Source: Opitutia bacterium (GTDB lineage: Bacteria > Verrucomicrobiota > Verrucomicrobiia > Opitutales > Opitutaceae). From it: a stretch of 64,000 nt of DNA. Of the stretch, positions 1 to 64,000 are shown piece by piece. Each line of letters opens with the position of its first letter. Within the stretch, counting starts at the first letter, position 1. The notes beneath the pieces were generated by a model, which ran no database searches, was not told the origin of the DNA, and saw only the letters and a program-made list of their open reading frames with translations. The stretch is taken from the NCBI GenBank assembly GCA_947453695.1, contig CANGHW010000003.1, positions 1 through 64,000 of the forward strand, given 5' to 3'. A program made the position numbers and the translations under genes.

Positions 1-628
1 CGAGGAGGCGCTGGCGCTCGGCGGCGCGGGCCGGATCGATGCCCTCGGGCGGCATGAAGCCGGCAGGGCCGGTCTCGGTGTTGACGAGATAGATGTAGCC
101 GTGTTTCGCCCCGAGAAACCCGGGGCCGCGGCTCACGCTTGGGTAGCCAATGAGCAGATAGGCCGGGACCGCGTCGCTCGCGGCGCCGCGCTGATGTGCG
201 ATCACCGAACCGAGGGACGGATAGATCGTGCTCCCGCTGACGGCACGGCCCGTGTGGACAAAGTTAGTCGCGAGCGCGTGCTCGATGCCGAGCTTGTGAT
301 TCACCGTGCGCACGGCCGTCACGTGCTCGGCGAGGCGTGCGGTCTGCGCGAGGTGTTCGGTGAACTGCACTCCGGGGACGGCGGTATCGATGAGGTCGTA
401 ATCGGTGCCGGCGACGGCGGGCTTGGACTTTGAGTTACCGCGTTTCTTCGGGTCGAAGGTGTCAATCTGCGACATTCCGCCCCCGAGCCAGATGAAGATG
501 CAGTGGTCGGCCTTGCCCTTGGGAAATGAAACCGCGGTCGCCGACGCCGCGGCGGCACGGAGAGAGGAAGGGAGCGTGGCGAGAGCGCCCGCGGCGGCGG
601 AGGTGGCGAGAAATTCGCGGCGATTCAT
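1..628 (-). CDS. DUF1501 family protein, 3' part beyond the window
   Basis: The reading frame starts at an ATG at 628 and stays open to the left edge, so only the N-terminal ~209 residues are present. The protein begins MNRREFLATSAAAGALATLP, a twin-arginine (Tat) signal with RREFL followed by a hydrophobic stretch, which indicates export. It continues with HCIFIWLGGGMSQIDTFDPK, the typical start of the DUF1501 fold, an alkaline-phosphatase/sulfatase-like superfamily member. In Planctomycetes and Verrucomicrobia DUF1501 proteins are almost always encoded directly after a DUF1549/DUF1553 cytochrome protein, as here (17-nt gap). The biochemical role of the pair is not established; a periplasmic, redox-linked or polysaccharide-related role is usually inferred. 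Confidence 0.9.
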   Translation of the reverse strand, partial: MNRREFLATSAAAGALATLPSSLRAAAASATAVSFPKGKADHCIFIWLGGGMSQIDTFDPKKRGNSKSKPAVAGTDYDLIDTAVPGVQFTEHLAQTARLAEHVTAVRTVNHKLGIEHALATNFVHTGRAVSGSTIYPSLGSVIAHQRGAASDAVPAYLLIGYPSVSRGPGFLGAKHGYIYLVNTETGPAGFMPPEGIDPARAAERQRLL

Positions 629-645
629 GGGGACGGTGGGCGGGG

Positions 646-3600
646 TTAGCGGATGTGGGTCCACTCAGGGGCGTTGAGCATCGCCCAAAGGACATTTTCG
701 AAACGTTGACGCCAGCCGGAATCGAGGCGCGTGGTGGCAGGATCGCCGCGGCGAGCGGCGGACTCTTCTTCGAGGCGCCACGAGTTGGCCTCGCTCTTCA
801 TGTGATTCGACCACGCGACGAATTTCGGGCGGGGGCGCGGCGCGGTGGACGCGACGGCGGTCGTCGAGGTTGCGATGGCGGGAGATGAGGGCGAAGAAAC
901 TACGGAGAGGGAGACGCGTTTCGCGTAACCGGGGGAGAGCGCGTCGCGGTAGAAGGCGAGTTCCTTCGCGGTCGGTGGACGGGTGAAGAGGCGGAGAAAG
1001 AGACGGTCGATGAACGTGTCGAGCGGCTGGTTCTCAAGCGCGAAGGATGTGAGGCCGTGGTCGTCGCTGAGGCGCGTGAGCCAGGTCATCATAATGCCAT
1101 TGGAGAGGAGTGCGGGCTGGAGGACGTTGGCGGCGACTTCGCGGACGCCGAGCCCAGGATCGGGCCGCGCGCCGCGCCAGCCGAAGACCTCCATGACCTC
1201 AGCGACGGCCTGGAGGCGCGGGAGCATGAGGCTGGGGCGGTCGCGTTCGTTGGAGTTGGAACCGAGCATCCAAGCGCGCGTGGCACGACCGAGGTCGAGG
1301 GCATTGTCGATCGTGCGGACGCTGTCGATGTCGAGATTGACCTGCTCAAGGGCGAAGGGCTTGCCGGTCGCAGCGAAGAGGGAGTCGACAAACTGTTCGG
1401 CGGAGATGTGGCGCGGGGCCGGCGCAGTGAACAGCGGGCCAGTCTCGGCAAGCGCGGGATCAGCGGCGCGCTGGTAGGCATGGGAATTCAGGACCAGGCG
1501 GGCGATGGCTTTTTGATCATAGCCCGAGCGGACGAGTTCGCGGGCGAGCCAGCGGAGGAGTGCGGGGTGAGAGTTGGCGCTCTTCTCCCAATCGCCGACG
1601 ACCTCGACCAGACCGCGACCCATGAAGCGCTGCCAGAGACGGTTCACCATGACGGAGGCGAAGCGTTCGTTCTGCGGCGCGGTGATGAGCGCGGCGAGGC
1701 GGTCGCGGGTGTCGGCTGGGCGCTCGGCCAGTGCGGCGGCGGTTTTCTCATCGCAGAACTCGGCAAACGGCCACGCCGGCGCGACGCTGGTGCCGGGAGC
1801 GAGCGTGACCTCGATCATCGGCTCGCGGCCACCAAGGCGAAGGTGCTCGAGGACGACGCTGCTGGTTTTCGGAACCTTGAGCGGCGCGGCGCCGAGCATC
1901 GCGGCGAGTTGGAAGAGGTCTTTTTGCTTCGAAACGTGCGTAGGCGCGTCGTGGCAGCGGGCGCACTTCATTTCAACGCCGAGAAAGGCAGAACCGAGGA
2001 TGATGCCCTTGGCGGCCATCGGGACGTCATTTTGCGAGGCAATGGAGAAACCGGCGGGGCCGCCGAAGCGCTCGCTGCCCTCCTGGCGGACGAGTTCGGT
2101 GACGAAGAGATCGAGAGGCTTGTTGTCGAGGAGCGACTCGTGGAGCCACCAGCGGAAAGGGCCGGTGTTGTTCAGCGTGGGGTTAATGAGATTGGGATTC
2201 TCGGCGAGGACCTCGAGCCAGTAGCCCATGCCGGCATCGGCCCAGCGCGGATCGGCGAGGAGACGGTCGATTGTGGCGGTGCGGCGCGTAGCCGCGGGCA
2301 ACGCGCGAAAGGTGGCGATCTCGGCCTCCGTGGGGACAACGCCGACGGTGTCGAGCGTGACGCGACGGAGAAACGTGAGGTCATCCGTCAGCGGCGTGAG
2401 CGCGAAACTCGTGGCCTGCACCTCGGGCCAGGGGGCACCCTCTTCGATCCAGCGCCGGAGCGTGGCGATATCCTTGGCGGCGAGGCGGTCGCCCTTGGCG
2501 GGCATGACTTCCTCGGCGTCGGTGCTCGTGATGCGCTGGATGATCGGGCTCTCGGCGGGCTTACCGGGGATGAGCGCGGGGCCGTCGGACTTGCCGCCGT
2601 GGAGGGCGGCGGCGCGTTGATCAAGGCGAAGGCCGCCTTTGACCTTGCCGCCCTGATGGCAGCTGTAGCAGTTGGCTTCGAGGATCGGTTTTACGTCGCG
2701 GAAGAAATCGATGCCGCCCTTTTTCATCGGCGCGTAATCGGCCGCGACGGCCGCGATGCGCTCGGCGATGAAATGATCGATGGGATTGTGCGCCGGGAAC
2801 TTCGGCGGGAGCACCGGCACGGGCACCTCAGCGGAGGAAGCGAGCCAGGCACGGGCGGCATCGCGACGTGTGGCCCAATACGGTGCGTGCTCGGCGCGGC
2901 GCGCGGCGCGCGCGGTGGCGTTCATCGCCGCGAGGCGGGCGCGACGCTCGGCTTCGTAGGCGGACCAGCCGGCATCGGTGTAGGCAACGCGACGCGGGCC
3001 GGGCGTAAGGAGTTGCCATGAGGAGGTGCCGGCGAGGGAGACAGCGACAACCGTTTCGCCCAACTCGGGGCGGAAGGGTTTCTTGCTCTTCGGCTCCATC
3101 GCGCCGACGAGCGTCTCAAGGACCACGGTGAGCGGAGCGCCGGTGGACTCGATTTCCGTCCAGCTCTCGCGGTTGCCGGGCGGGGCGAAACGAAAATCGG
3201 GGCCGAGATCGAGGTAGCTCTCGGGCGTGCGGACGGGCAGCTCGCCGGCATTGCCGACAGCGAACTCGGCGGGTTGGGCGAAGGGCGTATCGAGGATCTT
3301 TTTGCCGTCGACGAAGAGGCGAGACTCACCGCGGGCGCGGAGGAGCAGGCGGTGTCTACCGGGCGGGAGCGTCACTTCGGCCGAAGCGCGGACGAGCGTG
3401 GGGAAGGCGCGGTCGGCGCGAACGCCGGTGGAAATGTATTTCTGCGGGAGGTCGAAGAGCCCGAAGGCGTCCTCGGTATAGGTCTCGGTGGCGGGGGTAG
3501 CGGCCGGCTGGTCGCCCAAGGGTTTGACGTCGCGCTCGCAGATTTCGACGCGCACTACCGCGGCAGGCGAAGAGGCGGCGTGAACGGAGAACGCAGCCAC

Positions 3601-3651
3601 CCACACGAAGAACGCGAGGACGAGCAAAGGGACGCGAAAACGAGAAAACAT
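646..3651 (-). CDS. PSD1 and planctomycete cytochrome C domain protein (DUF1549/DUF1553)
   Basis: This is an exported protein of about 1001 residues. I chose the ATG at 3651 because it begins a clean Sec signal (MFSRFRVPLLVLAFFVW, then AHAA); the in-frame extension upstream is not signal-like. The N-terminal ~200 residues look like a beta-rich carbohydrate-binding or PA14-type region. A c-type haem site CYSCH near residue 327 is followed by the conserved GGLRLDQ, PGKP and VMPAKGD segments of the planctomycete cytochrome C (PSCyt1) domain. A DUF1549 region contains a second haem-like site, CARCH (about residue 565), and the C-terminal third is DUF1553. It sits just upstream of the DUF1501 gene. 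The family is well recognised, but its substrate is unknown. Confidence 0.93.
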   Translation of the reverse strand: MFSRFRVPLLVLAFFVWVAAFSVHAASSPAAVVRVEICERDVKPLGDQPAATPATETYTEDAFGLFDLPQKYISTGVRADRAFPTLVRASAEVTLPPGRHRLLLRARGESRLFVDGKKILDTPFAQPAEFAVGNAGELPVRTPESYLDLGPDFRFAPPGNRESWTEIESTGAPLTVVLETLVGAMEPKSKKPFRPELGETVVAVSLAGTSSWQLLTPGPRRVAYTDAGWSAYEAERRARLAAMNATARAARRAEHAPYWATRRDAARAWLASSAEVPVPVLPPKFPAHNPIDHFIAERIAAVAADYAPMKKGGIDFFRDVKPILEANCYSCHQGGKVKGGLRLDQRAAALHGGKSDGPALIPGKPAESPIIQRITSTDAEEVMPAKGDRLAAKDIATLRRWIEEGAPWPEVQATSFALTPLTDDLTFLRRVTLDTVGVVPTEAEIATFRALPAATRRTATIDRLLADPRWADAGMGYWLEVLAENPNLINPTLNNTGPFRWWLHESLLDNKPLDLFVTELVRQEGSERFGGPAGFSIASQNDVPMAAKGIILGSAFLGVEMKCARCHDAPTHVSKQKDLFQLAAMLGAAPLKVPKTSSVVLEHLRLGGREPMIEVTLAPGTSVAPAWPFAEFCDEKTAAALAERPADTRDRLAALITAPQNERFASVMVNRLWQRFMGRGLVEVVGDWEKSANSHPALLRWLARELVRSGYDQKAIARLVLNSHAYQRAADPALAETGPLFTAPAPRHISAEQFVDSLFAATGKPFALEQVNLDIDSVRTIDNALDLGRATRAWMLGSNSNERDRPSLMLPRLQAVAEVMEVFGWRGARPDPGLGVREVAANVLQPALLSNGIMMTWLTRLSDDHGLTSFALENQPLDTFIDRLFLRLFTRPPTAKELAFYRDALSPGYAKRVSLSVVSSPSSPAIATSTTAVASTAPRPRPKFVAWSNHMKSEANSWRLEEESAARRGDPATTRLDSGWRQRFENVLWAMLNAPEWTHIR

Positions 3652-3753
3652 GGACGAGCCGAAAGGGGTGTGAGGTCCTAGCAAACGCAGGCGGCGAAAG
3701 ATTTCACGTGCGGGCGTATCCCACTTTCGTGCTGAGTATGCTCAAAATCAAAC

Positions 3754-3772
3754 CGGCGGCCATAAACCGCCG
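3754..3772 (-). terminator. Possible terminator after gpsA
   Basis: A 6-bp GC stem (CGGCGG paired with CCGCCG, 7-nt loop) lies just past the gpsA stop on the minus strand. It is followed in that direction by a T-rich stretch (GGTTTGATTTTG). The stem is short, so the call is moderate. Confidence 0.5.
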
Positions 3773-3792
3773 CGACCTTGGAAGTCGAAAAT

Positions 3793-4806
3793 CTACCGCG
3801 AGGGGGCGGTCTCGCGTTTCAGGCCGCGGGTCATGAGGGCGGAGAGGGCGGCGGCAGGTTGCTTGCCCTCAAAGAGGATCGCGTGGACCTCGCGCAAAAT
3901 CGGCGCCTCGATGCCACGAGCGACGCAGAGCTCATTGAAGGCAGCAGCGGTCTTGTGGCCTTCGACGACGGTTTTGCGCTGGTCGAGGAGACTCGCGACC
4001 GTGGCGCCTTCGCCAAGGCGGCAGCCGAACTGACGGTTGCGACTCCAGCCGCCGTGACACGTGGCGACGAGGTCGCCGAAGCCACTGAGGCCATAGAACG
4101 TTTCAGGCTTGGCCCCGAGGGCGATGCCGACGCGGACCATCTCGGCGAGAGCGCGGGTGAGGAGCGCGGCCTTGGTGTTGTCGCCGAGGCGCAAGCCGTC
4201 GCAACAACCAGCGGCAATGGCGTAGATGTTTTTCAGGCAACCGCCGAATTCGACGCCAGGCAGATCGTCGCCGGTGTAGACGCGGAGTGTCGGGCCGCTG
4301 ATGGCAGTTTGGACCTCAGTGAGAAATGCCGAAGGCGCGGCGGCAGCCAACACCATGGCGGCGGGGAGTCCGCGGGCGACCTCGGCAGCGTTGGTCGGAC
4401 CGGTGAGGGCGCCGACGAGGAGGCCGGGCAACGATTCGCCGATGACCTCGGAAGGACGCAGGTGGGTGCCGAGTTCGAGGCCCTTCGCGAGACTGACGAC
4501 GAGACCGACGCGATGGCTGACCGGTAACGCATCGCGCACGCGGGTGCAGGTTTCACGGAGTGCCTGGGTGGGACACGCCAGCACGATCACGTCGGCGGCC
4601 GAAAGCGCGACGGAAAGGTTGGCGGTGATCGCGAGGGAGGGGGCCAGTGCGATGCCCGAGAGGTAATCAGTGTTCTCGCGCGTCGCGAGGAGCGCAGCGG
4701 CTTGCTCCGAGCGGCGCGGAGCGAGCGTGACCGCGTGGCCGGCACGGACGAGGTGGAGGGCAAATGCGGTGCCCCAAGCTCCGGCTCCGACAACGGTGAA
4801 GTTCAT
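3793..4806 (-). CDS. gpsA: NAD(P)+-dependent glycerol-3-phosphate dehydrogenase
   Basis: Cytoplasmic enzyme of about 337 residues that reduces dihydroxyacetone phosphate to sn-glycerol-3-phosphate, the backbone of phospholipids. The protein starts MNFTVVGAGAWGTAFALHL, the canonical GxGxxG dinucleotide-binding fold of GpsA. Further family motifs are SLAKGLE, a GPTNAAEVARG segment (GPSFAxEV in the family) and KNIYAIAAGCCDGLRLGDN with the catalytic Lys, followed by GLSGFGDLVATC. The ATG at 4806 puts the Rossmann glycine loop at the normal distance from the N-terminus. It lies 94 nt downstream of lysA on the same strand, with a REP-like hairpin between them. Confidence 0.96.
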   Translation of the reverse strand: MNFTVVGAGAWGTAFALHLVRAGHAVTLAPRRSEQAAALLATRENTDYLSGIALAPSLAITANLSVALSAADVIVLACPTQALRETCTRVRDALPVSHRVGLVVSLAKGLELGTHLRPSEVIGESLPGLLVGALTGPTNAAEVARGLPAAMVLAAAAPSAFLTEVQTAISGPTLRVYTGDDLPGVEFGGCLKNIYAIAAGCCDGLRLGDNTKAALLTRALAEMVRVGIALGAKPETFYGLSGFGDLVATCHGGWSRNRQFGCRLGEGATVASLLDQRKTVVEGHKTAAAFNELCVARGIEAPILREVHAILFEGKQPAAALSALMTRGLKRETAPSR

Positions 4807-4858
4807 GGCGTTGGTTTGCCCATGGAACACACGGAAGACACGGAAATTGAGGCGGGCG

Positions 4859-4884
4859 AAGGGCCGGTCGGAAGACCGACCCTT
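4859..4884. repeat. REP-like intergenic palindrome
   Basis: An imperfect hairpin, AAGGG(C)CGGTC-GGAA-GACCG(A)CCCTT, sits between lysA and gpsA. It resembles the terminator hairpin at 49812-49837 (CCGGTC/GACCGG core) and other palindromes in this window that end in CCGNCCCT. It could attenuate lysA read-through or be a member of a dispersed repeat family. Confidence 0.6.
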
Positions 4885-4900
4885 CTTGCGCAGATCACAC

Positions 4901-6205
4901 TTACTTGAGGAAGGCCGGAATCTTTTCGCCGGCGATCATCTGCTCGAAGGTCTCGCGAGTGTTGATGAGTTCGAAAGCGCTGCCCTTGACGAGGATTTCG
5001 GCGGCCATGGCGCGGGTATTGTAGCGGTTGGCCATCGCGTAGCCGTAAGCGCCGGCACTCATGAAGGCGACCAGCTCGCCTTCACCGACTTCCTGCAGCT
5101 GGCGGTCCTTGGCGAAGCAGTCACCACTCTCGCAGATCGGGCCGACGACGTCGGCGACGAGAGCGCGGCGGGACGAGTCACGGTGGAGCGGGACGATCTC
5201 GTGGTAGCTGTCATACATCGCCGGCCGGACGAGATCATTCATGGCGGCGTCGACGATCAGGAAGTTCTTCCCGGCGCCGCGCTTGAGGTGCTCGACGCGC
5301 GAAAGGAGGACACCGGAATTGCCGACCATGAAGCGGCCGTGCTCGAGAAGGATCTTGAGGCCGAGTGGCTGGAGGCGCGGGACGAGGGCGGCGCCATAGG
5401 ACTCGGGCGTGAGCGGGCGCTGATCGGCAGGTTGGGAGTCCCACCAGGCGGCCTGACCGCTGGCGAGGGCATCCTTGTAGATGATGCCCATGCCCCCACC
5501 GATGGAGAAATAGGTGATACCATACTTGGCCTTCAGCTCGGCGGCGAAGGGCGCGACCTTCTCGACCGCCTCGACGAACGGGGCAACGGAGGTGAGCTGC
5601 GAACCGATGTGCATCTGCACGCCCTTGATGGCGATGTGGGGATACTTCGAAGCGGCTTCGTAGGCGGCGGCGGCATACTTGAGCGGGATGCCGAACTTGT
5701 TGTCGCTCTTGCCGGTGGTGATCTTGGCGTGGGTGTGGGCATCAACGTCGGGGTTGACGCGGATGGCGATGGGGGCCTTCACGCCGAGCTTACCGGCGAC
5801 GTGGTTGATGCGGGCGAGCTCGGGCTCGCTTTCGACGTGGAAGGAGAAGATGCCGTTCTCGAGGGCGAGTTGGATCTCGGCCTCGGTCTTGCCGACGCCG
5901 GCAAAGACGCTGGTTTTCACGTTTGAACCGGCAGCGAGCACGCGGCGGATCTCGCCACCGCTCACGAGATCGAAGCCTGCACCGAGGTTGGCGAAGTGGC
6001 GCAGAATCGCGATGTTCGAGTTGGCCTTCATCGCGAAGCAGAGCTGAGCATCGAGCCCGGCAAGGCCGCGCTGGAGGCGGCGGTAGTTATCCTCCATCGT
6101 CGAGGCGCTATAGACGTAGGTGGGGGTGCCGTAGAGCTTGGCCACGGCGGCGAGATCGACGGACTCGCAATGAAGATTGTGACCGGAATAGTGGTAGTGG
6201 TGCAT
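4901..6205 (-). CDS. lysA: Diaminopimelate decarboxylase
   Basis: PLP-dependent, alanine-racemase-fold enzyme of about 434 residues that decarboxylates meso-diaminopimelate to L-lysine. The start is taken at the ATG at 6205 (MHHYHYSGHNLHCESVDL); upstream in-frame codons do not look coding. The PLP-lysine segment CFAMKANSNIAILRHFANLG is near residue 60. A glycine-rich phosphate loop (SIGGGMGI) lies mid-protein. The C-terminal barrel has GPICESGDCFAKDR, containing the CESGD active-site motif of the family, and SAGAYGYAMANRYN. The gene order lysA-gpsA suggests cotranscription, but no functional link is needed. Confidence 0.96.
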   Translation of the reverse strand: MHHYHYSGHNLHCESVDLAAVAKLYGTPTYVYSASTMEDNYRRLQRGLAGLDAQLCFAMKANSNIAILRHFANLGAGFDLVSGGEIRRVLAAGSNVKTSVFAGVGKTEAEIQLALENGIFSFHVESEPELARINHVAGKLGVKAPIAIRVNPDVDAHTHAKITTGKSDNKFGIPLKYAAAAYEAASKYPHIAIKGVQMHIGSQLTSVAPFVEAVEKVAPFAAELKAKYGITYFSIGGGMGIIYKDALASGQAAWWDSQPADQRPLTPESYGAALVPRLQPLGLKILLEHGRFMVGNSGVLLSRVEHLKRGAGKNFLIVDAAMNDLVRPAMYDSYHEIVPLHRDSSRRALVADVVGPICESGDCFAKDRQLQEVGEGELVAFMSAGAYGYAMANRYNTRAMAAEILVKGSAFELINTRETFEQMIAGEKIPAFLK

Positions 6206-6471
6206 AAGCGCGGGCGAAGGGTCGGAGAAAAAAGTGCGAAAGCACCGAACGTAGCGAGTTTCCCCTTGAAAAAACGACACCAAATTTCGCTGATGCGGGC
6301 GTGCTTCGCGCCCTCCTCCATTTTTGTCGCCGTCCCGCCCTTCGTTTCGGGCTAAGACAGGACAATCGTGGGCGTTTTCGGGACCCGCGGTTCGCGAGTT
6401 TTATCGGCCAGAACAACCGCACCAAGCTCGATACGGACTTCCAAGACACCGTGCTGCGGGGTCGGAAACTG

Positions 6472-6555
6472 GTGAAGAATATCCTGCGTTTGGCCCTGTT
6501 CGGTGGCGGCGCGTGGATCGTAGTCGAGAGTGCCAAGGCATTGTCGGTCTTCTGA
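6472..6555 (+). CDS. Possible 27-residue membrane peptide
   Basis: A GTG-started frame encodes MKNILRLALFGGGAWIVVES followed by AKALSVF. It has a basic N-terminus, one hydrophobic segment and a stop just before the hairpin at 6577. The frame is open upstream to 6301, so a longer product (up to 84 residues) is possible. No recognised family and no clear ribosome binding site; treat as tentative. Confidence 0.28.
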   Translation: MKNILRLALFGGGAWIVVESAKALSVF

Positions 6556-6576
6556 GTAGGCCGGCCGGGCACGAAA

Positions 6577-6609
6577 AAGCGGCCCCCACGGCTGGCGCAG
6601 GGACCGCTT
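6577..6609 (-). terminator. Terminator for the small gene at 6633-6860
   Basis: On the minus strand, AAGCGG pairs with CCGCTT around a GC-rich interior, followed by TTTTCG. It lies 24 nt past the stop of the small membrane protein gene. Confidence 0.6.
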
Positions 6610-6632
6610 CTTCCAGTGCGAACCGGCGGAGA

Positions 6633-6860
6633 TCAGGCCGCCAGTCCAAGTCGTTCGCTACGCGTCGCGGTCGTGCCAGCGGTTGCCTGCGCTGACGTGG
6701 CGAAGCTCGTGCGAGTGGTCTGCGCATAGTCGCGGAAGGTGATCGCCAGAACGCCGACCACGGCGAAGAGCGACGTAGCGGCTTCGAGGCCGGCCGAGGT
6801 GAGAACCAAGGCGAAAAGCGCGGCGACCGAAGCGGCGAGAACGAAAGAGGATGTTTTCAT
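6633..6860 (-). CDS. Small hypothetical membrane protein
   Basis: A 75-residue protein beginning MKTSSFVLAASVAALFALVL. Two hydrophobic segments are visible (residues ~5-25 and ~30-48, the latter SLFAVVGVLAITFRDYA), so it is probably a two-span inner membrane protein or a cleaved export signal plus one span. The C-terminal tail is Thr/Ala-rich (TTRTSFATSAQATAGTTATR). The ATG at 6860 is preferred over one three codons upstream. It has its own terminator hairpin downstream. I do not recognise a family; the composition and clean start make it likely real. Confidence 0.65.
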   Translation of the reverse strand: MKTSSFVLAASVAALFALVLTSAGLEAATSLFAVVGVLAITFRDYAQTTRTSFATSAQATAGTTATRSERLGLAA

Positions 6861-7106
6861 GGTGAGCATTGAGTTGATGCCCTAAAAACACAGCGCGCGG
6901 CGGAAAGTTACAGGAAAGCGTGGCCAAGGTGGTCGCACCGACGATGAAGGAGAGCAGGCGTAGCCGCGCACAGCACAGCGCGGCGGCGCCCGCGCCTCAT
7001 GCCGACTCGAAGGAGGCCTGAGGGGTGGCCGCGAAAGGAATTTTTCCGGAGTTTTCCGCAGCCCGCCGCATTGACGCCCGGCGCGGCCTGCGCCCCACAA
7101 TCTGCA

Positions 7107-8648
7107 ATGTCCATCGCTCCGGTTCGCCCCACGCCGTTTCAGCGCCTCCTCAACCTCATCGAACGCGCCGGAAATATCCTGCCCAATTCCTCGACGCTCT
7201 TCGCCGGCCTGGCGGTCGGGGTGGTGCTGCTCTCATGGTGGGTGAGCGAACTCGGCGCGCAGGCAGTGCATCCCGCCACCGGGCAGGTCGTGCAGATCGT
7301 CAACCTCTGCTCAATCGAAGGCCTGCACCGGATGCTCGTGAACATCGTGCCGAACTTCATGGCGTTTCCTCCGCTCGGCAACGTGCTGGTGTGCCTGCTC
7401 GGCATCGCGGTCGCCGAGCGCACGGGGCTGATCAGCGCCGCGCTGCGCCTGATCGTCCTAAACGCCCCGCGCCGCCTGCTCACGCCGATCCTGATCTTCG
7501 GCGGCATCATGTCTCACTCGGGTGGCGACATCGGCTACGTATTGATGATCCCGCTGGGCGCAGCGGTCTTTCACACCGTGGGCCGCCACCCGATTGCCGG
7601 CCTCGCGGCGGTCTTCGCCGGTGTTTCGGGCGGCTTCAGTGCTAACCTGCTCATCAGCACGCTCGATCCTTTGCTCGCCGGAATCACTCAGGCCGCGGCC
7701 GCCGTGGTGAAACCCGGCATCGTGGTGCTCCCGACGGCGAACTATTATTTCCTGTTCACCGCGAGCTTCCTCCTCACGGCCATCGGCACCGTGGTGACGG
7801 AAAAAATCGTCGAGCCCCGCCTCGGTCCCTATACCGGGGCTGCACCGCGCGAGGAGTTAAAGCCGCTCACCGCCGCGGAGAAACGCGGGCTCTGGTGGAC
7901 GGCGGGCAGTTTGGCGCTGTTGGCCGCAGTGATCCTGTGGGGCCTGTTTGCCCCCGGCGGATTTCTGCTCGATCCGAAGAACCCCACATTCCTCGCCTCG
8001 TATTTCATGCGCGGCCTGATCGGCTTCATTTTCCTGATCGGCCTCACAGCCGGACTCGCCTACGGCCTCGGCGCACGGACGATCCTCAGCGACAGCGATG
8101 TGGTTCGCGGCATGGATGCGTCAATGACCACGATGGCTTCCTACATCGTGATGGCGTTTTTCGCCGCGCAGTTCCTCGCTTACTTCAACTGGACGAATCT
8201 TGGCACCGTCCTGGCGGTGAACGGCGCCGAGGGCATTAAGGCGCTGGGGCTGGATGGAAAACCGGTGCTGCTGATGGTGGCGCTCGTGCTGCTCTCGGCC
8301 GGCATCGATCTCGTAATGGGCAGCGCCTCGGCGAAGTGGACCCTGATGGCACCGATCTTCGTGCCGATGTTTATGCTGCTCGGCTACTCACCCGAGTTGG
8401 TGCAGGGCGCCTATCGCATCGGCGATTCGTGCTCCAATATCATTTCTCCACTCATGCTCTACTTCCCCCTGGTGCTGGGGTTTGCGCAGCGCTACGTGCC
8501 CTCGACCGGCATCGGCACCATGATTGCGACGATGATGCCGTATTCGATCACGTTCATCATCTCATGGACGTCGCTGCTGATCATCTGGATCGTGTGCGAT
8601 ATCCCGATGGGCCCAGGCGCCCCGCTGTTCCTGGCCAAAGAAGACTGA
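7107..8648 (+). CDS. AbgT-type p-aminobenzoyl-glutamate transporter
   Basis: Integral membrane transporter of 513 residues, the normal length for the AbgT family. It starts MSIAPVRPTPFQRLLNLIER at the ATG at 7107; the frame extends upstream, but that stretch lacks family features. Diagnostic segments are the first span (ILPNSSTLFAGLAVGVVLLSW), an early PPLGNVLVCLLGIAVAERTG loop and SHSGGDIGYVLMIPLGAAVF. Near the C-terminus are GSASAKWTLMAPIFVPM and RIGDSCSNIISPLM, the conserved re-entrant elements. Known members import p-aminobenzoyl-glutamate or export sulfonamides; the substrate here is not known. It is transcribed alone, convergent with sdhB. Confidence 0.93.
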   Translation: MSIAPVRPTPFQRLLNLIERAGNILPNSSTLFAGLAVGVVLLSWWVSELGAQAVHPATGQVVQIVNLCSIEGLHRMLVNIVPNFMAFPPLGNVLVCLLGIAVAERTGLISAALRLIVLNAPRRLLTPILIFGGIMSHSGGDIGYVLMIPLGAAVFHTVGRHPIAGLAAVFAGVSGGFSANLLISTLDPLLAGITQAAAAVVKPGIVVLPTANYYFLFTASFLLTAIGTVVTEKIVEPRLGPYTGAAPREELKPLTAAEKRGLWWTAGSLALLAAVILWGLFAPGGFLLDPKNPTFLASYFMRGLIGFIFLIGLTAGLAYGLGARTILSDSDVVRGMDASMTTMASYIVMAFFAAQFLAYFNWTNLGTVLAVNGAEGIKALGLDGKPVLLMVALVLLSAGIDLVMGSASAKWTLMAPIFVPMFMLLGYSPELVQGAYRIGDSCSNIISPLMLYFPLVLGFAQRYVPSTGIGTMIATMMPYSITFIISWTSLLIIWIVCDIPMGPGAPLFLAKED

Positions 8649-8666
8649 CCTCGGACTACAGCCAAC

Positions 8667-9479
8667 TCAGGCGCCGCCACCACCGGTGCTGGCGGCTTCC
8701 GGGCGGAAGGCGCTGCGGAGACTGGCGCTGAGATAGTCACGGTTTAAGCGGGCGATGAAGTCGTGGCTGATCGTCTTCGGGCAGGCGGCGCTGCACTCGT
8801 ATTGATTGGTGCAGTTGCCGAAGCCTTCTTCGTCCATCGTGTTAACCATGGCGAGGACGCGGCGGTCGCGCTCAGCCTGGCCCTGCGGGAGGAGGCCGAG
8901 GTGGCCGACCTTGGCGGAGACGAAAAGCATGGCGCTGGCATTTTTGCAGGCAGCTACGCAGGCACCGCAGCCGATGCACTGCGCGGCATCCATCGCGCGA
9001 TCAGCGTCGCCCTTCGGGACGGGAAGTCCATTAGCCTCAGGCGCGGAGCCGGCACGAGCGGTGATGAAGCCGCCGGCCTGCATAATCTTGTCGAAGGAGG
9101 TGCGGTCGACGACGAGGTCCTTGATGAGCGGGAAGGCGGCGGCGCGGAAGGGTTCGACGACGATAATGTCACCGTCGTGGAAGCTGCGCATGTAGGTCTG
9201 GCAGGTGGCGATGCCTTTGCCGGGACCGTGAGGCTTGCCGTTGATGGTGAGCGAGCAGGTGCCGCAGATGCCTTCACGGCAGTCGTGCGCGAAGGCGATT
9301 GGCTCTTCGCCGCGGGCGGTGAGCTCGTCGTTCACGACATCGAGCATCTCGAGGAAGGACATGTTCGGATTAAGGTCCTTGGCGGAGTAATCCTTGAACT
9401 GACCGAGCTCCTTCGGGCCGGACTGACGCCAGACGCGGAGAGTGACGCTGATGGATTTAGTGGAAGATGCGGCGACCAT
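8667..9479 (-). CDS. sdhB: Succinate dehydrogenase/fumarate reductase iron-sulfur subunit
   Basis: A 270-residue subunit that passes electrons from SdhA flavin to the quinone site. The N-terminal plant-type ferredoxin domain has the 2Fe-2S ligands in [10 protein letters not shown]. The C-terminal domain has [11 protein letters not shown] and [13 protein letters not shown] for the 4Fe-4S and 3Fe-4S clusters. It is the last gene of sdhC-sdhA-sdhB, 22 nt after sdhA, and converges with the AbgT transporter gene. The length and the single-cytochrome arrangement match the Bacteroidetes/Verrucomicrobia-type complex rather than the four-subunit E. coli enzyme. Confidence 0.97.
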
Positions 9480-9501
9480 GGCGGAGAGGGGTTAGTGCGG
9501 C

Positions 9502-11424
<1,923 letters not shown>

Positions 11425-11436
11425 GACGGTGAAGAT

Positions 11437-12207
11437 TTAGCGTTGGGCCGGGGCCGAGATTTTGGCGGATTGGGGGGAGAGTTTGCCGGCGAGAACGGCG
11501 CCGGGGATGGCGAGGTTGCCCACAAAGTAAGCGAGGCAGAACACGATGGCGACCTTACGGAGGCAGCCCGACCACTTGTTGGAGCGGAGGCCGAGGGTCT
11601 GGAAGAGGCTGTCGATGCCGTGGAGGAGGTGGAGGCTGAGGAGGCCGACCGCGATGATGTAGAACACCGCGACGATTGGGCTCTGGAAGCCGAGGATCAC
11701 CATGCTGTAGACATCGGCGACCTTGGTGCCCGCGTTGACCACCGGGAAACCGGCGACGCGGTAGTCGGCGGTAAGGACGTAGGACTTCAGGTTGTCCTTA
11801 AACGTCGCGGACTGCGCGGCGCCGAGGGTGAAGTGCGCGAGGTGATAGATTAGGAACGCGAGGACGATGTAGCCGGTCCAACGCATGGCGCGGGAGGCGA
11901 GCGTGGCCTGAATCGTGTGCTTGAAGCCGTAATTGGAGCCACGGGCAGCTTTGTTCTCCAGCGTGAGGACGGTGGCGGCCCAAATGTGGACGACGACGGC
12001 AACGATCAGGCCGATGCGCGCGACCCAAAGCAGCGGCCCGAGCTGGTGAAGGAACTGGGCGTAGCCGTTGATGTGGTCCGGGTGGGAGAAAATCTGCAGG
12101 TTGCCGACGAGGTGTCCGATCACGAAGCCGATCAGAATCACGCCCGTAACAGCCATGAGGATTTTCCGACCAATGGAGGAGCGGAAGAAGGAGCCGACAA
12201 GGTTCAT
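11437..12207 (-). CDS. sdhC: Succinate dehydrogenase cytochrome b subunit
   Basis: A 256-residue membrane anchor starting MNLVGSFFRSSIGRKILMAV at 12207. Five hydrophobic spans are visible with histidines suited to haem b ligation, for example VIGHLVGNLQIFSHPDHING, YHLAHFTLG and LLSLHLLHGIDSLFQTLG. The sequence matches the single-polypeptide (b558-like) cytochrome b family of SdhCAB complexes. It is the first gene of the operon; the 235-nt space upstream (12208-12442) should carry the promoter. I see no further gene in that space. Confidence 0.93.
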   Translation of the reverse strand: MNLVGSFFRSSIGRKILMAVTGVILIGFVIGHLVGNLQIFSHPDHINGYAQFLHQLGPLLWVARIGLIVAVVVHIWAATVLTLENKAARGSNYGFKHTIQATLASRAMRWTGYIVLAFLIYHLAHFTLGAAQSATFKDNLKSYVLTADYRVAGFPVVNAGTKVADVYSMVILGFQSPIVAVFYIIAVGLLSLHLLHGIDSLFQTLGLRSNKWSGCLRKVAIVFCLAYFVGNLAIPGAVLAGKLSPQSAKISAPAQR

Positions 12208-12442
12208 CGCAGGTAATCGCGGTTGGGGTGGTTGCGCAAGGTGGCGCAAAAATCGTCAAGCACCTCCCGGAAGTAAAGGGGCGCCTGCGGACAAGCACGC
12301 ATAAATTAGCGAGCCTAACCTTTTTCAGAAGGCGGGCACGGGGCGGAGGCCGGGACACGACCACCCCGGAACCTATAAAGACGGACAACACGAGGGATAT
12401 CCTGGCGCAGCGCAAATCTGGGGCGCGGCCTACCTCGCTCGC

Positions 12443-13702
12443 TTAGCGAGCTAGCGGCTTGAGGAGGGCGAACTTTCCGCTGGCGGCGGGCGCAATGAAC
12501 TTACGGCGGAAGGCGTTTACCCGGGCCCCGGACCCCAACATCGCGGCGAGGGCGAGCTCGACCTCACGGTGCGCGGCGGTTTCGTCGGCGACATAGTGGA
12601 AGTCCCACCGGGACTCGCCGGTTTGGATCAGCGAGTAGTGCCAGCATTGGAAGCTGTCCGGCAGGGCCGCATCGACATCTGTGGGCGAAACCAGCGAGCC
12701 ATCGGGGCGGAAGTAGAGGTTACCCTCGCGACCGAGCAGACGGAAGCCCGTGGAGAACTTCTGCACGATATCGCCCGTGTGGTAGCGCAGCAGCGGCATC
12801 GCCTCGCGGTCGCGAGTGGTGACGTAAATCTGAAAAACGTCCGGCAAGCCGGCACGCCAAGGGACAAGCTCGATGAAGGCGTTGGCGTCGATGACCTGAG
12901 AGTTGTCCTTAAAGGCTTCGCCGACGAACAGGTAACCCGCCTCGGTCGAGCCATAGAGATCGACTTGAGCGGCGGGAAATACCTCGGCGATGCGCGCACC
13001 GTGTTGGGTGCTGGCTTTGCCGTAAGTGAGGATCACGGCTTTGACGCTCGGGACGGTCACGCCGCGCTTCTTCGCAGCCCGGGCGAGGAGAGAGAGGTAG
13101 ACAGGCTCGCCCTCGATGACCTCGGGCTTGGTAGCTTGGAGTTCGCGGACGATGCGGTCCCACTCGCCCTCGGGGAAGGCGAACGGGTCGCTCGAGAGAT
13201 TGAGGTAAACAATCCCGTCGAAGTAGCGGTGCGGAAACGGGTGATCCTCGTAGGGGCAGAGGTTGCTGGAGCAGCCGACGGGGGCGAGGACGCACTTGCG
13301 ATAGCTGCGTCCCGCGAACTCGCGCAAGATCGGCGAGGCGCGATAGGCGCGCTCGGTCTGGGCGTTCCACCAGCCGTCTTCCATGATCACGGTCATGGGT
13401 GACTGCGTGGTGCCGCCGGTGCTCTCGTATTCGAATTTCTTCTCGGCGAGACCACGCTCAATCACCGCGTAGTCGGTAAAAAACGCCTGGTGCCCGCGCT
13501 CGACGATTTCCTTTTTCGAGAGGGCGGGGATCTCGTTGTAGCACGACCATTGCAATGGCTCGGAGTGCAACGGAAAGCGCTGTCCGTAGAGCGGGCTGCG
13601 TTCGTAGATCTTTCGCACCTCGCGCTCCAGAGGCCCGGGCAGAAAACCTTCAGGAGCGGAGCCGAGCGTGGCAGGAGCGTTGGCGAACGTGGGAGCGGAC
13701 AT
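12443..13702 (-). CDS. PaaK/phenylacetate-CoA-ligase-like adenylate-forming enzyme
   Basis: A ~419-residue protein starting MSAPTFANAPATLGSAPEGF at 13702. It has the features of the PaaK-like branch of the ANL superfamily: an N-terminal RSPLYGQRF helix region, the Thr/Gly phosphate loop YESTGGTTQSPMTVIM, an LTYGKAS segment, DLYGSTEAGYLFVG and LLRYHTGDIV. The C-terminal domain (FRPDGSLVSPTDVDAALP) ends shorter than canonical PaaK (~430-440 residues). The reaction is expected to be activation of a carboxylate as an acyl-adenylate and possibly CoA thioester; the substrate cannot be read from sequence. It is downstream of the Nudix gene on the same strand (37-nt gap). Confidence 0.8.
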   Translation of the reverse strand: MSAPTFANAPATLGSAPEGFLPGPLEREVRKIYERSPLYGQRFPLHSEPLQWSCYNEIPALSKKEIVERGHQAFFTDYAVIERGLAEKKFEYESTGGTTQSPMTVIMEDGWWNAQTERAYRASPILREFAGRSYRKCVLAPVGCSSNLCPYEDHPFPHRYFDGIVYLNLSSDPFAFPEGEWDRIVRELQATKPEVIEGEPVYLSLLARAAKKRGVTVPSVKAVILTYGKASTQHGARIAEVFPAAQVDLYGSTEAGYLFVGEAFKDNSQVIDANAFIELVPWRAGLPDVFQIYVTTRDREAMPLLRYHTGDIVQKFSTGFRLLGREGNLYFRPDGSLVSPTDVDAALPDSFQCWHYSLIQTGESRWDFHYVADETAAHREVELALAAMLGSGARVNAFRRKFIAPAASGKFALLKPLAR

Positions 13703-13739
13703 CGTGGGAGTATGCAGGTAAGCAGCGGCGAACAGATAG

Positions 13740-14327
13740 TCAAACGACGCCCGCAGGCAATCGGCCGCGCCAGTGCGGTTCGAAGAGGAACAGAGCATTG
13801 AGCACGAGGGCGTGCGTGATGCCGCCGGCGCGGGCACAGGCCAAGACCTCTTCGACCGGCACGGTCGTCACGGCGATTTCCTCATCGGCATCCCACTCCA
13901 ATGCTTCCGACTGCACCGCATCCTCAACGAGCACGAAGTGGCAGCGATTGGACTGAATCGCAGGATTCGGGTGCGTGCTCCCGAGCAGGCGCGCACGTGC
14001 CCCGACGTAGCCAGTTTCCTCGCGGAGTTCGCGCAAGCCGGCCTCAATCGGGTCCTCGCCGGCTTCCATCACGCCGCCGGGGATTTCGAGGGAAAAGGCG
14101 TCGATGCCGAAGCGGAATTGCCGCACCAGCACGAGTTCGCCGCCCGGCGTGACGGCGAGGACGTTGCACCAGTCCGACGGGTGCACGACGACGAAGTTTT
14201 TTTCTGTGCCGCGCACCGGGTGTCGATAGCGCACACTCAGGAGATCGAGCACGCGGGTCGTGGCCTGAGTGGTCTGGCCAAGACGTTCCCAACGCGAGGG
14301 GCCGGAGGCAGATGAGGGCGAACTCAT
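13740..14327 (-). CDS. Nudix hydrolase, ADP-ribose pyrophosphatase-like
   Basis: A 195-residue cytoplasmic enzyme with a complete Nudix box GGVMEAGEDPIEAGLRELRE followed by ETG, giving the catalytic REXXEE glutamates that bind Mg2+. The preceding VLVRQFRFGIDAFSLEIPGG is typical of the ADP-ribose/nucleoside-diphosphate-sugar pyrophosphatase subfamily. The start is the ATG at 14327. It lies between the LysM gene's terminator and the PaaK-like gene, so it probably starts its own short operon. Confidence 0.9.
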   Translation of the reverse strand: MSSPSSASGPSRWERLGQTTQATTRVLDLLSVRYRHPVRGTEKNFVVVHPSDWCNVLAVTPGGELVLVRQFRFGIDAFSLEIPGGVMEAGEDPIEAGLRELREETGYVGARARLLGSTHPNPAIQSNRCHFVLVEDAVQSEALEWDADEEIAVTTVPVEEVLACARAGGITHALVLNALFLFEPHWRGRLPAGVV

Positions 14328-14366
14328 AGGACGAAACGGTAGAGCTGGGCGGCGGTTGAAAACAAA

Positions 14367-14399
14367 AATGCCTCCCAGCCGCTGGGGCGAGGAGGCATT
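14367..14399 (-). terminator. Rho-independent terminator of the LysM gene
   Basis: On the minus strand AATGCCTCC pairs perfectly with GGAGGCATT (9 bp) and is followed by TTTTTGTTTTC, starting 25 nt past the stop at 14424. Confidence 0.85.
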
Positions 14400-14423
14400 G
14401 GGGACACGCGCAGGGCGCGGAAA

Positions 14424-14951
14424 TTATTTCTTCGGGAGCTTAACCTTCTGGCCAGCGCCCAGCTTGTTCCAGTTCACGCCGGGATTGACGGCTTGGAGGT
14501 CGGAGAGGGAAACGCCATTGGCGCGAGCGATCTTGGCACCGGTATCGCCACCCTTGACGACATACTCACCAGGACCAGCGACCACGGGACCGCCACCCTT
14601 CTTGCCTTCTTTGCCAGCGGGAGCCGGAGCGGGCTTCTTGGCGGCTTCTTCGAGCTTGGTGATGGCGCCACGGAGATTGCCGAGCTCGCCACCGACTTGG
14701 TTAAACGCGTCCTGCATCTGACCGCGGAGAGCCGTGGCAGATTTATCCGCCTTGTCGGCAGAAGCAGCGGCAGCTTGGGCCTGACTCTCGATGGTGTCCA
14801 CCTTGTCGATCTTAACCTGGTGCTCGGCGAGGGTCTTGTTGACCTTCGAAATTTGCAGCAAAGCAATGCCGCCGAGGAGCAATCCGATGACGCCGACCAC
14901 GATGCCGCCGACCGGGAGCATGCTGTTGTTTTCGCGAGAAATGGTATCCAT
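14424..14951 (-). CDS. Membrane-anchored coiled-coil protein with C-terminal LysM domain
   Basis: A 175-residue protein starting MDTISRENNSMLPVGGIVVG at 14951. One membrane span (residues ~12-32, GIVVGVIGLLLGGIALLQI) is followed by a short coiled coil (KVNKTLAEHQVKIDKVDTIE) and an Ala/Lys-rich linker. The C-terminal LysM domain (EYVVKGGDTGAKIARANGVS, ending GQKVKLPKK) binds glycan, so the protein probably ties the inner membrane to peptidoglycan. Two larger LysM coiled-coil proteins are encoded at the right end of the window. The gene is monocistronic with its own terminator. Confidence 0.85.
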   Translation of the reverse strand: MDTISRENNSMLPVGGIVVGVIGLLLGGIALLQISKVNKTLAEHQVKIDKVDTIESQAQAAAASADKADKSATALRGQMQDAFNQVGGELGNLRGAITKLEEAAKKPAPAPAGKEGKKGGGPVVAGPGEYVVKGGDTGAKIARANGVSLSDLQAVNPGVNWNKLGAGQKVKLPKK

Positions 14952-15010
14952 GAGTGAAAGGTAAGAGCGGACAAGAAGGACAATCGGGACCCTAGGCAAG
15001 CAGAGATTAT

Positions 15011-16450
15011 TCACATTTCCCCTCGTAAATCGGTGGCAAAGGGCCGCCCAAACGCCCGGCGCAAATCAGGGAAATTCGCATGATTCGCGCCCAGAATGAA
15101 GGCAGCGATTGACACGCCCGACCTTACCCCCTCCCCTGCCCATCCACCGTCGGGGTGTAGCTTAGCCTGGTAGAGCGCCTGGTTTGGGACCAGGAGGTCG
15201 TAGGTTCGAATCCTATCGCCCCGACCATTTTCATTTTCGCCCGTTTTTTCGGAATTTACCTCTGAAAACGTAGAAGGCGACACGCGACAAAGAAGCTCGG
15301 TGAGCTTCGCTAAAATCTCCCGCGCGGCTTCCGAATTGTTCGCTTTTTGTGCGTCAGGTTGTGCGTCGCCCCGACCGAGCCACGGCAGTTTCGTCCAATC
15401 ATTCAAGGGCAGGCCGCTCACGTCCGTGTAACGGGTTCCCATCCGATTTGGGTTCGCGTGACCCAACACCGCATCGCAGACGCGTTCACTCACACCGCAC
15501 CTCACAGCAAACGTGCGCGCCGTCTTTCTGAACGCGTGCCGATGCACCACGCGCCCGAGAGTGTCGCGCCGCTCGATGCCTGCGGCGTCGAGGTCGCGAA
15601 ACAGCTCCTTGCGGCTTGGCGCACGCGCGAAAACCCGCCCACTCACGTCGGACAAGGCACGCAGCTTGAGCAGTTCACGCACGAGCCCCGGGTGCAGCGG
15701 CACGACCCGCTCGATTCTCGCTTTCGTTGTGCTCGCACGGAAGACGGCCGCGGCCGATGCGTCGAGGGTCAGCGTCAGATCGGCCCAGCACAGCGCCGCA
15801 ACCTCCGCCACGCGCGCCCCGGTATAGAACAGTGCTTGAAAGAAGAGCGTGCGGGTATTCGCCAGCGCAAACAATGCGCGCAATTCATCATCGGAAAACG
15901 CCCGCGACGGCCGCACTTCCCTGCCCCGCGAACTCACGAGGTCGAGTTTCGCCAGCGGATTCCGTTCAAGCAGTTCCATCCGCACGAGCCAGTTGAGGAA
16001 GGCACGCGCCGAAAGTTGATATTCCCGGTTCGTCTTGGCGGAGGTCGTGAGCCCTGCGAACCAGCGCTCGAAGGCGTCCGCACGAACATCGGCCAGCGTA
16101 TGCCAACCGATTTCCACCGCCATGCGCTCCAAACGCTTCACCGTGTCGCGGACATACCCTTTGCTGAGCCGCCGGCTTTCGAGGTAGCGGCGATAATCCG
16201 TGCGCAGCTCGGACAGCGACGTTTTCTGCGCCTCACGCATCGCCTTCGGTGACTCCATCCCCTCGGCCTCGCGCTGCTTTTCCACGATCAAATCCCGGAG
16301 CCGCTTCCGGGCAACCTGTGCGTCCGGCGTATCGAGAGGGACCGTCACCATCGGCAGACCGCGCCCGAGGCTGTAGCGACCAACGAAGACGCGAGAAAGC
16401 ACGCGCTTTCCCTTCACCCTGCGAGATCGTTTGAAGACGTATTCCGTCAC
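15011..16450 (-). CDS. Tyrosine recombinase/integrase (C-terminus continues through attL and the tRNA)
   Basis: A 479-residue frame from a GTG start at 16450. The N-terminal region (residues ~80-165) is a SAM-like core-binding domain with SKGYVRDTVKRLERMAVEIG. The catalytic domain (~180-345) has all expected residues: Arg213 in TGARVAEV, Lys243 in TTKARIERVV, His305 and Arg308 in HAFRKTAR, His331 in LGHANPNRMG and nucleophile Tyr341 in TRYTDV. Residues ~411-424 are encoded by the attachment core antisense to tRNA-Pro (RGDRIRTYDLLVPNQ), and residues 425-479 come from host DNA beyond attL. In the excised circle the same frame would instead read 45 different codons and stop at rep. The tail is therefore state-dependent. 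It mediates site-specific integration and excision. Confidence 0.93.
   Translation of the reverse strand: MTEYVFKRSRRVKGKRVLSRVFVGRYSLGRGLPMVTVPLDTPDAQVARKRLRDLIVEKQREAEGMESPKAMREAQKTSLSELRTDYRRYLESRRLSKGYVRDTVKRLERMAVEIGWHTLADVRADAFERWFAGLTTSAKTNREYQLSARAFLNWLVRMELLERNPLAKLDLVSSRGREVRPSRAFSDDELRALFALANTRTLFFQALFYTGARVAEVAALCWADLTLTLDASAAAVFRASTTKARIERVVPLHPGLVRELLKLRALSDVSGRVFARAPSRKELFRDLDAAGIERRDTLGRVVHRHAFRKTARTFAVRCGVSERVCDAVLGHANPNRMGTRYTDVSGLPLNDWTKLPWLGRGDAQPDAQKANNSEAAREILAKLTELLCRVSPSTFSEVNSEKTGENENGRGDRIRTYDLLVPNQALYQAKLHPDGGWAGEGVRSGVSIAAFILGANHANFPDLRRAFGRPFATDLRGEM
15151..15227 (+). tRNA. tRNA-Pro (anticodon TGG)
   Basis: A 77-nt cloverleaf with encoded CCA end. The acceptor stem CGGGGTG pairs with CGCCCCG (one G-U). 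The anticodon stem is CCTGG/CCAGG with loop TTTGGGA, so the anticodon TGG (15185-15187) reads CCA proline codons. The T arm contains GTTCGAATC. The 3' half from 15179 on is the left attachment site of the integrative element, and an identical copy of that half lies at 19194-19246. Confidence 0.97.
15179..15231 (+). repeat. attL, 53-bp attachment core within tRNA-Pro
   Basis: This stretch is identical over 53 bp to 19194-19246. It begins in the anticodon stem of the tRNA and ends four T residues after CCA. Flanking bases differ on both sides, which defines the repeat exactly. Confidence 0.97.
15347..15366 (+). repeat. Candidate integrase arm site, left
   Basis: Tandem TTGTGCG-N5-TTGTGCGT, 116 bp inside attL. 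The same arrangement, spacing and orientation occurs at 19113-19132 near attR. Two matched repeats flanking the core is the layout of arm-type integrase or excisionase binding sites; function is inferred. Confidence 0.55.
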
Positions 16451-16517
16451 AGCAGCTATTAGCAGCGTATGCTGTTTTACTTGGCAAGTGCTATTTGCTG
16501 GCTATTGCTGCTCACAA
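16449..16517. promoter_or_regulatory. Divergent int/RHH control region with repeated operator-like motifs
   Basis: The 67-nt space between the int start and the RHH-like gene start contains AGCAGCTATTAGCAGC (16451-16466) and, inverted further right, GCTATTTGCTGGCTATTGCT (16490-16509), whose complement reads AGCAATAGCCAGCAAATAGC. A TTGGCA at 16481-16486 could be a -35 element for the rightward gene. The repeats are candidate operators for the RHH protein encoded next to them. Confidence 0.5.
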
Positions 16518-17123
16518 ATGGCCGACAAACGCCGCTACACGGTTTCCCTTCCCGACCACGTCGCCGACGCCGTCGAAAAACACGCCCGCCCGATAGGCTC
16601 GACCCCTACCGAATACGCCGCCGACGTGATCCGCTGGTGGTTTGGACAGGGCTGCCCCGCCGTCACCCACGACGAGGCCGAACTGCGCAAAACGAAGTCA
16701 GTGGACGACCTCGCGAAGCGCATTCTGCCCATTCCGGACGACCTCAACGCCTGGGCGCTCGACGCCAAAAAAAACTATCACATCTCGGACGACGGTGTCG
16801 TCCAAAAGCTCCTCGATCAGCTTGGGTTGCCGAACCTATTTGCCCACGCCGCCGAGCACGACCGCGTCCGCCTCCTCTTCGCCTTCGACAACCACCCCAC
16901 GCATTGGGTCGTCACAGAAGTGTTCAAGGGAAGCAATCGCCCCGACGGCGATGGGCTGGCATTTCAAGCGTATCCGAAACTCACCGTCAGCCGCGAGGAG
17001 ATGATCAAACGTCTCGCCGTCACAGCGAAAGAGATGGGCGCGAGTGAAAAGGTCGTGTTCTCACAAATTCCCGATGCCGCTTCAAAACTGCCGCGACAGA
17101 TTTCTAAAGGCACTGCAAAGTAG
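16518..17123 (+). CDS. Ribbon-helix-helix-like protein of the element
   Basis: A 201-residue protein starting MADKRRYTVSLPDHVADAVE at the ATG at 16518. The beginning has the beta strand (RYTVSLP) plus two-helix pattern of ribbon-helix-helix DNA-binding proteins, continuing EYAADVIRWWF. The remaining ~160 residues (KNYHISDDGVVQKLLDQLGL; RVRLLFAFDNHPTHWVVTEV) match no family I recognise. It is the only element gene transcribed rightward and is divergent from int across a repeat-rich spacer, which suits a repressor or excisionase-like regulator. That role is inferred from position and fold only. Confidence 0.75.
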   Translation: MADKRRYTVSLPDHVADAVEKHARPIGSTPTEYAADVIRWWFGQGCPAVTHDEAELRKTKSVDDLAKRILPIPDDLNAWALDAKKNYHISDDGVVQKLLDQLGLPNLFAHAAEHDRVRLLFAFDNHPTHWVVTEVFKGSNRPDGDGLAFQAYPKLTVSREEMIKRLAVTAKEMGASEKVVFSQIPDAASKLPRQISKGTAK

Positions 17124-17136
17124 AGATTGGCCGAGC

Positions 17137-17601
17137 CTACCTGCCAAAGACGTGTAACTCGGTCGTCGACTGGGTCGATGGGGTAGGCTCTTTTGGCTCA
17201 AGCAGCCAAATTGGAACATAAGCATGCTCTGGTCCGCTATTGCCTTTGAGGCTCGCTTTAGTGCCGATGTGGAGGCCGTCTTCACGCCACTCAATCGTCC
17301 CGAAACGAGCAACTGCCTGTTCGTGCGAAAGGACTGAACCCATCACCCAGCTGTATCGCAGCCGTAGTGATTTCTCATGAGAGTAAATATTAAGCACCAG
17401 TTTATTGTAGTGGCCCGCTGGCTCAAAGTGAACGTAGGCCCCGTATGGGCCTGCTCGAAACCGGCTCTCGCTCCATGCCGCGACAACGAGCTGTCCGAAT
17501 TCCACGTCAGCTGCTTTTCTTGCTGCTAACGCACCGACGCTGTAACCCGCCCACAGAAGAGCGACGGTCAGCGTGATGGAGATTGCGAGCGCTCGCGGCA
17601 T
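17137..17601 (-). CDS. Hypothetical membrane-anchored protein of the element
   Basis: A 154-residue protein from the ATG at 17601 (a GTG five codons upstream is possible). It starts MPRALAISITLTVALLWAGY, a single hydrophobic signal anchor. The rest is a soluble, probably periplasmic domain with many aromatics (RFRAGPYGAYVHFEPAGHYN, LRLRYSWVMGSVLSHEQAVA). The tail is Pro/Thr/Ser-rich. It lies downstream of rep in the same direction and ends 13 nt from the convergent RHH gene. I do not recognise a family. A role in entry exclusion or host interaction is conceivable but unsupported. Confidence 0.65.
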   Translation of the reverse strand: MPRALAISITLTVALLWAGYSVGALAARKAADVEFGQLVVAAWSESRFRAGPYGAYVHFEPAGHYNKLVLNIYSHEKSLRLRYSWVMGSVLSHEQAVARFGTIEWREDGLHIGTKASLKGNSGPEHAYVPIWLLEPKEPTPSTQSTTELHVFGR

Positions 17602-17736
17602 TTTTCGACCCAACACTGTTTACACCGAACGGCTCTTCGAGTTCGAAATTAAACCATTCGGCCTATTCACGACGAAAACGAATCGGCTCGAATCGAGGCG
17701 GCGCGCGAAACCCGGACTTACACCGCATTTCGGTCG

Positions 17737-19059
17737 TCAATTCCTAACGCGCGAAACGATGCGAATGTCGTGGGGCGTCTCCGCGTCCCACATCAGCGTC
17801 ACGGTCTCCGTGTTCCTATCTCGCTCTTCCTCGGCACGCTGATGGGCACAAGCGCACTTCTTAACTGCCGCATAGATCTTCTCAGTTGTCTCCTGAATTT
17901 TCGACTGACGTTGGGCCGCGTCTCCCAAGCGAAAGCAAAGCCCACCTTCGTAGGCCAAACCGCCCCACAAATGCCGGACGTCGTCGTCCGAGATGCGCCC
18001 GTCGGCCATCGCGTGTTTCAGCGTGGGATAACAGCGTAATTCCTCAGCGCGAATCTGGTCGCCGCGGTGATAGGCCCAACTCTTCCCAAACTTTTTCCGC
18101 ATGCCCTCGAAATCGCTGATGCCGTGACGGTCGGCGAACTGCGCGAGCTTGGCGCGCCAGAGCCATGAGCCGGGATTGACGAAGGAAAACCGGCAGCCGA
18201 CGCGACGCGCACCTCGCGAATAGCGCACCAACCGAGCCCCCTTGTCGCGGACCTCACGTTGGGCGATGTGCTTCGCGATGTATTTCCCCACATACTTCGC
18301 CAACCCCTCATCGTTCGACTTTACCGGCATCAACTCCGTCCGACCGAATCCGTAGGGCTTCGCGGTCTTCCGCCAAAATGCCCACTCGCTACGCAGCCAA
18401 AGATTCGCGCTGCGATAGTCCCCGCCCCTCATCGCCGCGAAGTCGAAGCCCTCTCGAATGTCCACGGGTAACACTACGAGCAGATGAAAATGGATACGCC
18501 CGCTTAGTTGGCGCTCCAGCACGCAAATCGTCTCGCGATAACGTTCCGCAAGCACGTGCGTGCGGAGTGAGTTGTATCGCCGAGAGGCCTCTTTCACCTC
18601 GGTCACGTGATCAGCAAACGTGAGCGTCAGAAACCCAATCGACCCCACGCCATAGACGGCACACATGCGCCGGACGTTCTCTTGCAGCGCATACGCGGTC
18701 TTGCGCTGGGCACTGGTGAGGCGCGAAAGGCCCGCCAGAATTTTCCCTTCGGTTGAATTGTTTTTATTTAGACAAGGAAGGGCGGCCGAGCCCGCCGCGC
18801 CGCCCTGCGGGCGGCTGCGGTGGGCCACGTCCGCCCAATCCGGAGCCAACGCCGAAACGACTTCGCACCCGCTGAGGGGGGAATCCGACAGGCCGCCCGC
18901 TTCGCGGGGGGGTATCGGCCTGACCGTGTCGAATTCCGCGCTGGAGGCGCGGCAAGAGGGCTCATTGCCGCCCTCTAGACTCCTGCTAGGGGAACTAAGA
19001 GGCGGACCGCGGCGCAGCGCAGGCGCGCCGCCGTGTGCGCTGAGATCGGCCACGCTCAT
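17737..19059 (-). CDS. rep: HUH-family rolling-circle replication initiator (phiX174 gpA-like motifs)
   Basis: A 440-residue protein if started at the ATG at 19059; the first ~95 residues are low-complexity Pro/Ser/Gly/Arg, so the start is uncertain. The conserved part begins near LNKNNSTEGK. It contains motif I FLTLTF (about residue 145), the HUH metal motif HFHLLVVLP (His190 and His192), and YVGKYIAKH (Tyr256, Tyr260, Lys263). The two tyrosines four residues apart followed by Lys match the YVAKYVNK active site of phiX174 gpA, placing it with two-Tyr Rep endonucleases. It would nick a double-strand origin and become covalently attached to the 5' end. In the circular form its ATG overlaps the int stop codon (ATGA). 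Confidence 0.85.
   Translation of the reverse strand: MSVADLSAHGGAPALRRGPPLSSPSRSLEGGNEPSCRASSAEFDTVRPIPPREAGGLSDSPLSGCEVVSALAPDWADVAHRSRPQGGAAGSAALPCLNKNNSTEGKILAGLSRLTSAQRKTAYALQENVRRMCAVYGVGSIGFLTLTFADHVTEVKEASRRYNSLRTHVLAERYRETICVLERQLSGRIHFHLLVVLPVDIREGFDFAAMRGGDYRSANLWLRSEWAFWRKTAKPYGFGRTELMPVKSNDEGLAKYVGKYIAKHIAQREVRDKGARLVRYSRGARRVGCRFSFVNPGSWLWRAKLAQFADRHGISDFEGMRKKFGKSWAYHRGDQIRAEELRCYPTLKHAMADGRISDDDVRHLWGGLAYEGGLCFRLGDAAQRQSKIQETTEKIYAAVKKCACAHQRAEEERDRNTETVTLMWDAETPHDIRIVSRVRN
18799..18976. other. Hairpin-rich segment in the 5' part of rep, candidate origin
   Basis: Three perfect stems occur close together: GCCGCCC/GGGCGGC (18799-18815), CCCGC/GCGGG (18896-18908) and AGAGGGC/GCCCTCT (18955-18976). 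The encoded peptide here is low-complexity, unlike the rest of Rep. Clustered hairpins beside a HUH initiator gene are common at rolling-circle origins; the nick site itself cannot be identified. Confidence 0.4.
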
Positions 19060-19112
19060 CGCACTGCCACCCCTCGCGCGAGCCTCAACAAAACGTCCAC
19101 CAACGCGCAAAC

Positions 19113-19132
19113 TTGTGCGCGTAGTTGTGCGT
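19113..19132 (+). repeat. Candidate integrase arm site, right
   Basis: Tandem TTGTGCG-N5-TTGTGCGT, 61 bp inside attR, in the same orientation and with the same 12-bp period as the copy at 15347-15366. Just before it, GCGCAA at 19105-19110 is an inverted match to TTGTGCGC. Confidence 0.55.
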
Positions 19133-19193
19133 TTGCCTCCCCCGGCGCGACCCTACACGCCAGCTCACCAACTACTTCCGCGAACTCGCCCCG

Positions 19194-19246
19194 CTGGTTT
19201 GGGACCAGGAGGTCGTAGGTTCGAATCCTATCGCCCCGACCATTTT
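19194..19246 (+). repeat. attR, 53-bp attachment core
   Basis: An exact copy of 15179-15231 that contains only the 3' half of tRNA-Pro. It ends 3 nt before the stop codon of the response regulator gene at 19250, so the uninterrupted locus had tRNA-Pro converging on that gene. Confidence 0.97.
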
Positions 19247-19249
19247 GCC

Positions 19250-20620
19250 CTAGGAGGCGGCGGGAGGATCGACGGGAAGCCCCTGTTCGCGCATCCGCAA
19301 CAGCTTGTAGGTCAGGGCACGGCGGCTGATCGCCAGTTCCTTCGCGGTTTCAGTGCGATTATAGCCGTTTTTCTTCAGCGCCTTCAAAATGGCGTCGCGC
19401 TCGATCTCTTCGAGGCGGGATGCCTCGGCGGCATCACCGGCCGGAGCCTCGGCGGTGGCCGCCATGATGCGCGCGGGCAGGTGCTCGGGGAGCACGATTT
19501 CGCCGCGGGAAAGCAACGCGGCGCGCTCCATCGCATTCTTCAATTCGCGGACGTTGCCCGGCCAGCGGTAGCGCGTGAGACCGGTAACCACCGTCGCGGA
19601 GAAACGCGGTTTTTGCCGGGAAAATATACCGATGAAATGGGTCGCGAGCGGCAAAATGTCCTCAGGGCGCTCGCGCAGGGGCGGGATGTGAATTTCGATC
19701 ACATTGAGTCGATAAAACAGATCTTCGCGGAACTTGCCGGCGGCGATTTCGCCTTCGAGGTCGCGATTGGTGGCAGCGAGCACGCGGGTATCGGTGCGTA
19801 TATCGCGCGCGGACCCGATGCGACGAAAGGTGCCGTCGTGGATCACGCGCAGTAATTTCGCCTGCAGGGCCATGGGCAGTTCACCGATTTCGTCGAGCAA
19901 GAGCGTGCCGCCATGGGCCTCCTCGAAGCGGCCGATCCGCTGCTGGGTGGCCCCGGTAAACGAACCCTTCTCATGGCCGAACAGCTCGCTCTCCAGCAGG
20001 TTCTCGGGAATCGCGGCGCAGTTGATTTTAACGAGAGGACCGGCGGCGCGGGGACTCCACGCGTGGATGAGATCGGCCACGACTTCTTTACCGACTCCGC
20101 TCTCGCCCGTGAGCAGCACCCGGCTGTCGGATGGCGCGATCACGGCGGCGTCCCGGAACACCGCGGTCATGAGCGGACTGCTCGTAATGACATCGGGAGG
20201 AATCTGCGCCTCCGCGGCAGGAGCGGCGAGGGCCGATACCGGAGCACGCGTCGCTTTCCGGACGGTGACGATGAGTTCGTCGAGGTCGATGGGTTTGGCG
20301 AGGTAGTTGACGGCGCCGTCGCGCATCGCAGTGACGGCGCTGCGAATATCGGCGAATGCCGTCACCAACAGGACGGGGAGATCGGGGTGTTTTTGGCGCA
20401 CGCGGCGCAGAGTCTCCAAGCCCGACATGCCCGGCATGCGCACATCGGAGATCATCATGGCATATTTGCCCTCTTCGAGCAGCTGGAGGGCCGCTTCGCC
20501 GGTGGCGGCGCATTGAGTCGGATAGCCGTGCGACTGGAGAAACGTTTCGAGCAGGCTCCGCTGGGCGCGGTCGTCGTCGACGATCAAAATGCGGTGAAGA
20601 GAAGCGGTGGCGGGACTCAT
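19250..20620 (-). CDS. Sigma-54-dependent response regulator (NtrC family)
   Basis: A 456-residue regulator starting MSPATASLHRILIVDDDRAQ at 20620. The receiver domain has the phosphoacceptor Asp59 in ISDVRMPGMSG and the conserved Lys in YLAKPIDLDEL. The AAA+ domain has Walker A GESGVGKEVV, the sigma-54 contact loop as ELFGHEKGSFTGA (Ser replaces the usual Ala of GAFTGA, a known natural variant) and Walker B GGTLLLDEIGELP. The C-terminal Fis-type HTH is YNRTETAKELAISRRALTYK. Its ATG overlaps the stop of the histidine kinase gene (ATGA), so the two are translationally coupled. It ends 3 nt from attR with no terminator visible, so read-through into rep is possible. Confidence 0.95.
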   Translation of the reverse strand: MSPATASLHRILIVDDDRAQRSLLETFLQSHGYPTQCAATGEAALQLLEEGKYAMMISDVRMPGMSGLETLRRVRQKHPDLPVLLVTAFADIRSAVTAMRDGAVNYLAKPIDLDELIVTVRKATRAPVSALAAPAAEAQIPPDVITSSPLMTAVFRDAAVIAPSDSRVLLTGESGVGKEVVADLIHAWSPRAAGPLVKINCAAIPENLLESELFGHEKGSFTGATQQRIGRFEEAHGGTLLLDEIGELPMALQAKLLRVIHDGTFRRIGSARDIRTDTRVLAATNRDLEGEIAAGKFREDLFYRLNVIEIHIPPLRERPEDILPLATHFIGIFSRQKPRFSATVVTGLTRYRWPGNVRELKNAMERAALLSRGEIVLPEHLPARIMAATAEAPAGDAAEASRLEEIERDAILKALKKNGYNRTETAKELAISRRALTYKLLRMREQGLPVDPPAAS

Positions 20621-22161
20621 GCCGGTGACGAAGCGATCGTGAGATGGCTGAAACGAAACAGGGCGCCGCGCGGCACGTTGGCCAGGCACGCCACTTCCCA
20701 CTGGTGGGCCGCGGCGATTTGGGCGACGATGGCCAGGCCGAGGCCGACGCCCTTCGGGCGCATGGTGACGTAGGGCTTGAAGATGTTGGCGCGGTCGGCT
20801 TCCGGCACACCGGGGCCGTCGTCGGCGATTTCCAGCGTGGCTTCGCCGTCGCCAGCCGGCACGAGTCGCACCACGATCTGGCCACCGGGCGCGACGGCTT
20901 GCGTGGCGTTGAGCAGGACATTGAACAACGCCTGCCGCAGGAGCTGCTCGTCGGCCGCGATGCTCAACGTCGATTCCGGCGTGCGGAGTTCGAGGCGCTT
21001 TTCCTCGAGATCGGGCACGAGCGTGCGGGCGACATCGGCCACGAGGCGCGCGAACTGCACGGGCGCGAGGTGCGGTTCGCGCGGTTTCGAGTAGTTGATG
21101 AATTCGTTGAGCTGCACCGTGACGCGGTCGGCTTCCTCAATGATCGTCGCGGCGTGCTCGCGCAACTTCGGCACCTCCTTCGCCTGCATCGAAATCATCT
21201 GCGCGAGACCACGGATGAGGTTGAGGGGATTGCGCGTCTCGTGCGCGAGGCCGGCGGCGGTGAGGTTGAGTTCCTTGAGGTGGGCGTTCATCTCACCGGC
21301 TTTGACGAGGCGGATCTGGAGCTCGGTGTTCTTCCCAACGTTGCGCCAGGCGAGCACGGACACGATGGCGCCGCCCATCGCGAGCAGGCTCACGAGGGAG
21401 CGCAGCAGCAGGTCCGCGCTGACTTTTCTCCGCATGTCGGCCGTCGACAGCGAGAGCACGAGACTGTGCACCCCCTGCTTTTGGATGAGTGCTTCGTAGT
21501 CTTCCTTGGGCATGCCGGAGGGACGGCCAAAAACCGAGCGACCGACCCCGGCGGTCTGCGTTTCAGGCGCGGGCACCGCGACCGGAGGATTGGCGGGGCC
21601 GGCCGGCGCCAGCGGATCAACCGCCGGAGCCGTGGTCGCATCCGCGGCCCGCCGCGCCGCCGTGGGACGAAAACTCCCGAGGGCCCGCGCCTGCCGGTCG
21701 TCATCCGCCACCACGATCCTCGGACGCGGCCGCGAGCCTTCTTCGCCCGCGCCCGCGCTCAGGTCCATCAGGTTCATGATGGTGACCGACCGATCGCGCC
21801 AATACGGGCCGCCGGCGGCGAGCATGTCGGGCGTGAGGTCCACCCGCGCACCGGCGCTCGCGATCGTCGTGCCCGAAGCGCCCAGAACGGAAATGGATTC
21901 GAGTTCCTCGGGTCGCACCAAGTCCTGCAGCGCCGACTCCAGACGCTCCTTGGAAATGACGATGCTCCCGTAGATGCGTCGCTGGGCGCGCAGCAGGACG
22001 CCCAACGTCGAGGTGATGTCGCGCCCGCGATTGATCAATGCCGCCTCGGCATTGCGCTTAAAACGGAAGTGCTCCTCCACCTGCCAGCCGCACACGGCCA
22101 GCCCGCATCCAATCAGGGAGCAATAGATAACCAGACGACGTTTGGCGGCGGGCGAGCCCAT
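20617..22161 (-). CDS. Membrane sensor histidine kinase
   Basis: A 514-residue kinase starting MGSPAAKRRLVIYCSLIGCG at 22161. An N-terminal membrane span is followed by a ~230-residue extracytoplasmic region with an Ala/Pro-rich insert. A second span (SLLAMGGAIVSVLAW) precedes the kinase core. The H-box is LAHETRNPLNLIRGLAQMI with the phosphorylated His near residue 305. The N box and G boxes (LNATQAV, ADDGPGVPEADR, GVGLGLAIVAQI) complete the ATPase domain. It forms a pair with the overlapping NtrC-type regulator, and lies 53 nt after the secretin gene of the type II secretion operon. Control of that operon is plausible but not shown. Confidence 0.93.
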   Translation of the reverse strand: MGSPAAKRRLVIYCSLIGCGLAVCGWQVEEHFRFKRNAEAALINRGRDITSTLGVLLRAQRRIYGSIVISKERLESALQDLVRPEELESISVLGASGTTIASAGARVDLTPDMLAAGGPYWRDRSVTIMNLMDLSAGAGEEGSRPRPRIVVADDDRQARALGSFRPTAARRAADATTAPAVDPLAPAGPANPPVAVPAPETQTAGVGRSVFGRPSGMPKEDYEALIQKQGVHSLVLSLSTADMRRKVSADLLLRSLVSLLAMGGAIVSVLAWRNVGKNTELQIRLVKAGEMNAHLKELNLTAAGLAHETRNPLNLIRGLAQMISMQAKEVPKLREHAATIIEEADRVTVQLNEFINYSKPREPHLAPVQFARLVADVARTLVPDLEEKRLELRTPESTLSIAADEQLLRQALFNVLLNATQAVAPGGQIVVRLVPAGDGEATLEIADDGPGVPEADRANIFKPYVTMRPKGVGLGLAIVAQIAAAHQWEVACLANVPRGALFRFSHLTIASSPA

Positions 22162-22214
22162 GGAATAACTCCACAGAAATCGCCCCAACCGCCCACCGTT
22201 CCAAGCTTCAATTC

Positions 22215-23357
22215 TCAGGGTTTGGCCCGCGCACCGGCCGCGGCCGGGATGAACTTGCTCACATCGGCTTTTTCAAAGGCCTGCGGAGCCATGTTGAGGT
22301 TGGCCTTTTCTGAATCGGTGAGGCTGGCGAGTTCATCCGGCGTGGCGACCACGTGGGGCGTGAGGAAGATGAGCAATTCCGACTTCACGTTTTCGCTCTT
22401 CTTGCGCTTGAAGGCGTAGCCCAAGATCGGGATGTCGCCGAGCAACGGAACCTTGGTCTCGGTGTCATTCTTCTGCGACGAGATGAGTCCGCCGATCACG
22501 ATCGTGCGGTCGCTTGGCGTGACGACGACGGTGTCGGCGTTGCGTTTGTCGATCACGGTCTGGCCCGCCACCGTCTGGGCGCTGATCGAGGATATCTCCG
22601 GCGAGACGATCATTTCGACGAGTCCCTGCGCCGTGATGAACGGCGTGACCTTCAGAATAATGCCCACGTCCTGATACGTGTAGGTGTTCGTGATGGCGCC
22701 GGTCGTCTGCGCGACCTGCGTGCCGCTCACGATCGGCACCTGCTGGCCGACGAGGATCGTCGCCTGCTGGTTGCTGCGCGTGAGGATCGAGGGACGGGAG
22801 AGAATCTCCGTCTTGGTGACGCCCGCCATCGCGTGAACGGTGGCGGTGATGTCGCGACCGACTAATTGGTAAAACGCACCGTAGACCGTGGGATTCGCGA
22901 GATCGCTCGCGATGCCCATCTTGGTCGTGGCGGTGCCCTCGGGGTTGGTCTTGATCGCGATCGGGCCCTTGTATTTGGCCTCGGCGCCGAGATCGAAGGT
23001 GTTGTCGTGCGTGACCTGCATGAACACGACGTTGATCAGCACCTGGGGCTTCGGCTTATCGAGGCTGGCGACGATAGCCTTGATGTTTTCGTTGGTCGCT
23101 TCGTCGGTCACGACGATGAGCCGGCGCGTATCGACGTCGCTCGAGATCATCGCGTCACCGACCATGGTGGTGTTCTGGTAGGAACGGTTGGCGCCGGCTG
23201 AAGAGCCGCCACCTCCACCGCCGCCGCCTGCCGTGCCGCCGCCCACGCCACCGCGGCCGCCTTGATTTTGCTGCGCCAGCATGTGCGCGGCGCCAAAGGC
23301 GACGAGCGCGGCGGCCGCCAGCACGCGCCGGCGGGATCGAATGGTTCGGAAACTCAT
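22215..23357 (-). CDS. gspD: Type II secretion secretin, C-terminal protein of a split GspD
   Basis: A 380-residue outer membrane protein with its own signal (SRRRVLAAAALVAFGAAHML) and a Gly-rich linker. One N-type domain (SSDVDTRRLIVVTDEATNEN, SLDKPKPQVLINVVFMQV) is followed by the complete secretin barrel. That barrel includes SRPSILTRSNQQATILVGQQ, TPFITAQGLVEMIVSPEISS and the closing VPLLGDIPILGYAFKRKK then SELLIFLTPHVV. Canonical GspD is ~650-700 residues with four N domains; here the missing N domains are encoded in the preceding gene. The two proteins would need to assemble into one channel. Confidence 0.88.
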   Translation of the reverse strand: MSFRTIRSRRRVLAAAALVAFGAAHMLAQQNQGGRGGVGGGTAGGGGGGGGSSAGANRSYQNTTMVGDAMISSDVDTRRLIVVTDEATNENIKAIVASLDKPKPQVLINVVFMQVTHDNTFDLGAEAKYKGPIAIKTNPEGTATTKMGIASDLANPTVYGAFYQLVGRDITATVHAMAGVTKTEILSRPSILTRSNQQATILVGQQVPIVSGTQVAQTTGAITNTYTYQDVGIILKVTPFITAQGLVEMIVSPEISSISAQTVAGQTVIDKRNADTVVVTPSDRTIVIGGLISSQKNDTETKVPLLGDIPILGYAFKRKKSENVKSELLIFLTPHVVATPDELASLTDSEKANLNMAPQAFEKADVSKFIPAAAGARAKP

Positions 23358-23399
23358 AGTAAGGGGGAAAAACTAAATTAAGATTGAAGCCGGAGCGGC

Positions 23400-24623
23400 T
23401 TAGTTGGTGCGGCCGCTGGTGACGCCACCGCTGCCGAGCTGGAGATTTTGCACCGTGTTCTGCTGCGCGTTGGTCGTGGCGCGGGTGGTGAGCGCGTCAG
23501 GCTGATTGTTGGTCGTGGTGCGACCCGTGGTGCTTTGGAAGAGATTCTTCAGGATGGTCTCCACCTGCTTCACGTTGGCGTTCTCCATCGTGTAGACGAA
23601 GACCTTCTGCTTGCGGGCGGAGCTGGAATCGAGCTGCGCGACCATGTCGGTGATGTCGGGCATCTGATCCTTGGCCGCCGTTACGATCACCGAATAGGTG
23701 CGCGGATCCGCCACGGCCACGACGGGCACGGTGCGGACCGAAGTGTTGGCGCCGCGACCACCGGTGCCACCGCCGCCGCGATTGCCACCACCGCCGAAGG
23801 CGCTCGCGAGCGCAGCGAGGCCGCCGCCCGGGGCGCCGCCGAAGGCAGCGCGGCCGCCGGCAAACGGATTGGTCTGACCACCGCGGCCATTTTGTCCGTT
23901 GGCCGCCGGTGCTGCGTAGAGGCTCGTGAGCAACGAAGCCATTTCATACGGATCGGCGTTCGTGAGCTTGAAGATCTTCATCGTCGACACGGTGTCGATC
24001 GAGGTATCAAGCGCGTTCACGAGCGAGACCACCTGCTTGAGGTTGATGTTGGTGTCGGTGACGACGAGGGAGTTGCTGTCCGTGTTGGCGGTCAGCGTCG
24101 AGGTGCCGGGCAACAAGGTGCCGAGGTCACGGGCCGCCGTGGTGGCGTCGAGGTGGCGGAGCGGGATGATCTGGATGAACATCTCGGCCGTGTTCGGGAT
24201 CGTCTCGGGATCGTTGCCCGTGCGAATCGGCAGATTCTTCTTCTTCGCATCGTCCTTGGAGGAAACTGTGATCGTGCGGCCCTGCACGACGCTCATGTAG
24301 CCGTTCTTGTTGAGCGCGCCGTTGACGAGCTGCAGCGCCTCCTCACGGGTGATCGGCTGCGAGCTGAAGGCATCCACGGTGCCGCGCACGGGAGTCTCCA
24401 ACACGATGATGTAGCCGGCGGCTTCACTCATGTAGTTGAGGACCGACTCGAGGGGCGCCGAGCGGAAGTTAAAGCGCAGGGTGCCGGCCGCGCGGGCGGC
24501 GGGGGCCGTCGCGGCGGGCTGCGCCGCAGGCGTGGCCGCGGGAGCGGGGTCTTGGGCCCACGCCGTCGTGGTGAGTGCGGCGATTCCGAGCCACACGGTC
24601 GGGGTGAAGTGCGTGGTTTTCAT
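23400..24623 (-). CDS. Secretin N-domain protein (N-terminal half of a split GspD)
   Basis: A 407-residue exported protein with signal MKTTHFTPTVWLGIAALTTT. After an Ala/Pro linker it has an N0-like domain (FNFRSAPLESVLNYMSEAAG) and at least two secretin N (NolW) repeats (IIPLRHLDATTAARDLGTLL; IFKLTNADPYEMASLLTSLY), a long Gly/Asn-rich loop and a further N-like region (VFVYTMENANVKQVETILKN). No barrel domain follows. The C-terminal GspD protein starts 42 nt downstream with its own signal peptide. Its ATG overlaps the stop of the preceding gene (ATGA). Confidence 0.85.
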   Translation of the reverse strand: MKTTHFTPTVWLGIAALTTTAWAQDPAPAATPAAQPAATAPAARAAGTLRFNFRSAPLESVLNYMSEAAGYIIVLETPVRGTVDAFSSQPITREEALQLVNGALNKNGYMSVVQGRTITVSSKDDAKKKNLPIRTGNDPETIPNTAEMFIQIIPLRHLDATTAARDLGTLLPGTSTLTANTDSNSLVVTDTNINLKQVVSLVNALDTSIDTVSTMKIFKLTNADPYEMASLLTSLYAAPAANGQNGRGGQTNPFAGGRAAFGGAPGGGLAALASAFGGGGNRGGGGTGGRGANTSVRTVPVVAVADPRTYSVIVTAAKDQMPDITDMVAQLDSSSARKQKVFVYTMENANVKQVETILKNLFQSTTGRTTTNNQPDALTTRATTNAQQNTVQNLQLGSGGVTSGRTN

Positions 24624-25288
24624 TGTTTCAAACTTTTGTTCCGGGCTTCCATCATTTTGCGGAGGATATCCGACGCGCCGGCGGGGATTGCCACGGGCGC
24701 CATCGGGTCAACTTTTCCAGCGGCCTCGCTGGCGGCTTGGGCGGCTTCGCGCGCGACGACGTCGGCGCCGACTAGGTTCCAATCGCCACCATCCGGACGG
24801 CGGAGCTGCTGCCCCACGCGCATCGAGATGGTTTTACCGTCGCGCTCAAGGTCGACGGCGTCGGGCGTGATCTGGACCACCTTAAACTTGTCGACGGCGG
24901 CGCCGACGGCGAGCGCCCGGCGGTAGGCACGATCGGAGCCTTCGAAGAAGGCCCGCAGGCCCTTGTCGGAATCCATCGTGCCGACGAGGGCAATCATGTC
25001 GCTGCGGGGGGCGCGGTCCTCACTGCTGCGGTCGCGGCGACCGGTGCGGTTGGGATCGAAGATATTGCGATCGCTGACCACGCGGAACGAGTCAAACGAC
25101 GCCGTGGCCGCGAGCGCGGACTCCTTGCGCGGGGCGGCGCCCAGCGCCGCGGCGACCGCGGGCTTGGCCGGGACCGTCGCCGGTTTGACCGCCGCCGCCG
25201 GCGCCGCCGGGGCGACTGTGGCGTCCGCCGCCCATCCGCGACCCAGCGCGAGTGCGAGCACTCCGATAAAAATTAGACGCGAGTTCAT
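24620..25288 (-). CDS. Type II secretion periplasmic protein, GspC/PulC-like
   Basis: A 222-residue exported protein with signal MNSRLIFIGVLALALGRGWA and an Ala/Pro-rich linker. The conserved part has FRVVSDRNIFDPNRTGRRDR and IALVGTMDSDKGLRAFFEGS, resembling the homology region of GspC/PilP proteins that contact the secretin N domains. It ends with a probable helix (SDILRKMMEARNKSLK) and lacks a PDZ domain. Its position directly before the secretin genes supports this role. Overlapping ATGA junctions link it to the GspM-like and secretin genes. Confidence 0.65.
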   Translation of the reverse strand: MNSRLIFIGVLALALGRGWAADATVAPAAPAAAVKPATVPAKPAVAAALGAAPRKESALAATASFDSFRVVSDRNIFDPNRTGRRDRSSEDRAPRSDMIALVGTMDSDKGLRAFFEGSDRAYRRALAVGAAVDKFKVVQITPDAVDLERDGKTISMRVGQQLRRPDGGDWNLVGADVVAREAAQAASEAAGKVDPMAPVAIPAGASDILRKMMEARNKSLKQ

Positions 25289-25836
25289 TGTTGTTTCCGC
25301 TCGAGGGGAGAAAGACGCAGACCGCTGACAATCAGACCGAGGGTGAGTTTGCGGCCACCGTCATCGCGGGCGGTGAGTTCGACGGCATCGACGCGCAAGG
25401 CGAGCGGGGAGCGCTCCAGCTCATAGATAAACCGGCTGAGCGTCGGGATCGTGCCGGTGGCATCGACGCGACACTCGAGCAGGGAATAGCGCTCGTTGCT
25501 GCCGCGTTTCCACTGGGGCCGGATCGAGCTCAACTCGATGTTGTTGGCACGGCCCCATTGGTCGAAGGCGGAGATCACGTCCTGTTCGGCCTGGGCGGGA
25601 TCTTTCGGCAGGGCGTTGGCCTGCATCTCGGCCCACGTGCGGTCGAGCTGGGCACTACGAGCGATCAGGCCGCGGCCGTCGCCGACGGATTTCCGCAGTT
25701 TGACGATCTCGGCGGAGTGCGCGCGCCACACATCGGTGAGCGGCTCAAACACGACGAGGTTCAAGATGTAGAGGGCCACCATGGCGCCGGTGCCGATGAC
25801 GAGCCAACGTTGGCGTGCGGGAAGGTCGAGTTTCAT
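25285..25836 (-). CDS. Type II secretion inner membrane protein, GspM/PilO-like
   Basis: A 183-residue bitopic membrane protein starting MKLDLPARQRWLVIGTGAMV at 25836, an ATG that overlaps the stop of the GspL gene (ATGA). One span (residues ~11-30) is followed by a coiled coil (VWRAHSAEIVKLRKSVGDGR) and a ferredoxin-like periplasmic domain (YSLLECRVDATGTIPTLSRF, LALRVDAVELTARDDGGRKL). This is the GspM/PilO layout. It would pair with GspL to anchor the GspE ATPase. Confidence 0.75.
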   Translation of the reverse strand: MKLDLPARQRWLVIGTGAMVALYILNLVVFEPLTDVWRAHSAEIVKLRKSVGDGRGLIARSAQLDRTWAEMQANALPKDPAQAEQDVISAFDQWGRANNIELSSIRPQWKRGSNERYSLLECRVDATGTIPTLSRFIYELERSPLALRVDAVELTARDDGGRKLTLGLIVSGLRLSPLERKQQ

Positions 25837-27236
25837 GAGCCAGAGTTCCAGCGGAACGTGAGGGTGAACTGCATCGGGGTTTTGCCGCGGATCTGCTCGA
25901 TCTTGAGCCCTTGGACTTCCTTGGCCTTGCGCAACTCGCCCTGCACGCGCAGGAGCGAGGCATTGTCGCGGGCGGTGCCGCTGATCGTGACGATGGTGTT
26001 GCCATGCATCTCGAAGCTTTTCGCCGACACGCTGCCATTGTCGGGGAAGCACTCGGTGACGCGCTTCAAAATCGTGAGGCTGCGGTAGGAGGTGTCATAC
26101 CACGGCCGAAATTCGCGGATGCGAGTCTGGACCGTATCCAGCGCCTTCACCTGCGTCTCCATGCCGCTCCACTCCGAGGTCAGCGACCAGCGGCGAAACT
26201 CCAGGTAGCCGAAAGCTCCGAGCGCGAGGACGGCGGCCCCGGCGACAGCGAAACCCGCCGTGGCGAGGCGCTTCGAATTGTAGCGCGCCATGAGCAGCGC
26301 CCAACGGCCTGGCCGCGGGGGCAAGAACTCCAGGTCGGGCGCGCCGCCCTCAAGCCAGTGCGCCGCGAGACGCTCGGTCATGACCGCCCCGAGATTCTTC
26401 TCCGGCAGATCGCCGCGAGAGATCGTGAGGCCGGCGGCCTTGGCCCAATCGCCGAGGCTCTCGGCCAATTGGCGGACAAGCGGGGCCTCTCCGGTGAGAA
26501 ACAATTCGCGCAGCTCGGACCGCAGATCGGCCGGCACTTGCTCGAAGGTGATGCGTAACTCACGCGCCACGGCCGCGCCGTTGACGATCTTCTCGCCGGC
26601 TTCGGACGTGATATTCGCTTCGCAGGTGCGGAAGGCCGCGATGCCGCCGCCGGCGGCGACGAGCAGCGTCACCCCGGCCTGATCCGCTGCGACCACGATC
26701 CGGCCCTTGCCGGCCGCCACGATCGTCTCGGGCAGCACGGCGAGTCCCAAGGAATAGCTGACGGACTTCAAACCCGCCGCCTTCAACACCGCGCCCAGTT
26801 GCTCGAGTTGTTCATGACGCACCGCGAGCTGCGTCACATAGGTGCCGGTGGCAGACTTTTGAAACGAGCGGGCGATCTGGAGCTGCGCCGGATCGACCGG
26901 GAAACCCTTCTCTGCCTCGATCTGCAAAAAGCTGTTCGCGTCTTCGGGCGACATGTCCGGCACGGCGGTGTGTTGGCTCATCACCCAGCGCGCGGGGAGA
27001 CCCACGACACAGTGGCGCTCGCGCAGACCGGCGGCGTCGAGGTGATTCTTGATCTCGCGGCCCACGAGCTCGGCCTCGGGATGCAGGAGGTCGAGCGTGA
27101 GGGGGGCGCTCGCCGCCTTGACGACTTCGAGGCCGCCTTTGGTGCGCGTCACGTGGCAGGCCCGCAATTGGCCGTCGGTCAGGGTGAGACCGAGGACGGA
27201 CTGGGCGCGTTTGTTATTCTTCCGTTTCATGCTCAT
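25833..27236 (-). CDS. gspL: Type II secretion GspL-like protein (PilM plus PilN architecture)
   Basis: A 467-residue protein beginning MSMKRKNNKRAQSVLGLTLT at 27236, where its ATG overlaps the GspK stop (ATGA). The N-terminal ~330 residues are an actin-like PilM domain (LGLTLTDGQLRACHVTRTKG; RHCVVGLPARWVMSQHTAVP; GRIVVAADQAGVTLLVAAGG). A membrane span follows (ATAGFAVAGAAVLALGAFGY), then a periplasmic PilN-like domain (SVSAKSFEMHGNTIVTISGT). The combination defines GspL, which recruits GspE to the inner membrane. Confidence 0.85.
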   Translation of the reverse strand: MSMKRKNNKRAQSVLGLTLTDGQLRACHVTRTKGGLEVVKAASAPLTLDLLHPEAELVGREIKNHLDAAGLRERHCVVGLPARWVMSQHTAVPDMSPEDANSFLQIEAEKGFPVDPAQLQIARSFQKSATGTYVTQLAVRHEQLEQLGAVLKAAGLKSVSYSLGLAVLPETIVAAGKGRIVVAADQAGVTLLVAAGGGIAAFRTCEANITSEAGEKIVNGAAVARELRITFEQVPADLRSELRELFLTGEAPLVRQLAESLGDWAKAAGLTISRGDLPEKNLGAVMTERLAAHWLEGGAPDLEFLPPRPGRWALLMARYNSKRLATAGFAVAGAAVLALGAFGYLEFRRWSLTSEWSGMETQVKALDTVQTRIREFRPWYDTSYRSLTILKRVTECFPDNGSVSAKSFEMHGNTIVTISGTARDNASLLRVQGELRKAKEVQGLKIEQIRGKTPMQFTLTFRWNSGS

Positions 27237-28648
27237 GCATCTTTGTTTCCGCTGAGGGTGCGCCGCGTGGTGGCGCCAAGAGCCCATCCGAAGGAGGAGA
27301 GGTCCTGACGATAAACGATGCGCGGCCGGCCGGTGCTCATATCGAAAACGACTTTTTGGCGTCCGTAGCCGCGACCGTTGGCCCCCACTCCGGCGATATC
27401 GGCCGTGAACTGGTAGGATTGGTCGGTGATGTAGCGGCCTGCGGCGCGAATCTGCCCCGCGGACATCACCTGCGTGAGCCACGCGAAATTCGTGAGCAGC
27501 GTGGGATTGGCGGCGCGAAAAGAGACGAGCGTCGGCGCGAGATCGGGACCGATGCCGGGGATGGCGGAGAGGACGGCCACGCTCGCGGTGTTCACATTCA
27601 CGAGGCCGGTCGCGACGCCGCTGGTGGCGGTCGTGGCGGTGAGGTCGGTGTGAATCAGCGCCCACTCGTCCGCCGTCATCCGCGTCGTGACCATGAAATC
27701 CGCCACACTGTTGATCGTGCTTTGCGTCGGCTGGTTGGGGTTCGGGTTGAAGGGAATGCGGCTCATGATCTGCACGGCGCGCTGCGTGGAGATGCCGCGC
27801 TGGGTGAGGCGCGTCTGCAGCGCCTGACGAGCCTGCAGGGTGGTGAGCGTGGTGACGTTGAGGCGCCGGGAGCCGGCGGCGGAGGTGGCCGGCTCGCGCG
27901 AGTAAACCGTCACGTATTCGAGGAGCCCGGCGAGCAATTGGCCGTTTTGGTCGTCGCGTGGCGCCGAGGCATCGCCGTCGTCCTCGTTGGCATCGAGGAT
28001 GCCGTTGCGATTGGTGTCTTCGCCGAGGATGACGTCGAGCATGGCGCCGTTGATGAGGCGGAGTTCATCGACGCTCTCGTAGGCAGCGCCCTTGTTGCGG
28101 CGCGGCGGCGTGAGCTGGGAGTAGTAGTTATCGGCGGCCGCGGCGTTGAGGCTGGTGGCGCTGCGCCACGCCACGATCGCATCGGCAAACTCGGGCGTCA
28201 TGCCGGGCAGGGGCAGCGCCTGCAGCATCGCGGAGGTGACGGTGTTGAGGTTCAACTTCGACGCCTCATCGACCAGCGAGAAGTAGGGATCGGTGGGTTG
28301 CTGCTGACTCGGCTGGACATCGAGACTGCGCCCGATGAACCAAAACTTCGCGTCATCACCCACCGGCACGGCCTCGGACTTGTAATCTTCGATATTCGGC
28401 ACCGCGCCACCCACGGCATACTGCGTGAGCACCGAGGCGGCGTAGCGCGTGCCGCCGGCGATGGCCTGTCGGGCCGAAACTTCGGCCACGCGATTGTCGG
28501 CCGCGCGGAGCTCGGAGTTCATCGAGTTCGCGAAATACAGCGTGAGTGCGACGAGCCCGAGGCAGGTCCACATCACGATGATCAGCACCGAACCGCGTTC
28601 CGCGGACGACCGACCGGCGGCAGAAGACTGGGTGGGCCGGCGCATCAT
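27233..28648 (-). CDS. gspK: Type II secretion minor pseudopilin GspK
   Basis: A 471-residue protein with a prepilin-like N-terminus (ERGSVLIIVMWTCLGLVALT) that lacks Glu at position +5, as usual for GspK. Two helix-hairpin-helix-like regions follow (NLNTVTSAMLQALPLPGMTP; VNVNTASVAVLSAIPGIGPD). An acidic Asp-rich loop (EDTNRNGILDANEDDGDA) suits calcium binding. GspK caps the pseudopilus tip with GspI and GspJ. It is joined to neighbours on both sides by 4-nt ATGA overlaps. Confidence 0.88.
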   Translation of the reverse strand: MMRRPTQSSAAGRSSAERGSVLIIVMWTCLGLVALTLYFANSMNSELRAADNRVAEVSARQAIAGGTRYAASVLTQYAVGGAVPNIEDYKSEAVPVGDDAKFWFIGRSLDVQPSQQQPTDPYFSLVDEASKLNLNTVTSAMLQALPLPGMTPEFADAIVAWRSATSLNAAAADNYYSQLTPPRRNKGAAYESVDELRLINGAMLDVILGEDTNRNGILDANEDDGDASAPRDDQNGQLLAGLLEYVTVYSREPATSAAGSRRLNVTTLTTLQARQALQTRLTQRGISTQRAVQIMSRIPFNPNPNQPTQSTINSVADFMVTTRMTADEWALIHTDLTATTATSGVATGLVNVNTASVAVLSAIPGIGPDLAPTLVSFRAANPTLLTNFAWLTQVMSAGQIRAAGRYITDQSYQFTADIAGVGANGRGYGRQKVVFDMSTGRPRIVYRQDLSSFGWALGATTRRTLSGNKDA

Positions 28649-29409
28649 TGCAGCGCCGTCTCAGCGGCCGCCTCCTGTTGCAGGGTCGTGGATGTTTTCA
28701 GCAACACGGGCACGATCAACTCGACCGGGACAGGGTCGTTGCGCGCCGTCGCGCCGGCCCGCGGGGCGAGCACGACACTGAACTTGATGGCCGTGGGCAG
28801 GCTGAGCGTCGTGGTGGAGTCCCACGTGTCCTGCCAGTTTTCGCCGTCGAAGTAGGACATGCCCGCGGCATTCACCCCGGTGAGCAGAGTCTGGTTTTCC
28901 GTCGTCGGCTCGGCGGCGGGAATCAAGTTGCGGGTCAACACGCGCACGAGGTCCTTGGCGGGACGGCCATCTGCCGCGGCCGTCAGATAATACGACACCA
29001 TCTGCACGTCGGCAAAAGGCGTCCAACCATCGATGCGTCCGGAATTGGTGTAGATGTCGGGCGAGATGCGCTCGCTGTTGTTGTCGAGGTCGTTGGTGCT
29101 CGAGGTCTCGGTCGAGAGCTGGCCCGAGAAATTGTTGGTGGTGGCCTGCGGGTTGGCCGGGAGCATGATGCCGGCGAGGTCCTTGCGCACAATGCCGAGG
29201 GCGCGCTGCATCGCGAGGTCGTCGCCGATGCGTTCGTGCGTGGCGTTGTGCAGGCGGAGGGCACCGAAGAAGGTGGCGTTGACGACGAGGAGCACGATTG
29301 CCCCGACCGCCGTGGCGAGCAGCAGCTCAAGCAGCGTAAATGCACGCCGACCCGCCCGGCCGGAGAGGCGGGAGCGCAGGGCACTGGGGCGATGGACGTG
29401 AGACTGCAT
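28645..29409 (-). CDS. Type II secretion minor pseudopilin GspJ-like
   Basis: A ~254-residue protein with the prepilin motif RRAFTLLELLLATAVGAIVL. The residue before the cleavage point is Ala instead of the usual Gly, while Glu+5 is present. The body (ATFFGALRLHNATHERIGDD, VQMVSYYLTAAADGRPAKDL, LLTGVNAAGMSYFDGENWQD) matches the GspJ style. Start is at the ATG at 29409 or the GTG at 29412; both overlap the GspI stop. Confidence 0.78.
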   Translation of the reverse strand: MQSHVHRPSALRSRLSGRAGRRAFTLLELLLATAVGAIVLLVVNATFFGALRLHNATHERIGDDLAMQRALGIVRKDLAGIMLPANPQATTNNFSGQLSTETSSTNDLDNNSERISPDIYTNSGRIDGWTPFADVQMVSYYLTAAADGRPAKDLVRVLTRNLIPAAEPTTENQTLLTGVNAAGMSYFDGENWQDTWDSTTTLSLPTAIKFSVVLAPRAGATARNDPVPVELIVPVLLKTSTTLQQEAAAETALQ

Positions 29410-29876
29410 CACTGGGTCGCCGGTGTGCTCGTGGTGACGGTGGAGGTCGTCAGCGGATCATACAAGGTGCTGACCGCCACGTCGTAGGTGTTGCCCTGCA
29501 CGAGGAATTCCACGCGCACGGTCACGACATTCAATGCGATCGCGGTGTCCTCGGTCCACGGATCCGACTTCAGCGTCCACGCATAACTGGTATCGCCTTC
29601 GACGATGTTGCCGTAGGGCACGGCGGTGGCGAGTTGGCCGGAGATGATCTGCTCATCGAGCACGCGCTCGGCGATCCGCATGGCGACGGCCTTGCGCTGC
29701 CCAAGCATGCCGGCGCGGCTCGCGACGCTGACGCCCTGCATCGTGACCGGCACCAAAATGGCCATGAACAACAGCGCGGCCAACACCTCGGCGAGGGTGA
29801 AGCCCCGCCCCCCGGTGCGACGGCGCGCACCGGCCTGAAGGCTGAAAAACGAGAAAGTGGCCGCGTCAGTTCGCAT
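29409..29876 (-). CDS. Type II secretion minor pseudopilin GspI-like
   Basis: A 155-residue protein from the ATG at 29876. The prepilin site is GGRGFTLAEVLAALLFMAIL, with Gly-1 and Glu+5. It continues with VPVTMQGVSVASRAGMLGQR and RIAERVLDEQIISGQL, the usual helix pattern of GspI/V. It overlaps the end of the GspH gene by 11 nt, so the two are likely translationally coupled. Confidence 0.78.
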   Translation of the reverse strand: MRTDAATFSFFSLQAGARRRTGGRGFTLAEVLAALLFMAILVPVTMQGVSVASRAGMLGQRKAVAMRIAERVLDEQIISGQLATAVPYGNIVEGDTSYAWTLKSDPWTEDTAIALNVVTVRVEFLVQGNTYDVAVSTLYDPLTTSTVTTSTPATQ

Positions 29877-30414
29877 TGGTCGCGGGACGGATCTCGTATT
29901 CCAGGCGGTTGGCGGTCGGCACCAAGTCCAGCGCCGCCTCGGTGCCCTGCCGGATGGTGATCTTGGGCACGCTCGATTCGTCGTAGAAGCCATCGGGCGT
30001 GAAGCGGATAAACGTCACGCCTTCAGTGGTCACGCCGAGGCGTTCATCTTCCTGCTCGGAGGTCGCATCGCTGGGGCCCTGCGGCGCTTCCAGTTTGAGC
30101 GAGGCATCGACCGCGTAGCGCACCGCGTGGGTGTCGCCTTGGGGGTCGCTGAAACTGGATTGAATCGTGAGGCCGTAGGTCGACTCCGCGGGATTGATCC
30201 ACAGGACGACGGGCACGCCCTCCGCGACCGCGCGGCTCTGGGCGTAGTGCGTGAGCGAGAGCAGGCGGCGCGCCTCGAAGTTCAGCGCGCGCCCGCGGAA
30301 AAACGATCCCATGCTCGTCATCACGAACAGCGCGCCGATCGCGAGCAGCGCCAACACGAAGATCAGTTCGATCAACGTGAAGCCACTGCGGCGATGGAGG
30401 GAGAGCGGGCGCAC
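29866..30414 (-). CDS. Type II secretion minor pseudopilin GspH
   Basis: A 182-residue protein from a GTG at 30414. The prepilin motif is RRSGFTLIELIFVLALLAIG with Gly-1 and Glu+5. The downstream region (RALNFEARRLLSLTHYAQSR, GVPVVLWINPAESTYGLTIQ) is the FimT/GspH domain of minor pseudopilins. It lies 18 nt after gspG. No strong Shine-Dalgarno sequence is seen upstream of the GTG. Confidence 0.8.
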   Translation of the reverse strand: MRPLSLHRRSGFTLIELIFVLALLAIGALFVMTSMGSFFRGRALNFEARRLLSLTHYAQSRAVAEGVPVVLWINPAESTYGLTIQSSFSDPQGDTHAVRYAVDASLKLEAPQGPSDATSEQEDERLGVTTEGVTFIRFTPDGFYDESSVPKITIRQGTEAALDLVPTANRLEYEIRPATNAN

Positions 30415-30432
30415 CGGGACGAGCGGGAGGTC

Positions 30433-30885
30433 TTACTTCGTGGAGATACCAGCGTTGGCGATATCGTCGGGCGTGCCCGGCTGGCCGTCCGGCCCCATCG
30501 AGACGATGTCGTAGCCATTCGGATTCAGGCGGCCGGGGAACTCATAGATGTAGGCGTGACCCCAGGGATCGAGCGGGATGTCGCTCATCAGATACGGCCC
30601 GCGCCAGCCGGTGATGTCGGGCGGGGCGACGAGCAGCTGCTGCAAGCCGTCCTGGCCGCGCGGATAGCTGCCGGTATCGACCTCGAAGGCGTTGAGCGCC
30701 GTGCCGAAGGTGGAGATCTGGGTTTGCGCGGCCGTCTGGCGCGCCTGCTCGGTGCGGCCACCGAATTTCGGCACCACGATCGCGGCGAGGATGCCGAGAA
30801 TCACCAGCACGAGGAGGAGTTCGACGAGCGTAAAGCCGCGGCGGGAGGAAATACGCGAACATTGCTTCGAGTTTTTCAGGTTCAT
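30433..30885 (-). CDS. gspG: Type II secretion major pseudopilin GspG
   Basis: A 150-residue protein with the class III signal RRGFTLVELLLVLVILGILA (Gly-1, Glu+5). The C-terminal part is characteristic of GspG: FEVDTGSYPRGQDGLQQLLV, WRGPYLMSDIPLDPWGHAYI and the calcium-binding loop GYDIVSMGPDGQPGTPDDI. It polymerises into the pseudopilus that pushes substrates through the secretin. The motif set separates it from type IV pilins. Confidence 0.95.
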   Translation of the reverse strand: MNLKNSKQCSRISSRRGFTLVELLLVLVILGILAAIVVPKFGGRTEQARQTAAQTQISTFGTALNAFEVDTGSYPRGQDGLQQLLVAPPDITGWRGPYLMSDIPLDPWGHAYIYEFPGRLNPNGYDIVSMGPDGQPGTPDDIANAGISTK

Positions 30886-30897
30886 AGGAGAGAAGGG

Positions 30898-32148
30898 TTA
30901 TTTGATGTGGTCCTGCAGGGAGAAAATCGGGATGACCATGCCGATGAAGATCGTGCCGATGAAGGCCGCGATGACGAAGAGCATGACCGGCTCCGCGAGC
31001 GCGACGGCGGACTTGAGCTGACGGTCGAGGTCGCCCTCGGTGACCGTCGCGATGCGCATGAGCTCGACGTCGAGTTTACCGCTCTCCTCCGCCACCGAGA
31101 TCATCTCGACGATCGCACCGGGGAAGAGATTGCGGTTCTGCGCGAGACTCTTGCCGAGGGGCTTGCCCTCTTTCACGCGATCGATCGATTCCGACACGGC
31201 ATCGATCAACACCTGATTGCCGATGGAGCGGCGGGCGACGTTGAGCGCACTGATCAAGGGGACACCGGCGCCGAGCAGCGTGCCGAGCATGCGGCAGAAG
31301 CGCGCCATGGCGAACTGCGCGACCAGCGGGCCGATGATATTGAGTTTCAGCAACAGGCCTTCCCACGCGCGCCGGCCCTTCGGGGAGTTGAGCCACGACC
31401 GCAGCAAGAAGAACGCGATGATGAGGCCCGCGCCGAAAAACAAGCCGTAGCCCCGGACGAGCTGGCTGGTTTTCACGATGATCTGCGTGATCAGCGGCAG
31501 CTCGGCATTGAAGCCCGAGAAGATGAGCTGAAAACGCGGGATGAAAAACACCATCAGGAAGATCAGCACGCCGATCGCGAGGATCAGGAGGATGATCGGA
31601 TACATCAGCGCCGTCATCACCTTTGACTTCAGCTCCTTCTCCCGCGCCTGAAAGTCCGCGATCTGCGCGAGGACCAAGTCCAGGAAGCCACCGGTCTCAC
31701 CCGCCTCGACCATCGCGACGTAGACACGCGGAAACGTCTCGGGCGAGCGCTCCATCGCCTTCGACAGCGACAAGCCGTCGATCACGAGGTCGTGGATTTC
31801 CTTCCACTTCTGTTTCGCCACCGGCTCGGCCGACTCACGATGCAGAATCACGAGCGCCCGGCTGAACGGCACGCCGGCCGCGAGCAGGCTCGACAGCAGG
31901 CGCGTAAAATTCTCCAGCATGCGCGGCGTGATCTTGCCCTTCACGCGCGCGGGGCTGGCCGCCGCGGGCGTGCCGGCCGAGGCGCCGCTCTTCTTCGGCG
32001 CGGCCGCGCCGCCCGATTCGGAGAGTTTGATCGGCTTGAGACCGCGGCCTTCCACCTGACGCATCGCTTCCTGGCGATTGCTCGCATCGAGGAAACCTTC
32101 CGTCAGGGCACCGTTGGCCTGCAGGGCCTTGTAGGCAAATTGGGGCAT
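30898..32148 (-). CDS. gspF: Type II secretion inner membrane platform protein GspF
   Basis: A 416-residue protein starting MPQFAYKALQANGALTEGFL, the usual GspF opening. Two T2SSF domains are present (FTRLLSSLLAAGVPFSRALV; FCRMLGTLLGAGVPLISALN), each followed by conserved ETGGFLDLVLAQIADF and EESGKLDVELMRIATV segments. Three membrane spans are visible, the last at the C-terminus (MLFVIAAFIGTIFIGMVIPI). It links the GspE ATPase to the pseudopilus. The gap to gspE is 12 nt. Confidence 0.95.
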   Translation of the reverse strand: MPQFAYKALQANGALTEGFLDASNRQEAMRQVEGRGLKPIKLSESGGAAAPKKSGASAGTPAAASPARVKGKITPRMLENFTRLLSSLLAAGVPFSRALVILHRESAEPVAKQKWKEIHDLVIDGLSLSKAMERSPETFPRVYVAMVEAGETGGFLDLVLAQIADFQAREKELKSKVMTALMYPIILLILAIGVLIFLMVFFIPRFQLIFSGFNAELPLITQIIVKTSQLVRGYGLFFGAGLIIAFFLLRSWLNSPKGRRAWEGLLLKLNIIGPLVAQFAMARFCRMLGTLLGAGVPLISALNVARRSIGNQVLIDAVSESIDRVKEGKPLGKSLAQNRNLFPGAIVEMISVAEESGKLDVELMRIATVTEGDLDRQLKSAVALAEPVMLFVIAAFIGTIFIGMVIPIFSLQDHIK

Positions 32149-32160
32149 CGCAGGGGCGGC

Positions 32161-33927
32161 TTAGATCAAGGAGCGCGGCAGCGTGACTTCAGCCGCGGGA
32201 GCGGCGGGGGCGTGCTGCGCCTTGCCGTCGGTTTCCATCTCGTGGACGGTCGTGACGCTCAAGATTTCCTCGATCGTGGTGATGCCTTCCTCGACGAGGC
32301 GGCGACCATCCTCGGACAGCGTCTTCATACCGGCCCGGCGCGCCGAGTCGCGGATGAGATCGGTCGAAGCGTTCTTCAGGATCAGCGAACGGATTTCGCT
32401 GCTCGAATCCATCCACTCGAAGATCGCCCGCCGGCCGTGATAACCGGTCTGGCGGCACTCGCGGCAACCGACTGCGTGGTAAACTTTCGCCTCGGGCTTG
32501 ATGCCGAGCTTCGTGCGGTAGACGCGCGACTCCGCCGTCGTATCGACCTTTTTGCACTGCGGGCAGAGCAAACGCACGAGGCGCTGGGCGAGCACGGCTT
32601 CGAGTGACGAGGCGACGAGGTAGGGCTCGACGCCCATGTCGACGAGACGCGTGAGCGCGCCGGCGGCGTCGTTGGTGTGCAGCGTGGAAAACACCAAGTG
32701 ACCCGTGAGCGACGCCTGCACGGCGATCTGCGCGGTCTCTTGGTCGCGGATTTCACCGATCAGCACGACATCGGGGTCGTGGCGGAGAATGGAGCGGAGA
32801 CCCTTGGCAAAGGTGAGGCCGGATTTTTCGGAAACCTGGATTTGGTTCACGCCCTTGAGCTGATACTCGACGGGATCCTCGATCGTGATGATCTTCCGCT
32901 CGGAGTCGTTGATCTCGTTGAGCGCGGTGTAGAGCGTGGAGGTCTTACCCGAGCCCGTGGGACCGGTGACGAGCACGATGCCGTGAGGTAGCTCAAGCAC
33001 GCGCTCCAGACACGTAAGCTCGCGCTCACCCATGCCGAGATCGCGCGCGCCGCGCAGCTTGGAATTTTGGCGGAGGAGACGCATGACCACGGCTTCACCG
33101 TGGAGCATCGGGATGATGGAGACGCGGATATCGACCTCGGCGTCCTCGATGCGGACCTTGATACGGCCGTCCTGCGGCAGACGTTTTTCGGCGATGTTGA
33201 GGTGCGAGAGGATCTTCACGCGCGCCACGATCGCCGGCTGGAAGCGTTTGATCTGCACGGGCACGGGCACTTCCTGCAAAATACCGTCGATGCGGTAGCG
33301 GATGCGCAGTTCGTCCTCGAAGGGCTCGAGGTGGACGTCGGACGCGCGTAGATCGATCGCGTCCTTCAGCACCTGATTGACGAAGCGGATGATCGACGCG
33401 TCCTCGGCCGCCTCGTCGAGATTGTTGTCCTCGCTGCCATTCTCATCGACGACCTGCAGGCCGGCCTCGTCGTCCAAGGTGTCGATCGTATCGGCACCGA
33501 CGCCGAGACGCTTCTTCATCTCGCGGCCGATCATCTCGGACGTCGCGAGCACGGGCCGCAAACGGAGCCCCGTCAGCGCCTTGAGTCCGTCGAGCCCCTG
33601 CGTGGCAAACAGCCGGCTGGTCGCGACCTCGATCTCATCGCCGACCCGGCGGAGCGGCAGCAACTCGTCGCGCAACAGCAGGCGCGCCGGAAAGAGCGAG
33701 AGCACCTGCTTGTCCGGCTCGAGTTCATCGAGCGCGGCGAAGCCCACGCCGTATTCCTTGGCGAGCCAGCGCAGCACGCGTTCCTCGACGAGGGCATCGG
33801 CACCGGAGTTTTGGGCGAGGAAGGAACGGGCGTCAGTCTCGGTGAGCTGCCGGGCCGCAATCATGCGACCCAGCAGTTCCGGCAGCGCGCCATTCCCGCC
33901 AGAGGCGAGCGGGGATTCGGTCAACAC
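32161..33927 (-). CDS. gspE: Type II secretion ATPase GspE
   Basis: A 588-residue hexameric ATPase from a GTG start at 33927. It has an N-terminal MshEN-type domain (residues ~1-150). The catalytic core shows FVNQVLKDAIDLRASDVHLE, Walker A GPTGSGKTSTLY (~residue 323), the Asp box ITIEDPVEYQLKGVNQIQVS and Walker B PDVVLIGEIRDQETAQIAVQ, followed by the His box TGHLVFSTLHTNDA. A tetracysteine zinc site is formed by CPQCKK and CRECRQ. It is the second gene of the operon, 9 nt after the 209-residue protein. Confidence 0.95.
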   Translation of the reverse strand: MLTESPLASGGNGALPELLGRMIAARQLTETDARSFLAQNSGADALVEERVLRWLAKEYGVGFAALDELEPDKQVLSLFPARLLLRDELLPLRRVGDEIEVATSRLFATQGLDGLKALTGLRLRPVLATSEMIGREMKKRLGVGADTIDTLDDEAGLQVVDENGSEDNNLDEAAEDASIIRFVNQVLKDAIDLRASDVHLEPFEDELRIRYRIDGILQEVPVPVQIKRFQPAIVARVKILSHLNIAEKRLPQDGRIKVRIEDAEVDIRVSIIPMLHGEAVVMRLLRQNSKLRGARDLGMGERELTCLERVLELPHGIVLVTGPTGSGKTSTLYTALNEINDSERKIITIEDPVEYQLKGVNQIQVSEKSGLTFAKGLRSILRHDPDVVLIGEIRDQETAQIAVQASLTGHLVFSTLHTNDAAGALTRLVDMGVEPYLVASSLEAVLAQRLVRLLCPQCKKVDTTAESRVYRTKLGIKPEAKVYHAVGCRECRQTGYHGRRAIFEWMDSSSEIRSLILKNASTDLIRDSARRAGMKTLSEDGRRLVEEGITTIEEILSVTTVHEMETDGKAQHAPAAPAAEVTLPRSLI

Positions 33928-33936
33928 GGGAACAGA

Positions 33937-34566
33937 TTAGGGCAACAGGCCGGCCATGACGGCGACGGCTTCCTGACGCACATTCAAGACGGCGCGCAGT
34001 TCTTCCTGCGCGCGTTGGAGCTTTTCCTCGTTGGTCTTGCGCGACTCGCGGAGACGGACCAAGCGGGATTTGATTTCAGCCTCGGGGAGTTTGTCCTGGA
34101 TGGCCTGACGGAGCGACTCCGACTCCGGACTGCCGCCGCCGCGACCACCGCGACCGCCACCGGGACCGCCCTGACCGCCAGGAGCGCCGCCACCGGGGCC
34201 ACCGCGCATGCCCATCATGCCACCGAAGCCACCGCCACCAGCGCGACGGAGTTCGGACACGGCCATGATGCGATCCTGGATGAGCTTCCACTCGGCATCG
34301 TCGGACACATCGAACTGCGTGCGCAGGGCTGTCATCATGCGCTCCTGCATCTGCGCGGGATCGAAGTTACCGCGGCCACCGCCGGCATCAGCGCCATCCT
34401 GACCGCCACGCTGACGGCGACGGCCATTGGCATCACCGGCAGCCGGATCTTGGGCCAGCAAGGCGCCCGAAAAAGCTGCAAACACACCGACGAACGAAAG
34501 GGAGCGGACCAAACGAGCGCGCGCCGAGGACGCGGACGGAACCGAGACAGTAGACGAAGTATGCAT
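33937..34566 (-). CDS. Hypothetical exported Gly-rich protein heading the type II secretion operon
   Basis: A 209-residue protein with an N-terminal signal (ARLVRSLSFVGVFAAFSGAL, then LAQDPAAGD). A basic Gln/Gly/Arg region is followed by a helical domain (MQERMMTALRTQFDVSDDAE), a long Gly-rich segment containing Met (~residues 107-145), and a C-terminal helical region (SRLVRLRESRKTNEEKLQRA). It is 9 nt upstream of gspE on the same strand and is presumably the first gene of the operon. I do not recognise a named family. Its position suggests a periplasmic accessory role in secretion. Confidence 0.75.
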   Translation of the reverse strand: MHTSSTVSVPSASSARARLVRSLSFVGVFAAFSGALLAQDPAAGDANGRRRQRGGQDGADAGGGRGNFDPAQMQERMMTALRTQFDVSDDAEWKLIQDRIMAVSELRRAGGGGFGGMMGMRGGPGGGAPGGQGGPGGGRGGRGGGSPESESLRQAIQDKLPEAEIKSRLVRLRESRKTNEEKLQRAQEELRAVLNVRQEAVAVMAGLLP

Positions 34567-34725
34567 AGATTTAGGGGTGGGGAGAGGCTAAGACGAAGCC
34601 GGCGGGGTTAAGTTATGCACCGGTTGTGCCACGGGCCAAAATCGGCCTAAACCGGGGTTTTGGGGCGGTTTCGTGCGCAAAGATTGCGCATTTGGCCGGC
34701 CCAGTGCGCAGATGTCGCGCAGCTC

Positions 34726-34749
34726 GCAGATAACTAGGCGGTTATCTGC
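34726..34749. promoter_or_regulatory. Perfect 9-bp inverted repeat in a divergent promoter region
   Basis: GCAGATAAC and GTTATCTGC flank a 6-nt spacer (TAGGCG). The repeat lies ~80 nt before the multicopper protein start and ~160 nt before the type II secretion operon start. No T-run follows, which favours an operator over a terminator. The 262-nt gap 34567-34828 holds no other feature I can support. Confidence 0.45.
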
Positions 34750-34828
34750 AACCCCGGGGCGGGATCGGTGCCGCCGACAGTTTTTCCGCGACACGCGGCG
34801 GTTTCGGGGGCGTCATGCGCGTATCGCC

Positions 34829-36406
34829 ATGCGGTTCCGCGCCCTGCTCGCTCTCTTGGTTTTGGCCTCGTTGGAGGGGATCTTCGGCGCTGCCCGGGGC
34901 CTGCGCGCCGCGCCGGCCGAGATCGTCCCGACCACGACGCGCGGGACCGGCGATCGCGGCGGGCTCTACTTCGGCCAAGTCCCGGACCCGCGGAAAGTCC
35001 GCCGCGCCTTCATCGCCGCCGAGCACACCGCGTGGGACTACGCGCCGACCGGTCGCGACGCCGTCTGCGGCCTCCCCTTCCCGGCGGCCCTGAGTGCGGA
35101 CCACGAGACCGGCAAGACCCGCTACGTCCAATACGTCGACGCGACCTTCACCACGCGGGCGATGGCCAATCCCACGCTCGGCCTCCTCGGCCCGATTTTG
35201 CGCGGCGTGGTCGGCGAGTTTCTCGTCGTCACCTTTCTCAATCGCACCGACCAGCCGCTGTCGCTCCACCCCCACGGCGTCCGCTACGACAAGGACAGCG
35301 AGGGCTCCTACTATCAACCCGCCCCCGGTCGCGGTGCCGCGGTCGCACCCGGGGCCACCTATACTTATGTGTGGGCGCTCGATGCTGCGTCGGGCCCCCT
35401 GCCCACCGAGCCCAGCTCCCGCGCCTGGCTCTATCACAGCCATGTCGCGGGCGACCAGGAGACCAACCTCGGCCTCGTCGGCGCGATCATCATCACCGAT
35501 CCTGCGCGGGCCCGCGCCGATGGCACGCCGGCCGACGTCGACCGCGAATTTGCCACGCTCTTCATGATCTTCGACGAGAGCGGGCTCGACGATGCCGCCG
35601 TCGAAGCCGCGGAATACGCCCACCTCCCCGGCGCCGCCGCACCCCCGCTCACGTGGCACGAGCTCCAGCAAGCCCTCGCCGACGGCGCCCGCCCCTCGCT
35701 CAACGGCCGCATGTTTGGCCACCTCGCCGGCCTCGCCGCCAACGCCGGGGAACGCGTGCGCTGGTATCTCCTCGGGCTCGGTTCCCAAAACGATTTCCAC
35801 TCCCCCACGTGGTCCGGCCTGCGCGTCGTCGAGGGCGGTCGCCGCACGAGCGCGGTCGAGCTCCTGCCCGCCTCCATGAAAGTCGCCGACCTCGTGGCGG
35901 ACACACCCGGCGACTGGCTTTTCCGCTGCGCCGTCGCCGAGCACATGCGCGCCGGGATGTTTACCCGTTTCACCGTGCATGCGCCCGGCACCGTCGGCGT
36001 CGAGCGCACGCCGGCGCAGGCCTTCCTCGGCCACCCGACCGCGCTCCACTCCGCCCGCCTCGCGCGCGCGGAGTCCGATGCGCCGGGCCACCTGCACCTC
36101 ACCGGGAGCGCGACCGTCTACGAGGGCTACGCGATCTTCAACCAGCCCATCACCCTCGCCCTCGGCAGCGCGACCGCGACGTTTCAGCCCGACGCCGCGG
36201 GCGTCGCGACGTCGCCGGCCGGAAAACTCCGCATCACCAACGCCACCGAGTTCGGCGTGATCAACGGCGGGGTATTGGAATTTGAGGTGCAGTTAAACGG
36301 CGCTGAGTGGTCCACCGCGGCCGCCCGGGTCCCCGCGCCGTCGCTCGCCCTGACCATCGGCCGCGCCCAGCACCGCGTCGTGCTGCCCGGCGCGGCGACG
36401 CGCTGA
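34829..36406 (+). CDS. Ceruloplasmin-like two-domain multicopper protein with altered copper site
   Basis: A 525-residue exported protein starting MRFRALLALLVLASLEGIFG at 34829. Domain 1 has LSLHPHGVRYDKDSEGSYY (about residue 147) and WLYHSHVAGDQETNLGLVGA (about 202), strongly like ceruloplasmin/hephaestin domain 1 and supplying HxH pairs for a trinuclear copper centre. Domain 2 has NDFHSPTWSGLRVVEGG and WLFRCAVAEHMRAGM (Cys about 366). The type 1 copper ligands Cys, His and Met remain, but the HCH triplet expected around the Cys reads RCA, so two trinuclear ligands are missing. Classical oxidase activity is therefore doubtful; it may transfer electrons or bind copper. The gene is monocistronic, rightward. 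Confidence 0.8.
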   Translation: MRFRALLALLVLASLEGIFGAARGLRAAPAEIVPTTTRGTGDRGGLYFGQVPDPRKVRRAFIAAEHTAWDYAPTGRDAVCGLPFPAALSADHETGKTRYVQYVDATFTTRAMANPTLGLLGPILRGVVGEFLVVTFLNRTDQPLSLHPHGVRYDKDSEGSYYQPAPGRGAAVAPGATYTYVWALDAASGPLPTEPSSRAWLYHSHVAGDQETNLGLVGAIIITDPARARADGTPADVDREFATLFMIFDESGLDDAAVEAAEYAHLPGAAAPPLTWHELQQALADGARPSLNGRMFGHLAGLAANAGERVRWYLLGLGSQNDFHSPTWSGLRVVEGGRRTSAVELLPASMKVADLVADTPGDWLFRCAVAEHMRAGMFTRFTVHAPGTVGVERTPAQAFLGHPTALHSARLARAESDAPGHLHLTGSATVYEGYAIFNQPITLALGSATATFQPDAAGVATSPAGKLRITNATEFGVINGGVLEFEVQLNGAEWSTAAARVPAPSLALTIGRAQHRVVLPGAATR

Positions 36407-36506
36407 GGCGGCCCGCCTCGTCGGGGCCGGTTGACCCAGCGCGGACCGGCGCGGGCTTGCCACGGACGCGCCCGCTGTGGCGGATTACACGCATCCCCCC
36501 TTCCCC

Positions 36507-37487
36507 ATGCCCTACCATCATCAAACGCGTCCGCCGCTGCCGCGGATGCTGCGTATCCACGAAGAACTGGCGAAAGGCGCCGCCGTCACCTGCAAACTCC
36601 TCGGCGAGATCCTCGAAGTCTCCCCCAAGACCGTGCAACGCGATATCGTCTTCATGCGCGAGCGCCTCGAACTGCCGGTCGTCTACATCGATAAAATCCA
36701 CTCGTTCAAATACTCCAAGCCGGTGGAGTCCTTTCCCACGATGAAGGTCACCGAGGGCGAAGTCGTCGCCCTGCTCATCGGCCGCAAAGCGCTCGACCAA
36801 TATCAGGGCACGCCGTTCTACCGGGAGCTCGCCGCCTCCTTCGAAAAAATCGCCGCGTCGCTGCAGGACAAAGTGTCCTTCACGGCCTCGGACGAATTGC
36901 ACACCATCTCCTTCAAGAGCACGGGCGTGGGTCGCGCCGACATCGCTGTATTCAAAGTCGTGAGCCGCGGGCTGTGGCGGGAACTCGAGACCGAGTTCGA
37001 CTACCGCAAGCCCGGTCAGTCCACCCGGGAGCGCCGGCGCGTGCGGCCGTATCATTTTCTCCACCATGAGAACCTGTGGTATCTCATCGCGTTCGATCTG
37101 GCGCGGCAGGATATCCGCACCTTTGCCCTCCCGCGGATTTTCGCCCCGGAGGTCACCAAGACCTCCTTCGTGCGACCGCCGGAATTTTCGCCCAAGGCCT
37201 ATTTCGCGAAAGCCTTCGGCGTGTTTGGCGGCACCGGTGACTACCGCGTGGTGATCCACTTCAGCGCCACCGTCGCCGACCGCGTCCGCGAACGCGAGTG
37301 GCACGAGTCGGAAGTCTACCGCGATCTGCCGGACGGCGGCCTCGAATTTGAGCTCCGGCTCGGCGCCTTGCCGGAGATTGAGCGCTGGATCTTGAGCTGG
37401 GGCGCCCACGCGCGGGTCATCGAGCCGCCGGAACTGCGCGAGCGGATGAAGAAGACCGCCCTGGCGCTGGCCGAAGCCTACGCCTGA
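36507..37487 (+). CDS. WYL-domain transcriptional regulator
   Basis: A 326-residue DNA-binding protein starting MPYHHQTRPPLPRMLRIHEE at the ATG at 36507 (a GTG at 36477 is an alternative). The N-terminal winged helix has CKLLGEILEVSPKTVQRDIV. A central WYL domain includes RPYHFLHHENLWYLIAFDLA with the WYL-type HxxxWYLIAFD signature. The C-terminal WCX extension is IHFSATVADRVREREWHESE. Such proteins sense ligands or nucleic acid and control nearby operons or DNA-damage responses. No obvious partner gene adjoins it. Confidence 0.9.
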   Translation: MPYHHQTRPPLPRMLRIHEELAKGAAVTCKLLGEILEVSPKTVQRDIVFMRERLELPVVYIDKIHSFKYSKPVESFPTMKVTEGEVVALLIGRKALDQYQGTPFYRELAASFEKIAASLQDKVSFTASDELHTISFKSTGVGRADIAVFKVVSRGLWRELETEFDYRKPGQSTRERRRVRPYHFLHHENLWYLIAFDLARQDIRTFALPRIFAPEVTKTSFVRPPEFSPKAYFAKAFGVFGGTGDYRVVIHFSATVADRVREREWHESEVYRDLPDGGLEFELRLGALPEIERWILSWGAHARVIEPPELRERMKKTALALAEAYA

Positions 37488-37554
37488 CACCGCGACCGCC
37501 GCGGCCGCCTACCCGAACGCCCCACCGCCCTCCCCGACCGCAGCGCGGCGCGCC

Positions 37555-37953
37555 CCGAGCGCGTCTCGGCCCCACGCAAACGCGTCTCGGCGGGCGCGGA
37601 ACCGGTCTCGCATCTTACCTAGCCTCCCGACCCCGCACGCGGGCAGGCCGGCCTGACCGGCCAACGGCTCCGGGCCGCGAGTTAAGGCGTCGGCCGCGAC
37701 CGCCAAGGCGTCCGGGCCCGCCCTGAACGGGGCTAGGACAATCGCGCCCCGGTCGCGGCGCCGTGCCCCTGCCCCCGACCCGCCCTCGCGCGAGGCGGGA
37801 CCGGGTGCGCCCGGACCCGCGCCCGGAGCAAATCAGTCTGGGCGCGGTAAAAATCGGTCCCGGCGCCGTGAGAATCGGTCTGGGCCGCGCGCGAAACGGT
37901 CTGGGGGATCCGCGAAACGGCCCGGGGGAAGGGCGAAACGGGCTGTCCGACCC
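37555..37953. repeat. Degenerate 21-bp periodic repeat region
   Basis: The six units at 37828-37953 are each exactly 21 bp, with core AAWCGGTCTGGG (for example GCGAAACGGTCTGGGGGATC). Earlier copies with GCGTCTCGG at 37561 and 37582, GGTCTCG at 37604 and AAGGCGTC at 37684 and 37705 keep the same 21-bp register across ~400 bp. All frames are open because the period is 7 codons, but no reading frame has a convincing start or composition. The rest of the 37488-38110 gap holds no gene I can support. Confidence 0.7.
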
Positions 37954-38069
37954 CCGGACACGGCGTTTTTTTCGCCCGTTTTTGCCCGGAAATAGCCCAG
38001 CGCGTCGCGCAAGCCCCTGTTCCGGAGTGACTTTGGTCCATTTCAAAAAAGTGAAAGTATTTGGAGGCC

Positions 38070-38088
38070 TAGGACCATGAATGTCCTA
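38070..38088. promoter_or_regulatory. Inverted repeat TAGGAC-N7-GTCCTA
   Basis: The repeat lies 23 nt before the small frame at 38111, followed by CCCCCTTTGATAAGAT, whose TAAGAT could be a -10 element. It is a candidate operator controlling the 38111-39064 transcription unit. Confidence 0.4.
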
Positions 38089-38110
38089 CCCCCTTTGATA
38101 AGATGTGCCC

Positions 38111-38278
38111 ATGAAATCAATCGTCGCCCCAAACCCAGTGCCCCTCCGCCACCCGCAGTGCGGCGCCGGCCGCGGCACCGGCTATATCCCGGGCGGCGTC
38201 GGCCCCCTTGCCCTGCCCGCCGGCCGCAGCCCGGCCCGCCGGGCCCAACCCTTTCGTTTCCGCGCCTCCGGGCGCTGA
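38111..38278 (+). CDS. Possible 55-residue basic leader peptide
   Basis: An ATG frame encodes MKSIVAPNPVPLRHPQCGAG then RGTGYIPGGVGPLALPAGRS, rich in Pro, Gly and Arg, ending FRFRASGR. It lies 48 nt before the strongly translated gene at 38327. No Shine-Dalgarno sequence is seen. It could be a leader peptide, a small secreted or modified peptide, or simply transcribed untranslated sequence. Confidence 0.3.
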   Translation: MKSIVAPNPVPLRHPQCGAGRGTGYIPGGVGPLALPAGRSPARRAQPFRFRASGR

Positions 38279-38310
38279 GACCTCAACCTAAACCCTTAAC
38301 AGTCAAATGA

Positions 38311-38320
38311 AAGGAGGTGA
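38311..38320 (+). promoter_or_regulatory. Consensus Shine-Dalgarno sequence
   Basis: AAGGAGGTGA matches the 16S anti-Shine-Dalgarno perfectly over ten bases, 6 nt before the ATG at 38327. Most genes in this window lack such a site, so strong translation is expected here. Confidence 0.85.
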
Positions 38321-38326
38321 ATACTA

Positions 38327-39064
38327 ATGACAACTGAACAGTCCAACCGACTAGCCATGTTTGCCGCGGCGCACGCGGTCCTGGCCAGCGCGACGGAGAC
38401 GAGCGACATCCCCGGCTTCCCGGCCCGATTCGCCACGTTTACCACGCAGCTGGTCGAGATCGCCGCGCTGGAGGCCCGCCAGGCCAATCCGCTCAGCTAC
38501 CAGATCGCTCTCCGCAACGAGGCGCTCACGGCCATGATCAACGCCACCCTCGCCCTCACCGGCGCGGCGTTGAGCTTTGCCGACGCTCACGGCTTGGAGA
38601 CCCTGGCGGTGAAGCTGCGCGTCGCCCCGGCCGATTTCGACCGGGCGCGTCTGGCCCAAAAGCCGACGCTGGCGAAGCACCTCCTCACCGAGGTGAAGCT
38701 CGTGGCCGCCCAACCGGGTGACCACGGCCTCACTCCCGCGAAGCTGGAGCACGCCGAGCAGCTCATCGAAGCGGCCACCGCCCTCGTGGTGGCGTCCCGC
38801 ACGACCGTGGCGGCCAAGCGCGCCGCCACCGAGAACCTCGTCGCCGCGTTCCGCGCCACCCAGACCGTGCTGGAAAACCAGCTCGATCCCCTGCTGGTGC
38901 CGCTGGCCGATACGCATCCCGAGTTCTACGCCCGCTACCGTGCGGTGCGTGAGATCGTGACGCGTCCCGCCACCCGCGAGACGACCGCTGCCGCGGGAGA
39001 ACAGCCGACGCTCGCCACCCCGGCGACCACGCCGGCCCTGACGACCGACAAACAGGCCGCCTGA
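38327..39064 (+). CDS. Hypothetical all-helical protein with strong expression signals
   Basis: A 245-residue soluble protein starting MTTEQSNRLAMFAAAHAVLA. It is predicted almost entirely helical and rich in Ala, Thr and Leu (ARQANPLSYQIALRNEALTA; HAEQLIEAATALVVASRTTV; FRATQTVLENQLDPLLVPLA), with a Thr/Pro/Ala-rich tail. No signal peptide, membrane span or recognised motif. The perfect Shine-Dalgarno sequence upstream and a 13-bp terminator hairpin 24 nt downstream show a self-contained, probably highly translated gene. I do not recognise the family. Confidence 0.85.
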   Translation: MTTEQSNRLAMFAAAHAVLASATETSDIPGFPARFATFTTQLVEIAALEARQANPLSYQIALRNEALTAMINATLALTGAALSFADAHGLETLAVKLRVAPADFDRARLAQKPTLAKHLLTEVKLVAAQPGDHGLTPAKLEHAEQLIEAATALVVASRTTVAAKRAATENLVAAFRATQTVLENQLDPLLVPLADTHPEFYARYRAVREIVTRPATRETTAAAGEQPTLATPATTPALTTDKQAA

Positions 39065-39087
39065 TCTCCCTGCGAGAGAGCCCCCTC

Positions 39088-39122
39088 AGAGCGCCGCGCG
39101 TCCCCGCGCGGCGCTCTTTTTT
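39088..39122 (+). terminator. Strong rho-independent terminator
   Basis: A perfect 13-bp stem, AGAGCGCCGCGCG paired with CGCGCGGCGCTCT, with loop TCCC and a following T-run, just past the hypothetical gene at 38327-39064. Confidence 0.95.
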
Positions 39123-39671
39123 GTGCCCGGGCCCCGGGAACGCCGAGGTCCGGCTCGGACAAGGGGGCACGCCAGCGCAACCGGTCCCCCATCATTCCCC
39201 ACCAACCGACAAAACGAATCGACGCCACCCAAGGCGAAGCTCGGAGCGGTCAAAACCGTGAGCATCCCGCGCGTCGCCCACGCTCCCCTCCGGTCAGTGG
39301 CCGGCGATAATTCCTGCCGCGATCTGCAAACCCGGTTTGTCAGACGGAAGAAGTTATTCTCACTCAGGCACAACGTTTGCTCCCCGCGACGCCCACCCAC
39401 TCCTCTGCCGATTCATCCCGTCGTAACAATTCCCGGCTTGTCGTAGCCCTCTTACGCACAAATGAATATTGGCCCATCCCGTCCTGAGCTCGCCCCCCAG
39501 TTCCCGACATTATTAGGCAGAAAATCATCGGGTATCTTGTCGGTGATGGGAGCCATGAACGCGGGAGAGCAAGCGGGTAGAAGCCCCTAGCTGTGCCCAT
39601 GCCACCCCGCAGCGCAAGCAACCACGTGGGAATGCGCCGGGATGTAACACCCGCGCGGGATCGGGGCACAT
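39123..39671. other. 549-nt region without a supported gene
   Basis: The stretch lies between two terminators that face each other and is less GC-rich than its surroundings. It contains local inverted segments (for example CCGACA at 39505 and TGTCGG at 39538) but no tRNA, RNase P, SRP RNA or tmRNA motif that I recognise. Reading frames in it do not look like proteins. An unidentified small RNA is possible. Confidence 0.4.
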
Positions 39672-39675
39672 AAAA

Positions 39676-39703
39676 GGCGTGCGGGGCAGAACCCACGCAC
39701 GCC
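39676..39703 (-). terminator. Terminator of the YfgM-like gene
   Basis: GGCGTGCG pairs with CGCACGCC around GTGGGTTCTGCC; on the minus strand it is followed by TTTTATG. It lies 38 nt beyond the stop at 39741. Confidence 0.75.
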
Positions 39704-39740
39704 GAAAAAGAGGCGGGCAACGAGGCGGGGGATGCCCCGC

Positions 39741-40469
39741 TTACTTCTTCGCCGGAGCCGGGGTGGGCGCGGCGGGGGCGACGATCGCAGCGGCCGGGGC
39801 CGGCACGGTCGCGCGGAGCATCATGGCGCGCTGGGTCCAGGGACCGGAGGCATCGATCTGCATGAGCTGATCGGCGTATTTCTGGACGTCGGCGCCGTTG
39901 CCAGCCTCGGCCGCGAGGCCGGTGAGGTGATAGGCGGCCTCGGCGCGGATGCCCTTGGACTGGGCGGCATCGCCCGCGATTTGCTTGAGATCGGTGATCG
40001 CGTCAGCGGCCTTGCCGGCCTGGACCTTGGCGAGGGCGCGACCGAGTTGGGCGCGGGCGGCGAGCGGGCCGGTCTTGAGGACCGCGGCGGCCTTTTCGTA
40101 ACCGGCGAGGGCGTCGGCGGACTTGCCGGCAGCGTAGGCTTCATCGGCGATACGGAGCTGGGCGACACCGGCGAGGGCGTGCTCGGCGTGGGCCGCGGCA
40201 AAGGATTTTAACTGCTCGGAGGTCGTGGCGACGGCGTAGGCCTTCTGCACATCGAGCTCTTTCTGCCCCTCGAGGTATTCCCAACCGCCCTTGCCGACGA
40301 TGGCCAGCAGCACGACGGCACAGAGGGCGAGGACGGCCTTGCCGTTCTTCTCCCAGAAGAGGTGCAGCTTGTCCTCGAAGGAAGGCGCAATGTAGTTCTC
40401 ATCGACCGGGACGAGCTTGCGATCATCACCGGCGGGTTGCGGAGCGGAAGGAGTGGCGGGCGTAGACAT
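39741..40469 (-). CDS. TPR protein, YfgM-like (ancillary SecYEG subunit-like)
   Basis: A 242-residue membrane-anchored protein starting MSTPATPSAPQPAGDDRKLV at 40469. A cytoplasmic N-terminus is followed by one span (AVLALCAVVLLAIVGKGGWE, about residues 44-63) and a periplasmic helical repeat domain (AGVAQLRIADEAYAAGKSAD; ALAGYEKAAAVLKTGPLAAR; GIRAEAAYHLTGLAAEAGNG). This topology matches YfgM/DUF2133-type TPR proteins that work with SecYEG and periplasmic chaperones. The tail is Ala/Pro-rich and Lys-terminated. Family membership is likely; the partner is inferred. Confidence 0.75.
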   Translation of the reverse strand: MSTPATPSAPQPAGDDRKLVPVDENYIAPSFEDKLHLFWEKNGKAVLALCAVVLLAIVGKGGWEYLEGQKELDVQKAYAVATTSEQLKSFAAAHAEHALAGVAQLRIADEAYAAGKSADALAGYEKAAAVLKTGPLAARAQLGRALAKVQAGKAADAITDLKQIAGDAAQSKGIRAEAAYHLTGLAAEAGNGADVQKYADQLMQIDASGPWTQRAMMLRATVPAPAAAIVAPAAPTPAPAKK

Positions 40470-40875
40470 GCGCGAAGGATTGGGCGTTGGAACCGGGGAC
40501 AAGAACAAAACCCAGCCCCCCTGTCCATCCCTGTGTTTGAGAGGGACAGTTTGAAACCTGGCCTCCGAAAACGTGACGCGAAGCGGGGGGTGGGCCGTGA
40601 ATACCAAACAACACGCCCAACGAATGCGAAGCGGGTGGCGCCGTGCGGCAATCGCGCGGGCGCAAACCGGCGCAGGCATGGCAATCGTGCGCGGACCAGC
40701 ATCGGAACAAACACTCGCCAGGATTCTCCCTGCCTTGCGCCCCACCCCGGCGAGTGGAAAGCCGGGGCCTCCAATCGAGTCTGGAGTATTTCCGCTATCG
40801 TCGCCTTGCTGCGTAGGCCTGAACAGCGACGGCTTAAGTCTAAAAGAAAAACCCGGGATTCATCATCAGCAGCGC
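40470..40875. other. 406-nt divergent spacer
   Basis: The space separates the leftward YfgM-like gene from the rightward Abi-like gene and should carry both promoters. The last ~60 nt before 40876 are AT-richer (TTAAGTCTAAAAGAAAAACC). No RNA gene or further reading frame is convincing. Confidence 0.4.
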
Positions 40876-41592
40876 ATGAGCACTACCAACGCTAGGAATG
40901 GCCCCGGGACAGTGCCTTCACCATCGGTAAACTGGAGTGAAAGTAAAGAAAACGATTTTGCCTCAATTAAGCAGGCTCTCTCCGTCGAGCGATTCGAGTC
41001 GTATCGCAGGCAACCGAACGAGCCGGATGAGGTGGTCTTCGCACGATACCAGTGGAATGCCGTGATTTGCGGTCACTTCTACGGCACCCTTCGCATCTTG
41101 GAGGTGACGCTGAGAAACAGCTTTGACCGAGCAATAGCCACCAAGACGGGAGATGCCAACTGGTTGACTAAAGTCCCTGCTTGGCTCCGCGAAAGCGAGC
41201 AGGAGGATGTGCGCAAGGCCCACTCATTCCTCGTGGCCCGAAAGCGAAACATAACCCAATCGCGCGTCGTTCAAGAAATGAGCTTTGGATTTTGGACCAG
41301 CATGCTCAATGGACGCTATGAGCCACTATTCCACAGCATAGGAGCCGCCGTTTTTCCCGGAATGCCGCGGAGTCAGCGCACGAGAGGAAATGCATCCCAG
41401 CGCTTCGAAAGCATCCGAACCCTGAGGAATCGCATATTTCACTTTCGTAGAATTTGGAATCGCCCGGATATTCAGGCGGACTACGACCAAATCCTTGAGG
41501 CCATTGGCTGGGTTAACCCTCAAGCGCGGCGCCTTTTCCTTCCCGATGGATCCGAGGCGCAATTTGCGAATGCACTCGCCCAAAGGCCGTAA
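40876..41592 (+). CDS. Abi-like protein with HEPN ribonuclease motif
   Basis: A 238-residue protein from the ATG at 40876 (MSTTNARNGPGTVPSPSVNW). It resembles the Abi_2/AbiD-F family: SVERFESYRRQPNEPDEVVF, YGTLRILEVTLRNSFDRAIA, WLTKVPAWL and EMSFGFWTSMLNGRYEPLFH. The C-terminal half ends in FESIRTLRNRIFHFRRIWNR, containing RNRIFH, an Rx4H HEPN motif as found in RNA-cleaving abortive infection effectors. It has lower GC and more varied codon use than its neighbours, suggesting transfer. No antitoxin gene is adjacent. It probably degrades RNA after phage infection; this is inferred from family. Confidence 0.8.
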   Translation: MSTTNARNGPGTVPSPSVNWSESKENDFASIKQALSVERFESYRRQPNEPDEVVFARYQWNAVICGHFYGTLRILEVTLRNSFDRAIATKTGDANWLTKVPAWLRESEQEDVRKAHSFLVARKRNITQSRVVQEMSFGFWTSMLNGRYEPLFHSIGAAVFPGMPRSQRTRGNASQRFESIRTLRNRIFHFRRIWNRPDIQADYDQILEAIGWVNPQARRLFLPDGSEAQFANALAQRP

Positions 41593-41652
41593 TCCCCAAA
41601 CCGACCCACCACCGTTTCGGTTCGATCTCGCCGGGCGAACCCGCCCCCCACG

Positions 41653-42510
41653 TCAGTCGAAGACGACGGTCTTGTTGCCGTAGACCAGCACGCGGCCCTC
41701 GAGATGCCAGCGGACGGCCTGGGCGAGCACGGTCTTTTCCAAATCGCGGCCCTTGCGGACGAGGTCCTCGACCCCGTGGCGGTGTGTCACCTGCGCGACA
41801 TCCTGGTGGATGATCGGCCCCTCGTCCAAATCGCGGGTCGCGTAGTGGGCCGTCGCACCGATGAGCTTCACGCCGCGGGCGTGGGCCTGATGGTAGGGCT
41901 TGCCGCCGGCGAAGGCCGGGAGGAACGAGTGGTGAATATTGATCACCGGGCGGCCAATCTTTTCCAGGAGATCGGCGGAGAGGACCTGCATGTAGCGGGC
42001 GAGCACGACCAAGTCGGCGCCGAGTTCATGGAGGAGCGCGAGCTGGCGCGCCTCGGCCTGCGGCTTGGTCTCGGCCGTCACGGGAATATGGTGAAACGGC
42101 AGACCGTAACCGCGCGCCGCGGCGGCGAGGTCGGTGTGGTTGCCCATGATCGCGACGATGTCGCCGGAAAAGTCCCCGGCCTTCCAGCGGAGGATCAGAT
42201 CGTGAAAACAATGGTCGGCTTTGGAAACCCACACCGCGAGACGGGCGCGCCGGTTGGACTGAATCACCTTGGCCGCCATCCCGAGCGATGCGGCAAACGC
42301 CAGGAAATCCGCTGCCTCGCGCTCGCCGACGCCGGCCGCCCCGGTGGGCACCCACTCGATGCGCTGGAAGAAAATCCCCGCCTCCATGTCCCGATGCTGG
42401 TCGGCGTGGAGAATATTGCCCCCGCGCGCGAAAATCCAACCGGAGACCCGGGCCACAAGACCGGGTTGATCAGGACCGTGCAGGAGGGCGATGAGCGTGG
42501 GAGTGTCCAT
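41653..42510 (-). CDS. purU: Formyltetrahydrofolate deformylase
   Basis: A 285-residue enzyme starting MDTPTLIALLHGPDQPGLVA at 42510. An N-terminal ACT domain (ILHADQHRDMEAGIFFQRIE) precedes a formyltransferase-fold domain. That domain has KADHCFHDLILRWKAGDF, GNHTDLAAAARGYGLPFHHI, ARYMQVLSADLLEKIGRPVI and NIHHSFLPAFAGGKPYHQAH with the catalytic Asn-His, then GATAHYATRDLDEGPIIHQD. It hydrolyses 10-formyl-THF to formate and THF, balancing one-carbon pools. It is monocistronic, with a REP-like palindrome upstream. Confidence 0.95.
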   Translation of the reverse strand: MDTPTLIALLHGPDQPGLVARVSGWIFARGGNILHADQHRDMEAGIFFQRIEWVPTGAAGVGEREAADFLAFAASLGMAAKVIQSNRRARLAVWVSKADHCFHDLILRWKAGDFSGDIVAIMGNHTDLAAAARGYGLPFHHIPVTAETKPQAEARQLALLHELGADLVVLARYMQVLSADLLEKIGRPVINIHHSFLPAFAGGKPYHQAHARGVKLIGATAHYATRDLDEGPIIHQDVAQVTHRHGVEDLVRKGRDLEKTVLAQAVRWHLEGRVLVYGNKTVVFD

Positions 42511-42633
42511 GGCGCGAGCGTCCGCCAACCCAACGGGAAATCGGCCAACATCCAAGCTCCAACCGATGCGCGATTTCGGCGGGAGGGCCCTCGCGTGGTC
42601 GGGGCTGCGGTTGGCTGCGTGGCGTGCTGGGGC

Positions 42634-42654
42634 GGACGGCGCGGAGAGCCGTCC
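42634..42654. repeat. REP-like palindrome (GGACGGC/GCCGTCC)
   Basis: A perfect 7-bp stem with loop GCGGAGA, followed by CTACC. It is nearly identical to the palindrome at 54969-54989 (GGACGGCT-CGGAA-AGCCGTCC, then CTACC), which identifies a dispersed repeat. Confidence 0.75.
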
Positions 42655-42683
42655 CTACCGGCAGGCCCGGGCGACTCGGCGGA

Positions 42684-43652
42684 TCAGGGCACGAGCAAGA
42701 CCTTGCCGGTCGTCGCCCGCCCTTCGAGGGCGCGGTGGGCGTCGGCCGCCTGCGTGAGCGAGAACGTCGCGCCGATGCGCACGCGGAGTTTCCCCGCGGC
42801 GATCCAGGTGAAGAGATCGCTGGCCCGGGCGTGCAGCTCCGCTGCCGTGAGCGTGTAGTGCGCGAGCGTCGGGCGCGTGAAAAACAGCGAGCCCTTCTGC
42901 GAGAGGAGGAGCGGCGCAAACGGCGGCACGGCGCCGCTCGCGTTGCCAAACGAGACCAGCATGCCGCGCGGGCGCAGACTGTTCAGCGAGCCCTCGAAGG
43001 TCGCCTTGCCCACGCCATCATAGACGACATCGACGCCGCGACCGCCGGTGAAGGCGCGGGCCGCGTCGGTGAAATTCTCGCGGGAGTAGACGCACACCGC
43101 GTCGGCCCCGGCTTCGCGAGCGAGGGCGGCCTTCTCGTCGTTGCCGACAGTCGCGAGCACCCGGGCGCCGCGGAGCTTGGCGATCTGGGTGAGCAAGAGC
43201 CCCGTGCCACCGGCCGCCGCGTGGATGAGCGCGGTGTCGCCGGCCTTCAGCGCCCACGTGTCGCAGGCGAGGTAGTGAGCGGTCATACCCTGCAGCAGCA
43301 CGGCCGCCGCGAGCTTCGACTCCACGCCCGCCGGCACGCGCACGAGCTGCGCGGCGGGAGCAATCGCCTCCTGCGCATAAGCTCCGCCGGCCGAGACCGT
43401 GGCCACGCGGTCACCAATCTGAAAACCCGTAACCCCGGCGCCGATCGCCGTGACGACGCCCGCGGCCTCCTGGCCGACGATGAACGGCAGCGGCATCGCG
43501 TAGAGTCCGCTGCGTTTGTAGGTGTCGATGAAGTTGAGGCCGGCGGCCTCCACCTGGAAACGCACCTCGCCCGCCGCAGGCGCAGGGACAGGAATCTCGT
43601 CGGCGCGCAGATTTTCAGCGCCACCGGTTTCGTGAATTCGGATCGCGAGCAT
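42684..43652 (-). CDS. Zinc-independent quinone oxidoreductase (MDR family)
   Basis: A 322-residue NADPH-dependent enzyme starting MLAIRIHETGGAENLRADEI at 43652. It has the quinone oxidoreductase pattern of the medium-chain dehydrogenase/reductase family: VEAAGLNFIDTYKRSGLYAM, PFIVGQEAAGVVTAIGAGVT and LLQGMTAHYLACDTW. The NADPH loop is VLIHAAAGGTGLLLTQIAKL (ALIHAAAGG here), followed by VDVVYDGVGKATFEGSLNSL. Zinc-ligand cysteines are absent. It reduces quinones or related electrophiles; the substrate is unknown. Confidence 0.92.
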   Translation of the reverse strand: MLAIRIHETGGAENLRADEIPVPAPAAGEVRFQVEAAGLNFIDTYKRSGLYAMPLPFIVGQEAAGVVTAIGAGVTGFQIGDRVATVSAGGAYAQEAIAPAAQLVRVPAGVESKLAAAVLLQGMTAHYLACDTWALKAGDTALIHAAAGGTGLLLTQIAKLRGARVLATVGNDEKAALAREAGADAVCVYSRENFTDAARAFTGGRGVDVVYDGVGKATFEGSLNSLRPRGMLVSFGNASGAVPPFAPLLLSQKGSLFFTRPTLAHYTLTAAELHARASDLFTWIAAGKLRVRIGATFSLTQAADAHRALEGRATTGKVLLVP

Positions 43653-43705
43653 GGTGACCACCCTCATGCCCCGCACGGCCGCAGGCAAGTCACCGGACAA
43701 AAAAA

Positions 43706-43729
43706 CAGGGCGGACTTTAGTCCGCCCTG
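43706..43729. repeat. REP-like palindrome with perfect 11-bp stem
   Basis: CAGGGCGGACT pairs with AGTCCGCCCTG around TT, 60 nt past the carB stop. A related imperfect copy, GGACGGAC-TGAT-GTCCGCCC, lies at 43755-43774. The pair may act as a carB terminator or belong to the dispersed repeat family. Confidence 0.75.
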
Positions 43730-43754
43730 CTCACGCGTTAAGTGTCCGCGAAGG

Positions 43755-43774
43755 GACGGACTGATGTCCGCCCC
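43755..43774. repeat. REP-like palindrome, second copy of a pair
   Basis: GGACGGAC-TGAT-GTCCGCCC followed by CACTTT. It resembles AGACTGAAGTCCGCCCTACT at 49891-49909. It lies 15 nt from the carB stop. Confidence 0.6.
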
Positions 43775-43788
43775 ACTTTAAACATCGC

Positions 43789-47031
<3,243 letters not shown>

Positions 47032-47173
47032 GAGCGTAGATTTCGGCGAGAGTTGAGAGCGCCGAAACGCGCGGCAAGCGGGAAAGCGGAACACCGCCGG
47101 GAAACGCCGTCACCGGACTTGCTCAACGATAGAAGCACCGCGGCCGTTGCCAAAATCCCCGCCCTCCGCGGGC

Positions 47174-48397
47174 ATGGTTCGGACCTATCTTTACCCTCTC
47201 ATGCTCGCCCTCCTCACGCTCGCCGTCGCCCTCCCCTCCTTCGATCTGGCGACCTACGAAAAACCGCGCCTCGAAAAAGCCGCCGTCGTCGCCCTCGCCG
47301 CCGAACCCAAGACCATCGTCGCCGCCCGCAATCCCCGCAGCGCCGGCGGGCTCCACGATTTTTCATCCGAGGGCGACTACTGGTGGCCCGACCCGAAAGA
47401 TCCTGCCGCGCCTTACGTCCAACGCGACGGCCTGACCAACCCCGACAACTTCGTCGCGCATCGCCAGCTGCTGCTGGCGTTTGTCCGCCACTTCGGCGTC
47501 CTCGCCGCGACCTACCGGGTCACGGGAGACGAGCGCTATGCCGCCGGCGCGGTGAAGCACCTCCATGCTTGGTTCGTCGATCCCACGACAAAGATGAACC
47601 CCAATCTCCTCTACTCGCAGGCCATCAAGGGGCGCAGCACCGGCCGCAGCATCGGCGTGATCGACACGGTGCATTTCGCAGAAGTCGCCCTCGGCGTGGA
47701 AGCACTCCGCGGCTCAAAATCCCTCTCACCCGCCGAAGATACGGCTGTGACCGGCTGGTTTCGCGACTACCTCACCTGGATCCGCACCCACCCCTACGGC
47801 GTGGACGAGAGCAACGCCAAGAACAACCACGGCACGTGCTGGACGCTGCAGGCGGCGTGTTTCGCTCGCCTCGTGGGCGATCAGGCGGTGCTCGCCGAGT
47901 GCCGCAAGCGTCTCACGGAGATCCACCTGCCGAACCAAATGGCCGTCGACGGCAGCTTTCCGCAGGAAGTCGCCCGGACCAAGCCCTACGGTTACTCCAT
48001 CTTCAATCTTGATGTCATGACCGGCCTCGCGGTGGCCCTGTCCACCCCGACGGACAACCTCCTAGCCTACACTCTTCCTGATGGTCGCAGCTTGGTAAAG
48101 GGCGTCGCCTGGCTCGCGCCCTACTTGGCCGACAAAAACGCGTGGCTGAAGGAAGTCCGCAAACCGTCCAGCCCGACCGCCGCCCAGGCCAACTCCAAAG
48201 ACCCCATCAAGCCCGACGTGATGTATTGGGATGACTGGCCCGTGCGCCAGCCGTTGCTGATCTTCGGCGCGCTCGCCAGTGATCACCCGCAACGCACGGC
48301 CTGGCTCGCCACGTGGAAATCGCTCAACCCCGACCCGACTGTGGAGGAAATTATCCGCAACCTGCCCGTGCGCCAACCCGTGCTTTGGCTGCGATGA
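47174..48397 (+). CDS. Alginate lyase family protein (PL5-like)
   Basis: A 407-residue exported protein starting MVRTYLYPLMLALLTLAVAL at 47174, a signal peptide. The alpha/alpha-toroid alginate lyase family pattern is seen in YWWPDPKDPAAPYVQRDGLT, TGDERYAAGAVKHLHAWFVD, MNPNLLYSQAIKGRSTGRSI and the catalytic-type NAKNNHGTCWTLQAACFARL, followed by KPYGYSIFNLDVMTGLAVAL with a candidate active-site Tyr. PL5 enzymes cleave poly-mannuronate by beta-elimination; many relatives act on other uronic polysaccharides. It is divergent from carB and monocistronic. Confidence 0.85.
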   Translation: MVRTYLYPLMLALLTLAVALPSFDLATYEKPRLEKAAVVALAAEPKTIVAARNPRSAGGLHDFSSEGDYWWPDPKDPAAPYVQRDGLTNPDNFVAHRQLLLAFVRHFGVLAATYRVTGDERYAAGAVKHLHAWFVDPTTKMNPNLLYSQAIKGRSTGRSIGVIDTVHFAEVALGVEALRGSKSLSPAEDTAVTGWFRDYLTWIRTHPYGVDESNAKNNHGTCWTLQAACFARLVGDQAVLAECRKRLTEIHLPNQMAVDGSFPQEVARTKPYGYSIFNLDVMTGLAVALSTPTDNLLAYTLPDGRSLVKGVAWLAPYLADKNAWLKEVRKPSSPTAAQANSKDPIKPDVMYWDDWPVRQPLLIFGALASDHPQRTAWLATWKSLNPDPTVEEIIRNLPVRQPVLWLR

Positions 48398-48529
48398 GCC
48401 GCGAGCGGGGACAAGTGGCGGCGGAATACCGCCGTTTCCCGCCTTCGGGAAATTTGAGTTTGCATACCCCCGGGGGCACCCGCTTCCTTCGCCCTTCACG
48501 TTCTCTCCAATCCTTTACCAAAAACTGTC

Positions 48530-49786
48530 ATGGCTGAACTCGTAGGAAATGTCTTGGTGGGCCAGTCCGGCGGCCCCACCGCCGTCATCAACGCCAGTCT
48601 CGCGGGCATTATCGCGGAGGCGCTGAACCATGAGCAAATCGAAGAGATCTACGGCACGCTGAACGGCGTGCTCGGTATTCTCCAAGAAGACCTCATCGAC
48701 CTCGCATCGGAGTCTCAGCAACAGATCCGCGCCCTCAAGCACTCGCCCGGCGCCGCCCTCGGCACCTGCCGTTACAAGCTCAAGAAGCAGGCCGATTTCG
48801 AGCGCGTCCTCGAGGTCTTCAAGGCGCACAACATCCGCTACTTCTTCTACATCGGTGGCAATGACTCGCAGGACACCGCGGACAAGATCTCCAAGCTCGC
48901 CCAGCAACAGGGCTACGAGCTCCGCGTGATCGGCGTGCCGAAGACGATCGACAACGATCTCCCCTCCACCGACCACACCCCGGGCTACGGCAGTGTGATC
49001 AAATACATCTCCGGCGTCGTCCGCGAAGTCGCCGCCGACAACGAGGCGATGGGTCAGGGCGATCTCGTTTCGATCATCGAGGTCATGGGTCGCTCGGCTG
49101 GCTGGATCGCCGCCGGTGCCGCCCTCGCCAAGCGCAAGGATCACCCGCACGATCCTCCGCACCTCATCTATCTCCCCGAGATTCCGTTCGACCAGGCGAA
49201 GTGCTTGGAAGACGTGAAGCGCATCCTGAAGCGCGAGAAGTTCTGCCAAATCGTCGTCGCCGAAGGTCTCGTCGACAGCGACGGCAATTACGTCGCGGCT
49301 GATGCCGCCACGGACGCCTTCGGTCACGCCCAACTCGGTGGCGCCGGCGATGCCCTCGCCGAAATCATCGGTTCCAACATCCCCGGCGTGAAATGCCGCG
49401 TCGCCAAGCCCGGCCTCATCCAGCGCTCCGCCGCCACAGCTGCCTCCAAGACCGACGTCGAGGAAGCCTTCATGGCCGGTGAAGCCGCGGTCGAAGCCGC
49501 CATCGACGGTCAGACCGACAAGATGGTCACCCTCCTCCGGGGCGATAAAGAAACCTACACCTGTGAGACCGGCCTCGCGCCCCTCTCGGATGTCGCCAAC
49601 TCGATCAAGAAACTCCCCCGCGAGTGGATCAACGAAGACGGCACCAGCATGAACTTCCAGTTCCTCCGCTATGCCCAGCCGCTGATCCAAGGTGAAGTCA
49701 CCGTCCCGCACGACAACGGAGTGCCGGTCTTCGCGAAGCTCGACAAATCCCGCGTGGACAAAGTCCTCCCGGCTTACGAAGTCTGA
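48530..49786 (+). CDS. pfp: Pyrophosphate-type 6-phosphofructokinase
   Basis: A 418-residue glycolytic enzyme starting MAELVGNVLVGQSGGPTAVI. The N-terminal GQSGGPTAVINASL loop is typical. The nucleotide/PPi-binding signature reads FFYIGGNDSQDTA, with Asp where ATP enzymes have Gly. The catalytic loop is GVPKTIDNDLPSTDHTPGYG, with Lys as in PPi enzymes, followed by EVMGRSAGWIAAGAALAKRK. These positions and the length point to reversible PPi-dependent fructose-6-phosphate phosphorylation. It is monocistronic with a perfect terminator. Confidence 0.93.
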   Translation: MAELVGNVLVGQSGGPTAVINASLAGIIAEALNHEQIEEIYGTLNGVLGILQEDLIDLASESQQQIRALKHSPGAALGTCRYKLKKQADFERVLEVFKAHNIRYFFYIGGNDSQDTADKISKLAQQQGYELRVIGVPKTIDNDLPSTDHTPGYGSVIKYISGVVREVAADNEAMGQGDLVSIIEVMGRSAGWIAAGAALAKRKDHPHDPPHLIYLPEIPFDQAKCLEDVKRILKREKFCQIVVAEGLVDSDGNYVAADAATDAFGHAQLGGAGDALAEIIGSNIPGVKCRVAKPGLIQRSAATAASKTDVEEAFMAGEAAVEAAIDGQTDKMVTLLRGDKETYTCETGLAPLSDVANSIKKLPREWINEDGTSMNFQFLRYAQPLIQGEVTVPHDNGVPVFAKLDKSRVDKVLPAYEV

Positions 49787-49811
49787 GCGGAGTCGAACCG
49801 AAACTAATCTC

Positions 49812-49839
49812 AAAGGCCGGTCGCAAGACCGGCCTTTTT
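49812..49839 (+). terminator. Terminator of the phosphofructokinase gene
   Basis: A perfect 11-bp stem, AAAGGCCGGTC paired with GACCGGCCTTT around GCAA, continuing into TTC after the T-run. It resembles the palindrome at 4859-4884. Confidence 0.93.
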
Positions 49840-49886
49840 CGTGCCCGGTGGCGACGCGCCCGAGAGAGTGGATTGCTACGAGGTGA

Positions 49887-49904
49887 GGCAGACTGAAGTC
49901 CGCC
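49887..49904. repeat. REP-like palindrome at the 3' end of eboF
   Basis: GGCAGACT pairs with AGTCCGCC (one G-U) around GA, immediately followed by CTAC that contains the eboF stop codon. It belongs to the same tail-type (CCGCCCTAC) as other palindromes here. Confidence 0.6.
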
Positions 49905-51278
49905 CTACTTCAAACACGCTGCGAGCAACCGATCATGCACGTCGGTCGCCGCGATGGACGCGTCTCCCGGCAGCGCGCCGGTCCCGATCAACACCGGCCA
50001 CTCTGCTGAATCCGCCGGGCACGTGCCGTGCGAACCTTTCACGAGCGACGGATCGAGCGAGATGAGGTCCATGAGGGTGCGAAAACCGAGCGCCTTGCGC
50101 AGAAGTTTTCCCGCGACCTTCAGCTTCGGCAGCGCGATCTGCGGATCGATAAATAGCTCCACCGGGTCGTAGCCGTATTTGCGGTGGATATCGACACAGC
50201 GCGCAAAGTCCGGCGCCTTCGTGTCGTCGTCCCAATAGTAGTAAGTGAACCACGCGTCCTCCGCCGAAAACGCTACCAGGTCGCCCGATCGCGCGTGATC
50301 GAGTCCCTCCGCCCGCTGCCCCGCGGCATCGAGCACGCGGGTCACGCCGTCGACGCCCTCGACCGCCGAGCGCACGGCGCCGAGGAGCGAGCGGTCGTTC
50401 ACGTAGATGTGTGCGATCTGGTGATCCGCGATCGCGAAGACCTTGCTCGCGCCGCAATCCATCAACTCGAGACCGAGTTCTTCTTTAATCGTGATCCAAC
50501 CCTTCGCGCGAAACACGCGATTGAGCGCGATGGAGCGCTTCACCGCGGTGATCCCGTATTCCGACAGCACCACGGAGCGCACGCCGCGCTGGGCGTAAAA
50601 GTCGATGAGCCCGCCCGCCACGCGGTCGATCGCGCGATAGTCCGCCGCCATTTTCGGATCATTCGGCCCGAGACGCTGGAGGTTGTAGTCGAGGTGCGGC
50701 AGATAAACGAGCGAGAGGTCCGGCTTGTGCCGCTCTTCGACCCATTCGGCTGAGCGTGCGATCCACTCCGATGATGCAATGCCCGCCATTGGCCCCCAAA
50801 ACGCCGGAAACGGAAACGGCCCGAGGTCGGCCTTGATCTCGTCCCGCATGCGCATCGGATGCGTGTAAACATCGAAGACCTTGCGCCCATCAGCGGGATA
50901 CATCGGACGCGGCGTGATCGACCAGTCGGCGGTCGCATACATGTTATACCACCAAAAGAGCTTCGCGCAGGTGAAGCCGGGGCGGCGCTCGCGGAGCGTT
51001 TCCCACAGTTTCTTCCCCTGCACGACGTGATTGGACTGCTTCCAGAACTGATGCTCTGCGAGCGTGCGGTCATACCAACCGTTGGCCACGCAACCATGCT
51101 CCGCCGGCGGGCAACCCGTTAGATAGGTGCTCTGCGCCGTGCAGGTCACGGCCGGCAACACCGGCTTCACCCGGATGAGCCCGCCCTTCGCCGCCAACGC
51201 CGACAGCCGCGGCGTATCCGGCCCCAACACTCGCGGGGTGAGTCCAACGACGTTGAGGATGGCAGTGCGTTCAGCCAT
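49905..51278 (-). CDS. eboF: EboF-like nucleotide pyrophosphatase/phosphodiesterase family protein
   Basis: A 457-residue protein starting MAERTAILNVVGLTPRVLGP at 51278, an ATG 8 nt inside the end of eboD. It belongs to the alkaline phosphatase-like superfamily: LPAVTCTAQSTYLTGCPPAE with the nucleophile Thr region, HGCVANGWYDRTL, LVYLPHLDYNLQRLGPNDPK and VVLSEYGITAVKR. A late RKYGYDPVELFIDPQ segment is also present. It is the last gene of the ebo cluster. In cyanobacteria and Pseudomonas this gene travels with eboBCDE; its substrate is not known. Confidence 0.85.
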   Translation of the reverse strand: MAERTAILNVVGLTPRVLGPDTPRLSALAAKGGLIRVKPVLPAVTCTAQSTYLTGCPPAEHGCVANGWYDRTLAEHQFWKQSNHVVQGKKLWETLRERRPGFTCAKLFWWYNMYATADWSITPRPMYPADGRKVFDVYTHPMRMRDEIKADLGPFPFPAFWGPMAGIASSEWIARSAEWVEERHKPDLSLVYLPHLDYNLQRLGPNDPKMAADYRAIDRVAGGLIDFYAQRGVRSVVLSEYGITAVKRSIALNRVFRAKGWITIKEELGLELMDCGASKVFAIADHQIAHIYVNDRSLLGAVRSAVEGVDGVTRVLDAAGQRAEGLDHARSGDLVAFSAEDAWFTYYYWDDDTKAPDFARCVDIHRKYGYDPVELFIDPQIALPKLKVAGKLLRKALGFRTLMDLISLDPSLVKGSHGTCPADSAEWPVLIGTGALPGDASIAATDVHDRLLAACLK

Positions 51279-52443
51279 AGCGCTCGCGCAACTCATCGAA
51301 CGCCGCCTTCACCACGACGCCGTCGATCTCGTGAATCTCCAGCCGCACGCCGGGCGCGCGGATCATCGGGATGCTCAAACGACCACCGAGGTGTTCGCGG
51401 AACTCCTCCAGTCCATCGAGCATGTCCTGGCGTCCCGTCGCGCTGCGAATGTGCTTCACCGGCGCGAACAACTCGAAGCCGAGTCCGTGGATCACGCCCA
51501 GGATCTGCTCAGCCATCGCCTCCGGCAACAGTCCCGTGCGGCGCGCATAGATCACGTCGATCGCCATGCCCACGGCAACCGCTTCACCGTGGCTCACCCG
51601 AAACTCGGAGAGTTGCTCCAACTTGTGCGCCGCCCAGTGGCCGAAATCGAGCGGTCGCGCCGAGCCACGCTCGAATGGATCACCTGCTGTGGCGATGTGC
51701 TCCATGTGCTGCCGCGCGCTCTCGCGGATCACCGCCTCGTAAGCCTCCGGCTCAAACTTCGCCAACGCCGGCACGCGTGCCGCGATGAACTCGTAGAACT
51801 TCGCGTCGCGGATGAGCGCGACCTTTACCGCCTCGATCAACCCCGCGCGTCGGTCGCGCACCGGCAGACCGTGCAGGAACGAGAGATCGTTGATGATCGC
51901 GTGCGGCACGCCAAACGCGCCAAGCCAGTTTTTCTTCCCGAAGAAATTCACCCCGTTCTTAACGCCCACGCCACCGTCGCCCTGGCTGAGGCTCGTCGTC
52001 GGCAGGCGCACGAGCGGAATCCCGCGATGCGCCGTCGCCGCCGCGAAACCCACGAGGTCGAGCACCGCGCCGCCACCGACCGCGACGACATACGAGTGCC
52101 GGCACAGCCCCGCCGCCTCGATGGCCTGCCACACGGCTTCAAGTTGGGAAAAGTCGTTCTTGATGCGCTCGCCGCCCGGCAACGCCAACGGCGCCGCCGC
52201 GAGTCTGAGCGAGTCGCCGCGTGCCGCGAACCACTGCGTGATCTTCTCCGCAAAGCCCGGAAACGCCGTCTCCAGCCCCGCATCCCACACGACGAGCGCG
52301 CGGACATTTTCGCCGGGCTCCCGCGGCGTCAGCGTCTGCGCGAGCGTGAGATTTTCCGGAGCGAACACATCGCGGGTAAAAATCAACCGATGCTCATGCA
52401 GGAGCGTGATGGGGAACGAAAGGTTGGGCGAAGACTCGGCCAT
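51271..52443 (-). CDS. eboD: EboD-like 3-dehydroquinate synthase homologue
   Basis: A 390-residue protein starting MAESSPNLSFPITLLHEHRL. The dehydroquinate synthase fold is evident: NAD-binding VVAVGGGAVLDLVGFAAATA, LPTTSLSQGDGGVGVKNGVN and FGKKNWLGAFGVPHAIINDL. Metal-ligand regions are GLIEAVKVALIRD, RVSHGEAVAVGMAIDV and FGHWAAHKLEQLS. EboD proteins are distinct from AroB and, with eboC and eboE, form the conserved core of the ebo cluster. It overlaps eboF by 8 nt. Confidence 0.9.
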   Translation of the reverse strand: MAESSPNLSFPITLLHEHRLIFTRDVFAPENLTLAQTLTPREPGENVRALVVWDAGLETAFPGFAEKITQWFAARGDSLRLAAAPLALPGGERIKNDFSQLEAVWQAIEAAGLCRHSYVVAVGGGAVLDLVGFAAATAHRGIPLVRLPTTSLSQGDGGVGVKNGVNFFGKKNWLGAFGVPHAIINDLSFLHGLPVRDRRAGLIEAVKVALIRDAKFYEFIAARVPALAKFEPEAYEAVIRESARQHMEHIATAGDPFERGSARPLDFGHWAAHKLEQLSEFRVSHGEAVAVGMAIDVIYARRTGLLPEAMAEQILGVIHGLGFELFAPVKHIRSATGRQDMLDGLEEFREHLGGRLSIPMIRAPGVRLEIHEIDGVVVKAAFDELRERYG

Positions 52444-52506
52444 GGAGGGGACGGAGAGTTAGCCGGGAAGCGTGGTGCGACGGCAAGGATGCATTCAGGC
52501 GCACGA

Positions 52507-52926
52507 TCAACCCGCCATGATATTTCCTGACTGTGAGACAGAGAGCGTAAACGGCCGCCTTTCACTTCCAACCACGTTAACGCCTGAAATTTTGAAGTCT
52601 GAAAAAGCCTGCAACTCGATCCACGCAAAACCTCGGTTCGACCTCGAAATCTCCAAGAACACCACGTCGATGGTAGCGAGAATCTGCCGTTGATCGACCC
52701 AGTAGGAAAACGCGAGAAACCGAGAGTCATCTGACCAAACAAAGGAAGCACCTACCGGCTCGATCTCGGCTACTCTCGTTTCCGCGCCAATCTTCGACTT
52801 GAGAGTAATCCTCCCAACGGATGGGCCTCCCATTCCTTTCTCTCCGCCCATGAAATGCGCCGTATGGCGGCCGTCAGCACTGACACGCCTGACGTCCCAT
52901 TCGAAGAGTGAGGTAGCTTCGTTCAT
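52507..52926 (-). CDS. Hypothetical beta-propeller-like protein inserted in the ebo cluster
   Basis: A 139-residue protein from the ATG at 52926 (MNEATSLFEWDVRRVSADGR). It has strand-rich, propeller-like repeats (HTAHFMGGEKGMGGPSVGRI; SFVWSDDSRFLAFSYWVDQR; TIDVVFLEISRSNRGFAWIE). No signal peptide. Its codon use is less GC-biased than its ebo neighbours. It begins 11 nt after the eboC stop and ends 63 nt before the eboD start. I do not recognise a family; it is not a standard ebo gene and looks like an acquired orphan. Confidence 0.65.
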   Translation of the reverse strand: MNEATSLFEWDVRRVSADGRHTAHFMGGEKGMGGPSVGRITLKSKIGAETRVAEIEPVGASFVWSDDSRFLAFSYWVDQRQILATIDVVFLEISRSNRGFAWIELQAFSDFKISGVNVVGSERRPFTLSVSQSGNIMAG

Positions 52927-52937
52927 AGGTCGTGCCG

Positions 52938-53681
52938 CTAACTCGACGCCGCGTTCCGCTGTGCCCACTTCCCGAGCGGCACGGACGCGACGCAGCACGC
53001 GGCCGGAATCCATGCGGCACTCGCGAGCAGGGCGAGGGCGTCTACGAAGGGGATGAAAGCGAGCATCTTTCGGACGATCTTCGCGAGTTTCTCCGCGGGG
53101 GCGCCGGGGTGGTATTCGCGGCGGGCAAGCAGGCTCAGGACGACGATGTAGACGAAGAGCGCGACGAGCCACGCGATGAACGTGCTGGTCATGGTTTGGC
53201 CGGGGAGCGTCGCAAGCGTAACGGCGAGCATCACGCGGCAGCCAGCCATCAGGAGCACGGAGCCGGTCCAGCGTTTGTGGAGCCAGTCGTAGAGGAGAAT
53301 CACGGCACCGAGGCCGGCGGCGGCGAGCGGCGAGGCGCCGAGGAAGACGAGCAGGCCGAGACCGAGTGCGAGTTGGAGGCCGCCGACCAAGCCGGCGGTC
53401 GCGCGGGCGATGAGGCCACGCGGGATGGCGCGTTCGGGGCGGTGTTTGCGGTCGAAGCCGGCGTCGAAGACGTCGTTGAGCGTCGTGCCGCCAGCGTAAG
53501 CGAGGCTGCCGGCAAGAAACGTGAGCACAAGCAGGCTGGGCGCCGGCCACGTGCCGACGGCGGATCCAGAGAGCACAAGCGCGGCGAGGACGTTGCTCCA
53601 GACAGATGGGAAATTTCCGGCGCGGGCGAGGTCGAGCCAGAGGCGGAAGGAGGAGACGGATGATGAAGGGAGGGCGCTCAT
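52938..53681 (-). CDS. eboC: EboC-like UbiA family prenyltransferase
   Basis: A 247-residue integral membrane enzyme starting MSALPSSSVSSFRLWLDLAR. The UbiA aspartate-rich motif is GGTTLNDVFDAGFDRKHRPE then RAIPRGLI, which binds Mg2+-prenyl diphosphate. About seven to nine hydrophobic spans follow. EboC is one of the most conserved members of the ebo cluster and implies a prenylated product; neither prenyl donor nor acceptor is known. Upstream (53682-53759) is a REP-like composite palindrome. Confidence 0.9.
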   Translation of the reverse strand: MSALPSSSVSSFRLWLDLARAGNFPSVWSNVLAALVLSGSAVGTWPAPSLLVLTFLAGSLAYAGGTTLNDVFDAGFDRKHRPERAIPRGLIARATAGLVGGLQLALGLGLLVFLGASPLAAAGLGAVILLYDWLHKRWTGSVLLMAGCRVMLAVTLATLPGQTMTSTFIAWLVALFVYIVVLSLLARREYHPGAPAEKLAKIVRKMLAFIPFVDALALLASAAWIPAACCVASVPLGKWAQRNAASS

Positions 53682-53759
53682 CGTAGCCCGCTTCGTGAGA
53701 AGCGGGAGGTTCGTTCGCTGCGGGTAACGTCGGTCCCTGCTCTCACGAGCAGGGCTACG
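53682..53759. repeat. Composite REP/BIME-like palindrome
   Basis: Outer inverted repeats CGTAGCCC and GGGCTACG (53682-53689, 53752-53759) enclose two hairpins, CCCGCTT-CGTGAG-AAGCGGG and CCCTGCTC-TCAC-GAGCAGGG. It separates eboE from eboC. The two-hairpin structure resembles bacterial interspersed mosaic elements. Confidence 0.7.
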
Positions 53760-53774
53760 GGAGAGAGGATCATG

Positions 53775-54950
53775 TTACGCGAGGCCACGGGCGGCGAGCG
53801 CGGCGAGGGTCCAGTCATATTCGCTCACCAACTGGTCCTCGATGCCGACCCGCAGCGCGGGCGGGAGGACTTCCCACGTATAGGTTTCCATCTCGGCGTG
53901 TTGGCAGGCGGCGGGATGTTTTTGCATCCAATCGAGCGCGCCGAGCAGGTGGTCGCGGGTATCGCCAAACGGCGCGCCGGGCGCGGCGTGGAGCGGGAGA
54001 TGGAAATGCACGCGCCATTCGTCGTCGGGTCGCGAGGGTGCGGTGTCGGCAAGGGCGTCGGGGAGATCGACGTAGCGTTGGCGAACGACGCCCGTGGCGG
54101 GATTACCCACGACGACTTGATGGAGATAGGTCGGCTCGACGAAGGCGGCGAGTGCGGCGCGGCCGGCGACGTCGGGTTTCACGCGGAGCGCGGAGCTTAG
54201 GTGGATCTTGCTCAGGCGCAGGCCGGCGGCTGCGAGGCGGTCGAGCGCGGCGGGCGCGGACTCAAACTCCACGCCGAGGTGGCAGCAGTCGTAGTTCACG
54301 CCGACGCGGCGAAGAAGGCCCTCGGTTTCGACGGCGCGGTCGCTAGCGCGCCAGCCGTTGAAAAAGTCGACGGTCTCGGGCGTCGTCTCAAAATAGCAGC
54401 ACGGCTCGGGCTCTAGGCCGAGGTGCAGATCGTGGCCGGTGCGCGCGGAGAGTTCGGCGACGTAGCGACCGATGGCGGTGACGTTGGCGAAGATCGCGGC
54501 ACGGCGGGCGGGGTCGTCGTTGGTCCAGCCCTTGAAGGAGCCGGGCACGGTGCTGACGCTGCCGGAGACCCCGGCAGGGACGAGTTGCGCGATGAGATCG
54601 AAGAGGCGCTGCGTGTAGGTGAGGCGCTCGGACGTGGACCAATCGGGCGCGTAGACCTGCTCCTTCACGCGCGTGCCGTGGAAGCTGCCGTAGGGAAATC
54701 CGTTGATCGTGAAAACGTAGCAGTCGTGCGCGTCGAGCCAGCGGCGGAAGGCGGCGAGCGAGGCGGGTTGCGCGAGCTCTTCGGCAGCGCGGGCGCCCAG
54801 ACGGAGGCCGATGGCGTAGGGTCGGCCGGGGGCGACGCGGCGGCGGACGACGAGCGTGTGGCGCTCCAGCGTATCAAAGGTCTGCGCCCACGTTTCGCCG
54901 CGGTGGACGTTGGTGCAGTAGGCGAGGTGGAGGCCGTGGTTGAGTTTCAT
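53775..54950 (-). CDS. eboE: EboE-like TIM-barrel (xylose isomerase-like) protein
   Basis: A 391-residue protein starting MKLNHGLHLAYCTNVHRGET, the typical EboE opening. TIM-barrel segments include DCYVFTINGFPYGSFHGTRV, SVSTVPGSFKG, GHDLHLGLEPEPCCYFETTP and VGVNYDCCHLGVEFESAPAA, with the acidic and His residues expected for metal binding. The C-terminus has MQKHPAACQHAEMETYTWEV. The enzyme's reaction is not known. It lies between eboB (43-nt gap) and eboC in the same direction. Confidence 0.9.
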   Translation of the reverse strand: MKLNHGLHLAYCTNVHRGETWAQTFDTLERHTLVVRRRVAPGRPYAIGLRLGARAAEELAQPASLAAFRRWLDAHDCYVFTINGFPYGSFHGTRVKEQVYAPDWSTSERLTYTQRLFDLIAQLVPAGVSGSVSTVPGSFKGWTNDDPARRAAIFANVTAIGRYVAELSARTGHDLHLGLEPEPCCYFETTPETVDFFNGWRASDRAVETEGLLRRVGVNYDCCHLGVEFESAPAALDRLAAAGLRLSKIHLSSALRVKPDVAGRAALAAFVEPTYLHQVVVGNPATGVVRQRYVDLPDALADTAPSRPDDEWRVHFHLPLHAAPGAPFGDTRDHLLGALDWMQKHPAACQHAEMETYTWEVLPPALRVGIEDQLVSEYDWTLAALAARGLA

Positions 54951-54968
54951 CCGACGAGAGGTGCGCGC

Positions 54969-54989
54969 GGACGGCTCGGAAAGCCGTCC
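54969..54989. repeat. REP-like palindrome between eboB and eboE
   Basis: GGACGGCT pairs perfectly with AGCCGTCC around CGGAA and is followed by CTACC. It is the closest relative of 42634-42654. Confidence 0.75.
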
Positions 54990-54993
54990 CTAC

Positions 54994-55794
54994 CTAGATT
55001 TTGAACTTCGGGCACTGCGAGAGGAAGCGGACGGGATTCTGGTAGAGCACCTGATCGACGAATTCGGCGCTGTGCCCGCGCCGGCGCATCTCGAAGGCGG
55101 TCTTCGGCACGGCGAGCGGATCGCTCACACCCCAGTCACAGGCGGAGTTGAGCCAGATGCGGTCGTGGCCGGCGGTTTCCAACATATCCACTGCGCGCGG
55201 CGGCGAGGATTTGGAATCGGGGTAAAGCGTGATGCCGGCCCAGAAGCCGCGATCAAGGACGTAGCGCACGGTGTGCTCTTCGACGTGGTCGATGATCACG
55301 CGGCCCGGCTTCACGCCTTTGTGCGCGAGGAGGAGGTCGACGATGAGGCGCGTGCCTTTGAGCTTGTCCTCCAGGTGCGGCGTGTGGACGAGGATGAGCT
55401 GGTCGTGCTTCACCGCGAGGTCGACGTGTTGCTCAAGGACCTTGAGTTCGTTGCGCGTATTGCGGTTGAGGCCGATTTCGCCGATGCCGAGGACGTTGGG
55501 CTTGGCGAGAAACTCGGGAATCATCGCGAGGACGTCGGCGGCGAGGGCGAGGTCTTCGGATTCCTTCGGATTGATGCAGAGCCAGGAGAAATGAGGGAGG
55601 AGAAACTTCGCCGAGCGAGCGGGCTCATACTCGGTGAGCTGGCGGAAGTAATCGCGGAAGCCGTCGACCGAGCTGCGGTCATAGCCGGCCCAGAAGGCGG
55701 GTTCGCAAACGGCCTGACAACCGGCGGTGACCATCGCCTGATAGTCGTCGGTCGTGCGGCTGACCATGTGGCCGTGGGGCTCGATGTAGCGCAT
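54994..55794 (-). CDS. eboB: EboB-like TatD family metal-dependent hydrolase
   Basis: A 266-residue protein starting MRYIEPHGHMVSRTTDDYQA, with the HxH metal motif at residues 7-9. It continues CQAVCEPAFWAGYDRSSVDG, PHFSWLCINPKESEDLALAA, VLGIGEIGLNRNTRNELKVL (the Glu ligand region), DQLILVHTPHLEDKLKGTRL and VIIDHVEEHTVRYVL. These match the TatD-like amidohydrolase encoded by eboB. Its role in the cluster is presumed hydrolytic; the substrate is unknown. Confidence 0.9.
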   Translation of the reverse strand: MRYIEPHGHMVSRTTDDYQAMVTAGCQAVCEPAFWAGYDRSSVDGFRDYFRQLTEYEPARSAKFLLPHFSWLCINPKESEDLALAADVLAMIPEFLAKPNVLGIGEIGLNRNTRNELKVLEQHVDLAVKHDQLILVHTPHLEDKLKGTRLIVDLLLAHKGVKPGRVIIDHVEEHTVRYVLDRGFWAGITLYPDSKSSPPRAVDMLETAGHDRIWLNSACDWGVSDPLAVPKTAFEMRRRGHSAEFVDQVLYQNPVRFLSQCPKFKI

Positions 55795-55809
55795 GGGGAA
55801 AGGGAGAAG

Positions 55810-56133
55810 TTATTTTTTCTTCGCCGGCTTCTGCCAGGCGCCGAGGGCGGCTTTGCCGGTGGAGACGGCATCGGGTAGTGTCGTCGGATCGCTCAATTGT
55901 TCGAGGATGCGGCGGGCGCGCTCGGGTTTGCCGTCGACGAGAAGTTTGGCGGCTTTGCGCAGCGCGACACAGCGGAAGTCATCGGCGGCGCCGTAGCGCT
56001 CGACTCGATCAAGAAAGGCGGCGACCTCAATGAGCTTGGCGCGCACGGGAACAAAGCCGTGATCGACGAGCGCACGCGGGGAAGCGGCGGCGGGCAACTG
56101 ACCCGGGGAGCGTGGGGAGCGCGTCTTGGGCAT
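55810..56133 (-). CDS. Small hypothetical protein heading the ebo cluster
   Basis: A 107-residue basic protein starting MPKTRSPRSPGQLPAAASPR. The middle is helical (RAKLIEVAAFLDRVERYGAA, VALRKAAKLLVDGKPERARR) with a Lys-rich tail. It is 15 nt upstream of eboB and would be cotranscribed. It occupies the place where eboA is often found, but canonical EboA is more than twice as long and I see no convincing similarity. Function unknown. Confidence 0.7.
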   Translation of the reverse strand: MPKTRSPRSPGQLPAAASPRALVDHGFVPVRAKLIEVAAFLDRVERYGAADDFRCVALRKAAKLLVDGKPERARRILEQLSDPTTLPDAVSTGKAALGAWQKPAKKK

Positions 56134-56299
56134 GGGCGGGAGGCGTTGAAAAGTCAGATTAGAGAATTCAGGTCAAAGTATTCTCCGGGCCGCGGGAGAA
56201 ATCAACCGACGGCAGGAACAAAGACGCCGAGAGGGGGCCCGACGTTGCATTCCTGAAACGCAACCGAGCTGAGCCCACGCACGTCCTTTACCCACCCAC

Positions 56300-56893
56300 A
56301 TGAGTCGCCCCGTCCATCCCGAAGACGTAATCCTCGTCAACACCGCCAACCGCGCCGTCGGCCGGGCGGAAAAGCTGGCGGCTCATCGGGCGGGGTGGCT
56401 ACACCGGGCATTTTCCATCTTCCTGGTGGATGAACGCGGACGGGTGCTGCTGCAGCGACGACATCCCGCCAAATACCACTCGGGCGGCCTGTGGGCGAAT
56501 TCGTGTTGCGGTCACCCGCGACCGGGCGAGACGACCCTGGCGGCGGCGAGACGGCGTTTGGGCGAGGAACTTGGCGCCACGGGGCCTCTGCGGTTTGGTT
56601 TTCGGACGCGCTACGCGGCAGAGCTGGCAAGCGGCCTAAAGGAGAACGAGATCGTCTACGTCTACTTCGGTGCAGCGCCCGCTGGGCTACGACCGAATCC
56701 GCAGGAGATATCGGCCGTGGAGTGGATATCACTGGCGGCGCTGAAACGCGCGTGTCGGCGCGAGCCAGGAAAGTATGCGTTTTGGCTGAAGCACTATCTT
56801 GAGCGGCACGAAGCGGCGGTGGCGCACGGCGTGGCGGAGGCGCGAATCATTCGTTCACAATCGCAGCCGACGCGATCCAACCAAACCGGCTGA
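56300..56893 (+). CDS. idi: Isopentenyl-diphosphate delta-isomerase, type 1
   Basis: A 197-residue Nudix-fold enzyme starting MSRPVHPEDVILVNTANRAV. The type 1 isomerase signatures are HRAFSIFLVDERGRVLLQRR, GLWANSCCGHPRPGE (catalytic Cys in NSCCGHP) and AARRRLGEELG, with KENEIVYVYFG containing the active-site Glu. It interconverts IPP and DMAPP for prenyl chain synthesis. It is divergent from the ebo cluster, 166 nt away, and supplying prenyl diphosphate to the UbiA-type EboC is an attractive but unproven link. Confidence 0.94.
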   Translation: MSRPVHPEDVILVNTANRAVGRAEKLAAHRAGWLHRAFSIFLVDERGRVLLQRRHPAKYHSGGLWANSCCGHPRPGETTLAAARRRLGEELGATGPLRFGFRTRYAAELASGLKENEIVYVYFGAAPAGLRPNPQEISAVEWISLAALKRACRREPGKYAFWLKHYLERHEAAVAHGVAEARIIRSQSQPTRSNQTG

Positions 56894-56925
56894 CGCCAGA
56901 AGAGGACTCGGACGTCGCCGAGCGA

Positions 56926-58365
56926 TTACGGAATGCGGAGCTGACGGCCAATAACGAGGTTATTGTCCTCACCGAGCACCTCACGGTTGGCCACCAGGAT
57001 CTCGGCCCAGCGACCAGGCGTGCCGTAATACTGCGCGGAGATCTTCGAAAGAGTGTCACCGGCAGTAACGGTATGATAACGCGCACCGGGAACCTGCGGA
57101 CGGGCCGGAGCACTGGTGGGTGCAGCGCCGGTGGGTGCAGTCGGCGCAGGAGAGGGCGCGGGACCGCCACCCGGAGGCGCGACGACAAAGGTAGCCGTAA
57201 CTCCCGCGCCCGGCGGACGAGGAGTCGTGCTGGCGTTGGCACTTGCCGTCGCGGGAGTGCCCATCGTCGGGGTCGCAGGCGGGGAACCGACAGTGATGGT
57301 CGTGGCCGGGCGGGCCGAGGCGAGGCGGCTCTTCAGCTGCGCATTTTCCTCCGAGAGGGAGGTGGCTTTGGCTTGGACCTGGGCGAGCTGCTCCTTCAAC
57401 GAACCGGCTTGGGTCGCCGCGGCTTTGAGAGAATCATTTTCATCACGCAGCATCTTGGCGCTGCCGAGGGCGGCAATCAGCTGGGCCTGCGTGTCAGCGA
57501 GTGCTTTGGTTTCAGCCAGACCAGGAGTCTTCGCGGCAATCTCGGCGGCCGCGAGCTGACGCTGCAAGGTCGTGCGTTCGGTTTCGAGCGTAGTGACTTT
57601 TTCCTGCAGGGACGTGAGCTGGGCGCGCAGTTCGGTCTCGGCAGCGGGTGCGATGCTCTTGGCTTCGCCGGCCGACGCGGTGCGCTGCGCGGATAGGGCG
57701 GAAATCTTGGAATTGGCGCTCTCGAGCTGGGTCTTGAGCGTGGCCGCATCCTGCTCGGCGCGGGTGCGCGACTCTTTTTGCGCCAAAAGGTCGGTGTTGA
57801 GTTGGTCGAGCGCGGCGCGGATCTGCTCGTTCTGGCCGGAGACCGTTTTGACGTGCTCGGTGAGGGCTTTGTTTTCGGTGCGGGCATCCTCGACTTGGCG
57901 GCGAAGCCCACCGACCTCTTGCTGCAGTTCGGTAAAATTACGGAGTGAAACGGCGAGTTTCTCCTCAGTGCCGGCGAGCTTGGAACGAAGGTCCGCTACT
58001 TCGGCGGGATTGGCCACGGAACCGTTCGCGCGGCTGGATTGGAGCTGGGCATAGCTGGCACGGAGGCTGGCGAGCTCCTTGGCCGTCTCGGCAAGTTTGT
58101 CGGTCAGGCGGCGTGACGTATCCCCGTCCGACGTGCGATTCTCGATCGCGAATCGCAAGGCATCGCCTTGGGCGCGGGTGAGGGCGAGCTCCTGCTGCAG
58201 GATTTTCTTCTCCGTCCGCAGGTCCGCATTCTCCTTCAGCAGCTTGTCGTCGCCAATAACCGTCGTCGTGGGCTCGGGAATCTTCCCTACATGGACATAG
58301 CCACAACCACTAAGCGCAAGCACGGCAAATGCGGCAGGGAGCGAACTAAGACGGCGGGGGCACAT
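56926..58365 (-). CDS. Coiled-coil lipoprotein with C-terminal LysM domain
   Basis: A 479-residue lipoprotein from the ATG at 58365 with lipobox AVLALSGCG (Cys ~21). Residues ~45-370 form a long coiled coil (LKENADLRTEKKILQQELAL; KLAGTEEKLAVSLRNFTELQ). A Pro/Ala/Thr-rich linker follows. The C-terminal LysM is ARYHTVTAGDTLSKISAQYY, GTPGRWAEILVANREVLGED, ending GRQLRIP. This LysM is closely similar to that of the giant protein just upstream, suggesting duplication. It probably bridges membrane and peptidoglycan. Confidence 0.88.
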   Translation of the reverse strand: MCPRRLSSLPAAFAVLALSGCGYVHVGKIPEPTTTVIGDDKLLKENADLRTEKKILQQELALTRAQGDALRFAIENRTSDGDTSRRLTDKLAETAKELASLRASYAQLQSSRANGSVANPAEVADLRSKLAGTEEKLAVSLRNFTELQQEVGGLRRQVEDARTENKALTEHVKTVSGQNEQIRAALDQLNTDLLAQKESRTRAEQDAATLKTQLESANSKISALSAQRTASAGEAKSIAPAAETELRAQLTSLQEKVTTLETERTTLQRQLAAAEIAAKTPGLAETKALADTQAQLIAALGSAKMLRDENDSLKAAATQAGSLKEQLAQVQAKATSLSEENAQLKSRLASARPATTITVGSPPATPTMGTPATASANASTTPRPPGAGVTATFVVAPPGGGPAPSPAPTAPTGAAPTSAPARPQVPGARYHTVTAGDTLSKISAQYYGTPGRWAEILVANREVLGEDNNLVIGRQLRIP

Positions 58366-58488
58366 CAGAAAACACAACTAGTCGGAGGACATTTCGGAGC
58401 AACCTTTGTTTGTAAAAATACGGATGCTACGGACCACCCGGGGTGTTATCCTCATCCACCCCAAGGCTTCGCCAAGCCGGTGCAAAAA

Positions 58489-61400
58489 TCAGGGTATGCG
58501 AAGCACGCGACCGACGACGAGGTCGCGTTCCGTGCGGAGGACATCGCGATTGGCGGCGAGAATCTCCGGCCAACGGCTGGCTGTGCCGTAATAGCGAAGA
58601 GAAATCTTGGTCAGGGTGTCGCCATTGGCGATGGTGTGCGAACGGGCCGCGGCCGCGGCGGCCACCGGTTCAGGCGCGGGGCGCGCCGTGGGAGCCGTGG
58701 CTGGTGCAACTGGAGCCGACGACGCCACCGGAGGCGCCGGACGTGTCGGAGCGGACGTTGCCACAGCCGGGGCCGGCTTGGCCGCGAGCGCGGCAGCGAG
58801 GTCGTCGCGCTCCTTGGTGAGGGCGGTGTAAGAACGAAGAGACATCGCGAGCTTGTCCTCGGCTTCTGCTTTGGCGGCGGCGGCTTTGGCGAGCTCCTCC
58901 TTGGTCGCGGCAGCTTCGGCGAGACGGGTCGTGAGGGCAGATTTGTCCGCCTCAAGCTGGCGAATGCGCGCCTCAATCTCGGGCGTCGTGGACAGGGCTG
59001 GCTTGGCCTGTATGGCGGCCAAGCTAGCGGCCAGATCGTCGCGCTCCTTCGTCAATGCGGAGTAGGAGCGCAGGGACATCGCGAGTTTTTCCTCCGCCTC
59101 AGCTTTGGCGGCGGCGGCGCGGGATGCCTCTTCCTTCGCGGCGGCAATGTCGGCCAAGCGACCGGATAGCGCGGCCTTCTCCGACTCGAGTTGACGAATG
59201 CGGGCCTCCAGATCGCGGGCGCCATCCTTGGCGGCACCCGTGGCGGCCAATGCGGCCTCGGCTTGGGCGAGACGCTGAGCCAGCGCCTCCTTTTCTTTCG
59301 CCAATTTCGCCGCGGCGTCGGATTGCTCGGCCGCCGCACTCGCTGACCGCGTCTTGTCTTGCGCCAGCGCATCACGTTCAGCGCCAGCCTGACGCGCGGC
59401 CGCTTGCGCCGCCTCAGTTTGCGCGCGAGCTGCTTTGGCTGCCGCTTCCGCCTGGGCCAACTTCTCGGCCATCGCAGCCGACTCCGACTGGGCAGCGGTT
59501 GCTTTGGCAGCAAGGCCGCCCGTGGATTCGGCCGCAGCGCGAAGTTTCTTTTGGGCATCATCCGCCGCAGCTTGGGCCTGCGCTTTCGCGGTGGTCTCAG
59601 TGGACAGGGCGGCTTCCGCCTGACTCACGCGAGCAGCCAAGGCGGCCTTGTCGGACTCCAACTGGCGAAGCCGGGATTCCAAGTCGCGACCGGTGTCTTT
59701 CTGCGCGGAAGCTGCGGCGAGAGCCGCTTCGGCCTGAGTGAGGCGCTGAGCGAGCGATTGTTTCTCTGCCGCAAGGCCGCCGAGTGTCGCGGAGTGCTCG
59801 GCGGCTGCCTTCTTCAATTCGGCTTGGAATGACTCAGCCCGGCGCGTCTCAGCTTCGACTTGAGCACGGAGTTTTTTTTGCGCCTCCTCGACGGAAGATT
59901 CGGTCTGAGCGAGACGAGAAGTCAGGGCGGCTCGCTCGGTCTCGGCCTGTCGCAAGCGCGCCTCCAAGTCGCGAACGGACGTTTGGGCAGACGCGGCCGA
60001 GCCGGCGGCAGCTTCCACCTGGGCAAGCCGTTGCGTGAGGGCCTGCTTCTCGGCCACAAGGGCGGCGAGCTGCTTCTCCGCCTGCCCCACAGCCTGCACG
60101 CGAGACGCCGCGTCTTGCTGGGCGGAATCGAGCCGGGCAGTCAGCTCAACGCGCGCCTTCTCCGCCGCGGCAAAGGCATTCCGGTTGCGCTCGGCCTCCG
60201 ACCGGGTGGCGGCGAGGTCTGATTCCAACCGGGACTTCTCGGCGGAGTAGCGTGCCGCGGCGGCCTTGGCGTTTTCCACTTCCTGAGCCGAGCCCGCCTT
60301 ATCGGCGACCGAAGCAGCGAGTGCTCCCTCCACTTTTTCGAGGCGCGCGGTGAGTGACGCCGCCGCTTCGGCCGAAGCGGCGAGTTTCTTCTGCGAGTCA
60401 TCGCGCTCCGCCATCGTCGCGGCGAGCTTGGCCTGGAGCGAGGAAACCTCCTGGGCAAAACGGGCGCTGGATTCCTGGGTGGTGGCCGAAAGGCGGGACG
60501 TGAGATCGGCGCGGGATTTTTCCGTCTCAGCGAGGGAGGCCCGTATGCGGTCGGCATCGGCGCGCACGCTCGCGAGCTCGGACTCCAAACGCGTTTTCTC
60601 AGCGGAGCCACGGGCGGCGAGCGCCTGGGCGTCGGCAATGGCTTGGGCAGCGCTGTCTTTAGCCGCAACGGCGGTAGCAAGGGAAGACTCCGCTTTCTCG
60701 AGGCGCACGGCGAGTTGATCACGGGCCGCGGCGGCGAAGGCAGCTTGCTCGCGGAGTGCCGCAATTTCCTTGGCCGAGCGTGCACCCGATTCACGGGAGG
60801 ACGTTTCCAGCTGCGCGGCGAGATCGGCCGCCCGCTTTTTCTCCCCAGACAGCGCCGACGCGGACTTCTCGGCTTCGGCGCGGACCGATTCCAACTCCGC
60901 GGCGAGACGAGTGGCGCGAGTCTGCGCTTCGCCCGCCGCCGCAGCGCTCGATTCAGCCTGGTTGAGACGCGAGGCAAGTTCGGCGCGGAGTTTTTGGACG
61001 TCGGCGCGGGCGGTTTCGAGCGACGCGGCCAATTCGCCGGCCTGCTTTTGCGCCTCACCCGTCGTAAGCGCAGCCGCTTCGGCCTTCGCTGCCCGACCGG
61101 CCAAGGCATCGCGCTCGGCGGTGAGCTGGACGACGGTGGCGGTCTTCGCCGCAACCAGGGCGGCCAACTCGGTGTTCTTCTCCTGGGCAGCGGCGAGATC
61201 GCGCGTGGCGACAGCGGAGCCTTCGGTGCGCGTGCGCTCCAGCGTCGCGAGGGCGCTGCGGGTCTTTTCCAAATCGGCCCGCGCGGCATCCAACTCGGAA
61301 AGTTGAGCAGCGGCTCGCGCTTGCGCCGCCGACGCGGCGGACTCGGCAGTATTCAGTCGAGCGGTAAACTCGCCCCGGAACTTCTCCGCTTCGGATTTCG

Positions 61401-64000
61401 CGGCAAGAGCAGAGGCCAACGCAGCGTCGGACTGAACAAGGCGGGCGGACAGCTTTTCGCGCTCACCAGTGAGCTGGGCGAGCGATTCGGCTGTCGCAGA
61501 CTTTTCGGCGGCTCGCTCGGCGGTCAGCGTCTGCAACTGCGCCCGGACACGTCCGAGTTCATCCGCCGTGGCGGTCGCCTGCGTGGCGAGGGCGGAGTCG
61601 GATTGCGTGCGAGCGGCGAGTTCGGCCCGCGCGGTGGCAAGGGCGGTCTCGGCCTTGGCTTTGGCCGCCGCGGACTCGGTGGCCAGCGATTGGGCGGCGG
61701 CCAATTCGTTGCGCACGGCGTCGAGTTGAAGTGCGAGTGCCGCGGCTTTCGTCTGAGACTCACCGGTGTTAAGGGCGGCGGATTCAGCCTTCGCAAGACG
61801 AGCGGCCAGATCGTCACGCTCGGCACGCAGCGAGGTAAGCCGGGCGGCGGCGGCCTTGCCGGCGGAATCACGCTCCGCAGCACTCGCCGAGAGCGCAGAC
61901 TCGGCCTGAGCGAGACGCTCCGCGAGCGCAGCGACGCGAGTCTTCTCGGCCGTCAACGCAACCTCCGCCGCCGGGGCGCGGGCGGCGTCGGATGCGGACG
62001 CCCGGAGTTTCTTCTGCGCCTCATCCAACGCGCTCACGGCGGTGGCGAGCTGACCTTTGAGGGTGGAAATCTCCTCGGCCGATTGGGCGGCCATGCGGGC
62101 CCGGGCTTCGTCTTGGGCGGAGGCCGAGGAGTTGAGCGCAGTCTCAGCCTGTTTGAGGCGCGCAGCGAGAGCATCACGTTCGGATGTGAGCGTAACGAGC
62201 GAAGCAGCTTTAGCCGACGCGGCGGACGCCAGCTCGGTCGCCGCGGACTTCTCAGCGGCGAGCGCGGTGCGGGCCTGATCGAGTTCGCTACGGACCGAAG
62301 CCAACGTCCGCGTCGTGGCCTCGGCGGAGGCTGATGAATCGGCGGCAACAGCAGAAAGCTTTTCGCGGGCGGCCTGAAGTTCGCGCCGAGCCGCGACCAA
62401 ATCAGCTTCTCGGGCAGCCGACTCCTGGCGAGCAGCCGCGAGGTCGCGGGAGAGTGAGTCCTCGAACGCGCTCGCCGTGGACTTGGCCATCGTCTCCGCC
62501 TTCGCCAGACGGGCCGCCAACTCAGTCTTTTCGGCGGTGAGCCGGGTGACCGCGTCGTCACGCGAAGTCGTCGCGGTGGCAAGATCGAGCGCCTTGGCCT
62601 TTTCCGCCGCGAGAGCGGTCTCGAGCGAGACGAGCTGAGTGCGAAGCTGGACGAGCGTATCGGCGGTCTTGAGTTTTTCCGCGGCGAGCGAGTCGACCTT
62701 GGCGAGTGCCTCGGCGAGTGCAGTGGCGCTCGTGCTGGCGGCATTGGTGGAGGCGGCAGCTTGGGCCGTGGCGGCGGCGAGTTGCGCGCGGAGTTCGGTA
62801 AGCTGCGCGCCGGTCTTAGACTGGGTATCGGCGGTAGCGAGCGTAGCGGCCTCGGTTTGCTCCAGCCGGGTCAGCAGCGTGGCTGTGGTGCGATCGAGGT
62901 AGGCCCTCAGCTCAGCAAGCTCAGAGCGGAAGCGCGGCGCATCTGCGTCCGTGCGCGAACCGGAGGCACCGGCGCGAGCAGTAAGGTCGTCAATCCGGGC
63001 GCGGGCAGCGGCGAGTTCGGCCGAGGCGGCCTGCGCCGACTGAAGGGCCTGGGTGCGGGCGGAAATTTCCGAGGAAAGGGCCGACTGGGTTTGGGCGAGG
63101 CGCGAAGCCAGATTTTCACGCTCGGCATTGGGTCGGAACAGCGGCTCAGAGCCGTCGGCCAACAACCCAGATGAGGTCGCGCCACCGGACGCGTTGGCGC
63201 TTTGATTGAGGCGGGCGGCCAGCGCATCGCGTTCGGCCGCGAGCCGGGTGACCGTGGCGGCAGTGCGACGCTGCTCCTCGGCGAGTGCGACGGCTTGAGC
63301 GGAGGCGGTAGCGGCGAGTGTCGAGGCCCGCGTGCGCTCGTTGTTGAGCGCCAATCGAGCCTTCTCGGCGTCGGCACGGGCCGCGGCAAGTTCGCGCGAC
63401 TGGAGAGCCAAGGCGTTTTCAGCGCGGATGAGGGCGGGAGGCTTAGCTGCGCCGGATGAACCGGCCGCAGGTGAGGAAGAAGGACCGAAAACGGAGCTGC
63501 CACCGGAGGAGGCCGAGTTTCCGCCCGCTGAGGCACCGGCGGAGGTAGGAGCGGAGCGATTAATCGCGCCGGCACTGGTGACACCGGCGGTAACGGCCGC
63601 AACGCGGGCGGAATTGCGCGCGCCACCGGCTCCGGCATTCGACGTCGAAGAGGGCGCGGCGGCAGAACTAGGAGATGCAGCGGGGGCAGTTCCGGCAGTT
63701 TCGGCGCGGGCGGCCACTTCGTTCTGGGCCTTGTCGATCTCGGAGGCGAGGTGAGCGGAGCCATGATCAGGCTTGGCGTCGTCACCCGTGGCCGCCGGTT
63801 GCGCGTTGGGATCAAGATCAATGCGGTTGCGCGGAGCGGGCATCGCGGAGGGATCTTTCGCGCGGGCGGAGTCCTGCGCGGGCAGAAGGCCCTTCTCGTT
63901 GATCTTTCTCGCCATCGCCTCGATCTGGCGTTGCGCGACTTCGGGCGGGACATTGGCCGCGAGGCGTATGCCTCCGGCAGCGGGCGCAGCTCCGGCCTCG
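58489..64000 (-). CDS. Giant Ala-rich coiled-coil protein with C-terminal LysM, 5' end beyond the window
   Basis: At least 1836 residues: an ATG at 63915 gives 1808, but the frame is open and protein-like to the right edge (LAANVPPEVAQRQIEAMARK), so the true start lies outside. Residues ~165-1700 (from 63915) are an almost continuous Ala/Glu/Lys-rich coiled coil with repeated SERDALAARLKQAET-type units. Near the C-terminus a 78-codon segment is tandemly duplicated (EEKLAMSLRSYSALTKERDD and EDKLAMSLRSYTALTKERDD, 234 bp apart). A Pro/Ala linker and a LysM domain follow (RSHTIANGDTLTKISLRYYG, ending GRVLRIP). The protein could be a long peptidoglycan-bound fibre. No membrane anchor is visible in the part present. 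Confidence 0.9.
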   Translation of the reverse strand, partial: EAGAAPAAGGIRLAANVPPEVAQRQIEAMARKINEKGLLPAQDSARAKDPSAMPAPRNRIDLDPNAQPAATGDDAKPDHGSAHLASEIDKAQNEVAARAETAGTAPAASPSSAAAPSSTSNAGAGGARNSARVAAVTAGVTSAGAINRSAPTSAGASAGGNSASSGGSSVFGPSSSPAAGSSGAAKPPALIRAENALALQSRELAAARADAEKARLALNNERTRASTLAATASAQAVALAEEQRRTAATVTRLAAERDALAARLNQSANASGGATSSGLLADGSEPLFRPNAERENLASRLAQTQSALSSEISARTQALQSAQAASAELAAARARIDDLTARAGASGSRTDADAPRFRSELAELRAYLDRTTATLLTRLEQTEAATLATADTQSKTGAQLTELRAQLAAATAQAAASTNAASTSATALAEALAKVDSLAAEKLKTADTLVQLRTQLVSLETALAAEKAKALDLATATTSRDDAVTRLTAEKTELAARLAKAETMAKSTASAFEDSLSRDLAAARQESAAREADLVAARRELQAAREKLSAVAADSSASAEATTRTLASVRSELDQARTALAAEKSAATELASAASAKAASLVTLTSERDALAARLKQAETALNSSASAQDEARARMAAQSAEEISTLKGQLATAVSALDEAQKKLRASASDAARAPAAEVALTAEKTRVAALAERLAQAESALSASAAERDSAGKAAAARLTSLRAERDDLAARLAKAESAALNTGESQTKAAALALQLDAVRNELAAAQSLATESAAAKAKAETALATARAELAARTQSDSALATQATATADELGRVRAQLQTLTAERAAEKSATAESLAQLTGEREKLSARLVQSDAALASALAAKSEAEKFRGEFTARLNTAESAASAAQARAAAQLSELDAARADLEKTRSALATLERTRTEGSAVATRDLAAAQEKNTELAALVAAKTATVVQLTAERDALAGRAAKAEAAALTTGEAQKQAGELAASLETARADVQKLRAELASRLNQAESSAAAAGEAQTRATRLAAELESVRAEAEKSASALSGEKKRAADLAAQLETSSRESGARSAKEIAALREQAAFAAAARDQLAVRLEKAESSLATAVAAKDSAAQAIADAQALAARGSAEKTRLESELASVRADADRIRASLAETEKSRADLTSRLSATTQESSARFAQEVSSLQAKLAATMAERDDSQKKLAASAEAAASLTARLEKVEGALAASVADKAGSAQEVENAKAAAARYSAEKSRLESDLAATRSEAERNRNAFAAAEKARVELTARLDSAQQDAASRVQAVGQAEKQLAALVAEKQALTQRLAQVEAAAGSAASAQTSVRDLEARLRQAETERAALTSRLAQTESSVEEAQKKLRAQVEAETRRAESFQAELKKAAAEHSATLGGLAAEKQSLAQRLTQAEAALAAASAQKDTGRDLESRLRQLESDKAALAARVSQAEAALSTETTAKAQAQAAADDAQKKLRAAAESTGGLAAKATAAQSESAAMAEKLAQAEAAAKAARAQTEAAQAAARQAGAERDALAQDKTRSASAAAEQSDAAAKLAKEKEALAQRLAQAEAALAATGAAKDGARDLEARIRQLESEKAALSGRLADIAAAKEEASRAAAAKAEAEEKLAMSLRSYSALTKERDDLAASLAAIQAKPALSTTPEIEARIRQLEADKSALTTRLAEAAATKEELAKAAAAKAEAEDKLAMSLRSYTALTKERDDLAAALAAKPAPAVATSAPTRPAPPVASSAPVAPATAPTARPAPEPVAAAAAARSHTIANGDTLTKISLRYYGTASRWPEILAANRDVLRTERDLVVGRVLRIP

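Follow-up and report, generated by a model that had tools for sequence, protein, structure and literature searches.

What becomes of an integrase gene when its own recombination site lies inside it? This question is raised by a small integrative element in the window (the whole stretch of 64,000 nucleotides analyzed here), for which an earlier note had proposed that excision would fuse int and rep into a translationally coupled operon across attP. The element comprises 4015 bp, sits in a tRNA-Pro gene and is bounded by an exact 53-bp direct repeat (15179-15231 and 19194-19246; spacing 4015). These flanking repeats correspond to the 3' end of the tRNA, as in tRNA-targeted integrative elements, and both int and rep are present as single copies in the genome. 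The features of the locus are:

15011 to 15178, minus strand: host DNA that supplies the end of int upon integration, 55 residues beyond the core followed by a stop
15151 to 15227, plus strand: tRNA-Pro(TGG), the integration target, left intact (ARAGORN)
15179 to 15231: int-proximal copy of the att core, covering the tRNA 3' end and 4 bp more (53-bp exact repeat)
15232 to 16450, minus strand: element-borne part of int, a tyrosine recombinase (PF00589, 4.3e-11; phrog_1, 3.6e-34)
15347 to 15366, minus strand: putative arm-type Int site, two GCACAA, within int before the core
16431 to 17123, plus strand: ORF of 230 aa, divergent from int, true start possibly downstream (ORF list)
17137 to 17616, minus strand: ORF of 159 aa (ORF list)
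17737 to 19059, minus strand: rep, a rolling-circle initiator of the HUH type (PF23343, 8.7e-10; phrog_3419, 2.5e-9)
19056 to 19193, minus strand: predicted tail of int after circularization (matches the family tail profile weakly)
19113 to 19132, minus strand: putative arm-type Int site, two GCACAA, within the tail after the core
19194 to 19246: rep-proximal copy of the att core (53-bp exact repeat)
19250 to 20701, minus strand: host response-regulator-like gene, named by eye (ORF list)

Profile searches gave no convincing family match for the 230-aa ORF and none for the 159-aa ORF. The score of the GCACAA arm sites is weak, being equalled in 11 of 300 shuffles; some relatives carry longer two-sided repeats, which are presumably arm sites.

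The int gene starts with a GTG at 16450 on the minus strand. When the ends of the element are joined as in the predicted circle and read from 16450 to 15232, through the core and then from 19193 downward, the frame extends over 469 aa: the core ends at a codon boundary (codon 424, Gln), 45 further codons follow, and the frame closes at a TGA (19058-19056) that overlaps the rep ATG (19059-19057) as ATGA. In the integrated state, the gene instead acquires a different, host-encoded end of 55 residues and stops at 15013-15011, for a total of 479 aa. All of this agrees with the earlier note, which had described the crossing at Gln424, the 45-codon continuation, the stop/start overlap and the exchanged end. 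The R, H-x-x-R, and Y motifs of the window Int, which we take to be the catalytic motifs of tyrosine recombinases, are at aa 210, 305, and 337, and the core begins at about aa 407; all motifs precede the core, and the catalytic domain is not split by integration. A purine-rich stretch precedes the rep ATG, and the H-x-H motif of Rep (H190 and H192) is invariant across 18 aligned sequences. In the window, int lies upstream of the rolling-circle rep solely across attP.

The relatives form a family of small mobile elements of the Verrucomicrobiota. Including that of the window, 36 elements were delimited, in 13 tRNA isotypes and all in one bacterial class; 21 were obtained through Rep, 14 through the tail, and one is a tandem neighbor. 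The Rep contexts (n = 63) comprise 32 rep-int pairs in the layout of the window, 11 of which have no att repeat (no recognized core) and were left out of the 36, and 31 contexts without this layout. In the latter, int is missing, fragmentary, on the opposite strand (e.g., L103, L110, L117, L120, L122), or located upstream of rep and co-directional with it (L111, L115, L116, L119, L121, L125); not all Rep relatives share the int-attP-rep layout. The tail contexts (n = 40) include 15 in which an int and a tRNA occur together with an att repeat of 22 bp or more, and 14 of these are new relative to the Rep set (L207 was dropped as a duplicate of L101). The other 25 were dropped before the counts: 17 have neither an int nor a core match, three have a core and no int ORF (L179, L194, L213), and five have an int and no recognized core (L178, L182, L189, L195, L199). 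In L184 and L203, the tail is placed after the tRNA in the tRNA sense direction, which is a different arrangement, and a tRNA-like peptide before the tail is absent from L248 and doubtful in L249. The att repeats of L034 differ by one base of spacing, and its ends were joined at the tRNA part; joining at another sub-repeat instead gives an int of 433 aa and no overlap. Three elements (L056, L059, and L064) are apparently broken up, and the tail ends of L101 and L102 are closely similar, with the later part of that of L101 in another frame.

The int frame is open past the core in all 36 delimited circles, for 36-122 codons (median 65.5), while the other two frames have a median of nine codons and extend to at least 36 codons in six of 72 cases. 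In the tail-anchored set, the join between int and tail is in frame in 15/15 elements, including 14/14 new ones. One genome (G361) carries a tandem pair with a common core read in two frames; each int fits its own tail only, which rejects, for this pair, the idea that a tail is the remnant of the other element's int. Elements in tRNA-Ser(cga) likewise have an identical core that is read in two frames (L063 vs. L043 and L044). The circle stop of int overlaps the start of the next gene by four bases in 19/36 elements, vs. 14/287 control stops, and by eight bases in four further elements (control for either overlap, 15/287). Neither overlap (-1 or -5) is present in 13/36, with gaps of up to 163 nt and, in three of these, no next ORF called. 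The gene after the tail is mostly a rolling-circle Rep: nine of the 12 tail-anchored next genes scanned (those of L200 and L212 were outside the 12) match a rolling-circle Rep family at E ≤ 0.01, seven of them exceeding Pfam's own cut-off, and those of L175, L181, and L187 had no match to any Rep. The int-rep fusion across attP is genuine and is seen again in related elements.

Judged from its sequence, the stretch after attP is a conserved C-terminal integrase domain in most delimited relatives. A strict tail pattern matched one of 11 loci, and a profile was used instead; 31/36 elements score at least 29 bits with this profile, a partly circular result, as the 21 Rep-found elements contributed 13 rows to the profile, which itself served to select the 14 tail-found elements. 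The tail of L036 scores 14.8 bits, those of L031, L033, and L055 match no better than shuffles, and the window tail has 2.7 bits against the A4 tail profile, a score reached by 15 of 1000 shuffles. Tail-profile matches occur in 39/286 class, 48/252 family, and 27/387 phylum genomes (overlapping samples), and none of the five frames longer than 260 aa among the matches listed is an integrase plus tail. Searches of Pfam and PDB with the tail gave nothing convincing. AlphaFold2 modeled it as two helices (pLDDT 94-95 at residues 41-60; pTM 0.42), the confidently folded part being ∼30 residues. Mismatches in the tail domain number 2545/1931/3337 at codon positions 1/2/3, and pS exceeds pN in 184/190 pairs (20 sequences; pairs not independent). 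This codon pattern, the lengths of the other frames, and the excess of overlaps reject a chance open frame in G+C-rich DNA; the open int frame through attP is beyond chance.

We are nearly certain, from the joined ends, that attP lies within int, between the catalytic domain and the tail, and that excision would restore both the tail and an int-rep operon. On integration, the tail and rep are predicted to stay at attR while int gains its host-encoded end, and Int would change with the state of the element because the stretch after attP is a conserved C-terminal domain in most relatives, a larger point that the earlier note had missed. The locus is probably a small integrative rolling-circle element with attP inside its own integrase gene, which after excision would yield an int-tail-rep transcript and a tail-altered Int. 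In the circle, a single int-tail-rep transcript would form, translation of rep would be coupled to that of int, and rep would be well expressed only after excision. The tail would give circle-form Int an activity different from that of integrated-state Int; in the simplest version it would favor attP × attB integration, the tail-less Int would be adapted to excision or too weak to perform it, and, after the circle has copied itself, the tail-bearing Int could reinsert a copy. Terminal overlaps indicative of circles were sought in 11 loci, six of them whole contigs, and none was found. Viral contigs held no relative or free form for the window Rep and A2, seven distant Reps for A3, and no match for the int of L045; a search of plasmids and phages with the tail of L045 was likewise negative.

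We lean toward the claim of the earlier note that excision would switch replication on. The evidence against it consists of the host gene (19250-20701), which is co-directional with rep, runs toward it and stops 4 bp short of attR, of the purine-rich stretch before the rep ATG, and of a sigma-70 scan of the window that gave no promoter-like site before int; our confidence in the switch was lowered slightly because of the scan. It returned two matches, including one upstream of rep at 19387-19358, a number not clearly above chance (0.9 expected). That the tail acts as a directionality switch is a tentative suggestion. Equally tentative is the broader view that widespread bacterial integrases carry attP in their own gene, such that recombination edits the recombinase, the forms with and without the tail do different jobs without a separate excisionase, and replication is licensed through the four-base overlap.

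A different, and in our view unlikely, explanation is that Int is wholly inactive without the tail and that integration disables it until Int is supplied from outside, by a second intact copy or by another element, with the coupling to rep serving the circle phase only. Archaeal SSV-type integrases are described as behaving in this way in the part of the source considered (PMC8371274). Half of the orphan-tail contexts (20/40) lack an int ORF within the sequence fetched, several of these stretches being short or at contig ends; some elements look broken up (L056, L059, L064), and the tandem arrangement in G361 is suggestive of repeated entry. However, the catalytic motifs of the window Int all precede the core, and the int frame reaches the core in elements delimited at both ends. 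It is more improbable that the conserved stretch encodes a small protein of its own, excisionase-like or a leader peptide for rep, which is made in the integrated state, and that its fusion to int is incidental. The stretch directly precedes rep, its size (36-122 aa) resembles that of recombination directionality factors, 11 of the 32 elements scoring above 10 bits have a possible start before the conserved block, and a start could also lie in host DNA upstream of the core. Between core and block, however, a start codon (ATG, GTG, or TTG) is absent in 21/32 elements and an ATG is present in just one, which makes an independent small gene unlikely, and the in-frame continuity with int in the 14/14 new tail-anchored elements and the tandem pair would be left unexplained. 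The weakest explanation, that a G+C-rich attP arm with Int arm sites is open by accident, draws on the two-sided short repeats (presumably arm sites) in these stretches of some elements and on the weak domain match of the window tail, and is hardly credible given the early closure of the other frames, the mismatch pattern across codon positions, and the stop/start overlaps.

If, as we prefer, the integrase exchanges its C-terminal end with each recombination, the gene structure would tie replication to excision, and a difference in activity between the two Int forms would explain self-contained control of direction by small elements. Searching for an orphan tail behind a tRNA-antisense peptide, the mark of one element end, is a simple route to finding and delimiting such elements.

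Among known systems, Tn916-type elements provide a precedent for circularization-activated transcription across the circle joint; to our knowledge, no reading frame is known to cross that joint. Arp/phasyl-type mini-plasmids share a related Rep with the window element: Rep matches 26 plasmid records, and among the 20 matches listed, identity is 46-58% over 50-70% of Rep, and three are annotated "phasyl DNA replicon protein arp". The plasmids of these 20 matches are, however, 0.7-2.1 kb in size, with barely or no room for the window int as well. In the integration-dependent immunity of mycobacteriophage BPs, attP lies in a coding gene and the prophage protein has another C-terminus (PMC4557955), so that, as in the window family, the protein end differs between the free and integrated states. 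The BPs gene encodes a repressor whose lost tail holds a degradation tag, whereas attP of the window lies in int, and the portion of that account considered mentions no coupling to a replication gene (PMC4557955). The "suicidal" integrases of SSV, pTN3, and pT26-2 have the att site within the integrase gene, as in our 36/36 delimited circles, and are split by integration; the source, as excerpted, calls such recombinases exclusive to archaea (PMC8371274). In the SSV type the catalytic domain is parted from the N-terminal part, whereas in the bacterial family it stays whole and the C-terminal tail is exchanged, a milder and perhaps more useful version. A parallel in operon structure is the archaeal betapleolipovirus SNJ2, in which, according to the sections considered, the int operon becomes linked on excision to a set of replication genes with a rolling-circle Rep at its end, and replication requires an ORF that spans attP and is translated (PMC13107129). 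The excision-built int-rep operon, which in the window family is predicted from sequence, has a precedent in this virus. The part that differs from SNJ2 is that int itself spans attP: there, attP is spanned by orf26, a gene distinct from int and downstream of it, in an operon of 11 ORFs with a mapped start inside int (PMC13107129, in the same sections), whereas the window family usually has a conserved int tail, often an overlap with rep, and bacterial hosts.

The element and its host neighbor comprise the following features:

15179-15231 and 19194-19246: att repeats, 53 bp, identical by repeat comparison
Within the element, minus strand: int, a tyrosine integrase gene (PF00589, 4.3e-11)
Within the element, minus strand: rep, a rolling-circle Rep gene (PF23343, 8.7e-10)
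19250-20701, pointing into rep: a host response-regulator-like gene, ending 4 bp from attR

The repeat at 15179-15231 is made up of the 3' end of a tRNA-Pro(TGG) gene, itself intact, and 4 further bp; two other ORFs in the element have no convincing family matches by profile comparison. From the sequence alone, an earlier note had proposed that excision fuses int to rep across attP (the joint in the predicted excised circle) and thereby switches on replication. Its observation on the window is exact: with the ends joined in silico, the int frame crosses the tRNA-derived core to codon 424 and continues for 45 more codons (the tail) to a TGA at 19058-19056 that overlaps the rep ATG, and the integrated int stops 55 residues past the core, at a host-encoded end. 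Also inside the element is a 19-nt inverted repeat (16781-16799 and 17977-17995; 89% complementary, 1177 nt apart).

Relatives were sought with the Rep protein, which has matches in 34 of 252 same-family genomes (the window's own genome counted), and with a Rep profile built from 18 sequences, with matches in 24 of 384 class and 11 of 387 phylum genomes (overlapping samples, own genome included). Reading 63 Rep contexts yielded 32 co-directional rep-int pairs (24 + 8), and 21 of these, the window among them, have a recognizable att repeat at a tRNA-like core; in three of the other 11 (L051, L061, and L108), a tRNA-antisense peptide and then a tail still precede rep. The other 31 contexts have no int, int fragments, an opposite-strand int, or a same-strand int upstream of rep, and the window-type layout is thus common, not universal, among Rep relatives. 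Six loci (L111, L115, L116, L119, L121, and L125) have a different layout, with an integrase gene that already precedes rep, in the same orientation, in the chromosome, and at locus L038 of genome G164 (8591-11168) two divergent rep genes adjoin, with two integrase ORFs close by. Distant Rep relatives (41-46% identity to the window Rep) are also encoded on seven IMG/VR viral contigs (L129-L135), a possible link between these elements and small phages. Near the rep start of the window (18740-18920), a G+C-rich stretch and an LPCLNSNNS-like motif, both recurring in most aligned Reps, are possibly the replication origin; matches (73-88%) to Rep residues about 20-56 stand apart from rep in L028 and L029.

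The open attP frame extends to the relatives: in all 21 Rep-found elements (window included), int remains open beyond the core. The tail domain has a consensus of about PELxxxVxAWPxLRxELRAAILALVxAAKG, and its profile scores at least 31.7 bits in 16 of the 21, 14.8 bits in L036, and below 3 bits in L031, L033, L055, and the window. These scores carry some circularity, since the same 21 elements supplied 13 of the profile's 16 rows. Across 27 aligned domain codons of 20 tails, mismatches number 2545, 1931, and 3337 at codon positions 1, 2, and 3, and pS exceeds pN in 184 of 190 pairs (which are not independent), a pattern that points to selection at the protein level. AlphaFold2 on the tail alignment predicts two helices (pLDDT 94-95 at residues 41-60; pTM 0.42) preceded by a poorly ordered stretch, and Pfam and PDB searches returned no convincing sequence relative of the tail. 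The window tail itself reaches 2.7 bits, a score attained by 15 of 1000 shuffles, and its codon-position G+C (0.78/0.50/0.63) has the low second position common to int (0.66/0.49/0.72) and rep (0.63/0.51/0.72). The window thus holds a member that keeps the frame and the ATGA overlap and whose domain is hard to recognize or absent.

Used alone, the tail profile has matches in 39 of 286 class, 48 of 252 family, and 27 of 387 phylum genomes (overlapping samples; the first pass was limited to 15 to 24 scored candidates per genome). Of the 40 tail contexts read, 15 combined an int ORF with a tRNA and an att repeat no shorter than 22 bp and so could be tested; the other 25 have neither an int nor a core match (17), a core without an int ORF (three), or an int without a recognized core (five). 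When the ends are joined at the repeat, int reads on into the tail without a change of frame in all 15 of these independently found relatives. As L207 repeats L101, 14 are new, all in frame (chance at 1/3 each, 2e-7). In loci with printed frames, judged by eye, the translation ahead of the domain is mostly a tRNA-antisense peptide (e.g., GFEP, GARTR, or GIRT); L248 has none before its tail, and L249 is ambiguous. A second tail/target arrangement is seen in L184 and L203, where the tail comes after a tRNA-Ser and runs in the sense direction of that tRNA. Among the tail-profile matches listed, none has the tail continuous with an integrase; five listed tail-containing frames exceed 260 aa, four without an integrase-profile match and the fifth a rep frame. 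At L113 (genome G257; 3028-4566, minus strand), a rep frame of 513 aa includes the tail domain in frame, and the two may form a single protein at this locus.

Natural controls come from shared cores. In genome G361 (L101, oriented 3825-16333), two related elements stand in tandem in one tRNA-Asn with one core in common, read as AARAGIEP by the upstream int and GCPGWDRT by the downstream int; each int is open only into its own element's tail (565 and 509 aa), and the crossed joins stop soon past the core (459 and 454 aa). Similarly, among tRNA-Ser(cga) elements, L063 uses in another frame the identical core of L043/L044. The 21 Rep-found elements, the tandem neighbor, and the 14 new tail-found ones together make 36 delimited elements. 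These carry the T-loop in frame 0, 1, or 2 in 21, 14, and 1 cases, respectively, and occupy 13 recognized tRNA isotypes, with three elements lacking a called tRNA. The source genomes of all 36 belong to the same class as the window; other classes of the phylum have tails as well, but with no element delimited there.

Taking the next gene as the next ORF of 100 aa or more after the tail stop, the stop/start overlap is 4 bases in 19 of 36 elements and 8 bases in four more, and neither occurs in 13; as a control, the two remaining frames of this DNA contain 287 stops, of which 14 have the 4-base overlap and 15 either length. For 21 elements the next gene is Rep by way of finding. Among the tail-found elements, 12 of 14 were scanned (all except L200 and L212); nine match a rolling-circle Rep family at E<=0.01, seven exceeding the Pfam cut-off, and L175, L181, and L187 gave no Rep-family match.

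In the chromosome, int would have its whole catalytic domain with a host-encoded end, separated from rep, and excision would rebuild the order int-core-tail-rep. The overlap, along with purine-rich stretches before many rep starts, suggests that rep is translationally coupled to int. We think it most likely that the tail makes the circle-form Int competent for integration, such that the state of the DNA would set the direction of recombination; possibly, the tail is instead required for any Int activity, a suicide reading. GCACAA-bearing short repeats flank the window core on both sides within the coding frame (weak by itself), and some relatives have longer repeats, likewise two-sided; we read these as putative Int arm sites. 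That excision acts as a rep switch, as the earlier note held, seems somewhat better than an even bet, a confidence slightly lowered by the sigma-70 scan of the window, which found two promoter-like sites (0.9 expected), one upstream of rep (19387-19358), and none of this promoter type before int. Since the response-regulator-like gene points into rep, read-through is possible when integrated, and this gene and the scan count against a clean on/off switch in the window.

Parts of this arrangement have precedents. In the archaeal virus SNJ2, excision rebuilds an int-to-Rep operon with an ORF spanning attP (PMC13107129), like the excision-built operon of the circles predicted here. SSV-type integrases carry att inside their own gene and are described as exclusive to archaea (PMC8371274), and BPs-type phages have attP inside the repressor gene (PMC4557955). 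A literature search, with most subscription journals outside its scope, found no description, in titles or abstracts, of a bacterial integrase gene spanning attP with a conserved tail, which is weak evidence of absence. An excision-built int-Rep operon and att sites inside integrase or repressor genes are already known, and the bacterial int spanning attP with a conserved tail is, tentatively, the apparently new feature.
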